A program made the translations under genes and the position numbers. From positions 1 to 34,461 of the IMG/VR virus record IMGVR_UViG_3300031812_000012: a DNA stretch of 34,461 nucleotides. The stretch is one strand, 5' to 3'. The stretch is from a virus. This document shows positions 1 through 34,461 of the stretch, piece after piece. A model generated the notes under the pieces. That model made no database searches. It was not told the origin of the DNA and saw nothing but the letters and a program-made list of their open reading frames with translations. Positions within the stretch are counted from its first letter, which is position 1. Each line of letters opens with the position of its first letter.

Positions 1-127
1 CCGCTCCCGCCAAAGTACTACTTGAGCCCGAAGACTGCCCAAGGAATATTACGGATGGCCGCGATGAGGAGAACGATCACAAAGCTGCCGGAGCCCTTGC
101 GTCGAGCCTTGCAGGATTTGGCTTCTG
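1..127. repeat. Left copy of exact 127-bp terminal repeat (circular contig overlap)
   Basis: Bases 1-127 are identical to 34335-34461. The repeat lies inside the methyltransferase gene and keeps its frame across the join, which fits an assembler's end overlap of a circular or circularly permuted molecule. It is not a natural long terminal repeat that breaks a gene. Confidence 0.95.
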
Positions 128-452
128 TCCTGTGAAGGCGGACACTCTCCTCGCTAGGTACTCAAAGAGCCCCAGAACCGCCGGAACAGATGCCTCAGTG
201 AGGAACGTGTTGGTGGATCATGTTGGGGCACGGAGGTTTACACCTTTGGAGTGTGAGCGACTGCAGGGCTTCCCAGACGGCTGGACCTGCCTCTGTGGAT
301 CCCTGGGCAACACAGCAACTTGCACATGTCCACATTCTCCCAGGTACAGGGCTTTAGGTAATGCGGTGGCGGTGCCGGTCGTTGCGTGGATAGCTAAGAG
401 GATATTAGCACATTCACAAAAGGATGTGACTGCGGCGCCTTCCTCCATCTGA
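1..452 (+). CDS. DNA (cytosine-5) methyltransferase, C-terminal part (joins 33839-34461)
   Basis: This is the 3' part of a C5-cytosine DNA methyltransferase whose 5' part lies at 33839-34461. The reading frame starts at base 3 and matches the frame at the right end because 1-127 duplicates 34335-34461; the joined protein is 315 aa, a normal size for single-chain phage Dcm-like enzymes. This part holds the short target-recognition region, motif IX (RRFTPLECERLQGFPDGWT, about 236-270) and motif X (GNAVAVPVVAWI). Between IX and X lies a four-cysteine cluster (WTCLCG...CTCPH) that may bind a metal. It transfers a methyl group from SAM to C5 of cytosine in a specific site. The likely role is protecting phage DNA from host restriction, since no partner endonuclease is visible. 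The target sequence cannot be read from the protein. Confidence 0.95.
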   Translation, partial: APAKVLLEPEDCPRNITDGRDEENDHKAAGALASSLAGFGFCPVKADTLLARYSKSPRTAGTDASVRNVLVDHVGARRFTPLECERLQGFPDGWTCLCGSLGNTATCTCPHSPRYRALGNAVAVPVVAWIAKRILAHSQKDVTAAPSSI

Positions 453-484
453 CTGAAGTCTAGGGTTTCCGGCGCAGATCTTCT

Positions 485-829
485 ATGAATGAGTTGCTTG
501 CAGAACGTCTGGCCGATTACGCTTGGGCCATCGCGGCTAATGATAAAAGCACCTTAGAGGCCTTCCGCAAGGTTGTCGAAGCAGGCGGAGGGTCATGGGA
601 GGATGATGGCTACCAGATTACGCTGACCGGGCCGTCGGGCATCCGCGGGGGCTTCACCCCCGGCCATGAAGACCCCGTAACGGCTTGCGTAATGGTAAAT
701 TTCATGCTGTTTGGGCAATTCTGGGCGCAGGTACCTCCGGCAGCCAAGGCGCTGGAGGTCATCAACAAGCGCTGGGCAGCCCACGTGAAAGCGGAGAAAG
801 AACGCCGTAAGGCCCAGCAGAATCCTTAA
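485..829 (+). CDS. Unknown 114-aa protein, replication arm
   Basis: I do not recognise this protein. It is 114 aa and soluble. It has an acidic/amphipathic helical start (LLAERLADYAWAIAAND, STLEAFRKVVEAGG), a central Gly-rich stretch likely forming strands (ITLTGPSGIRGGF), and a highly charged helical C-terminus (AAHVKAEKERRKAQQ). No catalytic motif, cysteine cluster or membrane segment is visible. The gene lies 32 bp after the methyltransferase stop and 11 bp before the next gene, in line with the rightward replication operon, so it is probably expressed early. An accessory or regulatory role in DNA metabolism is possible from position alone. Confidence 0.7.
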   Translation: MNELLAERLADYAWAIAANDKSTLEAFRKVVEAGGGSWEDDGYQITLTGPSGIRGGFTPGHEDPVTACVMVNFMLFGQFWAQVPPAAKALEVINKRWAAHVKAEKERRKAQQNP

Positions 830-840
830 GAGGAATTTGA

Positions 841-1077
841 GTGGTGTCTATGAACAACAAGACTCGTAGCAAGACATTCTACATACCGATGCGCGTGATG
901 AAATGGTCCTCAGTCATTGTCGAGTGGCCGACGGGCATCGCGAAGCTCAAGCAAGACCTAAGAGTGAATGATTCTGTCGGTTTTCTGCCGGTATATGAAT
1001 CTGTTGCAGAACTGACGAAACACTGGGGCGGAGATGCCCCGTACATCACGGTGGAGGTGACCGACCCCGAGGAATAA
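841..1077 (+). CDS. Unknown 78-aa protein
   Basis: This small protein is not recognised. It has a basic N-terminus, then two predicted strand-rich stretches (SVIVEWPTGIAKLKQDLRV and YITVEVTDPEE). The GTG at 841 is chosen because an AGAGG ribosome-binding site ends 7 nt upstream; the ATG at 850 would be about 16 nt away. It sits 11 bp after the previous gene and 2 bp before the next, so it is co-transcribed with the primase-helicase. No motif indicates a function. Confidence 0.65.
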   Translation: MVSMNNKTRSKTFYIPMRVMKWSSVIVEWPTGIAKLKQDLRVNDSVGFLPVYESVAELTKHWGGDAPYITVEVTDPEE

Positions 1078-1079
1078 AC

Positions 1080-1388
1080 ATGAGCAAGCAGGTTGATCAA
1101 TACGACGCCGCAATGAGAGTGTTGCGCCGGGCCGGATTTGTAAGCCCGGACGATGTCCAGGCCGCGGTGCAACGCGCAATCGTGCAATCCGAACACCCGG
1201 CCTGGGTCCGGGCCAACTACATCCTGGCAAAACGCTATAGAATCCGCCTCGATGAATGTGTCCCGAATAAGCCTATGTGGCAGCTGGTGAAGGCCATAGG
1301 CGAGCTGACGGAAGATTCTGAGCTGCAAGCCATTGCCAGGGCGGCTCTCCTCGAGGAGGTAGAGCAACATGGCCCAGGTAAGCGTTGA
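1080..1388 (+). CDS. Unknown 102-aa helical protein upstream of the primase
   Basis: This is an all-helical-looking 102-aa protein with no recognised domain. It is rich in Arg/Ala/Glu segments (YDAAMRVLRRAGF, DVQAAVQRAIVQ, LQAIARAALLEEVEQH). Its start is preceded by GAGGA near the end of the preceding gene. Its 3' end overlaps the primase-helicase gene by 20 bp, and that gene's AGGAGGT ribosome-binding site (1354-1360) lies inside it. The tight coupling suggests a partner of the primase-helicase, for example a loader or regulator, but this is inferred from position only. Confidence 0.7.
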   Translation: MSKQVDQYDAAMRVLRRAGFVSPDDVQAAVQRAIVQSEHPAWVRANYILAKRYRIRLDECVPNKPMWQLVKAIGELTEDSELQAIARAALLEEVEQHGPGKR

Positions 1389-3420
1389 TGACATATTGCC
1401 ACGTCTGCTGGGCGTGCGCAGGACTAGGTCCGGGTGGACGGCGAAATGCCCGGCCCACGACGACCAGCGCCAGAGCCTCTCGATAGGCGTTGGTGCAACT
1501 GGCAAGGTCCTGCTCAAATGCCACGCCGGCTGTTCGTTCCAAGAGATTCTAGGCGCTTTGGGCATTTCTGGCACGCCAAGCAGCAGTTGGGATGGCCTGC
1601 CTAAGGATGCCAACCGGCTTTGGGTGTACCGCTGGGCTGACGGCACACCAGCAATGGCCGTGGCTCGCTGGGATGGGCCAAATGGCAAAAAGATACGACC
1701 GTTCCGGCCGAGGAACGGCCGCTGGGAACCTGGCGCTCCAGCCAAGCGGCCATGTCTTCACTTGCAGGAGCTGCTGAAGGCTAAGGCTGATACCCCCATC
1801 TGGGTCGTGGAGGGCGAAAAGTGCGTCGACGCCTTGCGCGCCGCGGGCGCCCTCGCCACGACATCACCGGGGGGAGCCCAGGCCGCATCCAAAGCGGATT
1901 GGTCATGGGCCAAGGGCAGAGAGATTGTCCTTTGGCCCGACAACGACGAGGCCGGCCGCCGATATGCCGCAGATGTTGCACAGCTGTGCTATGAGGCCGG
2001 CGCCAAGCGTGTTCGCTGCCTCCCCGAGGGGGCGGTGCAACTACCCCCGGGTGGAGATGCAGCCGATTTGGCTACTGACCAGTTGCGTGATCTGTTGCCC
2101 ATGCTCTTGCTAGCGGCTGCCGATGTGCCCGCCCCGCAGCAGCAGCCAGCGCAGCAGACCGTTCCTGAAAAACGCAAACCAACTGACGCCGACCTTGCGC
2201 GGAGCTGGCTGGCGGTGGCAGGCCCCGCGGTCTGGTCCGTGGGTAGCTGGTACGTATGGACCGGGCGAATCTGGCAGGAACAAGCGCGAGAACAGATCGA
2301 TCAATCGATCCTGTTTCATGTGGAATCTATTTGCCGCGAGTTTGGGCTGTCGCTCGGTTCTGGCCGAATCAGGAGCGTCCGTGAGGTCGCAGAATCACTG
2401 GCCTATCGGCCCCCGGAGTGGTGGGACGAGGGGATGGGGTGGTGGCCCTGCCAAAACGCGACGATTGACCTGGAGAGGATCGAGCCCACAGAGCACCATC
2501 AAGATCACAAGTCGACCTTCTGCGCGCCCTACGCATACGACCCCAGGGCCAGGCCAGAAACCTGGCTGCGCGTCTTAATGGAAAACCTTGCCGATCAAGA
2601 GACGATTGATTTTCTTCAAGAATACGCGGGTTACTGCCTTACCGGAGATACTAGCCTCGAGCGGGCCGTTTGGCTGCACGGGCCACCCGGATCGGGGAAG
2701 TCGACGATTGTAGCGGGGTTCGAGGCGCTCTTGGGCGCAGCCTGCGTGCCCTTGGGCCTGCACGAAATTGAGAGGACCCCTTTCGCCCTGTGCAAACTGA
2801 TCGGCCGCAGGCTGGCCGTGGCTACCGAACAACCCGCCGAATTCGTTAGGTCAACCTCGCTTATTTCAGCGATCATCAGCGGCGAACCGATAATGGTCGA
2901 TCTCAAATACCGTGACCCGATTGTTCTCCGCCCGCGCGCCAAAATTTTGTGGGCATGTAACGACCTGCCGCGCACTTCCGAAGTCGCCGCAGGGATTTTC
3001 CGGCGTGTCGCCATTGTCCAATGTTGCCGGAAGGTCAGCCAGCCCGATACTACCCTTCGCAAGAAACTCGCCGCCGAGGCATCAGGTATCCTTAACTGGG
3101 CCCTGGAAGGCCTCCGAAGGCTGCGCCAAAGAGGGAATTTCTGCCTGCCCGCAGCTGTGCAGGCCACCAGCGACGAGTACAGGGAAAGCTGCGATGTGAC
3201 CGCGGCTTTTGCCGCCGAGCGTCTCATATTCGAAGAACTTGCCGAGGTCCGGGCCGCCACGCTTTATCAGGAGTACCGGCAGTGGTGTGATGAGAATGGC
3301 CACAAGCCCAAAAGCAGCACCGCTATGGCTGCGGAATGGAGGCGCCTGGGCTTGCGCCGGGACCGCGATGGGCTTGGCACATTCTACCGGGGGGCCAAGA
3401 TCAAATCGAATGTCCTCTGA
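1369..3420 (+). CDS. Primase-helicase: CHC2-like zinc finger, TOPRIM and SF3 (D5/P4-type) helicase
   Basis: This 683-aa protein combines primase and helicase. The N-terminus has a zinc-binding pattern, C27-x2-H30 (CPAHDD) and C51-x3-C55 (CHAGC), as in bacterial and phage primases. A TOPRIM domain follows, with VVEGEK (146-151) and DNDEAG (190-195), which hold the metal-binding acidic residues. After a Pro/Gln linker (about 250-262) comes a D5-like helicase with Walker A GPPGSGKST (438-446) and an SF3 motif C stretch ending in CNDLPR (about 525-535). The C-terminal 100 residues look like a D5/P4 winged-helix DNA-binding end. It should unwind DNA and lay down RNA primers at the replication fork. 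The start has a strong AGGAGGT site 8 nt upstream. It is the main replication protein here; no DNA polymerase accompanies it. Confidence 0.93.
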   Translation: MAQVSVDDILPRLLGVRRTRSGWTAKCPAHDDQRQSLSIGVGATGKVLLKCHAGCSFQEILGALGISGTPSSSWDGLPKDANRLWVYRWADGTPAMAVARWDGPNGKKIRPFRPRNGRWEPGAPAKRPCLHLQELLKAKADTPIWVVEGEKCVDALRAAGALATTSPGGAQAASKADWSWAKGREIVLWPDNDEAGRRYAADVAQLCYEAGAKRVRCLPEGAVQLPPGGDAADLATDQLRDLLPMLLLAAADVPAPQQQPAQQTVPEKRKPTDADLARSWLAVAGPAVWSVGSWYVWTGRIWQEQAREQIDQSILFHVESICREFGLSLGSGRIRSVREVAESLAYRPPEWWDEGMGWWPCQNATIDLERIEPTEHHQDHKSTFCAPYAYDPRARPETWLRVLMENLADQETIDFLQEYAGYCLTGDTSLERAVWLHGPPGSGKSTIVAGFEALLGAACVPLGLHEIERTPFALCKLIGRRLAVATEQPAEFVRSTSLISAIISGEPIMVDLKYRDPIVLRPRAKILWACNDLPRTSEVAAGIFRRVAIVQCCRKVSQPDTTLRKKLAAEASGILNWALEGLRRLRQRGNFCLPAAVQATSDEYRESCDVTAAFAAERLIFEELAEVRAATLYQEYRQWCDENGHKPKSSTAMAAEWRRLGLRRDRDGLGTFYRGAKIKSNVL

Positions 3421-3435
3421 GATCCAAGTGGAACC

Positions 3436-3813
3436 ATGAGTTGCTGTGGTCAGAAATCTCTAGGGATTGCGGCGATTAAAGTCATGCAATCTGCGGCCGG
3501 GATTGGACTAGCCCCTGAGGCGATCATCCGTGACCGCAGGCGAATTTGCGCTCGGTGCGAGCATGCACTGATCGTTAAGGTGGGCGGTCTTTCGGTACCT
3601 GCAACATGTAAGATCTGCGGCTGCATCATCAGCCTGAAGACGCGATTGGCTGCCGAGTCGTGTCCGGCCGACCCGCCTCGTTGGAACCGCTATTCTGATG
3701 CGCAGGTCGATCAGCCTGGGGCGCGCCCCGCAGCAGGCCCAGATAATAGGCAAACGCGACCTGCATCTTCTCACAATCAGCAAGGTGATCCGGCCAACGC
3801 CGGGAGCGCTTGA
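3436..3813 (+). CDS. Small Cys-rich zinc-ribbon-like protein
   Basis: This is the last gene of the rightward arm, 125 aa. Its first about 85 residues contain a Cys cluster: CC at 3-4, RICARCEH, TCKICGC and ESCP. The pattern suggests zinc binding like the short Cys-rich proteins common in phage genomes; its job is unknown. The C-terminal about 40 residues (Gln/Ala/Pro/Asn-rich, no hydrophobic pattern) are read from DNA that also encodes the end of the terminase on the other strand. The tail is probably low-complexity read-through and the conserved core probably ends near WNRYSD. The two convergent genes overlap by 185 bp. Confidence 0.65.
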   Translation: MSCCGQKSLGIAAIKVMQSAAGIGLAPEAIIRDRRRICARCEHALIVKVGGLSVPATCKICGCIISLKTRLAAESCPADPPRWNRYSDAQVDQPGARPAAGPDNRQTRPASSHNQQGDPANAGSA

Positions 3814-5635
3814 CCCAGTTGCCGTCGGACTCTCGCATTTTGCCTTCCATGTGGCGCCAGTATTCCTTGTCTGCTGCGCCCTCTGAAACGGCCCAAGTCT
3901 CCGGGGCCTTCCCGGACCGCAGCAGCTCAAGCAGATCGAGAAAATAGTCGCCGCTGAACTCGAACAGATAGTCCCCATACTTGCCCTGGTCTGCTGTGCC
4001 GTGGAAGGGGTCGTAGGCATGCAGGCGATAGGGCAGCATTTCTCCCGTCTTGGACTTCCAGCGTTTCCTCGATGGGAATCCCTTGGCAGCAAGCCACCCG
4101 TCACGCGGGAAAATCCTTGCGCCTGCGACTGGTTTATCCAACAGGCGACCGCTGCTTGGCGATTGCCAAAGCCATTTGGTTGCCCGTCGGAAACATTCGC
4201 GGTAGACCTCGGCATTTTCGCGTGCGCCATAGCCGGAGTCGACCATCACGCCTGAATTGGCCACGCCATATTTGGCCTGGATCGCAGTCAACTCTTCCCA
4301 CGTATCCGCATGGCCTTGGGCAATAAGGATGGAGTCCCCGCGATTTTCGCCGTCTGCCCGCCAGGCGCGAACGACCCACCAGAAATAAGGCCAGGACTGC
4401 TGGCAGTCGACAGTCATGAGTCGTGTCCATTTGCCCTCCTGCGTGGCCTCTGGTTTTTCGACGATGACCCGCGCCGCGGCAATGGCATCCTGGACCGCCC
4501 ATGGAAGCGCCAGATCGCTGTTGATGAAATTACGGAGGATGTCCGGGTTGGCTCGGCTGGAGAGGTACTTGATCGTCAGTTTGGCCAGGCTTGTTTCTGG
4601 GTGGCTCGCATATAAGGATGGCAGATGATAGCCGCGAATGCCTGGCACGGCCTTTCTAGTAGGCCGCCATTCGCCATGGGCGTCCATCCACAGTTTGTGC
4701 TCATCCGAAATTTTGGCACCGCAATGCGGGCATACGAAGTGGGCAGTCTCAGCCGCAATGCGGATGTCTTCTGGGTCTAGATCATCCCCAATGTCCTTCT
4801 CATTGTCCCAATGGACCCATGCCACGGGGATTTCCTGCTTGTTATCGTCCACGCGTGGCAGGATCTCGACGGTCTCGGACCAGCCGAGGACAAAATACCT
4901 GTCCTTCCGCTTCCCATCCTCTGAGCAATAGGGGCATGGCACAAAGCGCCTTCGGAGGTCCGAGCGCATCAGCCATTGCCAGATCATGCCATCTTCGATG
5001 GTCGGCGTGGACGTCTTGACCCTCATCGGCAGCGGGCAATCTTTGGTGCGCTCATCGATTAGGGCAGACGGATGCGCCTCGACATCGCCGCGGTGTACGT
5101 ACCCGTCAATTTCGTCCTGGATGGTCACGTCGCAGGGATTCCCGGCCAATTGCCTGGCGGAGCCCGTGCCAGTCCAGTCGATGATGCTTCCTGCGATAAT
5201 CTGCTGCAGGAAAGTCATATCGGACCGCCGGTATTGGGTGGGTAATAGAGCAGCAAGCTGCGGAGATGCCTGGAGCATGGGGATCCACTTGGTTCGTGCA
5301 TCATTCCGGGCTCCGCCGGGCCCATGCAAGGCAGGTTTGCACCAGAGGCAACGCATGGGATGATGGACGATGCGCCAGGCTGCTCCGATCAAGAGCGTTC
5401 GCGTTTTGCCAGTCCGGCTGCCCCAGCACAGTATCAGGTCTGAAACCTGCGGCCCCCGCCACAAATCTATGACTTCTTCCATGTACTTGCGGCCGTAGAG
5501 GCTCATCGGGCCGCTGATGCCGGGCTCGCGAAACACAATATTCTTCAGAGCCCACTGGGTGACCGTCTCGTCAGGCCACTCCTTCGCTATCTGGCTCAGC
5601 AGAGTCAGCAGCTTCTTCTCCTGGCTCGATGTCAT
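3629..5635 (-). CDS. Terminase large subunit, GpA family
   Basis: This is the phage packaging ATPase-nuclease, 668 aa from the chosen ATG. It resembles lambda GpA: an N-terminal region (SGPMSLYGRKYMEEVIDLW), a Walker A variant GSRTGKTRT near residues 70-78, a Walker B-like IQDEIDGY near 170, and two CxxC pairs typical of the family (CPYC near 235, CPHCG near 300). The C-terminal half carries the nuclease domain (MTVDCQQSWPYFWWVVRAW). It cuts concatemers and drives DNA into the prohead through the portal. The ATG at 5635 is preferred because AGGAG lies 10 nt upstream; an upstream in-frame start at 5686 would deepen the overlap with the small subunit. The extreme C-terminus is low complexity where it overlaps the convergent gene. 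It is the last gene of the leftward late operon. Confidence 0.93.
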   Translation of the reverse strand: MTSSQEKKLLTLLSQIAKEWPDETVTQWALKNIVFREPGISGPMSLYGRKYMEEVIDLWRGPQVSDLILCWGSRTGKTRTLLIGAAWRIVHHPMRCLWCKPALHGPGGARNDARTKWIPMLQASPQLAALLPTQYRRSDMTFLQQIIAGSIIDWTGTGSARQLAGNPCDVTIQDEIDGYVHRGDVEAHPSALIDERTKDCPLPMRVKTSTPTIEDGMIWQWLMRSDLRRRFVPCPYCSEDGKRKDRYFVLGWSETVEILPRVDDNKQEIPVAWVHWDNEKDIGDDLDPEDIRIAAETAHFVCPHCGAKISDEHKLWMDAHGEWRPTRKAVPGIRGYHLPSLYASHPETSLAKLTIKYLSSRANPDILRNFINSDLALPWAVQDAIAAARVIVEKPEATQEGKWTRLMTVDCQQSWPYFWWVVRAWRADGENRGDSILIAQGHADTWEELTAIQAKYGVANSGVMVDSGYGARENAEVYRECFRRATKWLWQSPSSGRLLDKPVAGARIFPRDGWLAAKGFPSRKRWKSKTGEMLPYRLHAYDPFHGTADQGKYGDYLFEFSGDYFLDLLELLRSGKAPETWAVSEGAADKEYWRHMEGKMRESDGNWVKRSRRWPDHLADCEKMQVAFAYYLGLLRGAPQADRPAHQNSGSNEAGRPDTTRQPIASSG

Positions 5636-6152
5636 CGTCCGCGTTCTCCTGGCCTTTGGTCGGTGGAGCCTGCAAGCCTGCCTCAATCACGCGGCGCAAG
5701 GCGGACACCATGGCCTCGAGGGCTTGTTTACCGACGGCTGGCGCCTCTGGATTCACGTGACCAGCCCAAGCGCCCGGTGCTGATTGTAGCCATTGCGTGA
5801 TTGGCTGGACCAGCCGCAACCCGATCCATCGCTCCACATCCGGCCATCGAACCCATTCCTCATTCGCCAACTCCAAGCGCTTCTCTAAGAGAAGCCTGTG
5901 CGCGCGCTCCTTCGCTGCCCGCTCCTGCGTTAAATCCAGGACGACGGTTGCATCCCGCCTGGCGCCATACGTGTCAAACCACCACGTCAGGAAGCCGCGC
6001 AGATCAACCCGGCTGTGCCGGATGGCCGGGCACCCTTCCCGCTTGGCCATCGTGAAGATCTGCCTTGGGATTCCTGTTGCCGCGCTTGCGTCCGCGATGG
6101 TCCGGAAGATCAGAGGAATTGAGGATGGAGAGGATTTGCCCGGTTGGCTCAT
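5571..6152 (-). CDS. Terminase small subunit, Nu1-like
   Basis: This likely DNA-recognition subunit of terminase is 193 aa. The N-terminus has a helix-turn-helix-like segment (TIADASAATGIPRQIFTMAK) followed by a DLRGFLTWWF stretch. A charged helix (TQERAAKERAHRLLLEKRLE) leads into the EWVRWPDVERW motif seen in Nu1-type subunits. The C-terminus is very acidic (DDDIEPGEEAADSAEPDSE), a plausible contact for the large subunit. It lies directly upstream of GpA, with a 65-bp overlap. I chose ATG 6152; an in-frame TTG at 6194 would add 14 residues, and neither has a clear ribosome-binding site. Assignment rests on the HTH-like start and the position. Confidence 0.8.
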   Translation of the reverse strand: MSQPGKSSPSSIPLIFRTIADASAATGIPRQIFTMAKREGCPAIRHSRVDLRGFLTWWFDTYGARRDATVVLDLTQERAAKERAHRLLLEKRLELANEEWVRWPDVERWIGLRLVQPITQWLQSAPGAWAGHVNPEAPAVGKQALEAMVSALRRVIEAGLQAPPTKGQENADDDIEPGEEAADSAEPDSEGVA

Positions 6153-6203
6153 AGCATGATGCAGACGACCGTCTTCTGGCCTTTCCTGGGGCAAAATGTA
6201 ACG

Positions 6204-8684
6204 TTAAATGAGGGCGCCATTGTGCGGGCAAGCAAGGCCGTCGAATTGCAACTCGGGATCGTCCTCTCCGCCGTAGACGAACCCCGGGGGCAAAGCCGGG
6301 GCGCCTTCCGGAATCGAACAACGCGCCTCGACTTGCGGCGGTGGGTCGCCGAGGTAGAACTGAATCCCGTTGATGCACTCGATATCCCCCGGGTCAGGGA
6401 CCCATAACGGGTCCCTCCTCCTGAGCCGAATATAGACGGCAGCCGCTGTGTCCCGGCCGTAGAGCAGGAGCGAGGGGAACGCGACCGACTCGACTGCCAA
6501 GGCGCACCTGGGCCATGGCTCTGAATAACCTAGGGGGCTTGCCAAAATGTAGCCAGGGCAACACGGCGTTCGTTCAACGCATCGAGTTTCGCAGTCAACC
6601 GAGACCAGTTGCATTTGCTCGTCCCGGGTCCAAATGTAGCGTTTGACCACGTATTCTCCTTTCGCCTGGTCATCGTTCCATTTCCAATGCGGTGCGCCTG
6701 GGGACGAGATGTACCCGTTGCCGTCGTATTGTTGGGGCGCAGTGCCTGGAATAACGGGGTTGACGCCCTCCATCGCGCTGACCGTCTTCGTGCCGTTAAG
6801 ACCAGGGATGCCGGAAATGCTGATGGTATCTCCGGCCTGAAGGCTATGGGCCGGGTCATGGGCAGCCAGAACAAGCTTACAGGCAGAATTGTCGACCGGC
6901 TCAACGCGGCTGACCCGAATTCTCCCGCAGATCGGTGGCGCGGTGGGGTTGTTCTCGCTGTCCCGGAACAGATACAACTGGGGCCTGCCGGCGTCCATGG
7001 CATCGCAATAGCTCATGCCATATGCCTCCTGATATGAGGCGTCCCTGGTATCGATCCGGAAGCGGTCCGGGCCGCATGGGCGTGCGAAATTATGCGATTT
7101 GACCCATGAGAACACCTCAGCGTAGATCCCCAGGATGAACCGGTGATCCGCGCACCGCCAGTACATCCAGCCCGCGCCGGCCCCCGGAGGTTCCTGGGCG
7201 CTCATCTGCCATTCCTTCCAATGCGTCGTGGCTGGGGGCAGGCCTGAGCTGAGCGGCACCCAGTCCGCATTCCGCACATCCCAATGCACGTAAGGTACCC
7301 AGCGCTGGCCATCCTCGATGCGCACCGTGGGCACTGGCTCTCCAATTCTTTGGCCAGATGGCTCACTCGTTAGGTCCGGCGGCTCGGACGGGAGGCCGAC
7401 ATCCGGCTCAACATACATGACCGGCTCATCCCAGCGGATGAGGGGCACGATGTGGCAATTGTTGTCTTCGCGCCAGGGCATCTGAATGTCGTCTCCGATA
7501 TCCCAACCCGTCTGTTCAGGTCTCAGAAAAGCGACCACGTCCTCCGGTGTCGTAGGAATGCCCAGCAGCACTTCGACTTCGGCACTCTCAATATGGAGGA
7601 ACCGGTTGCCAGCCTCGTCGAACCCGGGGTCATGCACCAGGGACATTATAATCAGAAGCCTATCATCCGACAGCGTAACAGAGACAGAATCGAAGCCCAG
7701 TTGGAGGATGAATTCTTCCACCTCCTCGGGCGTGCCGGTAAAGCGGGGCGTGGCATGCCAATTATCAGGCAAGGAGATGAGCCCGCGCGATGGCCGGAGA
7801 GAGCCCCACTTCACGATTGCATTGGCGTAAGAACCAAAGATTAAACGATGAGCGAAAATGCCATAGGCGAAGTCTAGGGGCTCAGGCTCTTCCCAGCCAG
7901 CCATCCAAAGCTCTGAATGAGCATCCCATTCATAGCTGGTCACGCTACGCGCCCCGGAAGTGATATTGACCTGAGAGCCGATGGAGCAGTTGGCGGTAGC
8001 AGTCCAGCGTTGTTGCAGCGTAAACTGACCGTATTGTTCTTCAACCAGCTCATGCTGGACGCGCCGTGTAATGCCGAGGTATTTCTTCGTAATCGGTTCC
8101 TCTGGCTCAAGCGAATGGAGAAACCCGATCATGCCGTGCCAGGTTTTCTCAATCGCCAATGACTTCCACCCAACCTTCCGGCACTCAGAGAGGTCAATCC
8201 ATATATCGGTCTCGGTGTAGCAATTGTGGTCATGGTAGATGAGCGGTGATTGGCAATCTTCTGGGCTCGGCAATGTTCCGGGGCCGTTTGGCGGGCAGCC
8301 CTGCAAACAGGCGACGTTTAGAAGCAGCTTCGGCCCGGTCAGTTCCGCGGTAATTTCGGCGCCAGATCCGTCGCCGGTGACCGTGACCTTGGGGGGGCTC
8401 GAATAGCCCCAGCCATGGTTGATGATTTCGACGCGTACAATAGCGCCGTCTTTAATCGTAGCCCTGGCCGTGGCCGCTTGCCCGTAGTCGGGGTTGCTGG
8501 GGTTGGGCGGCGCAATTTGAATGTGGGCCCATGTATACCCGCTACCGCCGTTAACGATATTCAGCCGGCTGACGACAGCCGCCTCGCTTTTGCGAAAGTG
8601 ATTCGTACACGGCCCCAGCCAGAGTGGCCGATTGCGCCAGCCCCCGCACGGGGGGCGATAAGGCTCGCCTTTACCGCCAGCCAT
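6204..8684 (-). CDS. Large tail-tip/baseplate-like structural protein (826 aa)
   Basis: This is a long virion-type protein whose exact role I cannot name. Residues about 40-120 form a duplicated module of the kind found in secreted and phage structural proteins: NGGSGYTWAHIQI followed by HGWGYSSPPKVTVTGDGSG. The rest is rich in Trp, Pro, Gly and Cys (for example CLQGC, NCYTE, CCPGY), suggesting a compact, perhaps disulfide- or metal-stabilised, beta-rich protein. A stretch near residue 640 (LQAGDTISISGIPGLNGTKTV) looks like a small beta-sandwich repeat. It follows the tape measure and two smaller tail genes and precedes terminase, the usual place for tail-tip or receptor-contact proteins. No enzyme signature was seen. 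The start abuts the preceding stop. Confidence 0.75.
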   Translation of the reverse strand: MAGGKGEPYRPPCGGWRNRPLWLGPCTNHFRKSEAAVVSRLNIVNGGSGYTWAHIQIAPPNPSNPDYGQAATARATIKDGAIVRVEIINHGWGYSSPPKVTVTGDGSGAEITAELTGPKLLLNVACLQGCPPNGPGTLPSPEDCQSPLIYHDHNCYTETDIWIDLSECRKVGWKSLAIEKTWHGMIGFLHSLEPEEPITKKYLGITRRVQHELVEEQYGQFTLQQRWTATANCSIGSQVNITSGARSVTSYEWDAHSELWMAGWEEPEPLDFAYGIFAHRLIFGSYANAIVKWGSLRPSRGLISLPDNWHATPRFTGTPEEVEEFILQLGFDSVSVTLSDDRLLIIMSLVHDPGFDEAGNRFLHIESAEVEVLLGIPTTPEDVVAFLRPEQTGWDIGDDIQMPWREDNNCHIVPLIRWDEPVMYVEPDVGLPSEPPDLTSEPSGQRIGEPVPTVRIEDGQRWVPYVHWDVRNADWVPLSSGLPPATTHWKEWQMSAQEPPGAGAGWMYWRCADHRFILGIYAEVFSWVKSHNFARPCGPDRFRIDTRDASYQEAYGMSYCDAMDAGRPQLYLFRDSENNPTAPPICGRIRVSRVEPVDNSACKLVLAAHDPAHSLQAGDTISISGIPGLNGTKTVSAMEGVNPVIPGTAPQQYDGNGYISSPGAPHWKWNDDQAKGEYVVKRYIWTRDEQMQLVSVDCETRCVERTPCCPGYILASPLGYSEPWPRCALAVESVAFPSLLLYGRDTAAAVYIRLRRRDPLWVPDPGDIECINGIQFYLGDPPPQVEARCSIPEGAPALPPGFVYGGEDDPELQFDGLACPHNGALI

Positions 8685-8984
8685 TTAGCTTACTTGCCTT
8701 CCGTCAATTTCGAATTCGTGGACCTCGCCGGTTTCGGGATCACAGGTTTTGATTCGAACCCTTTGCGTGCGTTGGGGCGTGGCTGCCGGCTCCTGTCGAG
8801 CCGCCGGGTCCTGGCGCAAGTAAATCACCATGCCGGAAGGCTCAAATGCGATACGATCTTCCTTGTTATGCCGCACGATCCTGGCGCTCAAAATCTGATT
8901 GAGCACCGCGACCATGCGATTCAGATCGCTAGCACTCCATGGCGACGGCCTTCTTGCGCCGGGCTTGAACAAGGGCAATTTCAT
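8685..8984 (-). CDS. Unknown 99-aa tail-region protein
   Basis: This small basic protein is not recognised. It begins MKLPLFKPGARRPSPWSASDLNR, then has an amphipathic helix (MVAVLNQILSARIV) and strands ending in VRIKTCDPETGEVHEFEIDG. The start overlaps the preceding gene by ATGA (8981-8984), and the stop abuts the next start, so it is translated with its neighbours. Its position between two tail genes suggests a tail-tip or assembly role. There is no motif to refine this. Confidence 0.7.
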   Translation of the reverse strand: MKLPLFKPGARRPSPWSASDLNRMVAVLNQILSARIVRHNKEDRIAFEPSGMVIYLRQDPAARQEPAATPQRTQRVRIKTCDPETGEVHEFEIDGRQVS

Positions 8985-9799
8985 CGCGCCACTACGTATC
9001 GCGTTTTACGGAGCCAGATATTCCCCATCCAGCGCTCCACCTCGCTCGTTTCAGCGACGAAACGGGTGCCCGCAGTGACCCAGCTTTTGTACTCGGCCAC
9101 TGTGGGATTTTGGCTTGGATTCAAAATCGCGCCGGCATGCAGGTACTGGTCATAGATCCATTGCGTGAAAACATCCGTCTGGTAAATCACGCCACCGGGG
9201 CCGATGATCCATGCCCCGCCCGGCTGGCGCCATGTTTGGGCGGGTAACGGCGCAGGCGGGCTGAGCTGGAGGAAAAAGCTGTGCACGACGTAGGATTCGA
9301 CAGACAGGGTAATGGGCTCTCGAACCTTGAAGGGCTCGAGGACCAATTCCCAACGGCAATTCGGTGGTTCTTCTTCGCCGGGCGGGTCAGGAGGGCTATT
9401 CGGGTCTTCGATTCTGCCGCTTTCCCTGTCGCAGAAGCGCTTCCAGCGCAATTGCCAAATGATAATGCCCGGGTAAGTGGCAGAATAGGGACTTTCAAGA
9501 ACTTCGAATTCGCCCGGCACGCGCGCATAACGACGCGTGATCCGCCAAAAACCGCCACCAATCGGCTCTGGCTCGCTTTCCCAGACATAGAAATAGTCCT
9601 GGCCGTCAATGGTGATCTTGGGGCCGGTTGTGTCCACAGCCAGGGCTGGCTGGGTGTATGTATTGCGGACAATGTAATCCTGCTCAAAGGCCAGCCTCGT
9701 CTCAATGCCGTAGGATGATAACGGTTTCAACCAGCGGCGTTCGCCGTGCTCGCTGATCTCCGGCACCGGTGTGCCAAGGTCTGTCCATTGCGCGCTCAT
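8981..9799 (-). CDS. Tail protein downstream of the tape measure (272 aa)
   Basis: This is a beta-rich 272-aa protein with many Trp and aromatic residues and no recognised domain. It has a short acidic Pro-rich insert near residues 130-146 (DPNSPPDPPGEEEPPN) that looks like a surface loop or domain boundary. It is the first gene after the tape measure, coupled by ATGA (9796-9799), where siphophages normally encode the distal tail or tail-tip protein. This role is inferred from order only. No signal peptide, membrane segment or catalytic motif is apparent. Confidence 0.7.
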   Translation of the reverse strand: MSAQWTDLGTPVPEISEHGERRWLKPLSSYGIETRLAFEQDYIVRNTYTQPALAVDTTGPKITIDGQDYFYVWESEPEPIGGGFWRITRRYARVPGEFEVLESPYSATYPGIIIWQLRWKRFCDRESGRIEDPNSPPDPPGEEEPPNCRWELVLEPFKVREPITLSVESYVVHSFFLQLSPPAPLPAQTWRQPGGAWIIGPGGVIYQTDVFTQWIYDQYLHAGAILNPSQNPTVAEYKSWVTAGTRFVAETSEVERWMGNIWLRKTRYVVAR

Positions 9800-11229
9800 T
9801 CTGCTAGCTCGGGCTTGACCTTTATCCCTTCTTGTTTGGCCGCTTGCAAAAGTTCCGCAATGCGGTCACGCGTTTCGGTAACGCGGCGGTTCAGTTCTTC
9901 GAGGCTGCGCTCCGGCGCTATGAATCCGGCCTCAGCAAGACGCTGCCGCAGACTGGCCCAGCGTTGCTCGGCGCGGTCTGCATCAACAAACAAGCCCCGG
10001 GCCCGCAGCCAGGGCACAAGCTTCTCAAGCCATAACACTTCGCGCGCTTGCCAGGCCTGTGGCGTGGGCCGACCACGCGCATCGCGGGTTGCCATAATCA
10101 TCTCGAGCGTCGGCCACAATTGGCGCCGGCGACTCAACAATTCGCGTTCGGCCTCCGCCTGTTCCCGGTATGCCCTGGCAAGTTCACGATTGAGTTCTTT
10201 TTCCCTGGCCAGACGCTCCTGGGCCAGCCGTCGCATCTGCTCTTCAATGCGATTGCGAGCAATCGCGATTTCAGCCTCGAGCCGCATAGCCTCGATGCGC
10301 TTTTCTTCGGCCTCAACGATTTTCCCACTCAAGAGCAACTGCTCAATCTCTGCCTCAATTTTCGCCCTGCGGTCCAGCATCAAATCCAGGGCCGCGCGAT
10401 GCCGGCCGGACGCCTCAAGCATATCGATTTCCGCCTTGGCTAATCGATCGGCCAATTCTGCCAGTTTAGCGCGCTGTTCTTCTTTCTGAAGCCGCTTCCG
10501 CGCAAGTTTGAGGATCATGGAGTCGACATGGGCCTTCCCTTGGAGGTTCTCCCATTCCAGCATCAACTGCTGAACCCAGGGCGAATATGCGGGGACCATG
10601 GCTAGAGCCCCCAACGCCAAGCCCGTCCATGATCTGGATTGGGCCAGTTGCTTCGGCCCCCGGGAGAGGATCTGCCAAAGCAAGCCAACGGCTTCTTTGA
10701 ATGACGGGGCCCCGCCCGCCCCCAGGCCGCCAAGGCGCATGAGCCTGTCGAGCTCTTCGTCCTTCAATACCATGCCTAGCCGTTTCGTCGCTTCGATTTG
10801 GCGATCGACTATGGAGGGCAATTTGCCGAGCTCCGCGGCCAGCGTGCGCGCGGCGTCGGCCAAGGTCGTTGCCTCGGGCGCCGCCTTCTTGAGCGCGCTT
10901 GTCAGCTGATCCGCAAACTCATTCGATTTGCCAAGGGACGCTGCAAACGCGCGCATGGCCAGCAGCCCGGCCGGGTCAATGCCGATTTTGTGGGCCTGGA
11001 GGCGGATGTCCTCGATCTCCTTGGCGGCCTGCCGTGCGTAGCGAATGACGCCCAGGACCAATGTAACAGCGACAAATCGCTCCGTGTAAGCCCTCAGCCT
11101 GCGGCCCAGGTTCGTTGCGACACCGCGCCCCCAGGCATCCAACATCCCGCTGCTGCGTTGCAGGGCCGCCGACAGCTCCGAGGTGTCGCCACCGATCCGG
11201 GCAATGACTGTACCAACATTAATTGGCAT
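9796..11229 (-). CDS. Tail tape measure protein
   Basis: This 477-aa protein begins with the pattern common to tape measure proteins (GTVIARIGGDTSELSAALQRS). It then has a hydrophobic patch (FVAVTLVLGVI), a second one near residue 210 (GLALGALAMVPAYSPWV), and a very long Arg/Glu/Ala coiled-coil from about 230 to 400. In tailed phages this protein sets the tail length and is carried inside the tube. At roughly 1.5 angstrom per residue for an extended helix, 477 aa suggests a short tail of some 70 nm. The gene overlaps the upstream gene by 11 bp. Compared with many siphophages it is small. Confidence 0.85.
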   Translation of the reverse strand: MPINVGTVIARIGGDTSELSAALQRSSGMLDAWGRGVATNLGRRLRAYTERFVAVTLVLGVIRYARQAAKEIEDIRLQAHKIGIDPAGLLAMRAFAASLGKSNEFADQLTSALKKAAPEATTLADAARTLAAELGKLPSIVDRQIEATKRLGMVLKDEELDRLMRLGGLGAGGAPSFKEAVGLLWQILSRGPKQLAQSRSWTGLALGALAMVPAYSPWVQQLMLEWENLQGKAHVDSMILKLARKRLQKEEQRAKLAELADRLAKAEIDMLEASGRHRAALDLMLDRRAKIEAEIEQLLLSGKIVEAEEKRIEAMRLEAEIAIARNRIEEQMRRLAQERLAREKELNRELARAYREQAEAERELLSRRRQLWPTLEMIMATRDARGRPTPQAWQAREVLWLEKLVPWLRARGLFVDADRAEQRWASLRQRLAEAGFIAPERSLEELNRRVTETRDRIAELLQAAKQEGIKVKPELAE

Positions 11230-11827
11230 GAGGGGCTGATTGTTGCTTGTTTAGATACTCTGTTAGTACCCGGTCCGAGGGATTACCCAGCGCCACATCG
11301 GGGTTTTTCCGGCGCAAAATCGCGCGCAACAACTGCGCGGCCAAGGGCATCGGAAGATCGAGGATATCGTCGAGGCGCCAGCCGTACTCCGATGCGAACA
11401 AGTCAATCAGTGTGGCAATGGGCGATGCCGCCGCGCCGCCGGAGTTGCGCCCCTGAGCCGGCGGCATGTCTCGGAGGGCCATGTCCAGCAAATCACAAAG
11501 CAGACTTGTAATTGTGGCCAGATGGCCCGCCGCAAATGCGATTTCCCGATCGCGTTCGGACGCTGCCGCATTCCTCGTGTAGTCGAGATCTCGCACAATG
11601 AGCCAGGCGCGAATGATCTCTTCCGGCGTGACCGGCGTATCATGACCGGCGAACGGCGACAGAATGGCATCCAAGAGCGCTATATGCCGGAGACGCAAGG
11701 GCCCAGCGCGAATCCCATCGCGCTCGACCGCCAGCGCTCCAGGGGCCACCGCGGCCGCACTGCGCAGGGCGCGCTCCTCGGTGGCCGCGGCCTTCCACTG
11801 CACCGCAATGTCTTTGGGCAGCGGCAT
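11219..11827 (-). CDS. Putative tail assembly chaperone (202 aa)
   Basis: This soluble, helical 202-aa protein sits between the tube-like gene and the tape measure, the standard slot of tail assembly chaperones (lambda G/GT). It has predicted helices such as RLRHIALLDAILSPF, EEIIRAWLIVRDLDY and a Leu-rich stretch (ATITSLLCDLLDMALRDM), followed by EYGWRLDDILDLPMPLAAQLLRAILRR. No slippery site giving a longer product is evident. The start overlaps the preceding stop as TGATG (11825-11829). The role is inferred from position. Confidence 0.6.
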   Translation of the reverse strand: MPLPKDIAVQWKAAATEERALRSAAAVAPGALAVERDGIRAGPLRLRHIALLDAILSPFAGHDTPVTPEEIIRAWLIVRDLDYTRNAAASERDREIAFAAGHLATITSLLCDLLDMALRDMPPAQGRNSGGAAASPIATLIDLFASEYGWRLDDILDLPMPLAAQLLRAILRRKNPDVALGNPSDRVLTEYLNKQQSAPHAN

Positions 11828-12201
11828 CAGGACGCGGCAAGCTTCTCTCGGAACGTCAGGGTCTGTTTTCTCCAGTCGTCGGCCTCGTACGGCTGCTCTA
11901 CGTCAGTGACGATCCAGACCTGGGTACCTGTCACATCGGTTGTGAAGGTGTCTCCGGGCGCTGCCTTCTTGTTCGCCGGCAGATAGATGGTGGCCCGGCC
12001 GGTCGTGGTTTCCTTGATACCGAAGGCGCCTGTCGGTTCGCCATACTGGCCACGTCGTTCAACAGCCCTGGTGGCGTACGTGAGGGTGAAGGCACCGTCA
12101 CAAATCGCAGTCCATGACTGGCCGCCACCCTTGGGCGTAATCGTGAGTATGGCTGTGCCGTAATCGGCGCCGCCATCGTTATACACCGGATTCGCTGGCA
12201 T
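11827..12201 (-). CDS. Putative tail tube protein (124 aa)
   Basis: This compact beta-rich 124-aa protein alternates hydrophobic and polar residues (AILTITPKGGGQSWTAICDG, RATIYLP, QVWIVTDVEQ) as expected for a tube-forming sandwich or barrel. Tube proteins are usually among the strongest expressed late genes, and here a GGAGGTG site precedes the ATG at 12201, the best in this part of the operon. It lies just before the chaperone-like gene and tape measure, again fitting a tube role. It is shorter than typical tube proteins, so a small tail-terminator or adaptor is the alternative. Confidence 0.55.
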   Translation of the reverse strand: MPANPVYNDGGADYGTAILTITPKGGGQSWTAICDGAFTLTYATRAVERRGQYGEPTGAFGIKETTTGRATIYLPANKKAAPGDTFTTDVTGTQVWIVTDVEQPYEADDWRKQTLTFREKLAAS

Positions 12202-12209
12202 AGCACCTC

Positions 12210-12692
12210 CTATGGTTCGGGTTCAGGTTTTATGGAGAACTTAATCTCTGACTCCAAGGTTGTCACCGCCCAATCCGCTTGCAAGTCGGCTGTATGGCTT
12301 TCCGACGTCTGTTGTACGCCGTCAATGGCAATGGGCAGAGAGTCAACAGCGACGCGAACGTGATGGCATAGTTCCGTCAAGAACAGCCGCGCCTGCGCGC
12401 AGATGCTCTCATGATAGTCCATCGAAAACGCGTCGGTAATGACGTCAATGTTCAGTGTGGCACGCCACAGGATCGGAATGTGAAGGCCCGGCCGGCCGGG
12501 TCGGTCGTCACGGGGGGCAAGAAGACCGGCCGGGCCTATCACTGCCGCGTCGATCTCGACGCGGGGGCGTGGCAGTTCGATCGTGGGCTGCTGGAAAGCC
12601 GTGATTGCCGGCACCTCGGGGACGACCAGCCTCCACGCCGCGGCGGTGGCATCGACAATGTGTTTCCGGAATTTAAAAACCTCAACCGTCAT
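12210..12692 (-). CDS. Putative tail terminator/completion protein (160 aa)
   Basis: This 160-aa protein follows the 275-aa neck-like gene with an ATGA overlap (12689-12692) and precedes the tube-like gene, the position of tail terminator or completion proteins. The fold looks alpha/beta: an N-terminal helix (FKFRKHIVDATAAAW), Pro-rich strands (QPTIELPRPRVEID), a helix with Cys residues (ESICAQARLFLTELCHHVRV) and a C-terminal strand (WAVTTLESEIKFSIKP). No sequence motif proves the role. Confidence 0.55.
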   Translation of the reverse strand: MTVEVFKFRKHIVDATAAAWRLVVPEVPAITAFQQPTIELPRPRVEIDAAVIGPAGLLAPRDDRPGRPGLHIPILWRATLNIDVITDAFSMDYHESICAQARLFLTELCHHVRVAVDSLPIAIDGVQQTSESHTADLQADWAVTTLESEIKFSIKPEPEP

Positions 12693-13516
12693 CGGAATAG
12701 TGCCCGCCCGCCCGGGCGCACGCGGAATTTGACTTTCTGCGCAACATACGACTCCCAGTCCGCCTGCAGCCGTGAGAAGATTGCCAGCAGGCGCTTGCGA
12801 TAGGCCTTGCGGAGCACAGCCAGGCTCTGGGTGTGTGTGTTCCCGTAGGCCTCCGTCTTAAACTGTACAGAAGCCTTTGTTCCGGCGTCTTGAATGGTCG
12901 TTTGCCCGCGGGCACTTCGGACATGTCGCCGAATCCAGGCGGGCAGTGCCCTTGCCTTCTGCAATAGGTCCCAGCCCACGGCCAGACTTGCCTTGAGCCG
13001 GCCCAGCTGCTCCCGAATGTGCCGCACAATATGCGCCGCGGCGAATTCATGCATGACGGGTTGGCCGGCCAGGTAAATTGTCTGTCGGCCCCTGCGCCCC
13101 ATGGGCAGCCATTTCTGCCCGCCGCCAATGTCGCGCATCTGAAAGTAGCTGGTCCGAAAGGCCTTCAGGAGCGCCTGAATATCGCGGGTCGAGTAGATCA
13201 TGTCCCTGTAGGCCCCGTAGAGGCCCGTCGGAGTCGCGAACAGCCACGCCACATCCGAATTGCGGTTGCCGGCCTTGCGACCGCGGAATCGTAGGCCAGA
13301 GCGAATGGTAATGACGGATCGCTTGACTTCCCGACGCGCGTTTTGCACGGCCCGCGACCTTGAACGCGGCGGCAATTCAAGCACGGCATCGCGCTGGAAC
13401 AGGGCTGCCTGTTGCCTGACGAGCGACCGCATTGACTCGCCGCTGGTCACGGCAAGGCTTGACAGCATGCTATTGAGCGCCTTGATCTCCGCAGGGTCAA
13501 CGCTCACTTGAATCAT
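12689..13516 (-). CDS. Neck/tail completion-like protein (275 aa)
   Basis: This basic 275-aa protein begins MIQVSVDPAEIKALNSMLSSL, with a long N-terminal helix and many Arg/Lys residues. The start at 13516 is preferred over an upstream in-frame start because it gives an ATGA overlap with the lipoprotein gene before it; the longer form would add a 23-residue Arg-rich stretch read from that gene. An N-terminal helix with a basic tail is reminiscent of gp10-like head-tail or tail-completion proteins, though it is about twice as long. It opens the tail block after the lysis cassette. It is not an evident endolysin: I see no lysozyme, amidase or peptidase motif. Confidence 0.6.
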   Translation of the reverse strand: MIQVSVDPAEIKALNSMLSSLAVTSGESMRSLVRQQAALFQRDAVLELPPRSRSRAVQNARREVKRSVITIRSGLRFRGRKAGNRNSDVAWLFATPTGLYGAYRDMIYSTRDIQALLKAFRTSYFQMRDIGGGQKWLPMGRRGRQTIYLAGQPVMHEFAAAHIVRHIREQLGRLKASLAVGWDLLQKARALPAWIRRHVRSARGQTTIQDAGTKASVQFKTEAYGNTHTQSLAVLRKAYRKRLLAIFSRLQADWESYVAQKVKFRVRPGGRALFR

Positions 13517-13740
13517 GGCATTGTCCTCGGCCCGGGCCCGGCATACCAACCCTCCGGGAGCGTTGCGCGCCCGGCGCGCACCCATTGCCCGTCACGCCAG
13601 ACATAGACCTCACCACGAACACCGCGGCCGAGCCGCACAACGTCGTCGGAGGCGTTAATCACGACGGTCCGGGTCGTGCCGCAGCCGGTCACGCAGCCAA
13701 CGATCCCAAGCGTCGCGAATAGAATGTGGAGTTTGCGCAT
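13513..13740 (-). CDS. Small lipoprotein, candidate outer-membrane spanin
   Basis: This 75-aa protein has a lipoprotein signal peptide: MRKLHILFATLGIVGCVTGC. There are two possible lipobox cysteines, C16 and C20, followed by a short mature part (VRLGRGVRGEVYVWRDGQWV, ending EGWYAGPGP). Its first 86 bp overlap, in another frame, the 3' end of the 61-aa membrane gene. Nested or overlapping membrane and lipoprotein genes in a phage lysis region are typical of Rz/Rz1 spanin pairs, which fuse inner and outer membranes at lysis of Gram-negative hosts. The start has only a weak GGAAG right next to it, so translation may depend on the overlapping gene. Confidence 0.7.
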   Translation of the reverse strand: MRKLHILFATLGIVGCVTGCGTTRTVVINASDDVVRLGRGVRGEVYVWRDGQWVRAGRATLPEGWYAGPGPRTMP

Positions 13741-13840
13741 CTTCCAATGTTACCTGGCTTCGGCGCTTATCGAGCCAGGCCAGAATAGCGCCCGCGATTG
13801 CCGCCAGCAGTGGCGCTAATGCGCTGATAATGCCGGCCAT
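13655..13840 (-). CDS. Small membrane protein, candidate inner-membrane spanin or holin partner
   Basis: This 61-aa protein has one N-terminal transmembrane segment (about residues 4-22, IISALAPLLAAIAGAILAWL), then KRR and a charged helical tail (IRDAWDRWLRDRLRHDPDRRD). It starts 3 bp after the stop of the holin-like gene, and its 3' end overlaps the lipoprotein gene. That arrangement suggests an Rz-like partner. However, KRR after the membrane segment would favour a cytoplasmic C-terminus by the positive-inside rule, so a pinholin or antiholin is an alternative. Confidence 0.55.
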   Translation of the reverse strand: MAGIISALAPLLAAIAGAILAWLDKRRSQVTLEDAQTPHSIRDAWDRWLRDRLRHDPDRRD

Positions 13841-13843
13841 GCA

Positions 13844-14095
13844 TCAGGACGCCGAGAGGCTCTTACGCACCTGGTCCGCCACCTCGCGCAAACCAACGCC
13901 GGCGGCGCCGAGCGTGGGCCCAAGCCACGCCGGCCCCTGCGCAAGACCGGCTTGATGCAGTGCAATGTCCGCAGCCGCGCCCAGGATCGGAGCCAAAATC
14001 GGCAACCATACCTTGGGCAGCCGCGGCAGCAGCACTTTCAGCACCGCGATTGCCAGCGGCACAATCACCGGAATGAACGCCTGATATTCAGTCAT
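13844..14095 (-). CDS. Putative holin (83 aa)
   Basis: This small hydrophobic protein has two or three potential membrane segments: about 6-24 (AFIPVIVPLAIAVLKVLL), about 29-46 (VWLPILAPILGAAADIAL) and a weaker one near 58-68. The C-terminus is charged (LREVADQVRKSLSAS). The size, hydrophobicity and position beside two further membrane genes and a lipoprotein gene fit a holin, which opens the inner membrane at the time of lysis. It is coupled to the upstream gene by ATGA (14092-14095). No endolysin is recognisable next to it. Confidence 0.6.
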   Translation of the reverse strand: MTEYQAFIPVIVPLAIAVLKVLLPRLPKVWLPILAPILGAAADIALHQAGLAQGPAWLGPTLGAAGVGLREVADQVRKSLSAS

Positions 14096-14355
14096 CTTGC
14101 CTCCTTTCTGGATTCAATCTCCATGTGTCGATGCACCAGCGCGGTAAGCACGTCAAGGTTCCGCGCCGTCATGTTTTGTTGTTCGACGATTCTCTCGAGC
14201 AAGCCCTCGAGCCGATAGAGTCGTTGCTCCGTATGCGAAAGGCGGTATTCCACCGCAGTCCATTTACTGCCTGCGCCGAAAAGCCAGGCTGCAGCATTGG
14301 CCAGCAACGCCAGAACCACGAGCCAAAGGCGGATATCACGCAGTTGCTCTGGCAT
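14092..14355 (-). CDS. Membrane plus coiled-coil protein, copy 2 of a duplicated pair
   Basis: This 87-aa protein has an N-terminal stretch EQLRDIRL, a transmembrane segment (WLVVLALLANAAAWLF) and a long coiled-coil (EYRLSHTEQRLYRLEGLLERIVEQQN). It is clearly related to the 99-aa protein at 14602-14901, which begins TQLLRDMRLQIVLLALLANAAWLF. The shared part is visible at the DNA level too. The ATG at 14355 is chosen because homology to the other copy starts there; upstream in-frame sequence belongs to the preceding gene. A short anchor plus periplasmic or cytoplasmic coil would fit a lysis regulator or spanin-like role, which is inference. Confidence 0.65.
   Translation of the reverse strand: MPEQLRDIRLWLVVLALLANAAAWLFGAGSKWTAVEYRLSHTEQRLYRLEGLLERIVEQQNMTARNLDVLTALVHRHMEIESRKEAR
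14278..14345. repeat. Near-identical repeat in duplicated membrane genes, copy 2
   Basis: The segment starting gaaaagccaggctgcagcat matches 14829-14895 with scattered changes and one 3-bp indel. It encodes the shared transmembrane segment. The DNA-level likeness points to a fairly recent duplication. Confidence 0.7.
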
Positions 14356-14605
14356 AATCTGGCCTCTGTCGCCTTGCCCAGATTCGGCAGAGGGCTCGTG
14401 CGATTGCCTCGTCGCTAAATTCTGGCATTGCGAGGTCGTCGTCATAATCGTTGCGCTCTGCGCGCGGCAGGGCACTCAGTTCAAGCTCAGCCCGCAGCTC
14501 GTGCGGCTCGATCAGCGCGCCCGCCACGTCCCCGGCTTTGCCGTTCTGGAGTATCGTTCGGCCAATCCGGCCCAACACCATTGCCATTGTCGGTCCGCTG
14601 TTCAT
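14336..14605 (-). CDS. Unknown 89-aa acidic protein between the duplicated membrane genes
   Basis: This 89-aa protein is not recognised. It begins MNSGPTMAMVLGRIGRTILQNG, continues with an acidic middle (EPHELRAELELSALPRAERN, DYDDDL) and ends with an Arg-rich helix (ARALCRIWARRQRPDYARAT). The ATG at 14605 gives an ATGA overlap with the upstream gene (14602-14605), which decides the start against a longer in-frame option. It overlaps the downstream gene by 20 bp. It has no membrane segment, unlike its two neighbours. Confidence 0.55.
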   Translation of the reverse strand: MNSGPTMAMVLGRIGRTILQNGKAGDVAGALIEPHELRAELELSALPRAERNDYDDDLAMPEFSDEAIARALCRIWARRQRPDYARATA

Positions 14606-14901
14606 GGGTCTATTCGTTTGGGCAAAATGCTTGCCGCTGGCGGTAGATTCCAAGGCCACCTCGAATGGCTGGAGGCCACATTTGTCGTTACCCACAGCAA
14701 AACCGGCGGCTCAATCTTCGTTGACTCCGGTAATGCTTGGCGATCGCACTCGATTCGATCGGCCTCTTGCTGTATACGCAGAATGCGACGCTCACGTTCA
14801 GCCGCAGCCCACTTGCAGCCTCCGCAGAAAAGCCAAGCTGCATTGGCCAGTAACGCCAACAGTACAATCTGAAGACGCATGTCGCGAAGCAGTTGTGTCA
14901 T
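14602..14901 (-). CDS. Membrane protein, copy 1 of a duplicated pair
   Basis: This 99-aa protein carries one transmembrane segment (IVLLALLANAAWLFCGG), then a short charged coil (AAAERERRILRIQQEADRIE). Its N-terminal about 40 residues match the protein at 14092-14355. Unlike that copy, the C-terminal 45 residues (TKIEPPVLLWVTTNVASSHS and on) lose the coiled-coil pattern and look divergent or frameshifted. The ATG at 14901 overlaps the spike stop as ATGA (14898-14901); a TTG at 14907 is less likely. A lysis-region membrane role is inferred. Confidence 0.6.
   Translation of the reverse strand: MTQLLRDMRLQIVLLALLANAAWLFCGGCKWAAAERERRILRIQQEADRIECDRQALPESTKIEPPVLLWVTTNVASSHSRWPWNLPPAASILPKRIDP
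14829..14895. repeat. Near-identical repeat in duplicated membrane genes, copy 1
   Basis: This is the counterpart of 14278-14345 and begins gaaaagccaagctgcattgg. It encodes the same membrane segment (ALLANAAWLF). Confidence 0.7.
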
Positions 14902-17900
14902 GGCCAAGGGTCAGGCATGTAATCGATTTGACTCTTGAACCAGCGCCATGTCGTGGTGCTGCCGGTTTTGTTGTAAGACCAGATCACCGGCACCATGCTA
15001 GTATCTTCAGTTGGCACCGCCCCCGGCCCCACCGTCGCAACCAGCCTGTTGTTGATGTAGAAACCAAGGCTCTCGTCGGCGTGCCTGATCATGCTCAAAC
15101 GGTATGCCCGCCCAGATTCAATTGGAATTTCGGTTGCGATGAACGTCTGGTCGCCAGATGTAGTGCGCCGCACGAAGATGTTCCAGTTGCCGTTGGTGGC
15201 AACGAATAATGCACTGAGTTGTGTGGCGCCTGGCCAATCCAATGTGCCGCTTGTGTTCGGTGTAATGGTGCCGACGTACATGTTAAGATCGGCCGGCGTG
15301 TCAACGGCAAGAATATGCGTAATCCGCTGAAGGGCCCGATAGGCCGGCGCAATCGCGCCATTATAGAAGACACGGCCACCTGTGCCTATGGCGTTGGTGC
15401 GCAGGAGCAGGTTGCCAGCGATGGTTTGCCCGCTGGCGTTGGTCGTCGTGTTGGCAACTGCGTTGTGCGCCGACCATGAAGCCCCTGGCGAGGCTGCTGG
15501 GGTGGTTCCAGTATTCGGCGCCTGTGCCCACATACTGATGATTTCGGATCCGGGGGCGACGGCGGTTCGATACCAGGCCCATTGATTGGTGTCATGGCTG
15601 GCCACAGTAAGGCCGGGCATCGGCGGGTTGCTGAGCCCCCCGCTCGAGGGCTGCGCCCAGGTTCCATCCCCCCGCAGGAACGTTGTGCTGTCGCGCGTGC
15701 CCGTGGCCGCAATAGAGCTCACGGGGATATTTGTTGTAACAAGATTGGTGCCGACTAGCATTAGCCCATTCGTGGGATGAACGCTCTGCGCCGTGCTGTT
15801 AGTGTCAAGACCCAGCAGCCTGACAGAACTCAATTCGCGAGCGCGCAGAAATGGGCCCGTCACGCGCGCTTCGAAGAAAGGAGCGCTGTACGTCTGACCA
15901 TTGGCTACATTGGAGATTGTGACGGGCATTCCCGAATAATGAGGAAGCGCTGCTGTGGCCGGATTCACCCAGATTGGTGGGGATGGCGACAGGTCATCGA
16001 GAAGGTTAAGACCATGGACACGCAAATATTCACAAGCCCCGCTGTACAGAATTACCGGGTTATAATTGGTGTTCACTCTCGTCACGCGCACGCCATTGAT
16101 ATCGACGGCAAAGGGAGCATGAAAGACAAAAGTCGGGCCGGTTGCCATAAGCTCCAGATTGCCAGCATCGACTCGAACAATTCCGTTCGTGGCCGCCAGG
16201 ATGTTGTTTACTCGCCGGCCCTCAAATGAGCGAAGAGTGAGAGCCTTGCCGGCGATACCATCTAGCGGCCGCCAGACAATGCCAGCGCTGTGTGGCGCTT
16301 CAAACAGATTGGTTCGGTATGTAGAATGCTCGGCGTCGCCAAGGTACACGTGATTTAACTCGGCATTATCAGCGTGGGCAAGGTAAAAGCCGTAGTTGTT
16401 CCCATACATTTCACATTGCTCGGCCAGCAGGCCGACACCATGCCCGATGTAGACGCCGATATAGAAATTATCGACCTTGATCCTGCGCAAAATGAGCCTG
16501 GAGGCTTTCTGTGAGCCAGAAACGCCTGACGCGAAGTCAAATGCTCTGCTGGTGGAAACACTGATCGGTTCACGCGTCTTCGTGATCCGCATATTGCCGA
16601 TTTCAGCCCACCAAAGCTGGTTCGTGCCGCCGTAGTTACCCGTCACTCCATGAACGACAAAGACTGGCGCAGTGGATGATTGCTGCGTGATTAAAGTACG
16701 GTCGATACCGCTTCCCCACACTGTAATGCCATGGGCCCGCAGCGTTAGCGCCTGTGTTATGACGTATATTCCGGGCGGAATGATTACGTAAGTCCGTGCT
16801 CCGTACAGATGTGTGGCGTTTGTGGTCTGATCGAGGGCGGCTTGCAAGTTTGGCCAGTCCTGGGCTCCGTTCCCGGTGGCCCGAGGAGCAACGATGAACA
16901 CGTCGTTGGGGCCGGGTACAGCCCATGTTCCGTCGCCGCGGAGGAACGTGCTCGCATCACGAGTCCCACTGGCAGAGATTCCAGAGACAGGAAGGTTGGT
17001 TGCTTGGACCAAATTGCCAATAATGCGGCCAGAGAAAATGCCCGTAGCCGCGGTTACGGTGTTCAACACGTCCAAGTTGGTCCGCACCGACAGATCCCCG
17101 TAAAACGTTTGCGCGCGATTGGTCCGCGCAACCGCATTGCCCACATCCAACGTGTAGACAGGAAGGTTCGTGGTTACGACGATGTGGTTCGTGTTGGCAC
17201 TGGCAACGTACTCAGTTGTCCCGCCACCACCGCCGCCGCCCGGAGGCACAGCCCATTGGCCGTCCCCGCGAAGAAAGGTTGTACCGTCGCGCGTCCCGCC
17301 GGCCGCAATGCCAGATACCGGAAGGTTGGTCAGCCCCGCAGCATTCCCTTCGAAGAGCGAAGCCGCCACTTTATTGGTCACGTCCAGCCACCCATGTACA
17401 CGCAGCAATCGGTTGTCAAATTCGCCGTAGATCAGCGGAATCGTCGTGTTGCGCGAATGAATCATCAGCCGGTCCACGCGACTGGTCGCATCATCTCGAA
17501 TGCCCCCGATTACGATGTTGTAGGGTGAATCTTCAAAATTCCGCCCCGCTCCGTCGCCGATGAACACTGACCAGCCCGAATTGGTCGCATGGCGCCCGCT
17601 TGCCGCGCCAATGGCGACCATATTCGTGCCACCCGCAGCATAGTCCCCGGCTGCGTAGCCAAGCATTGTGGCGAACGGAGAATTGGCTGCGTTTCGACCA
17701 GCCAGGCTCCCGACAATTACACTATACGGTGAATAAAGCGTGTCGAATGCCGCCTGCTGCCCTAATGCAACAGATTCCGTTAAGTTTGCGCCATACCGGC
17801 CAGCCGCATAGCCAGCAATCAGACTGTATGGCGCATTGGTCGCGAATTCGCCGGCATTCTGACCAATAATCACAGATCGGTATATTGAGTTCGTTGCGCT

Positions 17901-19097
17901 CTGGCCAGCGCGCCAGCCGATCGCCACCGCTTGCTCTGCATTGCCGGCTAGCGGCCCTGCGTGGCCGCCAATGAAGACTCCGCCAAAATAATTGGCTGTC
18001 CCCGTCGCCGGCAAGACGTCGCTTCCAATGCGAACAGTATTCGTCGTAAAGCGCAGCGCATCCACGGTTGCGGTCGAACGCACAATCAAGTTGGTGGTCG
18101 TAATGTTGGTCCGAACCTCAAGATTGCCGAAGAAGGTCTGCGGGCGGTTTGTCCATGCAAGCTCAGCCGGAAGCCGGCCTGCAGGCACTGTCCCTGATGC
18201 CAGCGCAGACGCGTCCAAATTGGTCAGGCCTGCGCCAGAACCGTGAAACGTTGCGGCGCTCGCAACATCGCCGGTCACAGTCGTCCTTCCAAAGATCATC
18301 CAATCGCCGTAGTTGGTCTGATTGCCCCAGAACCGGTGCGACCGGTTGGTTAAAGCAACGCTGCTCGGTAGTCTGGCCACGTCGATTGTGCCGGTGCGGA
18401 GCTCGGTAGCGTTCAGGTTCGTCAGGCCAGAGCCATTCCCGGTAAAGACACCCGCAGCAGAGATCCGCCAGCGCACTGTACCATCCTGCTCACCGGTCAA
18501 ATCGCCCAACGTATGTGCCCCTTGCTGGAACGTCTGCAGCGCCGTCCACGTTATCGCATTCGTGGTAATGGCTACCTGCGGGCCAACCCCAATCGAGTAT
18601 AGCGTGTCGTTGGTTTGTACTATGATCTTCGTCGGATCCAGCGTTGTGATGTACTCGGTCGATCCTATAAGGGATGATATCGGGTTCGTGTAGGTATAAA
18701 TGGTCAGGCCCTGAATGGCCAGTTGGTGCGCCTGGAGCACCGCATTCGTCTCGGGAACGGCAATCAAAATGCTGCCCGGCAGCCCCGCAAAGGTCAGCCG
18801 GTAAACCCCGGGGGCCAAATTCGTCTGCGCCGTGCCGTTTACGGCCTGAAGCGTGATTGGCTGGGAAAGGAAAATGGCGTTGGTCCCCGGGACGGTCCAT
18901 CCCGGAGCGTTCGTGGGCGTGATGGTGATGGCCCGATTCGCGTCCGTCCCGGTCAGCAGCTTAAGGTTAAAGAGGACCGGAGTGGCCTCAGCGATTGCGA
19001 TGGTCAGCCACAGCGTCGTAAGCGCGTAGACCGCCGACGCCACTTTGCGCCAGGCTGACGATAATCCATCGATGACCACGCCCATCAGTGATTTCAT
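14898..19097 (-). CDS. Giant modular tail spike/fibre (1399 aa)
   Basis: This is a host-recognition protein built of modules. Residues 15-37 are hydrophobic (ASAVYALTTLWLTIAIAEA), resembling a signal or anchor. Residues about 200-360 hold 'LTNL..L..GT...RLP..LTNR...F.GN' units. Residues about 370-530 contain about nine YadA-head-like repeats of about 20 aa (SVIIGQNAG, SLIAGYAAG, SVIVGSLAG, SVFIGDGAG, NIVIGG). Three 'GTRD..TFLRGDG.WA.P' repeats lie near 590, 700 and 1125. Residues about 730-1030 form a pectate-lyase-like right-handed beta-helix (IIPPGIYVITQALTLRAHGI), a fold used by polysaccharide-degrading tailspikes. The last about 250 residues look like a LamG/concanavalin-type sandwich. 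GGAG lies 7 nt before the start. It is probably trimeric; depolymerase activity is inferred. Confidence 0.85.
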   Translation of the reverse strand: MKSLMGVVIDGLSSAWRKVASAVYALTTLWLTIAIAEATPVLFNLKLLTGTDANRAITITPTNAPGWTVPGTNAIFLSQPITLQAVNGTAQTNLAPGVYRLTFAGLPGSILIAVPETNAVLQAHQLAIQGLTIYTYTNPISSLIGSTEYITTLDPTKIIVQTNDTLYSIGVGPQVAITTNAITWTALQTFQQGAHTLGDLTGEQDGTVRWRISAAGVFTGNGSGLTNLNATELRTGTIDVARLPSSVALTNRSHRFWGNQTNYGDWMIFGRTTVTGDVASAATFHGSGAGLTNLDASALASGTVPAGRLPAELAWTNRPQTFFGNLEVRTNITTTNLIVRSTATVDALRFTTNTVRIGSDVLPATGTANYFGGVFIGGHAGPLAGNAEQAVAIGWRAGQSATNSIYRSVIIGQNAGEFATNAPYSLIAGYAAGRYGANLTESVALGQQAAFDTLYSPYSVIVGSLAGRNAANSPFATMLGYAAGDYAAGGTNMVAIGAASGRHATNSGWSVFIGDGAGRNFEDSPYNIVIGGIRDDATSRVDRLMIHSRNTTIPLIYGEFDNRLLRVHGWLDVTNKVAASLFEGNAAGLTNLPVSGIAAGGTRDGTTFLRGDGQWAVPPGGGGGGGTTEYVASANTNHIVVTTNLPVYTLDVGNAVARTNRAQTFYGDLSVRTNLDVLNTVTAATGIFSGRIIGNLVQATNLPVSGISASGTRDASTFLRGDGTWAVPGPNDVFIVAPRATGNGAQDWPNLQAALDQTTNATHLYGARTYVIIPPGIYVITQALTLRAHGITVWGSGIDRTLITQQSSTAPVFVVHGVTGNYGGTNQLWWAEIGNMRITKTREPISVSTSRAFDFASGVSGSQKASRLILRRIKVDNFYIGVYIGHGVGLLAEQCEMYGNNYGFYLAHADNAELNHVYLGDAEHSTYRTNLFEAPHSAGIVWRPLDGIAGKALTLRSFEGRRVNNILAATNGIVRVDAGNLELMATGPTFVFHAPFAVDINGVRVTRVNTNYNPVILYSGACEYLRVHGLNLLDDLSPSPPIWVNPATAALPHYSGMPVTISNVANGQTYSAPFFEARVTGPFLRARELSSVRLLGLDTNSTAQSVHPTNGLMLVGTNLVTTNIPVSSIAATGTRDSTTFLRGDGTWAQPSSGGLSNPPMPGLTVASHDTNQWAWYRTAVAPGSEIISMWAQAPNTGTTPAASPGASWSAHNAVANTTTNASGQTIAGNLLLRTNAIGTGGRVFYNGAIAPAYRALQRITHILAVDTPADLNMYVGTITPNTSGTLDWPGATQLSALFVATNGNWNIFVRRTTSGDQTFIATEIPIESGRAYRLSMIRHADESLGFYINNRLVATVGPGAVPTEDTSMVPVIWSYNKTGSTTTWRWFKSQIDYMPDPWP

Positions 19098-19323
19098 CGC
19101 CTATCTCCAGTTCGGGTGCATCCAAAGGAAAGAAAAGGCGGACCCGCTCGCGCGGATCTTGTCGCATCTCGTCGTCGAGCTCGGCGAGCGGGACAGCGGC
19201 AATCGCTGCGATCAAGCCGCTGAAGGTGCCGGCGGCCGTGCGAACGTCCAGCTTGCGGCCATGCGTCCGCAGCAGCACGCCGGCACCATCGCGGGCGGCA
19301 ATCTCTCCAGGTACCAGGGTCAC
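18988..19323 (-). CDS. Putative head-tail connector protein (111 aa)
   Basis: This 111-aa protein follows the capsid gene and starts at GTG 19323, 3 bp after its stop. The sequence has an N-terminal strand region (GAGVLLRTHGRKLDVRT) and a C-terminal ITDGRGHRWIIVSLAQSGVGG. The latter resembles the 'G..W.I..V....G' strand pair of head-tail adaptor and neck proteins, a resemblance by eye only. The position after the major capsid protein fits a connector. Its last 110 bp overlap the start of the tail spike gene in another frame, an unusually long overlap. Confidence 0.6.
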   Translation of the reverse strand: MTLVPGEIAARDGAGVLLRTHGRKLDVRTAAGTFSGLIAAIAAVPLAELDDEMRQDPRERVRLFFPLDAPELEIGDEITDGRGHRWIIVSLAQSGVGGLRAYDAVADHRNR

Positions 19324-19326
19324 GAA

Positions 19327-20472
19327 TTACGTAGCAGCATCTCGGATGATTACGCCTGCCGAGGCGTCGCCGAGCGCAGCGCCGAAGCAAACCTCCCAGG
19401 TCATCCAAGTGGTGCGTGTGGCGGGCGAATACCACCGCCACTGCTCCACAGACAGTCCGATGTTTTCAACGGTCAAAACGGTGGAACTTGGGATGTTCAC
19501 GTCGCGCATGGGCTCCAGCGGCAGGCCCGCCGCCACAACAATGGCCTGCGGGTTGCAGCAGAAACCGGCCAGAGCCGTGGCTCCGCCAGTCCACAGTGTC
19601 TGTGGGAATACACCGTCCCATCCCGGATAGGTCCAGCCTTCAAGCGGGTTGAAGCTCTGCAAGTTGTCGGGCAGCAATCGCTTGAAGTAATCCTGACGCA
19701 GGATGGCGTACCGCCGTGGCGCGCGGACCAACAGCGCCCAGAGGTCTTTCATGCGCTCCGCAGTAAAGTTTGCCGACTGGATCGCGACGTTGTTTGAGCC
19801 GGTGAAGTTCGTGGTGGTCATCACGGTGATGACCCTCGACATGATTGCATCCGCGAATTCGGCGGCCTTAATCTCCAGGAACCACTCCAGGTCATACCCG
19901 CTCAGCACTTCAGACCAGTCGAAGTGCAGGAACGTGACGATATGGTCCGGGGTCACCGGCCGGTTCGAGATCGTGGCCGCGATGCCAGAGGCGGGCTCGA
20001 AATTCGTCGGGTTGGACTGCGTGGTCCCCTGCGTGGTCGCAATTGGAACCTGAATGGTCCGCCTGCCGATCCGGCCCTGGGTGACAGTCCTGGCGAAGGC
20101 TTGCAACGGCGCAAGCCGATGCTGCAACACGGTCAGCGCGACGGAGCTGACGATCGCAGGCATCAACGCGCCAGTGGGTGAGGTATTGTAGGTGTTGGCC
20201 GCCAACGGCTCAAAGAGCGGGAATGCCTGGCGCAGGTGATTGAATTCCCGCACCAGGAATTTGCGGCGCTCCTGTGCCGACTTGCCACGCAACAGGCTCT
20301 CAAGGGTTTGGTCCTCGGCCCGAATGTTCGGGCTTGGCAAAGGCCCCGGCGGGGGCTGTTGCTGCCCGTGCGGTTGAGGTTGCGGCGGCGCTGCGGGCTG
20401 TGGCTGCGGCGCCGCCTGCCCGCCCTGAGTCTTGTCCGCGGCCGGTGCCGCGGGCTTGGTTTGGTCCTCCAT
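19327..20472 (-). CDS. Nested start for scaffold-major capsid product (381 aa)
   Basis: Inside the protease-capsid gene an in-frame ATG (codon 224, product beginning MEDQTKPAAPAADK) is preceded by AAGGAGG at 20481-20487 with exactly 8 nt between. This is as good a translation start as any in the window. The product would be the linker plus the capsid domain without protease. It would solve the stoichiometry problem of a fusion, since hundreds of capsid subunits but few proteases are needed. Lambda C/Nu3 uses the same trick for scaffold. Use of this start is inference from the ribosome-binding site. Confidence 0.65.
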   Translation of the reverse strand: MEDQTKPAAPAADKTQGGQAAPQPQPAAPPQPQPHGQQQPPPGPLPSPNIRAEDQTLESLLRGKSAQERRKFLVREFNHLRQAFPLFEPLAANTYNTSPTGALMPAIVSSVALTVLQHRLAPLQAFARTVTQGRIGRRTIQVPIATTQGTTQSNPTNFEPASGIAATISNRPVTPDHIVTFLHFDWSEVLSGYDLEWFLEIKAAEFADAIMSRVITVMTTTNFTGSNNVAIQSANFTAERMKDLWALLVRAPRRYAILRQDYFKRLLPDNLQSFNPLEGWTYPGWDGVFPQTLWTGGATALAGFCCNPQAIVVAAGLPLEPMRDVNIPSSTVLTVENIGLSVEQWRWYSPATRTTWMTWEVCFGAALGDASAGVIIRDAAT

Positions 20473-21141
20473 AAGCGTTTCCTCCTTCTTCATTTTGCTT
20501 GTCTTGTCCGGTGGGTCACTCTTTGCGCCCGCGGCAGCGGCCCCACCATGCCGCGCCGCAAACTCTTCCCAGCGCCGGAAATGCATTGCCTTCGCCGCCT
20601 CGGCCCACATCTTCCATGGCGGTACGGCGGCCATAGCGCCGGCGCCGGCGTCCTCGATTCGATGCACAAACCCGAATTCTTTGGCCTCCTCAGGCGTAAA
20701 CCATGCCTCTTCTTGCATCATCTTTCGGATTGTTTCCTGATCCTTGCCTGTGGTGGAGGCGTAAATGTTGGCCATGGTCCGCGATAGGCCGTCCAAGGCC
20801 TCAGCACTCCGCAGGTGCTCCTCTGCATTGCCAACCGTAAACCCCCAAGCGTCATGGATCATGATGGAAGAGGCCGGACGCGCAACAATTTCGCGCCCGG
20901 CAGCCGCAATCAAAGATGCAATGGACCACGCGGCGCCCTCGATGTAAACCGTCGGTTTCCGTTCTCGAAGCGCATTGTAAATCCCAAAGCCTTCCGTGAC
21001 GGATCCGCCGGGAGAATTGATGAGAACAGTTAATGGCTCATCTGGCGGGATGCGCTCCAGAAAATCACGCACCGCTGTGTAGCTAATCGCGTCGCCGAAG
21101 AAATCGGTGCCGATCGGTTTATCAATCCTCAGTGTCGCCAT
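19327..21141 (-). CDS. Fused ClpP-type prohead protease, scaffold-like linker and major capsid protein
   Basis: This 604-aa protein joins three units. Residues 1-170 are an S14 ClpP-like protease: NSPGGSV (44-50), the GAAWSIAS nucleophile region (Ser near 73), and MIHDAWG with the catalytic His (near 95). Residues about 170-310 are charged and then Pro/Gln-rich (APQPQPAAPPQPQPHGQQQ), like scaffold/delta domains. From about 310 on is a capsid-type sequence (NTYNTSPTGALMPAIVSSVA to the end). In lambda-like phages the protease matures the prohead by cutting scaffold and itself. The start has AGGAGGT 5 nt upstream and overlaps the portal gene by 20 bp. An internal start at 20472 probably also makes free scaffold-capsid protein. 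Confidence 0.9.
   Translation of the reverse strand: MATLRIDKPIGTDFFGDAISYTAVRDFLERIPPDEPLTVLINSPGGSVTEGFGIYNALRERKPTVYIEGAAWSIASLIAAAGREIVARPASSIMIHDAWGFTVGNAEEHLRSAEALDGLSRTMANIYASTTGKDQETIRKMMQEEAWFTPEEAKEFGFVHRIEDAGAGAMAAVPPWKMWAEAAKAMHFRRWEEFAARHGGAAAAGAKSDPPDKTSKMKKEETLMEDQTKPAAPAADKTQGGQAAPQPQPAAPPQPQPHGQQQPPPGPLPSPNIRAEDQTLESLLRGKSAQERRKFLVREFNHLRQAFPLFEPLAANTYNTSPTGALMPAIVSSVALTVLQHRLAPLQAFARTVTQGRIGRRTIQVPIATTQGTTQSNPTNFEPASGIAATISNRPVTPDHIVTFLHFDWSEVLSGYDLEWFLEIKAAEFADAIMSRVITVMTTTNFTGSNNVAIQSANFTAERMKDLWALLVRAPRRYAILRQDYFKRLLPDNLQSFNPLEGWTYPGWDGVFPQTLWTGGATALAGFCCNPQAIVVAAGLPLEPMRDVNIPSSTVLTVENIGLSVEQWRWYSPATRTTWMTWEVCFGAALGDASAGVIIRDAAT
20481..20487 (-). promoter_or_regulatory. 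Internal ribosome-binding site for the capsid product
   Basis: AAGGAGG on the minus strand lies 8 nt before the in-frame ATG at 20470-20472. It sits in the middle of a long gene, where a perfect site with ideal spacing is unlikely by chance and decides the second start. Confidence 0.65.
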
Positions 21142-22621
21142 TCGTCACCTCCTGCCCGTCTCGAGCCCTAACCGCGCTGTTGGTGCTCTCTGGGACTAAT
21201 GTCTGCGAAAGCCAGCGCACGTCAAGGCCAAATTGTTCAGCCAACTGCCGCATGTAAGCGATTTGCTCCGCCCGCTTTCTAAGTTCTTGCCGCCAGTCCA
21301 GGCCCATTTGCCCATAGATAAGTTCCCAGTGCGAAGCGCCATGCTTGAGCTCCTCAAGCATCGCCACCGTGGAGCGGCCCAGGTCAACATCAATTTGGCG
21401 CGGCGCGCGAATGGAAACGTTCGACCATGTTGCCGGGGCCGGTGGCAGGCCCGAGTTGTTGGCCATAATCACCCCGAGCGCATGGGCGTAGATTTTGCGC
21501 GTCGCGCGAATGAACAGTTCCGAGGCCGAAATCATGGAACTGCGCGCGGCCGCCAGGTCTGCGCGGGCCACAGTGCCCTGAACGCTGTAGGGCGCCACCA
21601 GCTGGCGAGGAATCCCCACCCCCACGCAAATCTTGTTGATCAGATAATCCCAGAACGCACGCTGTTGTTCGGTCGGCCGCTGCGGCTGAATTACGGTAAC
21701 ATCTTCGCCGGGTAGAAGCGCAACTGCGCGGCCGCCAAGGGCATCGCTGTAATGGCGGACCCGGTCCGCGATTTCTTGCCCGGCCGATTCGATCTGCTCC
21801 AGCCCAAGGTCGGCGCGACGCACAAGCTCGGCGCCAAATTCGCCGGTGTGCAGCTTCCAGATCGTCGATTTCTCGGCGGCGTCCGCGTGGGCCCGCATCT
21901 CGTACATCTCCAGGTCCATGAGACAGTGCATGTCCCGAAGTACGGGCGTGAGGACCGGCATGCCTCGCAATTGATCCGAGTATGAAGGATCCATGATGTG
22001 GATGATCTGCGAAGCCGGGACCCTGCGCGTGCCGCCGCGATCATCAGTCAGGACGTGATAGGCGATCGGCTGCGTTGTCAGCGGGTCAATTTCAATGCCG
22101 TCGATGATTTTTTTCCTCTGCTGCGGCGCAAGGTTCGTGGGCTGGACGATCCTATGCGTTTCTAGGACCTGCACCGCGGGACGGCCCTCGAGCTCTGTCA
22201 GGTAGATGAAAACTTCGCCGTCGAAAAACCATCTCCAGACCATCAGCGCCTGCGCGGCTCCCCAGCCATTCTGTCCGGCGGGCCCGAGGACCAACTGATC
22301 CTTGATCTCTTCCCATGCGGTCGTTGCCCACTGGTCCCACGGCTCATAACCGCTGGCAGGCACGAGGGCCAGCCCCCGCGGGCCAACGGTATAGTCCACG
22401 TAGATCGCGGCAAGCCGGTTCGCCAGGGCCGAGTGCCGCTCGAAATACCTCGAAACCGCAATGTTTTGTGCCCGGTCAGCCCGAGCCCCTAGGCTTTCCC
22501 AGCCGCCCGGCGCTTCGAGAGAGAGCTGCGAAAGGCCGCGGTCTGCGACAAGATACCTGCCATAGAGCCGTCGCTCACCGTTTCGGCCGCGCGTCAGCAG
22601 CCTCTTAAGTAAACCGAGCAT
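21122..22621 (-). CDS. Portal protein, lambda gpB type
   Basis: This 499-aa portal protein forms the ring at the capsid vertex through which DNA enters and leaves. It shows the lambda-family layout: an N-terminal arm (RADRAQNIAVSRYFERHSALANRLAAIYVDYTVG), a WRWFFDGEVFIYL stretch, ETHRI and IDGIEIDPLTTQPIAYHVL in the middle, and IIHIMDPSYSDQLRGMPVLTPVL. The C-terminal half has the long helical region with DAAEKSTIW and NKICVGVGIPRQLVAPYSVQ. The length is close to that of gpB. The gene overlaps the upstream small gene by 17 bp and the protease by 20 bp, as expected in a portal-protease-capsid block. Confidence 0.92.
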   Translation of the reverse strand: MLGLLKRLLTRGRNGERRLYGRYLVADRGLSQLSLEAPGGWESLGARADRAQNIAVSRYFERHSALANRLAAIYVDYTVGPRGLALVPASGYEPWDQWATTAWEEIKDQLVLGPAGQNGWGAAQALMVWRWFFDGEVFIYLTELEGRPAVQVLETHRIVQPTNLAPQQRKKIIDGIEIDPLTTQPIAYHVLTDDRGGTRRVPASQIIHIMDPSYSDQLRGMPVLTPVLRDMHCLMDLEMYEMRAHADAAEKSTIWKLHTGEFGAELVRRADLGLEQIESAGQEIADRVRHYSDALGGRAVALLPGEDVTVIQPQRPTEQQRAFWDYLINKICVGVGIPRQLVAPYSVQGTVARADLAAARSSMISASELFIRATRKIYAHALGVIMANNSGLPPAPATWSNVSIRAPRQIDVDLGRSTVAMLEELKHGASHWELIYGQMGLDWRQELRKRAEQIAYMRQLAEQFGLDVRWLSQTLVPESTNSAVRARDGQEVTNGDTED

Positions 22622-22973
22622 TTTGGGCGTCGACGAGGTAAGATTTCCGGCTTACACGAGCCAAGACCAGCATCTTGCGGTAGCGCTCTTCTTCACTCTC
22701 GGACGGGTTCGCGGCCGCAAGATCGTCGTACAATTCAACGAGCGAACCCCAGGCCCGAGCAATTTCGGCGCTCGTCACTGCGTGGGCCGCGGCCCCGGTC
22801 CAGTACACCGTGGACAGGGCTCCGTTGGACACAGATTGAATCGACCCGCTCGCGTGGATGGCCGCGGCCGCATCCTCTTGAGACCGCAACACGTCCCTCA
22901 AGGGCTTCCCCTCGGCAACGGCCATGGTCCAAGCCCCTTCCAACATCCGCCTGCGGTCTGTACCTGTAATCAC
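22605..22973 (-). CDS. First gene of the late operon; small head protein upstream of the portal
   Basis: This 122-aa helical protein starts at GTG 22973, with AGGGTGG just upstream, and overlaps the portal gene by 17 bp. It has helices around RRMLEGAWTMAVAEGKPLRDVL and IARAWGSLVELYDDLAAANP, and a basic C-terminus (RVSRKSYLVDAQNARFT). In lambda the slot before the portal gene is held by the head-tail joining protein gpW, but this protein is longer and I see no clear sequence link. It is the promoter-proximal gene of the leftward late operon. Confidence 0.65.
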   Translation of the reverse strand: MITGTDRRRMLEGAWTMAVAEGKPLRDVLRSQEDAAAAIHASGSIQSVSNGALSTVYWTGAAAHAVTSAEIARAWGSLVELYDDLAAANPSESEEERYRKMLVLARVSRKSYLVDAQNARFT

Positions 22974-23249
22974 GCCACCACCCTACTGTAATGATAAGCC
23001 CAGTCAAGCCTAATCCCGCGCAAAATTATGTGCCCGCTCAACCCGCCCAGGATTCGATCTGCCTGGCTTTTTAATTGCGGCGCGGCTCCCCCACTTCGCC
23101 AGAGCGAAAAGCCGGCCGTAGGCTGGTTTAAAGCAATCTGGCGCCAGGCCAGAACAGGACCAGCCGAGCCGCCGCAGCCATAGCGACATAGGCAACCAAT
23201 TGTCAACCTCGGCCGCAAAGGCAGTTGACAATTCGGCATCCGAAATTTG

Positions 23250-23335
23250 CGTAAGTCGTTGAGCATCAACGCTTGTGGCAGGTTATGGCAGGTTTGTGGC
23301 AGGTTGCCACCCGCGTAAGTCATTGAGCATCAACG
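23250..23335. repeat. Duplicated block with CGTTGA-GCA-TCAACG palindrome
   Basis: The segment gcgtaagtcRttgagcatc followed by aacg occurs at 23250-23272 and again at 23313-23335, 63 bp apart, differing at one base. Each is followed by TGGCAGGTT units. The first copy contains a perfect palindrome, CGTTGA GCA TCAACG (23257-23271); in the second one arm base is changed (ATTGA). The six half-turn spacing (63 bp) would put a bound dimer on the same face of DNA. It is likely a protein-binding site tied to the iteron array. Confidence 0.7.
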
Positions 23336-23367
23336 GTTATGGCAGGTTGTGGCAAGTATGGCAGGTT
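23276..23367 (+). repeat. Forward iteron cluster, six TGGCAGGTT units
   Basis: Units start at 23276, 23286, 23297, 23340, 23350 (variant TGGCAAGTA) and 23359. Spacing is mostly 10-11 bp, one helical turn, as for protein-binding iterons. They form two triplets, each following a copy of the palindrome block. Confidence 0.8.
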
Positions 23368-23447
23368 TTTCGAAAACTTTTTTATACGCGCGCCTCTTAT
23401 CACAAGGTGCTAGTGCTCTGTTTTAATTTTTCTACATACAGTTTTAT
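23368..23447. other. AT-rich core between opposed iteron clusters; candidate origin
   Basis: This 80-bp segment contains TTTTTCGAAAAC, TTTTTTATAC and TTTTAATTTTTCTAC tracts and is much more AT-rich than its surroundings. Iterons beside an easily melted tract are the classical layout of a replication origin. The phage has its own primase-helicase, so an origin is needed. A divergent promoter region is the alternative. Confidence 0.45.
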
Positions 23448-23539
23448 AACCTGCCAAACCTGCCATAACCTGCCATAAAGCCTAAGAATCAAGGGGTTAC
23501 AAAGAAACACAACCTGCCATAACCTGCCACAACTTGCCA
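23448..23539 (-). repeat. Reverse iteron cluster, six AACCTGCCA units
   Basis: The complement of the forward unit occurs at 23448, 23457, 23467, 23511, 23521 and 23531 (variant AACTTGCCA). Together with the forward cluster it makes a near mirror image, six and six, around the AT-rich core. Confidence 0.8.
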
Positions 23540-23754
23540 TTGCATGGAAATTTGAAAGCAGAATGCGATTTTTTCCACACAGGCTTGAATTTTTAAGGTT
23601 CGATAACGTTAACAGTCAGCACAGACTTGCACTTTCTTCGCGTCTGCCAGCCGCGAAAAGGCGTTTTCGGCTAATACAAGTGCCGCGTTGTATAAGGCGG
23701 CCTGATTTAAAGGCAAAATTTGGGCCTTGAAGGGCCCTTAAACATTTTTCCAAA

Positions 23755-23781
23755 AACCTGCCAAACCTGCCAAACCTGCCA
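23755..23781 (-). repeat. Outlying reverse iterons, three contiguous AACCTGCCA units
   Basis: Three exact 9-bp units at 23755, 23764 and 23773 follow each other without spacers, about 215 bp right of the main cluster. The 9-bp period differs from the 10-11 bp spacing elsewhere. Confidence 0.8.
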
Positions 23782-24421
23782 TGAATGGCTGCCAGAAGCA
23801 TGTTGCTGGCGGTGCCTTGCCGCCTGTAGGCGGTAAGGCTGCACCAAGCGTTGCGATGGCGGGGCCAGGACCTCTATTGGGCCTATCGAGGCACGTTGAC
23901 CGCACTGCGAGAGCAAGTCGCCGCCGCCGCACCACATGTAAGCATGGTCCGTGCCAACAGCATCCTGTAACGAGCTAAAACTTGCCAAAAAAGCGGCTTT
24001 TGCGTTTTGAACGGCCTCGGCGCCCCGCCGGTGCGGCCTGTTTCCGCCAAGAGATTCCTTTCCCGCGCTGTTGTCGGACTTCTTTACGCGGCCGGAGGGA
24101 TTGGGAAGCTTTTCCGACGGTTTTGGGGCTGGTGTCGGCTGGTCTTACACGTTGGGCTCGGAATGTAAAGTCCTCGAGACTGACGACTTTGCGGAGCGCT
24201 GGATTGATCCCAAGCGGACGTTTTATCGGGCTCCAAGCTTGCTAGTAAACCGGTCGACCTGGATCGGCCTTGCGGCGCTGCGCGGGGCCCGCTCCTGGCG
24301 GATGTTAGACGCAAGCATGCTGCCCATTGCGCGCGCTAATCACATGTACCAACACCCTCTGGATCACGCGGGCTAATACACCGAGCGCGATTAGCTGACT
24401 CAATGCGTCGCGGCAGAGCGC

Positions 24422-24444
24422 ATGATTGAAGCAGGCTTAATCAT
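24422..24444. repeat. Imperfect inverted repeat beside the terminator
   Basis: ATGATT(g)AAG and CTTAATCAT form a hairpin with a 4-nt loop and one bulged G. It may be an operator or a processing hairpin; there is no further evidence. Confidence 0.3.
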
Positions 24445-24474
24445 CATGATGCAGCCGGCTAATATATCTTGTGC

Positions 24475-24504
24475 AAAAAGAACCCCCGGCAGTTTTGCCG
24501 GGGG
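24475..24504 (-). terminator. Intrinsic terminator of the MoxR-vWA operon
   Basis: Stem CCCCCGGCA / TGCCGGGGG (24483-24491 and 24496-24504, 9 perfect pairs) has loop GTTT. Read leftward it is followed by TTCTTTTT. It lies 38 bp after the last small gene. This is the clearest terminator in the window and isolates the accessory operon from the late genes. Confidence 0.88.
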
Positions 24505-24542
24505 CGTGCGGGCTTTAATATTGGGGGTAGCCCAACTTGCAG

Positions 24543-24764
24543 CTAACTCAACTTATCGCGCGGGACCACCACGTACGGCTTCGCGAAGGCGTACAGCTCG
24601 TATTCGGCCCCCGCGGTGGGAACGGCGCGGACTCCGGAACAGAAAACAAGGGTAAGCTTGTCTTGAGGAGTTTTCTCCTGTGGACAGATACTAATGTGTT
24701 TTTCACCCAGTCGGATCCTGCGGCTGCACATCGGGCTCTGCGGGGCGAGTCTGTGTACTTTCAT
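24543..24764 (-). CDS. Small paralog E of the five-member family
   Basis: This 73-aa protein is the last gene of the accessory operon. It matches the shared pattern: MKV start; S-x2-I17-x-L19-x4-I24 (block 1, with Ser instead of the Gly of the other four); G44-x10-YEL; nine residues; then VP near the end (KPYVVVPRDKLS). It aligns to paralog D without gaps (shared PQ at 28-29, G44, YEL, KP, VVVP, DK), so D and E are the closest pair. It is probably a small beta-rich domain; no enzyme motif, signal or membrane segment is present. The start overlaps D by ATGA (24761-24764) without a good ribosome-binding site, which suggests translation by re-initiation. The family is unknown to me. Confidence 0.8.
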   Translation of the reverse strand: MKVHRLAPQSPMCSRRIRLGEKHISICPQEKTPQDKLTLVFCSGVRAVPTAGAEYELYAFAKPYVVVPRDKLS

Positions 24765-24988
24765 AGACCAAGAAACTTGTCATGAGGGACCACAACGCGG
24801 GGTTTATCGAAGCACCAGAGCTCGTATTCGTATACCTCTTTGGTGCGTTCAACCTCACCAGACCATAGAATGTTGGTGAGCGTGTTCCAGGATGGAATCC
24901 GCTGCGGTAAAATCCAAACGGCTCCTTTCCACACTTGGATCCGATCTCCTCCGACCGGTTTGTAGGGATCGTGGGGTAGTATTTTCAT
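24761..24988 (-). CDS. Small paralog D of the five-member family
   Basis: This 75-aa protein has the block 1 motif G14-x2-I17-x-V19-x4-V24, then PQ (28-29), G44, a 10-residue gap, YEL, nine residues and VP (KPRVVVPHDKFLGL). The pattern of alternating hydrophobic residues (RIQVWKGAVWIL, LTNILWSG) suggests a small beta sandwich or barrel. It is rich in Trp (5), unlike its sisters, so its surface may bind a partner or ligand. It is ATGA-coupled on both sides. The function is unknown; by operon position it is a likely partner or client of the MoxR-vWA pair. Confidence 0.8.
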   Translation of the reverse strand: MKILPHDPYKPVGGDRIQVWKGAVWILPQRIPSWNTLTNILWSGEVERTKEVYEYELWCFDKPRVVVPHDKFLGL

Positions 24989-25221
24989 GGTTCTTTAAAG
25001 CACTGCGAAGGGACTCGGACGACCATCAATCTCTCCAGTCCGGAAATCAGCGCAAAAGGCCACGCTGACTTAGCTTCCCAAGAGATCCCCTTTTCTGTGA
25101 TAGAACGTGCGCGTGCGGTCCGGCTGTCCCGCGACAGCATGCACCCGACAAAGCATGAGTCGAGAAGCACGTGGGGTCCGGCGAGCACGGCTAATGTAAG
25201 CGTGTGACGTTTGATTTTCAT
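24985..25221 (-). CDS. Small paralog C of the five-member family
   Basis: This 78-aa protein is the most divergent copy but keeps every anchor: MKI start; G15-x2-V-x-L-x4-V (GPHVLLDSCFV); G45-x10-FAL; then VP after 11 residues rather than nine (MVVRVPSQCF). The ATG at 25221 is preferred over longer in-frame starts because it overlaps paralog B as ATGA (25218-25221) and begins MKI like its sisters. It is basic in the middle (RDSRTARARS). No known domain is evident. Confidence 0.78.
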   Translation of the reverse strand: MKIKRHTLTLAVLAGPHVLLDSCFVGCMLSRDSRTARARSITEKGISWEAKSAWPFALISGLERLMVVRVPSQCFKEP

Positions 25222-25445
25222 AGCTGGACGCAAGCCGGGACGCGGGCGACGAGCCTGGGGCAGGCTTCGAGAGCATAAAGAAAATGACGTGTGGATTTCA
25301 TTTTGTGTCCATCTGGGAAAAAACACGACACATTCCGCTGCACCAAACACGCGGGGCGCTCAGAAAAGACTCCATTTGCATCAAGCATAAGCGCGTGACC
25401 ACACATCACGAGCTCAGGATTGCTGCTGTTGATCGTGATTTTCAT
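25218..25445 (-). CDS. Small paralog B of the five-member family
   Basis: This 75-aa protein begins MKITINSSNPELVMCG. It has block 1 G16-x2-L-x-L-x4-V (GHALMLDANGV), then FFPDG46, a 10-residue gap, YAL, nine residues and VP (RVPACVQL). It pairs most closely with paralog A (DG, FAL/YAL, PR, VP, ending VQL/VQVL). It has five cysteines in 75 residues. The start is fixed by the ATGA overlap at 25442-25445; a longer frame upstream lies wholly inside paralog A. Function unknown. Confidence 0.8.
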   Translation of the reverse strand: MKITINSSNPELVMCGHALMLDANGVFSERPACLVQRNVSCFFPDGHKMKSTRHFLYALEACPRLVARVPACVQL

Positions 25446-25660
25446 AGTACCTGGACATCCCTTGGGACCTGGGCTGTCGGTCGCGGATCGAGTGACAGCG
25501 CAAAGGGTACATTTTTTTCGGCTGTCCGCTTCACACCGTCGTGTGAAAAGCAGACCACGACACTCGGAAAGACGATCCCCACCTCGACACCTGTCGGCTC
25601 GAGTGTGATGTCGGAACCGAACATTCGTTCGGTTGGAGGTGAACATTTGAGGAGTTTCAT
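25442..25660 (-). CDS. Small paralog A of the five-member family
   Basis: This 72-aa protein is the first of the small genes, coupled to the vWA gene by ATGA (25657-25660). It shows G15-x2-I-x-L-x4-V (GSDITLEPTGV), FSHDG42, a 10-residue gap, FAL, nine residues and VP (QVPRDVQVL). The middle is strongly strand-like (EVGIVFPSVVVCF). It starts MKL like all its sisters, and the junction CTATGAAA is shared with three of the others. No function is recognised. The direct link to vWA translation suggests matched expression. Confidence 0.8.
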   Translation of the reverse strand: MKLLKCSPPTERMFGSDITLEPTGVEVGIVFPSVVVCFSHDGVKRTAEKNVPFALSLDPRPTAQVPRDVQVL

Positions 25661-26760
25661 AGCTCGATGATCACTTTGGGTGTACCCGCGGGGACTGATT
25701 GTTCTGAGTAATCTCCCACGAGCACGGCTATCCAGGGGACATGGATCTGGTTCAAGACCTCCGGATCCGAGAGCCGGAAGTCGGAAATGACCACGATCGC
25801 GGCCGCATCCCGCACAAGTTGGAGCGCGGGACCGATCCGGGTATCGGACGAGTCGATCGACGGAAGGTCGCGGCCGCGGACTACCGCTGCACCTCCGGCG
25901 AACACGACTACTTCGAGGTCAGCCGCGCGCGCAAGACGATGAGCAAGCCCGTGCAGCGTGGACCAGTGTTTCTGGAGTGAACCAGACACGTCGACTAACA
26001 CAGCTACTTTGATCCGCGGTTCGCGGACCACACCGCGGGTAAGCGGGGTGCGTCCCGGTCGCTTGTAATTGCGGGTGTAACTGAACATCCCCGACCGACC
26101 GGATCGGTACGCACGCTGGGAGAGAACCGCAGCGAGACTGCGAACACGCGCTGCGAGCCCGCGCGGATCGGTTGGGGGGAGCGGCTTCTTAGCCGACTCC
26201 ATCCGCTCGATCTGTTCCCGCGCGCGCTCGACGAATTCACGGTGGACTTTCCGCAGTTCATCGAGCGAGCAGCTTGGATCGTGCCGGAGCTCGTCGGTCT
26301 GATCGGACCGTTGCTGCTGATCGGACTGCTGATCCGAGTGCTGCTGTTGGTCAGACTTACCCCGGCCGATGACCGGGACCAGCTCCGCGCGACTGGGAGT
26401 GTAGTTCTTATCCCAGCCGAACAGATCGAGGGTAATCGGTCTACCCTTCGGTCCGTGCAGGCTTTGGCTAGCGCGGAGCAGCTTTTCGCGCGGTAGGCTG
26501 GCGTTAATGACAGCGTCAGCAACCACGTTGAGTTGCTTGGGTGTGAGCCCGAGTTCGAGCGCGCGGCCGGGGAGACAGTCTCCCGAGAGCGCGTGTTGTA
26601 ACTCGTGCCGGAGAAGCACCACGCGGGTATCCTCCGGCAGTCGGGGATCGAGATTGATTCGATACCCCGACCTGGTCAACTCACAGTAACACTCACCTTG
26701 CTCCCAGGTGAGTCGCACCCCGAGCCGGTCGAGCAAGCGAGACCATTCAGGAGGGATCAT
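25657..26760 (-). CDS. Metallopeptidase-like/vWA fusion protein, MoxR partner
   Basis: This 367-aa protein resembles the DUF2201-type group. Residues 1-120 hold a zincin-like site, H52-E-L-Q-H56, followed by NVVADAVINASL (78-89), whose Asp/Asn residues are typical of this domain. Residues 135-156 are a Ser-Asp-Gln repeat linker. A charged helical region (160-245) follows, then a von Willebrand A domain (248-367) with a complete MIDAS: D257-V-S259-G-S261, T307 and D327. vWA proteins paired with MoxR ATPases bind a target through the metal site and let the ATPase remodel or load it. Both sites look intact. The gene overlaps MoxR by ATGA (26757-26760). It is the likely adaptor between the ATPase and the five small proteins downstream. 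Confidence 0.88.
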   Translation of the reverse strand: MIPPEWSRLLDRLGVRLTWEQGECYCELTRSGYRINLDPRLPEDTRVVLLRHELQHALSGDCLPGRALELGLTPKQLNVVADAVINASLPREKLLRASQSLHGPKGRPITLDLFGWDKNYTPSRAELVPVIGRGKSDQQQHSDQQSDQQQRSDQTDELRHDPSCSLDELRKVHREFVERAREQIERMESAKKPLPPTDPRGLAARVRSLAAVLSQRAYRSGRSGMFSYTRNYKRPGRTPLTRGVVREPRIKVAVLVDVSGSLQKHWSTLHGLAHRLARAADLEVVVFAGGAAVVRGRDLPSIDSSDTRIGPALQLVRDAAAIVVISDFRLSDPEVLNQIHVPWIAVLVGDYSEQSVPAGTPKVIIEL

Positions 26761-27728
26761 TTGTCGCTCCTCCTGGCAGCGTAAGCCCGCGCGACGCGCA
26801 CGCAGGCCTCCTTGAATTTTTCAATGATGACCTCTTCCGGTTCGTCACCGCAGAGCTGGCCTGCAGCGGCGACGGCTTCATATTGCCGGTGCAAAGCCCG
26901 GCTGACGAGATCCGGGTCACCCTCGATGAAGAGGGTGGCTAGCGCCTCAGCCCACTTTTGGGCCGGTCCGTGGACAGCGAGCTCTGGGAGCCGAGCCGCG
27001 GCAACGTCAGCGGTAAGCCCCAGCTCGTCCGATTGGAGCGGATTCTCGCTCAGTTTCGCAAGAATCCAGTCCGCGACGCGCGGACCGCAGATACCGCGGA
27101 TGACTAACTCCGGATCCGCACCGGAGCGGATGAGCCGCAGCGCGCAATCGAGCTGCCGCACGCTGGGTTTTTCGAGGACCGGCGGGGCCGGAGCTACCTC
27201 ATCCTTTGCTAACTCAGCCACCCACGGCAGCCGAGTTAGGTTGGCCAGCCGCTCGTAGCCATCAGCGGCCGAGACCGGAATGAAGATGAGCCGCGCGGCC
27301 AGCGCGCGGAGAGTTTCGTCACTCAGCCAGAGGTCGCGGTCGACGGGCTGCATAGCTCCGATAACAATTGTCTCGGGATGCAGCCGCACACCGCGGACCT
27401 CCAGGTCCCAAATCAGGGTCAGGGTAGCCGCGACCACCTCGGGCCGCGGCTTGTCCAGTTCGTCCAAGAACAGCACGTGCGGCCGTTCCGCAGCAGCCCG
27501 CACCCAGTCGGGGAGAGCCCAGAAGGTCTCCCGCCGGACGACGCGTGGAAGCCCGAGCAGGTCCTCGGGCAGCATGGTCTGGAGCAACAAGGTAATGACC
27601 GGCCGATCAAGCGCGGCCGCGAGTTGCCGGACCCGGGCTGTCTTTCCACAGCCGGTGGGCCCGATGAAGCAGGGTCGTAAATTGTGTGACCCTGCGGTGA
27701 GGGTGACTAACTTCACTAGTGTGTTCAT
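26757..27728 (-). CDS. MoxR-family AAA+ ATPase
   Basis: This 323-aa AAA+ ATPase of the MoxR type has Walker A GPTGCGKT (about 23-30), the family stretch QTMLPEDLLGLPRVV, Walker B VLFLDELDK (about 84-92), sensor 1 IGAMQP (about 122-127; usually N-P in relatives) and a helical lid. MoxR ATPases form hexamers and act as chaperones that insert cofactors or remodel partner complexes together with a vWA protein (for example NorQ/NorD, CbbQ/CbbO, RavA/ViaA). The ATG at 27728 begins at the conserved N-terminus; upstream in-frame starts would include the operator-like repeats. The ribosome-binding site is weak. It is the first gene of a seven-gene ATGA-coupled operon. Confidence 0.9.
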   Translation of the reverse strand: MNTLVKLVTLTAGSHNLRPCFIGPTGCGKTARVRQLAAALDRPVITLLLQTMLPEDLLGLPRVVRRETFWALPDWVRAAAERPHVLFLDELDKPRPEVVAATLTLIWDLEVRGVRLHPETIVIGAMQPVDRDLWLSDETLRALAARLIFIPVSAADGYERLANLTRLPWVAELAKDEVAPAPPVLEKPSVRQLDCALRLIRSGADPELVIRGICGPRVADWILAKLSENPLQSDELGLTADVAAARLPELAVHGPAQKWAEALATLFIEGDPDLVSRALHRQYEAVAAAGQLCGDEPEEVIIEKFKEACVRVARAYAARRSDK

Positions 27729-27764
27729 AGTGGTGGTGTGTTTCACCTCAATTCGTCGAGCAGA

Positions 27765-27790
27765 GTTAGTCGACTTAGTAGTTAGTCGAC
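27765..27790. promoter_or_regulatory. Operator-like direct repeat upstream of MoxR
   Basis: GTTAGTCGAC occurs at 27765-27774 and 27781-27790, 16 bp apart, each containing the palindrome GTCGAC. It lies 37-62 bp upstream of the MoxR ATG, where a leftward promoter should be. It is likely a regulator site; the regulator is not identified. Confidence 0.5.
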
Positions 27791-27933
27791 CATTCTTACT
27801 CGTCCAGGGAGTCCCACGAGGAGGGTGAGGTGATACTCCCCTTCCCACGACTTACTCCTCCGGGTGTTGCCGCCCACCCGCCCCGGTTCCACCCCGGGTG
27901 TGGTAAGTCGTAAGCCGCCCGCTCTGGAGCTGT

Positions 27934-27945
27934 CGCGCGCGCGCG
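27934..27945. repeat. (CG)6 tract
   Basis: This uninterrupted alternating CG run of 12 bp can adopt Z-DNA under negative supercoiling. It is one of two such tracts in this gene-free region. Confidence 0.7.
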
Positions 27946-28182
27946 GGAGAGCATCGGTGAGACCGCACGCGGTGCGCCGCGGAATCCACTCGGTCCGCGG
28001 ACCGGGGTGGGCTTTCTGCGGTCGCCCACTGCCGCCGGCCGTCAGGCTGGCCGCCCGCCACCGGGAACGCGGGGTCCCGGCTCCCAGGGATGCACCCAGG
28101 GGGATACGAGGGATGGGGAATCCCTCGCTCCACCGACATGGTCTCAGATCCACCGATCCGATCAAATTCCTGGGATCCCCCT

Positions 28183-28196
28183 CGCGCGCGCGCGCG
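28183..28196. repeat. (CG)7 tract followed by TATATTC
   Basis: A 14-bp alternating CG run is directly followed by TATATTCTTTCTTG. It is a potential Z-DNA/structural element next to a melt-prone stretch. Confidence 0.7.
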
Positions 28197-28822
28197 TATA
28201 TTCTTTCTTGTTGTCCCGGGATCTTGCGCGTGCTATGTCATGTCTTGGTATGCGGGCTGCATGCAAGACGCCGCCAGCCGGGCCGAAAACGTTAACGGCC
28301 GACGCCCCGCTTGCGCCGGCGCGCTTGCGGTATCCAGCCCCCACTCACCCGCCCACGACTGTAAACTTTCCCGACAACCGCCGCCGCGGGCCGGATTAGC
28401 GCGAACCCCGGAATCCAGCCAACAACAACGGCGCGCATATGGGCCGGCCGTTGCGCGTTTCGCCTGGGAAAATTTTCTGGGGCCAGCAGTAATGATTGGC
28501 TGGCGCAGCATTTTATCCAAAGTGATTCTGAAACGGCCGCATGAGGCATGGGGCGACTGCCCGCGCCGATTCCCGCCAAGGCAGCCACGGCTCGAGCCAT
28601 TAAGCGCGCGGACCGCCGTGAACACCCGCCTCATGAGCCACTCATATCTGCGGCGGCGGAATTGACAAGAAGCCTCGTCGGCGATGCTGACAGGGCGCGT
28701 TGGCATCGCTTCGGCCAATAGCACCCCCCCCGGGGGGTTGTTTCCGCGGGAGAAAATTGGCCGACCGAAATCTTGCACCATCAACTGATAGCACGCAGCA
28801 TGCCAAAAGCGCCATCCGTCGC

Positions 28823-28844
28823 AAATTTTTTCTGAGAAAAATTT
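28823..28844. promoter_or_regulatory. AT inverted repeat / UP-like element
   Basis: AAATTTTT (28823-28830) and AAAAATTT (28837-28844) are perfect inverted arms around TCTGAG. They lie 11 bp upstream of the -35 hexamer of the next promoter, so this may be an operator or an UP element binding RNA polymerase. Confidence 0.5.
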
Positions 28845-28855
28845 CACGTTTCCAA

Positions 28856-28883
28856 TTGACTTTACGCGGCGCTTAGGGATACT
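28856..28883 (+). promoter_or_regulatory. Likely sigma70-type promoter of the replication arm
   Basis: The -35 is TTGACT (28856-28861), the spacer 16 bp and the -10 GATACT (28878-28883). It is about 97 bp upstream of the first replication gene and immediately downstream of A/T tracts. It is the best promoter I can see in the window. Confidence 0.55.
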
Positions 28884-28980
28884 AGGGCCAGGCTGGCGAG
28901 CGCCCACCTCCACGTTGGTGCCAGCTGGGCGCGGGCTCCTCCAAAGGCGCCTGCCCGCGGCGAACGGGCGCATCAAAGCC

Positions 28981-30018
28981 ATGAAAAACCTACCAGAAAT
29001 CAGTTCGATCCAAGCTGTGGGCTCACTCTCTTCTGGTGACCCTATTGACGTTCAGGTGACAACAGCGCGGCGCTACCCGCGCGATGTGGCGGCCGCTCGC
29101 AAGAGGGCCGTCGAAATGGCCACGATTGATCTTGACACCGCGGCCTCATGTATTTGGCAGCGGCCGGTCGGCCGCGACGAAAGCGGCAAGGAGATCGTCG
29201 CCGAGGGCCCGAGTATCCGTGCGGCGGAGATCATTGCCTCTTCGTGGGGCAACCTGCGCTGTGCTTCCAAAATCGATGAGATCGCGGAGACGTACGTTGT
29301 CGCCTCCGCAATGGCGTGGGACTTGGAATCCAATAACGCCATTCGAGTAGAGTGCCGCGAGTCGTGCCTGTACCGCAATGGCAAGCCCTACGATGAGAGG
29401 CTGAAACTGGTTGTCGCCAAGGCTGCGGCCAAAAAGGCTCTCCGGGACGCCATCTTTGCGGTCGTGCCGCAATCGATCAAGCACGCCGTCATGACTGCCT
29501 GCCAGCAGGCAATTGGGCAGGCAGGAGCGGGCAAGGCCGACCCGAAGCGGCTGGCAAAGGCCAAGGCCTGGCTGGCCCAAATTGGCGTCTCCGAAGCGCG
29601 GGCCCTGCGGAGGCTGGGCATCAACTCCTGGGACGAGGCAACTGAAGCGCACATCGGCCGGTTGGCCGCAATCGCTCAGGCCATTGCTGATGAGGAGACA
29701 ACGCCGGACATCGCGTTCCCCCCAGTAGACGAGAATGCCCGCGGGCCAGAACCCGGCGGGCAACCTCCAAGCGCCACGGGAGGCCCGGCAGAGCCCCCTC
29801 CAGCGAACATGAAAGAGGCCAAGGTGAAGCTTATCAGGCTTCACCTTAAAAAACTCAAGGTCACAGAGGCTGAGTGGATTGCCGCGGCATTCCGCTTGGG
29901 CATTCTGCCAACCGAAATGCCCCTCGAGCAGGCGGTGGCAACGTATTGGGACGCCCTGTCTGCACGGGCAATCGATATCGAACGCGAACTGAAGCAGCGT
30001 GCTGGAGGCGGCCAATGA
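28981..30018 (+). CDS. Putative single-strand annealing/recombination protein (345 aa)
   Basis: This protein belongs to a phage family I know by its look (YPRD...A...A..MA..D...A.SC, EGPSIRAAEIIASSWGNLR, then LKLVVAKAAAKKALRDAIFAVVP). Members usually lie beside an exonuclease or recombination genes. Residues about 20-190 form the conserved domain. 195-250 is a helical region like the 'GV....A L G....D' part of these proteins. 255-290 is a Pro-rich linker, and the rest is a helical C-terminal domain. The neighbouring PD-(D/E)XK exonuclease, ATGA-coupled, suggests a Red/RecET-like annealing pair; this is an inference, not a detected RecT motif. The ATG at 28981 lacks a visible ribosome-binding site. 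Confidence 0.6.
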   Translation: MKNLPEISSIQAVGSLSSGDPIDVQVTTARRYPRDVAAARKRAVEMATIDLDTAASCIWQRPVGRDESGKEIVAEGPSIRAAEIIASSWGNLRCASKIDEIAETYVVASAMAWDLESNNAIRVECRESCLYRNGKPYDERLKLVVAKAAAKKALRDAIFAVVPQSIKHAVMTACQQAIGQAGAGKADPKRLAKAKAWLAQIGVSEARALRRLGINSWDEATEAHIGRLAAIAQAIADEETTPDIAFPPVDENARGPEPGGQPPSATGGPAEPPPANMKEAKVKLIRLHLKKLKVTEAEWIAAAFRLGILPTEMPLEQAVATYWDALSARAIDIERELKQRAGGGQ

Positions 30019-31124
30019 GACCAACGCTTACTGCCAGCCAGACGGGCCTGGCCCTTCTCTGCCCCGGCTCAATACAGATGCGTGCCGAGGCCATGCAGGC
30101 GCGCGCCCTGCCCGAGGCCACGCCTGAGCAGTCCCGCGGGACAGCCATCCACGCCGCCATCGAGGCTCGCTGCCCTGATAAACTGGACAATACGGCTGAC
30201 ACAGAGGCCGTGCGGTGGGCGCTTGAGACCACTCAAGCCATTGTGGGCGATGCCATCGATGGAAAGCTGGAACGCGAAACCCGGGTATACTTCCGGAAAA
30301 CGTCGCAGGGCATCGCGCTTTCCTACGATGCCTCAGACGAAGACCTGTTTTCCGCCAGGCCGGACCTTTGGTGCCGGACTGCAGACGGCATAAAGATCAT
30401 CGACTACAAAACCGGCCGGTCAGATGATCCTTTGTTCTCCTGGTTCGCGCGCGCCCAGATTGTCGCCATGTCCGCATTCTGGTCGGCGGCGACGATGCAG
30501 CCGGCGATCGGCTACCTCCTCTATGTGGACGAGCAGAGGGTTTGGAAAAGAGCCACCTTACATCCTGCGGAGGCGGAGCTGACTGTTGCCCACATCCTGG
30601 CTGCCACGCATCGGACAGATTTCTTCCAACCTGGCCACTGGTGCCAGGCTTGTCCGGGGCGGCATGTCTGCCCACATCGGGCGGCCCTGATTGAGGCTAT
30701 GCCGCCGAAATCGGAATTACCGGCTCAACCTGCGAAAGCGTACGCCAGGCTCCTCCTCATTCGCCGAGTGATTGAGGATATGCTGGAGCAATTACGCCCT
30801 GCCGTAGTTGAAACCAGCGACGAGGACCTTGCGCAAGCCGGGCTGAAGCGCATCAAGAGAAGCCGCGTCGAGTTGGGCAGGCCGACGCCGGAATTCCTGG
30901 CGCGGCTATCCCTCCTCTATGAGCAGGATTGGACCTCGGCCATATCGGTTTCAATGCCTGCGTTGCGTGCGCTTTTCCGCAAGGAGCACAAGGCGCCGGA
31001 CCTCGCTATTGCTCAACTGGCCGAACAGACCGGGGTCGAAGTGAGGATTTCCGAAACCGATGGAATCGAGCTTGATCGGCGCATTCGTCTGCCGATCGAT
31101 CAGTTAGCCAAGGAACAGCCATGA
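30015..31124 (+). CDS. PD-(D/E)XK exonuclease with Cas4/AddB-like Fe-S cysteines
   Basis: This 369-aa nuclease resembles the RecB/Cas4 and DUF2800 groups. Motifs are RGTAIHAAIEAR (H46), RPD with D117, D130-Y-K132 (IIDYKTGR) and a downstream Gln in the FARAQIVAMSAF helix. A cysteine near the N-terminus (C16, LLCPGS) pairs with C210-x2-C213-x5-C219 (WCQACPGRHVC), the four-cysteine pattern that binds a 4Fe-4S cluster in Cas4 and AddB. It is expected to degrade DNA from ends to expose single strands for annealing by the upstream protein. It is coupled by ATGA to both neighbours (30015-30018 and 31121-31124). The C-terminal 130 residues are a helical extension. It is not a CRISPR protein here: no cas1/cas2 or array is present. 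Confidence 0.85.
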   Translation: MRPTLTASQTGLALLCPGSIQMRAEAMQARALPEATPEQSRGTAIHAAIEARCPDKLDNTADTEAVRWALETTQAIVGDAIDGKLERETRVYFRKTSQGIALSYDASDEDLFSARPDLWCRTADGIKIIDYKTGRSDDPLFSWFARAQIVAMSAFWSAATMQPAIGYLLYVDEQRVWKRATLHPAEAELTVAHILAATHRTDFFQPGHWCQACPGRHVCPHRAALIEAMPPKSELPAQPAKAYARLLLIRRVIEDMLEQLRPAVVETSDEDLAQAGLKRIKRSRVELGRPTPEFLARLSLLYEQDWTSAISVSMPALRALFRKEHKAPDLAIAQLAEQTGVEVRISETDGIELDRRIRLPIDQLAKEQP

Positions 31125-32323
31125 AACTGACAATTGAAACCAAGACATTACGAGCGGCGCTATCAGTTGTGGCGCCGGCGGTGCCAAGAATATGCCTTAT
31201 TCCCGCGCTGTTATGCGCGCGCCTCCGGTTGTTGCCGAAGCAAAGCGGCGACCAGGATTATCCGGAAGTACTAGAGATCTGCTGCACAAGCCTGGACGCA
31301 CGCCTTACGGCCGAAATTCCATGCAGGAGCCAAGGCAAGGTGAAACGGGATTTGCTTCTTCCCATGAAGACGACTCTTGCACTTGTCAAGCTGTTCGATC
31401 AGCGGGAAACGGAGATATCCAGGTTAAGCGAAACGGGGATAAACATCGCCGCCGGCGACTGTGAATACTGCCTTCATACTCCAGATCCGGCGGATTTCCC
31501 AGAAGCAATAGGAAGCGCCGATTCGCGTAGCCCAGAGGGCGCGGGAGCTAAACCTAAGCCCGACCTATCCGCAAAATTCACCGGAAACGAACTCGCTGCT
31601 ATGTTGCGCGGGATGCGTTATGCCGCATCGGACGGCTCGGATAATCGATACGTATTAGAGTCCGTTTTGTTCGAATTTAACGATGACTCCTTGCGCCTTG
31701 TATCAACTGACGGCAGGCGCTTAGCGATTATTGAGCGCAAGCTAGATGAACCCGCCAGGGGTGCCGCCCAATACGTGGTTCCCGTGGCCGCCGTGGACCT
31801 GATCACTCGAGCGCTTGCGGCGCAGGCCCGGGAAAGCGGCGCTGTTGAGGTTCGATTAACGAATGATCATATCACAATGACATGCAGCGAGTGCCACAGT
31901 CTCGAAAGCCTTGAGCTCAAGGCCAAGCTCATAGACAGCACATATCCGAATTATCGTCAGGTGATCCAGGGCTTGGAATCAAAGGCACGGGTTAGCGTCG
32001 ATCGAAAGGATTTTCTGCGGGCAGTGCAACGCATTTCATTGATTGCACAGGATCCGTCCGCCTTTGGCATGGTTCTAAGTTTTGATGAGACCATGGTTAT
32101 CCGGTCCGTCGACGGACGCGCAATCGAACGCGTAACGCCCCTGTCGTTCTCTGGGGAAAATCTGGAAGCGCGGCTGAACCCGCGCTACGTGCTAGACTTC
32201 TTGAATGCGGCCGACGATGAAACGATCCACCTGCAAGTTGGCTGGGGCGACCAGCCGATTTGCCTCACTGACGGCGATAATGGCAAAGTCTGTTACATCG
32301 CGCCGATGAGGAGCGTTGGCTGA
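31121..32323 (+). CDS. dnaN: DNA polymerase III beta sliding clamp
   Basis: This 400-aa protein is a bacterial-type beta clamp. It shows the three-domain repeat: MKLTIETKTLRAALSVVAP at the start, the middle domain (LAAMLRGMRYAASDGSDNRYVLESVLFE and LVSTDGRRLAIIE), the third domain (SVDRKDFLRAVQRISLIAQ, MVIRSVDG) and the conserved end VCYIAPMRSVG. Clamps encircle DNA and tether the polymerase. The first domain has extra residues around 35-60 and 115-140 relative to the usual about 370 aa. No phage polymerase is encoded, so the clamp probably serves host Pol III or other phage proteins. It is ATGA-coupled to the exonuclease. Confidence 0.92.
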   Translation: MKLTIETKTLRAALSVVAPAVPRICLIPALLCARLRLLPKQSGDQDYPEVLEICCTSLDARLTAEIPCRSQGKVKRDLLLPMKTTLALVKLFDQRETEISRLSETGINIAAGDCEYCLHTPDPADFPEAIGSADSRSPEGAGAKPKPDLSAKFTGNELAAMLRGMRYAASDGSDNRYVLESVLFEFNDDSLRLVSTDGRRLAIIERKLDEPARGAAQYVVPVAAVDLITRALAAQARESGAVEVRLTNDHITMTCSECHSLESLELKAKLIDSTYPNYRQVIQGLESKARVSVDRKDFLRAVQRISLIAQDPSAFGMVLSFDETMVIRSVDGRAIERVTPLSFSGENLEARLNPRYVLDFLNAADDETIHLQVGWGDQPICLTDGDNGKVCYIAPMRSVG

Positions 32324-32340
32324 GCCTCGAGGAGGCAATT

Positions 32341-32550
32341 ATGTTGGCAACGTTGCTCGAAATCCTTGAGTTCGTGGCCCTGGCCGTATTCCTGGCCTGG
32401 GTCATAGTTATGGCGTCCATGATCATTCTCCTGAGCCTAACGCGCTGCAAGACTTGTGGCGCCTGGCACATTAACGACCCCTGTCCGTACCGGAATCCCA
32501 AGCGTGGAGAGGAGCAAGTTTATGAGTCTGATCGCATCGATCACACTTGA
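32341..32550 (+). CDS. Membrane protein with zinc-knuckle-like tail (69 aa)
   Basis: The N-terminal half is one long hydrophobic segment (about 5-33, LLEILEFVALAVFLAWVIVMASMIILLS). It is followed by C36-x2-C39-x3-H43-x4-C48, which could bind zinc. The start has GGAGG 5 nt upstream. It lies 17 bp after dnaN and overlaps the next gene by 29 bp. The role is unknown; a membrane anchor near replication is a guess. Confidence 0.65.
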   Translation: MLATLLEILEFVALAVFLAWVIVMASMIILLSLTRCKTCGAWHINDPCPYRNPKRGEEQVYESDRIDHT

Positions 32551-33340
32551 AGCTGAGCAGATTCAGCGCCTGTACGAGCGCATGTCCGAGATCCTTGGGG
32601 AGCATCCTTCGCAGGAGCATGAAACTCTATGGTTATATCTCCAGGGGGACGGCTACCAGCGCGTCTTACGCTGCGTGGCATACCTGGAACCGCGGATATA
32701 CGTCGTCGTTGACAATTCGATAGTTGGCGCAACCACGCGAACAAAAAGCCCGCAAGCCGTCAGCGTGAGGCCCAGCGACTTTCTGAATGCCCTGGCGCCT
32801 TTGAAAGATTGCAAAAGCCACGTGGAAATCAGAATATCTGCTGTCGATCGCAAGGGCAAGCAGGCGCGCGTTCGACTCGCACCGGTGCCGGGCTCCGCGG
32901 AGAAATGTGAGACCAAACCCGTCAGCGGTGTTTGTGAACATCATATCTGGGACACGTGGTGGCTGCGAGATTACTACGAACACACCCCTATGCTGTCCGT
33001 TTGGACCGACAAAGGCCAATTGCAAAAGCTGCACCAAGGATGGGCGTCGCGGCCTGAGGCGAAGAAGCCCACAGCCTATTTCATCAGATTTCACTCATCA
33101 TGGGTGAGCGCACCATGCATCGCGTGGTCATCGTCCGATGGGACGAACTTCGGGCCGCCAGCAACCCCTCTGGGGAAATGCATTGGGTTCGATATTAGAA
33201 TTGCCGTGCGCGCGAGCTCTTTTGCGCGCGCCATCCGGTGCCTGGAACCCAATGAAGAAGTGTACATGCACATTCTTGATCCAGGAGGCATTCAGTTGGC
33301 ATTCGAGCAGGCGAACACGCAGGTGTTGGTACTTCTTTGA
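32522..33340 (+). CDS. Unknown 272-aa protein, possibly a diverged clamp-like protein
   Basis: I do not recognise this protein with certainty. The ATG at 32522 is chosen for AGGAG 7 nt upstream; a longer frame starts inside the previous gene. The pattern IYVVVDNSIVGAT, VSVRPSDFLNALAPLKDCKSHVEIRIS, then VRASSFARAIRCLEPNEEVYMHIL and a final ANTQVLVLL resembles the helix-strand arrangement of sliding clamp domains. The last strand especially recalls the end of a clamp. About 270 aa is the size of a two-domain PCNA-like clamp. It follows dnaN closely. I treat the resemblance as a hypothesis. No catalytic motif is visible. Confidence 0.6.
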   Translation: MSLIASITLEAEQIQRLYERMSEILGEHPSQEHETLWLYLQGDGYQRVLRCVAYLEPRIYVVVDNSIVGATTRTKSPQAVSVRPSDFLNALAPLKDCKSHVEIRISAVDRKGKQARVRLAPVPGSAEKCETKPVSGVCEHHIWDTWWLRDYYEHTPMLSVWTDKGQLQKLHQGWASRPEAKKPTAYFIRFHSSWVSAPCIAWSSSDGTNFGPPATPLGKCIGFDIRIAVRASSFARAIRCLEPNEEVYMHILDPGGIQLAFEQANTQVLVLL

Positions 33341-33354
33341 TCGCGTTGAAGCAT

Positions 33355-33810
33355 ATGGTAATCCGCTTTCACGTTCTCGGCAAACCGGTACCGCGCGGTA
33401 GTAAACGAGCCTTCCCCATTCGTCGCAAGGATGGCTCCTTGGGCGTTGCTGTATCAGACAACACAGGAGAGAGGGGACGACTGTGGATGGCCATGGTACA
33501 AGAGGCTGCTCGGAACGCATTGCCAGCAGGCTGGGTCCCGCGTTCTGAGCCGATTAGGCTTTTCATCGTCTTCCGGTTCCGAAGACCAAAGGCACACTAC
33601 ACAACTAGGGGGGCGGTGAAGTCCTCTGCTCCAGCGTATCCCACCGTCAAGCCCGACCTAACCAAGCTCTTGAGGGCCGTTGAGGACGCGCTAACCGGTG
33701 TGGTCTGGCGTGATGATAGCCAGATCATCTATCAGGCAGTCGTCAAAGAGTATGCCGATGTCAACATGACATCTGTTGTCATTAAATTCTTGTCAACCAC
33801 CCCAGGCTGA
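33355..33810 (+). CDS. rusA: RusA-type Holliday junction resolvase
   Basis: This 151-aa endonuclease resolves four-way junctions made during recombination or concatemeric replication. The family signature is clear: D101-x2-K104, D111 and DD120-121 in PDLTKLLRAVEDALTGVVWRDD. N-terminal FHVLGKPVPRGSKR is also typical of RusA. I prefer the ATG at 33355; a TTG at 33337 overlapping the previous stop would add six residues. It may trim branches before packaging by terminase. The gene ends in a hairpin (33799-33820). Confidence 0.92.
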   Translation: MVIRFHVLGKPVPRGSKRAFPIRRKDGSLGVAVSDNTGERGRLWMAMVQEAARNALPAGWVPRSEPIRLFIVFRFRRPKAHYTTRGAVKSSAPAYPTVKPDLTKLLRAVEDALTGVVWRDDSQIIYQAVVKEYADVNMTSVVIKFLSTTPG

Positions 33811-33820
33811 AATCTGGGGT
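33799..33820 (+). other. Hairpin over the rusA stop codon
   Basis: ACCCCAG (33799-33805) and CTGGGGT (33814-33820) form a 7-bp stem with an 8-nt loop that contains the TGA stop. No T-tract follows, so it is probably not a full terminator; attenuation or mRNA protection is possible. Confidence 0.4.
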
Positions 33821-33838
33821 TCCGGCGCCTGTGTTTCT

Positions 33839-34461
33839 ATGAAGATTGGTAGCGTCTTTGCTGGTATAGGGGGGTTCGACCTTGCGTTTCAAAGGGCTGG
33901 GTGCTATATCGTTTGGCAAATTGAGATAGATCGCTTTTGCCTAAGGGTGCTAAATGAGAGGTTTCCGGACATCAAAAGGTTCAAAGACATCAGAGGGGTC
34001 AAGGCGGACGATCTTGACCCAGTTGACCTTATTTGCGGAGGATTCCCCTGCCAAGATTTCTCCACAGCGGGCAATCGTAAGGGCTTGGCTGGAAGCCAGT
34101 CAGGATTGTGGTGGGAGTTCCACCGTATTGTGGCTGGGCTCCGTCCCGCCTGGATTGTTGTCGAAAATGTGGTTGGAATGCTGTCGTCGCACAGAGGATG
34201 GGACATGGGTGCCATCCTCCGGTCGCTGGGGGACCTGGGGTATTGGTGGGCCTACCGAGTGCTGGACGCTCAATGGTTCGGATTGCCCCAGCGACGCAAG
34301 AGAGTGTTCATTGTCGGACATATTGGAGATAGGACCGCTCCCGCCAAAGTACTACTTGAGCCCGAAGACTGCCCAAGGAATATTACGGATGGCCGCGATG
34401 AGGAGAACGATCACAAAGCTGCCGGAGCCCTTGCGTCGAGCCTTGCAGGATTTGGCTTCTG
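33839..34461 (+). CDS. DNA (cytosine-5) methyltransferase, N-terminal part (continues at 1-452)
   Basis: The first 207 codons of the C5 methyltransferase lie here, running off the window. Motif I is VFAGIGGFDLAF (6-17), which binds SAM. The catalytic cysteine is C71 in GGFPCQDFS (motif IV). Motif VI is VVENVVGM (107-114) and motif VIII is QRRKRVFIVG (151-160). The last 42 codons repeat the left end of the window and the protein continues there to motifs IX and X. The gene begins 28 bp after rusA with no clear ribosome-binding site. It is the clearest proof that the molecule is circular. Confidence 0.95.
   Translation, partial: MKIGSVFAGIGGFDLAFQRAGCYIVWQIEIDRFCLRVLNERFPDIKRFKDIRGVKADDLDPVDLICGGFPCQDFSTAGNRKGLAGSQSGLWWEFHRIVAGLRPAWIVVENVVGMLSSHRGWDMGAILRSLGDLGYWWAYRVLDAQWFGLPQRRKRVFIVGHIGDRTAPAKVLLEPEDCPRNITDGRDEENDHKAAGALASSLAGFGF
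34335..34461. repeat. Right copy of exact 127-bp terminal repeat
   Basis: This is identical to bases 1-127. One copy should be removed when closing the circle, giving 34,334 bp. Confidence 0.95.

What the first reader, a model, noticed from the sequence alone, without database searches (positions are those of the whole stretch)
23250..23781. Mirror-image array of 15 TGGCAGGTT iterons around an AT-rich core
Six forward and six reverse 9-bp units flank an 80-bp AT-rich segment, with three more reverse units further right. A palindrome block is duplicated 63 bp apart on the left. The size, helical spacing and symmetry point to a replication origin or a master switch for the late operon just to the left. 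No gene for the binding protein is obvious; an unknown early protein such as those at 485-1388 is a candidate.
Basis: partly seen in the sequence, partly recalled or inferred. Interest (0 to 1): 0.7.

Follow-up and report, generated by a model that had tools for sequence, protein, structure and literature searches.

The report
Phage replication origin with mirrored iterons
This phage carries a large, almost perfectly mirror-symmetric cluster of short repeats around the easiest-to-melt stretch of its genome, very probably the place where its own primase-helicase starts copying its DNA; the design was described for parasitic phage islands, but here it sits in a complete phage and far from the gene of the protein thought to bind it.

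Summary
The array is real. It has 13 exact and 2 variant TGGCAGGTT units (plus a lone variant at 23979), as two triplets on each side of an 80-bp AT-rich core. All six mirror pairs share one dyad (23407.5-23408), and the core is the least stable 60-100 bp of the whole genome. In the only close relative (G001) every unit is unchanged (0/144 bases) while the core differs at 12.5%. The cumulative GC-skew minimum lies 0.3 kb away. Best explanation: the replication origin of a circularising tailed phage, fired by its own P4-family (D5/SaPI5-Rep-like) primase-helicase (1369-3420), not by an unknown early protein. Supporting rule found here: in viral contigs with this helicase, mirrored repeats around a 40-90 bp core directly follow the helicase stop codon (24/31, versus 0/189 other gene ends), and their sequence co-varies with the helicase C-terminus. 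The two-iteron-sets-around-AT-rich-core plan is known from PICI/SaPI origins and said to be unique to them. Here it is in a full phage, enlarged to six plus six, with an extra cluster, and 12 kb from its rep gene. A second role as late-operon switch is untested. No binding or replication was measured.

The parts
23276..23305 (+). left arm, outer triplet of iterons (23276-23284, 23286-23294, 23297-23305)
   Evidence: exact TGGCAGGTT x3; identical in G001
23340..23367 (+). left arm, inner triplet (23340-23348, 23350-23358 variant TGGCAAGTA, 23359-23367)
   Evidence: 64/64/62 bp from the outer triplet
23249..23272 (.). palindrome block copy 1 (CGTTGA-GCA-TCAACG)
   Evidence: the repeat finder D4; 1 mismatch in G001
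23313..23336 (.). palindrome block copy 2, 64 bp from copy 1
   Evidence: unchanged in G001
23368..23447 (.). AT-rich core, presumed duplex-unwinding element, dyad at 23407.5
   Evidence: 66% AT vs 41%; least stable 60-, 80- and 100-bp segments of the whole genome start at 23394, 23373 and 23410; 12.5% diverged from G001, where the core is also the weakest segment
23448..23475 (-). right arm, inner triplet (23448, 23457, 23467)
   Evidence: exact TGGCAGGTT x3 on - strand
23511..23539 (-). right arm, outer triplet (23511, 23521, 23531 variant TGGCAAGTT)
   Evidence: 63-64 bp from inner triplet
23755..23781 (-). third iteron cluster, three tandem 9-bp units
   Evidence: 0/27 changes in G001; overlaps a weak leftward promoter-like site 23773-23744 that is no more than chance
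23979..23987 (-). lone variant unit TGGCAAGTT
   Evidence: conserved in G001
23487..23499 (+). perfect IHF consensus AATCAA-N4-TTA between the right-arm triplets
   Evidence: only match in the window; the fixed letters are kept in G001 while the N4 changed
23571..23579 (+). DnaA-box-like TTTTCCACA (TTWTNCACA)
   Evidence: one of two in the window; conserved in G001; could be chance
23540..23890 (.). highly conserved non-coding stretch (3 changes in 351 bp)
   Evidence: 0.9% divergence vs 7.5% and 9.0% in flanking non-coding DNA
23197..23233 (.). inverted repeat AATTGTCAACC ... GTTGACAATT, possible operator between array and late operon
   Evidence: arms largely kept, 13-bp centre 23% diverged in G001
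1369..3420 (+). P4-family primase-helicase (Toprim primase, D5_N/SF3 helicase, C-terminal winged helix 595-678): proposed initiator
   Evidence: TIGR01613 172.7 bits, cut-off 108.7; PF08706 and PF19263; SaPI5 primase-helicase 7ola E 1e-21; model
31121..32323 (+). phage DNA polymerase sliding clamp (DnaN-like)
   Evidence: phrog_947 E 1e-44; TIGR00663 E 2e-29 but below its curated cut-off
21122..22621 (-). portal protein, near the start of the leftward late operon downstream of the array
   Evidence: PF05136 E 2e-36
3629..5686 (-). terminase large subunit, far end of the late operon
   Evidence: phrog_15 E 8e-60

Best explanation
The array is the replication origin of a circularising tailed phage. 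The phage's own P4-family primase-helicase (gene 1369-3420) binds the iterons through its C-terminal winged helix. Six forward and six reverse sites load two helicase assemblies, plausibly two hexamers, facing each other across the core. They melt the 80-bp AT-rich core, the weakest duplex of the genome, load onto the two strands and drive bidirectional theta replication with self-made primers, the phage-encoded clamp and presumably the host DNA polymerase III; IHF may help fold the right arm. The third cluster (23755-23781) would be an accessory or copy-control/regulatory site. Shown here: the anatomy, symmetry, weak core, conservation, GC-skew minimum, family membership of the helicase, the rule linking such helicases to mirror arrays, and co-variation of repeats with the helicase C-terminus in relatives. 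Inferred: binding by this helicase, melting, two-hexamer loading, direction and mode of replication.
For: Dyad shared by all six pairs, and core = least stable segment of the genome, also in G001. 0/144 changes in 16 iterons vs 10/80 in the core, p = 3.5e-5. Cumulative GC-skew minimum at 24064 with amplitude exceeding 99.6% of block permutations; G001 minimum 0.8 kb from its array. P4-family primase-helicase in the genome, like the SaPI5 primase-helicase, with a predicted C-terminal winged helix. Mirror arms directly after the stop codon of homologous helicases: 24/31 vs 0/189 other gene ends, p = 4e-26; 29/36 vs 28/912 tiles. Repeat sequence co-varies with helicase C-terminus given helicase core, partial Mantel r 0.70, p < 0.0005. 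Annotated origin of Lactobacillus phage A2 shows forward iterons, AT-rich core and reverse iterons after the same kind of primase; phi105 alike. [quoted passage not shown] SaPI Rep and Cch2 read iterons with the C-terminus (PMC7581432).
Against: The array is not next to its helicase gene: about 11.9 kb away the short way round, while nothing mirror-like follows the helicase gene itself (13/20 arm identity, background), unlike 24/31 relatives. An HMM of the cores of those relatives does not hit this core significantly, so kinship of the DNA element itself is not shown. The window's helicase is only about 30% identical to the helicases used for the rule. The GC-skew signal is weak (third-codon-position skew is inconsistent) and its maximum coincides with the convergent gene junction. 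Only one close relative exists in the collections, so conservation rests on one comparison. Nothing was measured.
Confidence: 0.83

Rival explanations
1. Origin, but bound by another protein: a separate phage initiator such as one of the unidentified early proteins, or a host protein. The P4-family enzyme would then only be loaded as the replicative helicase.
For: The array is detached from the helicase gene, and three unidentified early ORFs (485-1388) precede it with no family match.
Against: P4-family helicases of related phages lie next to mirror arrays and their C-terminus co-varies with the repeats; SaPI Rep and Cch2 bind iterons themselves (PMC7581432). No separate initiator family was found among the window proteins scanned.
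Confidence: 0.1
2. A master switch for the late operon: a regulator binds the array upstream of the portal operon and turns late transcription on or off, with no origin function.
For: Position directly upstream of the leftward late operon; a conserved TTGACAATT inverted repeat between array and operon; a promoter-like site overlapping the third cluster.
Against: The promoter-like site is no more than chance (1 found, 0.9 expected). No array copy at other operon starts. A dyad centred exactly on the genome's weakest duplex and a GC-skew minimum are not needed for a switch.
Confidence: 0.05
3. Both: origin and late-operon regulator in one, so that the replication initiator (or passage of the fork) controls late transcription, possibly through the third cluster. 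(Overlaps with the best explanation; it adds a role.)
For: Location, the third cluster and the conserved 23540-23890 non-coding stretch. In phage P4 the origin also lies between transcription units (annotation).
Against: No transcription data; no clear promoter found.
Confidence: 0.2
4. A partition or incompatibility site of a phage-plasmid bound by a ParB-like protein.
For: Iteron arrays also occur at such sites (general knowledge).
Against: No ParA- or ParB-like protein among the window proteins scanned; the AT-rich dyad core is not typical of them.
Confidence: 0.02

Closest known systems
PICI / SaPI replication origins (Gram-negative PICI such as EcCICFT073; staphylococcal islands)
   Same: [quoted passage not shown] primase-helicase of the P4/D5 type in the same replicon (PMC6092414, PMC7581432).
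   Different: PICI origins lie immediately 3' of rep; here the array is about 12 kb away, upstream of the late operon of a complete tailed phage, with 6+6 units in 64-bp-spaced triplets, plus a third cluster and palindromes.
Phage P4 ori and crr
   Same: P4-family primase-helicase (alpha); iterons in more than one cluster; one cluster far from the alpha gene.
   Different: P4 ori repeats are mixed in orientation (RRR-F-RR) and P4 has a cluster (crr) next to alpha; here nothing lies next to the helicase gene and the main array is a perfect mirror.
Lactobacillus phage A2 origin and Bacillus phage phi105 post-primase region
   Same: Forward iterons, AT-rich core (82-83% AT), reverse iterons; homologous primase.
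   Different: Directly downstream of the primase; different iteron sequence; less regular spacing.
Post-helicase mirror arrays of AcaML1-like and many environmental phages
   Same: Tandem iterons, 40-90 bp core, inverted iterons; homologous helicase.
   Different: Only two or three units per arm, core with alternating CG/CA tract, 4-106 nt after the helicase stop; core HMM does not detect the window's core.

Membership tests
P4-family (D5-type) primase-helicase, gene 1369-3420 | curated family score | tested here: met
   TIGR01613 172.7 bits vs cut-off 108.7; PF08706 31.1 vs 22.4 and PF19263 41.6 vs 27.6
P4-family (D5-type) primase-helicase, gene 1369-3420 | C-terminal DNA-binding (winged-helix) domain | tested here: met
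   AlphaFold2 model residues 595-678, helices and wing strands, block pLDDT mostly 70-90; fold predicted, DNA binding not tested
PICI/SaPI-type origin | two iteron sets in mirror orientation flanking an AT-rich region | tested here: met
PICI/SaPI-type origin | located immediately 3' of the rep/primase gene | tested here: not met
   array 11.9 kb from the gene; no mirror arms after the stop at 3420 (13/20)
PICI/SaPI-type origin | bound by cognate Rep and sufficient with it for replication | not testable with these tools
   needs gel shift and plasmid assay
PICI (the element itself) | satellite lacking most virion genes, driven by a helper phage | tested here: not met
   portal, head protease, terminase large subunit and tail-related genes present
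Phage P4 ori/crr system | second iteron cluster (crr) next to the alpha gene | tested here: not met
   no TGGCAGGTT cluster near 1369-3420
Replication origin (general) | cumulative GC-skew minimum at the site | tested here: met
   minimum 24064 on the closed circle, permutation p 0.004; G001 0.8 kb off; weak amplitude
Replication origin (general) | local duplex weakness at the initiation site | tested here: met
   least stable 60-, 80- and 100-bp segments of the genome, same in G001

The most novel reading that the evidence does not exclude
The mirror-iteron origin, reported as unique to PICIs, is the general origin type of P4-family self-loading primase-helicases in complete phages. In this lineage it has been cut loose from the initiator gene and enlarged in front of the late operon, so that the initiator also times late transcription: a replication-coupled late switch through the third cluster.
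Probability: 0.17. Interest if true: 0.72.

Novelty: new variant of a known kind. Interest (0 to 1): 0.52.

Why it matters
It gives a precise, testable origin (core, sites and probable initiator) for an uncultivated phage with only one close relative in the collections searched. It also shows that the two-iteron-sets-around-a-weak-core plan, described as shared by no known bacterial replicon other than PICIs (PMC6092414), accompanies P4-family helicases in many complete or partial phages. That offers a way to locate origins in such phages from sequence alone, and a set of naturally varied repeat / C-terminus pairs from which the DNA-reading code of these self-loading helicases could be worked out.

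Tried and rejected
Nucleotide search of the array region in annotated plasmids and phages: no match. TGGCAGGTT arrays in other IMG/VR contigs: several look like short-period tandem repeats or scattered coding repeats; genes around them were not examined and none was used as evidence. Rfam: no RNA family. HMM of relatives' cores against the window: best hit is the (CG)n block at 28161-28201 (E 1.1) and the array core ranks among the noise, so I dropped the idea, suggested by a shared TATACGCGC, that the cores are homologous. First mirror scans (exact or near-exact 8-10-mers) were weakly sensitive: 5/79 vs 13/1255 and 4/28 vs 10/654 after removing redundancy; arm-based scoring, chosen after seeing those arrays, showed the effect clearly. 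ORF 22970-23323, overlapping the left arm, is not a conserved gene: G001 has a 1-nt indel at about 23089. Salinibacter phage M8CR30-2 and AcaML1 were found as leads by eye and then included in the systematic test. Finding further close relatives through primase, portal, terminase and protease genes gave only G001. The original SaPIbov1 origin papers are not held in the library.

Full report
WHAT IS THERE. The window is a circular phage genome: its first and last 127 bases are identical, so the true circle is 34,334 bp. It encodes terminase (3629-5686 -), portal (21122-22621 -), head protease (19327-21141 -), tail-related proteins, an exonuclease, a RusA-like resolvase and a DnaN-like clamp. 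The reported array is confirmed. Thirteen exact TGGCAGGTT units lie in 23276-23781 and nowhere else; matches with up to one mismatch exceed all 100 shuffles; two variant units complete the fifteen and a lone variant lies at 23979. Each arm is two triplets 62-64 bp apart with 9-11 bp between units. The six mirror pairs all centre on 23407.5-23408, and the least stable 60-, 80- and 100-bp stretches of the whole genome fall on or overlap that core.

SELECTION. One close relative exists in the collections searched, G001 (IMGVR_UViG_3300032356_000153, 35,034 bp). Over the array, all 144 bases of 16 iterons are identical, including the degenerate ones, while the core has 10 changes in 80 and the upstream non-coding DNA 7.5% (iterons vs core p = 3.5e-5). 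The core of G001 is nevertheless again the weakest segment of its genome: composition is kept, sequence is not. This is what a melting element between fixed protein sites should look like. The non-coding 23540-23890, which includes the third cluster, is also strongly conserved (3 changes in 351 bp). A perfect IHF consensus at 23487 keeps its fixed letters while two of its four free letters changed.

SKEW. The cumulative GC-skew minimum of the closed circle is at 24064, within 0.3 kb of the array, and the maximum at about 3.67 kb; the amplitude exceeds 99.6% of block permutations. In G001 the minimum is 0.8 kb from the array. The signal is modest and third-codon-position skew is inconsistent, so I treat it as supporting only.

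THE BINDING PROTEIN. Gene 1369-3420 encodes a P4-family primase-helicase: TIGR01613 well above its curated cut-off, D5_N and DUF5906 in Pfam, phrog_6088 E 2e-95. Sequence and fold searches link it to the SaPI5 primase-helicase 7ola and the hexameric D5/E5/AsfvPrimPol enzymes. Its model ends in a winged helix, residues 595-678 (mean pLDDT of the whole model 73). [quoted passage not shown] Six plus six sites in mirror orientation fit that picture, but binding here is inferred.

A GENERAL TEST. If the array belongs to this helicase, other phages with such helicases should carry mirror arrays. I fetched 80 viral loci with homologous helicases and asked how often 20-nt inverted arms separated by 40-90 nt lie just after the helicase stop codon. 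With loci thinned at 85% DNA identity: 29/36 against 28/912 control tiles. Against the first 200 nt after other long ORFs of the same contigs: 24/31 versus 0/189, p = 4e-26. Gene ends are a fair control because both sample gene junctions. The arms are tandem 8-10 bp units such as CTGACGGAT, GGTGACCGAA or CTGACGCAG. Across 66 loci the arm sequence co-varies with the helicase C-terminus after removing the effect of the helicase core (partial Mantel r 0.70, p < 0.0005), and the C-terminus diverges about twice as fast as the core. Permutation does not fully remove shared ancestry, and the set is enriched in one clade; thinning to 11 loci at 75% identity still gives 6/11 vs 15/347 (p = 7e-6). Further examples are the annotated origin of Lactobacillus phage A2 (forward ACGGGAG units, AT-rich core, reverse units, directly after the primase), phi105, and Salinibacter phage M8CR30-2.

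LIMITS. The window's array is not after its helicase gene; the 500 nt there are at background. Its core is not detectably homologous to those of the relatives, and its helicase is only about 30% identical to theirs. So membership in the PICI/SaPI-type origin class fails on position, while the claim 'it works like one' stands on anatomy, selection and helicase family. Phage P4 is a precedent for a distal origin: its ori lies about 2.3 kb from the alpha gene and its crr beside it (annotation).

NOVELTY. [quoted passage not shown] Here the plan occurs in a complete phage, larger, more symmetric and detached from rep; and the survey indicates that it is common with P4-family helicases. That makes this a new variant of a known kind. 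I found no paper describing the general rule in the held library, which is not proof that none exists.

Noticed in passing
window 28150-28220: About 70 bp of non-coding DNA with a (CG)n tract, nearly identical in G001 inside otherwise strongly diverged DNA; a possible promoter, attachment, packaging or second cis-acting site.
   Followed up: partly
window 25657-27848: A MoxR-like AAA ATPase (26757-27848) next to a protein with a weak VWA/CoxE-like match (25657-26760): a chaperone-type pair of unknown role in a phage.
   Followed up: no
window 31121-32323: Phage-encoded DnaN-like sliding clamp; Salinibacter phage M8CR30-2 carries a clamp directly before its P4-family primase.
   Followed up: no
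window 14898-19097: A 1399-aa protein with almost no family match in the late operon, whose gene is partly far more diverged from G001 (85%) than its neighbours (97%); possibly a tail or receptor-binding protein.
   Followed up: no
window 33840-34461 and 1-452: A cytosine-methyltransferase-like gene appears to run across the arbitrary start of the record (read by eye).
   Followed up: no
L037 13700-13815, L058, L060, L087 and others, directly after the helicase stop: The cores of the relatives' mirror arrays share an alternating purine-pyrimidine tract (TTTACGCGCGTGCGCGC...), as if it were a second common origin element.
   Followed up: partly

Follow-up and report, generated by a model that had tools for sequence, protein, structure and literature searches.

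Seven genes lie end to end on the minus strand of the window, the whole 34,461-nucleotide stretch of viral DNA analysed here (IMG/VR record IMGVR_UViG_3300031812_000012). In the order of transcription these are moxR (26757..27728, 323 aa), vwa (25657..26760, 367 aa) and five small genes, A (25442..25660, 72 aa), B (25218..25445, 75 aa), C (24985..25221, 78 aa), D (24761..24988, 75 aa) and E (24543..24764, 73 aa). All six junctions are 4-base ATGA overlaps, and the operon is ended after E by an intrinsic terminator on the same strand (24482..24505), comprising a 10-pair GC-rich stem followed by TCTTTTT. Both the seven-gene MoxR-vWA operon and the terminator described in the first-pass annotation were therefore recovered. 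An alternative GTG start for moxR is present at 27848, the frame being open to that point. The intergenic region beyond it (27849..28914) separates the operon from a divergent early module that begins at 28915 on the plus strand (phrog_3657, E 2.8e-34). This region is the presumed location of the promoter; no convincing sigma-70 site was found on its minus strand, and its indels relative to a sibling phage are not in multiples of three.

The moxR product was assigned to the MoxR-type AAA+ ATPases from its Walker A (GPTGCGKT) and Walker B (FLDE) motifs and from matches to AAA_5 (E 2.8e-14) and phrog_1297, 'ATPase' (E 1.2e-21). The vwa product matches phrog_1314 (E 1.8e-7 over residues 41-265) and combines an N-terminal HExxH metallopeptidase-like domain with a C-terminal vWA domain having a complete MIDAS. 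The HExxH motif, HELQH at residues 52-56, is conserved in relatives, and the MIDAS residues D257, S259, S261, T307 and D327 are invariant across distant relatives; both align with gp35 of Pseudomonas phage PEV2. The domain is a putative metallopeptidase. The same two PHROG families were matched by the pairs of three other phage contigs (L017, L021 and L026), and the L017 homologue of the vWA protein matches DUF2201 models. Judged by sequence, the two genes are a pair of a known kind, the N4 gp24/gp25 family, and the claim that they form a real pair was upheld.

The phage itself is a complete tailed phage of 34.3 kb with an exact 127-bp terminal repeat, in which portal, ClpP-like protease, primase and terminase genes were found. 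Its portal is of the lambda type and has only distant relatives in known phages, none of the listed ones being N4-like; at 34.3 kb, the complete genome is not of the N4 type (approximately 70-75 kb, Schitoviridae). In the sibling, contig IMGVR_UViG_3300032356_000153, all seven frames are preserved with their ATGA linkage. Small plus-strand ORFs at 4.0-5.4 kb were rejected as genes, being shadow frames opposite the terminase gene, and were left out of the pN/pS comparisons below.

The five small genes had been described as paralogs. This holds for A and B (32% identity, E 4e-6) and for D and E (36% identity, E 9e-12), and no other pair among the five showed significant similarity. For C the claim is doubtful, its only likeness being a weak one to A in the sibling comparison (global z of about 6, in one pairing). 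A, D and E have the C-terminal motif VP(R/H)D in common. None of the five matched a family in Pfam, NCBIfam or PHROG or a solved structure, tblastn of E and A against phage records gave nothing significant, and profile scans of viral contigs recovered the sibling alone. For E, AlphaFold2 run on ten sequences did not yield a usable model (pLDDT 47.8).

The lack of family matches, together with a nearly flat codon-position pattern in C to E (14/11/18, 10/7/11 and 5/6/6), might suggest that A to E are chance open frames rather than genes. This was considered highly improbable. Among 100 first-order Markov sequences matched in length, none contained an ATGA-linked run of five ORFs and one contained a run of four, so the chain, which is present in both siblings, is not attributable to chance. 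Furthermore, A-B and D-E are paralogous at the protein level, indels in the small genes relative to the sibling are in-frame only, and C to E deviate from neutrality through a synonymous excess (p = 0.011).

Comparison with the sibling also separated the small genes by rate. C (73% identical, pN/pS 0.45), D (75%) and E (89-90%, pN/pS 0.77) gave a joint pN/pS of 0.55, against 0.18 for moxR and vwa (p 1.2e-6) and 0.21 for 16 other genes (p 2.3e-5). C to E evolve much faster than moxR and vwa and are still constrained. A and B are 98.6% and 100% identical, respectively, and their synonymous divergence is also low (pS 0.02-0.05), a sign of recent exchange more than of tight constraint. The absence of purifying selection in relatives, which the first-pass annotation had named as a refutation, was not seen: A and B are near-identical in the sibling, and C to E, though fast, depart from neutrality. 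The near-frozen state of A and B between the siblings counts against rapid diversification of all the small genes.

Small genes were also found beside moxR in the four next-nearest phage contigs (MoxR 38-53% identical over the best segment), where they number from 2 to 27. L017 has about ten, placed both before and after the pair, and L021 (G001) has 27, of which 3 lie between moxR and vwa and 24 follow. In L020 there are two, with no paralogy seen between them, before the contig ends. L022 has two tandem 78-86-aa paralogs that overlap moxR and precede it, its vWA gene lying beyond the contig end. The MoxR tree places the window, sibling, L017, L020 and L021 in a single clade (support 94/96). 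In the window, sibling, L017 and L021, the pair is accompanied by small genes on the same strand that are translationally coupled and include tandem paralogs. The closest paralogs are neighbours (A-B, D-E, g1_01-02, 08-09, 17-18, 19-20 and l17_s5-s6), from which a tandem origin was deduced. Tandem small-paralog pairs numbered 11 within 1.5 kb of MoxR/vWA loci (122 kb) versus 1 elsewhere (242 kb of phage DNA), in a count for which loci were chosen for containing MoxR and some were entered twice.

No similarity was detectable between the small proteins of different phages (HMM best E 0.29; hhalign probability 0.5), and they may therefore be several unrelated families. On whether relatives keep the pair with unrelated genes in place of A to E, as the first-pass annotation had asked, the distant phages give a divided answer: their genes are without detectable similarity to A to E, yet share their size, order and linkage and have tandem duplicates of their own. 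Scans of genomes with MoxR confirmed no relative, and a vWA profile run on 398 genomes of one phylum gave weak generic matches only; without true matches in these scans, no prophage copy of the window's clade was found. The array of small genes beside the pair appears to be new.

That A to E are ordinary small host-takeover or anti-defence genes, cotranscribed with the pair but functioning independently of it, is distinctly unlikely. Phages carry many unrelated small early genes, and the differences between the small proteins of different phages would fit. This is opposed by the strict ATGA coupling and by the recurrence of tandem small paralogs beside the pair, in L021 even between moxR and vwa.

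A virion role was weighed against the genomic context. In gas vesicles, the MoxR-like AAA+ protein GvpN adjoins the small paralogous GvpA/J/M/S, a precedent for an AAA+ protein beside small related shell proteins. The pair could be a chaperone/protease in the assembly or maturation of the tail or other virion parts, with A to E as small structural or scaffolding subunits. A to E match no gas-vesicle family in Pfam or NCBIfam, GvpA included, nor virion families, and the window ATPase matches GvpN generically (25.3 bits versus a cut-off of 266.8). A structural role is favoured by the N4-like phages of Roseobacter, in which some virion proteins are encoded close to the gp24/25 homologues (PMC4193335), and virion assembly has been proposed by Iyer et al. 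for a jumbo-phage pair discussed below. The operon, however, is a transcription unit apart from the structural module, and it diverges from the early module. Beside the pair, relatives mostly carry genes for replication and recombination rather than virion genes: RusA and primase in L021; RusA, replication-initiation and RecE genes in L020; DNA polymerase and helicase in L017; and Erf in L026. C and D changed faster than any other protein in the comparison, whereas identity is 96-99% for the portal, the capsid protease and the majority of tail genes, and array size varies from 5 to 27. A virion assembly role is thus unlikely, and the 'virion appendage' proposed in the first-pass annotation is weakened; its alternative of host takeover or anti-defence fits better, as a proposal.

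The small genes might instead encode precursors that MoxR feeds to the HExxH protein, the products being small effector or signal peptides. This is supported by the VP(R/H)D motif and by a separate clade in which the genes after the pair keep both ends constant around a low-complexity middle that varies (MKYPxG...YPYxLVTR). A metallopeptidase with small fast-diverging precursors is also known beside MoxR-vWA ternary systems (PMC7159879). Against this, no cleavage motif is common across phages, and a whole array member of G001 was predicted to adopt a beta-beta-beta-beta-alpha fold (AlphaFold2, 25 paralogs, pLDDT 78; G001 family only), which is more in keeping with a domain than with a linear precursor. 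Peptide processing was accordingly judged quite unlikely. Foldseek with the G001 model gave nothing convincing in the PDB or among viral models (lowest E 0.069 and 0.044, respectively); partial matches to p32, Rad50 and the CaMKII hub were not accepted as evidence.

The explanation tentatively preferred is a constant AAA+/metallopeptidase-vWA machine with exchangeable, rapidly diversifying small partners. Because the pair belongs to a real family and small tandem genes recur beside it in distant phages, the two probably work together, the tie between them being co-location. The interpretation in the first-pass annotation is to that extent supported; its hetero-oligomer of A to E, and the assembly of that complex by the pair, are hypothetical. 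A hexameric MoxR motor would act via the vWA MIDAS to remodel or unfold bound proteins, with possible cleavage of these by the HExxH domain, and the small proteins would be variable specificity or client subunits that choose the substrates. The targets would probably be components of host takeover or defence and not conserved virion proteins of the phage itself, as suggested by turnover through tandem duplication, rapid divergence and mostly early or middle DNA-metabolism neighbours. A stronger form, which we regard as rather doubtful, is a programmable machine whose fixed core is aimed by a tandem adaptor array, with birth and death of 5 to 27 genes tracking host defences. If true, this adaptor reading would reveal a novel strategy by which a phage directs a single machine against many targets. 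The diversifying arrays, tied to an N4-type pair in small phages, offer a direct handle on what the pair does; they indicate its likely partners and suggest pressure on those partners to change.

Among known systems, the Acidianus two-tailed virus also has a viral MoxR-vWA pair, p618/p892, which is linked to tail development. That virus is archaeal, and its pair reportedly has no peptidase domain (PMC7824862). The same source describes group 2.2 jumbo phages with the same architecture as the window, a vWA protein with an N-terminal metallopeptidase and an adjacent MoxR, for which virion assembly and proteolytic processing were proposed; these genomes are giant, and the passage on the pair does not mention a small-gene array. 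The MoxR-vWA ternary conflict systems of multicellular bacteria likewise have a constant MoxR-vWA core with variable components, some including a metallopeptidase and small diverging peptide modules (zincin/FxSxx-COOH) (PMC7159879). They are bacterial and have an extra constant component (VMAP, for example) for which the window operon has no gene; the bpMoxR model matched the window MoxR below the cut-off (E 0.012), and PADLOC gave only a weak generic ATPase match on the window. In N4, gp24/gp25 are middle genes whose function is not known, core in 25 of the 25 N4-like phages compared (PMC4193335). This pair, exemplified by PEV2 gp33/gp35, is a homologous ATPase and HExxH/vWA protein encoded by adjacent genes in an early/middle context, with approximately 20-22% identity to the window pair. 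That PEV2, an N4-like phage, has the pair without a comparable tandem small-gene array counts against the partner model; in the window, moxR and vwa are joined directly and are then followed by A to E.

The seven-gene operon described in the first-pass annotation proved to be a real unit. On the minus strand, the genes for the MoxR ATPase (moxR, 26757-27728) and the vWA protein (vwa, 25657-26760) are followed in series by the small genes A, B, C, D and E (72, 75, 78, 75 and 73 aa, respectively), all joined by six 4-base ATGA overlaps; a strong terminator (24505-24482) closes the unit. Among 100 length-matched first-order Markov sequences, one had an ATGA-type chain of 4 and none a chain of 5. 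The small genes had also been called five paralogs. This held for four of them, as A and B (32% identity, E 4e-6) and D and E (36% identity, E 9e-12) are paralogous, and not for C, which bore only a weak likeness to A; no other match among A to E was significant. The MK start shared by the small proteins is explained in part by the ATGA overlap, since this fixes A as the first base of the second codon.

The first and last 127 bp of the record (1-127 and 34335-34461) form an exact direct terminal repeat, and both ends carry a DNA methyltransferase gene, from which the genome was deduced to be complete, at about 34.3 kb. The phage also encodes a lambda-type portal, a ClpP-like capsid protease, a terminase (3629-5686, minus strand), a primase, a sliding-clamp homologue, RusA and a PD-(D/E)XK nuclease. 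The operon sits between the structural module and the plus-strand early module, which starts at 28915 with phrog_3657. The operon and the early module are divergent, and the approximately 1-kb intergenic stretch between them carries frame-breaking indels relative to the nearest relative, the sibling phage contig IMGVR_UViG_3300032356_000153.

The small-gene array appears to be the new part of this operon, the pair itself being already known. An identical seven-gene layout was present in the sibling, the sole such contig found, and no close copy was found in the genomes searched, where sampling with the vWA profile covered one phylum. More distant relatives, all metagenome contigs, were obtained by scanning viral contigs with MoxR profiles. 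In L017 (3300023440_000004; 39% MoxR and 29% vWA identity) the pair is flanked on both sides by small genes, about ten of them, encoding 59-74 aa. L021/G001 (3300045136_000237; MoxR 53% identical in the best segment) has 27, of which 3 separate moxR from vwa and the other 24 follow vwa, their starts mostly overlapping, several start codons being chosen by the analyst and some being GTG. L020 (3300045136_000374) has two up to the contig end, which cuts its operon. The short contig L022, whose operon is likewise cut and whose MoxR is itself incomplete, carries at 4378-4871 a tandem pair of 78-86-aa paralogs, 46% identical, that overlaps the moxR start; these look like yet another small-protein family at this site. 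The window, sibling, L017, L020 and L021 fell on one side of a branch in the MoxR tree (support 94/96, to be read with caution as branches are long).

Within each phage the closest paralogs were mostly neighbours, and they were therefore deduced to have arisen by tandem duplication. In the phage DNA analysed, tandem small-paralog pairs numbered 11 within 1.5 kb of MoxR/vWA loci (122 kb) versus 1 elsewhere (242 kb), a descriptive count rather than a test, since siblings and overlapping loci entered more than once. Two adjacent small paralogs (29% identity, E 1e-11) also lie upstream of the MoxR gene in Acinetobacter phage At2 (L007:3737-4368). Comparison of the small proteins between phages detected no similarity (best HMM E 0.29; hhalign probability 0.5), and by sequence they would be either several unrelated families or one diverged past recognition.

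A second kind of array was observed in a separate MoxR clade, comprising L023-L032 and the prophages L041 (Luteibacter sp. Sphag1AF) and L042 (Dyella sp. SG609). Most members have one to four small tandem genes after the pair, several ATGA-joined, whose products keep fixed ends around a low-complexity core, MKYPxG(XG)n...YPYxLVTR. The vWA protein occurred in 2 of 198 genomes sampled from the Luteibacter/Dyella bacterial family, Sphag1AF and SG609 only. The low-complexity products, not sequence-comparable with A to E, suggest more than one origin for small variable genes beside the pair.

Selection was estimated from one sibling pair with 23 genes compared. The portal, terminase, capsid protease and most tail genes were 96-99% identical, and the lowest identities were those of C (73%) and D (75%). 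For C, D and E together the nonsynonymous/synonymous ratio was 0.55, under the neutral expectation (p 0.011) but above the values of both moxR plus vwa (0.18, p 1.2e-6) and 16 other genes (0.21, p 2.3e-5). Synonymous divergence was high for moxR (0.43) and vwa (0.32) and close to nil for A (0.05) and B (0.02). The operon looks like a mosaic swapped piecewise with other phages, and therefore more phages probably carry it. Elsewhere, the 1399-aa gene at 14898-19097 contains a stretch at ~16.0-18.3 kb with a poor or 70-88% match to the sibling between flanks of 95-99%, which appears either mosaic or fast-changing. The gene adjoining the portal (22970-23323) is only 80% identical to the sibling, with a high nonsynonymous ratio of 0.59, unlike its neighbours.

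The family of the pair, the co-linearity, the tandem duplication, the recurrence of small arrays and the fast change of C to E were established here. By analogy with known MoxR-vWA systems, the ATPase ring would act via the vWA MIDAS, holding and remodelling bound proteins, which the HExxH domain may cut. The fast, duplicating small proteins would be specificity setters or clients of a constant machine, and their turnover would in turn imply changing targets, i.e., host takeover or defence proteins. We tentatively offer as the simplest reading, plausible rather than probable, a constant machine with small partners as specificity or client subunits directed at such proteins. One G001 array member had a predicted beta-beta-beta-beta-alpha fold (pLDDT 78), which fits small folded domains; a search for structural relatives of this model gave none convincing. 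Matches around the pair were to primase and RusA (L021), replication initiation, RusA and RecE (L020), and DNA polymerase and helicase (L017), with Erf nearby in L026. Judged from gene order and not timing, early or middle expression would fit this context better than a late virion role.

The pair itself is, from its domain matches, of a known kind. The ATPase matched AAA_5 and phrog_1297 (E 1.2e-21), and the vWA protein matched phrog_1314 (E 1.8e-7), whose library label, "HNH endonuclease," is at odds with the domain content. Both DUF2201 models matched the L017 vWA homologue, the N-terminal one exceeding its curated cut-off. PMC7824862 describes a comparable pair from jumbo phages of group 2.2 and proposes virion assembly with proteolysis as its role. 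The phrog families are those of N4 gp24 and gp25, middle-transcribed core genes of unknown function in 25 N4-like phages (PMC4193335). In the N4-like Pseudomonas phage PEV2, gp33 and gp35 (recorded as N4 gp24-like and gp25-like) align with the pair described here at 20-22% identity, with the HExxH and MIDAS residues preserved.

Follow-up and report, generated by a model that had tools for sequence, protein, structure and literature searches.

Tandem paralogous small orphan genes occur in the accessory regions of phage genomes. Pairs of MoxR-like and vWA proteins also recur in phages. For example, N4-like phages carry one (an N4 gp24/gp25-like ATPase with a DUF2201 protein, which are gp33/gp36 in Achromobacter phage JWAlpha). 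In jumbo phages, the vWA protein of the pair bears an N-terminal metallopeptidase, and a role in virion assembly has been proposed, according to the portion of the published account considered here (PMC7824862).

The locus described here belongs to the IMG/VR virus record IMGVR_UViG_3300031812_000012, which was analysed over its whole length of 34,461 nucleotides (hereafter, the window). The genome is that of a tailed phage, with genes for a terminase, a lambda-type portal, a ClpP-like head protease, a primase, and a sliding clamp. As in the jumbo-phage pair, a MoxR AAA+ gene and an HExxH/vWA gene are adjacent, here just upstream of an array of five small genes, named A to E in their order of translation. 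Unlike the jumbo-phage pair, that of this phage lies in a 34 kb genome and is followed by the five putative paralogues, which are absent from the same portion of that account (PMC7824862). The resemblance to N4-like phages also lies in the MoxR/vWA pair, with identities to JWAlpha of about 26% for the MoxR-type ATPase and about 25% for its vWA partner, in a low range of 19–28%. In contrast to this phage, JWAlpha has two other small genes between the members of the pair, and nothing in its whole genome matched the array profile. Like other tandem accessory orphans of phages, A–E are short, overlapping, apparently duplicated, and devoid of a known family. Unlike typical ones, they number five and apparently share an operon with a chaperone pair, and their rates of change are unequal along the array. 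Being on the same apparent transcript, A–E constitute concrete, testable candidate partners for a pair that is recurrent in phages.

The sequence-only reading had described A–E as unrecognised, and they indeed matched nothing in Pfam, PHROGs, NCBIfam, or PDB; no enzyme or membrane-protein family was matched either. Searches of 2.9 million viral contigs, using A/B, C, D/E, MoxR, vWA, portal, primase, and clamp as queries, revealed the array in a single sister virus, IMGVR_UViG_3300032356_000153, and nowhere else. In the bacterial genomes scanned, nothing matched the array. Hits obtained in phage records with A, B, D, and E as tblastn queries, up to an E-value of 10, were all at chance level, and no longer or shorter array was found among the viral contigs, phage records, and bacterial genomes. 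The array profile did not match four primase relatives; it was built from two viruses only, so that distant relatives may escape it.

Table 1. Coordinates of the array, its neighbours, and associated features in the window.
Feature	Position	Strand	Length	Remarks
MoxR-like AAA+ ATPase	26757..27728	-	323 aa	From ATG at 27728
HExxH + vWA protein	25657..26760	-	367 aa	Directly upstream of A, ATGA overlap
Gene A	25442..25660	-	72 aa	ORF; sister-virus orthologue 99% identical; paralogue of B
Gene B	25218..25445	-	75 aa	ORF from ATG at 25445; ATGA overlap with A; sister-virus orthologue identical in protein
Gene C	24985..25221	-	78 aa	ORF; ATGA overlap with B; orthologue 73% identical; groups with A/B
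Gene D	24761..24988	-	75 aa	ORF; ATGA overlap with C; paralogue of E (z 9.6)
Gene E	24543..24764	-	73 aa	ORF; ATGA overlap with D; matches sister-virus D at E-value 1.6e-7
Intrinsic terminator	24482..24505	-		10 bp stem and T tract, about 38 bases past E
Near-identical A+B tract	25230..25640			5 differences in 441 aligned bases between the two viruses

All five reading frames announced between 24543 and 25660 are present on the minus strand, where translation runs from A, at 25660, down to E, at 24543. The shared features that had been pointed out in the proteins were also retrieved: an MK[ILV] N-terminus in all five, block 1 (G-x2-[ILV]-x-[LV]-x4-[VI]) exact in A–D and with Ser replacing Gly in E, and block 2 (G-x10-[FY]-[AE]-L-x9-VP, with x11 in C) in every protein, its Gly being located at residues 42, 46, 45, 44, and 44 from A to E, within the expected 42–46. 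The start junction reads CTATGAAA in four of the five genes, the exception being D, with CCATGAAA.

In the sister virus, all five genes are found in the same order, with frames and overlaps kept. Chance open reading frames can be rejected, as five coupled frames stay open in two viruses. A single protein of five repeats broken up by frameshifts can be rejected as well, every unit having an ATG and a stop codon of its own in the two viruses. The codon usage of A–E is atypical, barely favouring the sense strand over the antisense strand, and the antisense frame of A/B is open, with codon usage no worse than that of the sense frame. A gene coded on the plus strand was rejected because the sense frame is the one in which similarity between the presumed paralogues peaks, for A/B and D/E as well as for each of the four AB–DE pairs. 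Identity at codon positions 1, 2, and 3 is 0.52, 0.52, and 0.37 for A/B and 0.59, 0.60, and 0.44 for D/E, in alignments built on the proteins and therefore biased toward positions 1 and 2.

The identity of the two neighbours relies on family models and motifs. The MoxR gene matches Pfam AAA_5 (E-value 3.4e-14, 53.5 bits against a cut-off of 22) and PHROG 1297 (ATPase, 1.2e-21), and its product has the P-loop GPTGCGKT. Its partner contains HELQH at residues 52–56 and the MIDAS motif DVSGS at 257–261; it matches PHROG 1314 at 1.8e-7 and Pfam VWA_CoxE (PF05762) at 0.003, which is below the cut-off, and is 88% identical in the sister virus. DVSGS aligns with the equivalent motif of JWAlpha gp36 and KSY1 gp028, and HELQH with HEIWH of JWAlpha gp36; no metallopeptidase model matched the protein. 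ATGA overlaps run unbroken from MoxR through E, and an equivalent GC-rich hairpin followed by a T run is found past E in the sister virus. Because of these overlaps and of the terminator, A–E appear to be co-transcribed with the pair, and the natural reading is one apparent operon, MoxR–vWA–A–B–C–D–E–terminator.

Any specific function for A–E is tentative. They look like five specialised binding proteins, some of them fast-evolving. The lack of an enzyme signature, together with apparently coupled synthesis with an unfoldase/chaperone pair, suggests a set of binding proteins made with the MoxR–vWA machine as its adaptors or clients, to which a probability of roughly 0.36 can be given; the adaptor role itself is suggested solely by the co-operonic position. 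Translation would be handed from gene to gene through the ATGA overlaps, and the small subunits would act as alternative adaptors or clients, presenting proteins to the machine. The presented proteins would be remodelled by the AAA+ ring and recognised or cleaved by the HExxH/vWA partner, either in the course of virion assembly or with host proteins as targets. A and B would be the constant members of the set, and C–E the changing ones. A phage-encoded AAA+/metallopeptidase engine for unfolding and cutting, aimed at several proteins by five built-in paralogous adaptors, two constant and three fast-changing, is improbable. The pair does not seem to require A–E-like proteins, since the array profile matched nothing in five other MoxR phages (JWAlpha, KSY1, pVa5, PJN101, and MT835968).

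Comparison of the two viruses indicates how the array evolves. Each array gene is closest to its positional counterpart in the sister virus, in which no sixth copy was detected at an E-value of 1 or below; the duplication of the array predates the split of the two viruses. The two genes upstream of the array show 308 differences over 2070 bases, 207 of them at third positions. A and B are far less divergent than these two genes, also when only third positions are considered (p 2e-15). The flanking genes of the tract differ by 13–17%, and similarity falls sharply just past the end of B. Most simply, the A/B tract would have been recently exchanged, with its edge at a gene border; constraint on the DNA itself is a less likely cause of this near-identity. 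In C, D, and E, 43, 29, and 14 substitutions, respectively, have left the frames open, the chance of meeting no stop being 0.18, 0.29, and 0.63 (jointly about 0.03). These differences are spread almost evenly over the three codon positions, with a third-position share of 41% vs 67% upstream (p 1.4e-5). The dN/dS ratios are 0.37 for C, 0.69 for D, and 0.89 for E, and, compared with neutral simulation, only C has clearly fewer amino-acid changes (p 0.014, vs 0.18 for D and 0.20 for E). This near-neutral change, based on the comparison of two genomes, may reflect relaxed constraint or diversification.

Amino-acid change close to the neutral rate in C–E, as reflected in the third-position share, is also what host-directed inhibitors could display. 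A–E might serve in takeover or counter-defence, each copy blocking a different or changing host target, in line with the diversification against variable host targets suggested by the sequence-only reading, and merely having its transcript in common with MoxR–vWA. Their nature as small tandem orphan proteins agrees with this, as does the apparent swap of the A/B tract as a block. Nevertheless, dN/dS remains below 1 in all three genes, so that positive selection on C–E lacks support, and no known phage or family model was matched. Inhibition of the host is less likely than not, and almost equal in probability to the role of adaptors or clients; the latter rests on the common operon, and the former on the fast change in C–E.

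A–E could alternatively be, as the sequence-only reading also suggested, the five specialised subunits of one assembly, here a hetero-oligomeric one, for example, a minor part of the virion whose formation is assisted by MoxR–vWA. The two viruses have an equal number of copies in an identical order, translation is coupled, lengths and register match, and the array and the portal and head genes share a strand, all of which is consistent with such an assembly. Yet a conserved complex should constrain all five subunits, whereas C–E change in a near-neutral way and A/B are unchanged, and a terminator lies between the array and the portal genes. This explanation is unlikely.

Whatever the function, A–E are very probably an unrecognised family of ancient paralogues that arose by tandem duplication. 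The sequence-only reading proposed a single diverged family. This is supported for A/B together with D/E, and C joins them through A/B, its direct link to D/E being weak. The reading also held that the matching register was hard to explain by chance. Block 2 is found in at most 0.01% of shuffles, whereas block 1 alone is weak in this respect, occurring in 4–9% of them. As the block 2 pattern was picked after inspecting the sequences, its shuffle frequency is not a fair test, and similarity was therefore assessed independently of the motifs.

A/B and D/E are the closer pairs, as anticipated, and are clearly paralogous, with 34% and 36–37% identity (z = 7.6 and 9.6); the similarity of D/E is detectable at the DNA level too. 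Between the groups, identity is 20–30%, and single cross-pairs reach a z of only -0.2 to 2.2. For profile tests, A/B, C, and D/E were grouped together with their orthologues. Global profile alignment against column permutation linked AB to DE (z 6.8, p 0.0002) and AB to C (z 4.2, p 0.0004), with a weaker edge between DE and C (z 2.1, p 0.03). Against rotated or reversed profiles, which preserve local order, every split ranked 1st of about 140 with anchored ends, and the true register ranked 2nd to 8th of about 140 with free ends. Real segments from the phage's own proteins gave p 0.0015–0.07 for most links and a null result for C vs E (p 0.31). Compared with real small phage proteins (z of mean about 0 and sd about 1), AB–C and AB–DE had z 2.8–5.0; among 44 such proteins, control outliers of z 2.9–4.1 were rare. 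Hhalign returned E-values of 0.0015 (probability 17%) for AB–DE, 0.0017 (15%) for AB–C, and 0.067 (1%) for DE–C, and local hmmsearch of AB vs DE was not significant, the hits falling among decoys. In a tree with very long branches, A, B, and C are separated from D and E with 98/96 support. AlphaFold models of A and E were unusable (pLDDT 38.4 and 39.3).

From these alignments, descent of A–E from one ancestral gene, with C attached via A/B, is highly probable. A rival view, in which true families are limited to A/B and D/E and the patterns that tie in C and cross the groups are due to chance or convergence, would suit the low cross-pair scores, the hmmsearch outcome among decoys, the hhalign probabilities of 17% at most, and the null C vs E comparison, but it is quite improbable, given that the profile tests, rotation nulls, and real-protein nulls concur on AB–DE and AB–C. 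The array illustrates the extent to which tandem copies can diverge while register, order, and translational coupling are retained.

Several observations were made elsewhere in the genome. The 127 bases at either end of the window, 1–127 and 34335–34461, appear identical. Although its record is classed as linear, the contig therefore seems to be either closed into a circle or circularly permuted, with a genome length of about 34,334 bp. The sister contig was opened elsewhere (at about 24040 of the window), and its ends (L001 8723–8747 and L007 1–25) have 25 bases in common, which fits a circular map. At 31121–32323, this 34 kb phage carries a full-length homologue of the DNA polymerase III beta clamp. 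About 1.2 kb between 23324 and 24480 is without a convincing gene, and is possibly a regulatory or origin region. Its array-proximal part, from about 24040 to 24480, contains several copies of GCTAAT/ATTAGC and is 73–98% identical to the sister virus per 60 bases. The stretch 23400–23810 contains short direct repeats of TGGCAGGTT type, whose translated frames read WQVWQVWQV and CQTCQTC.
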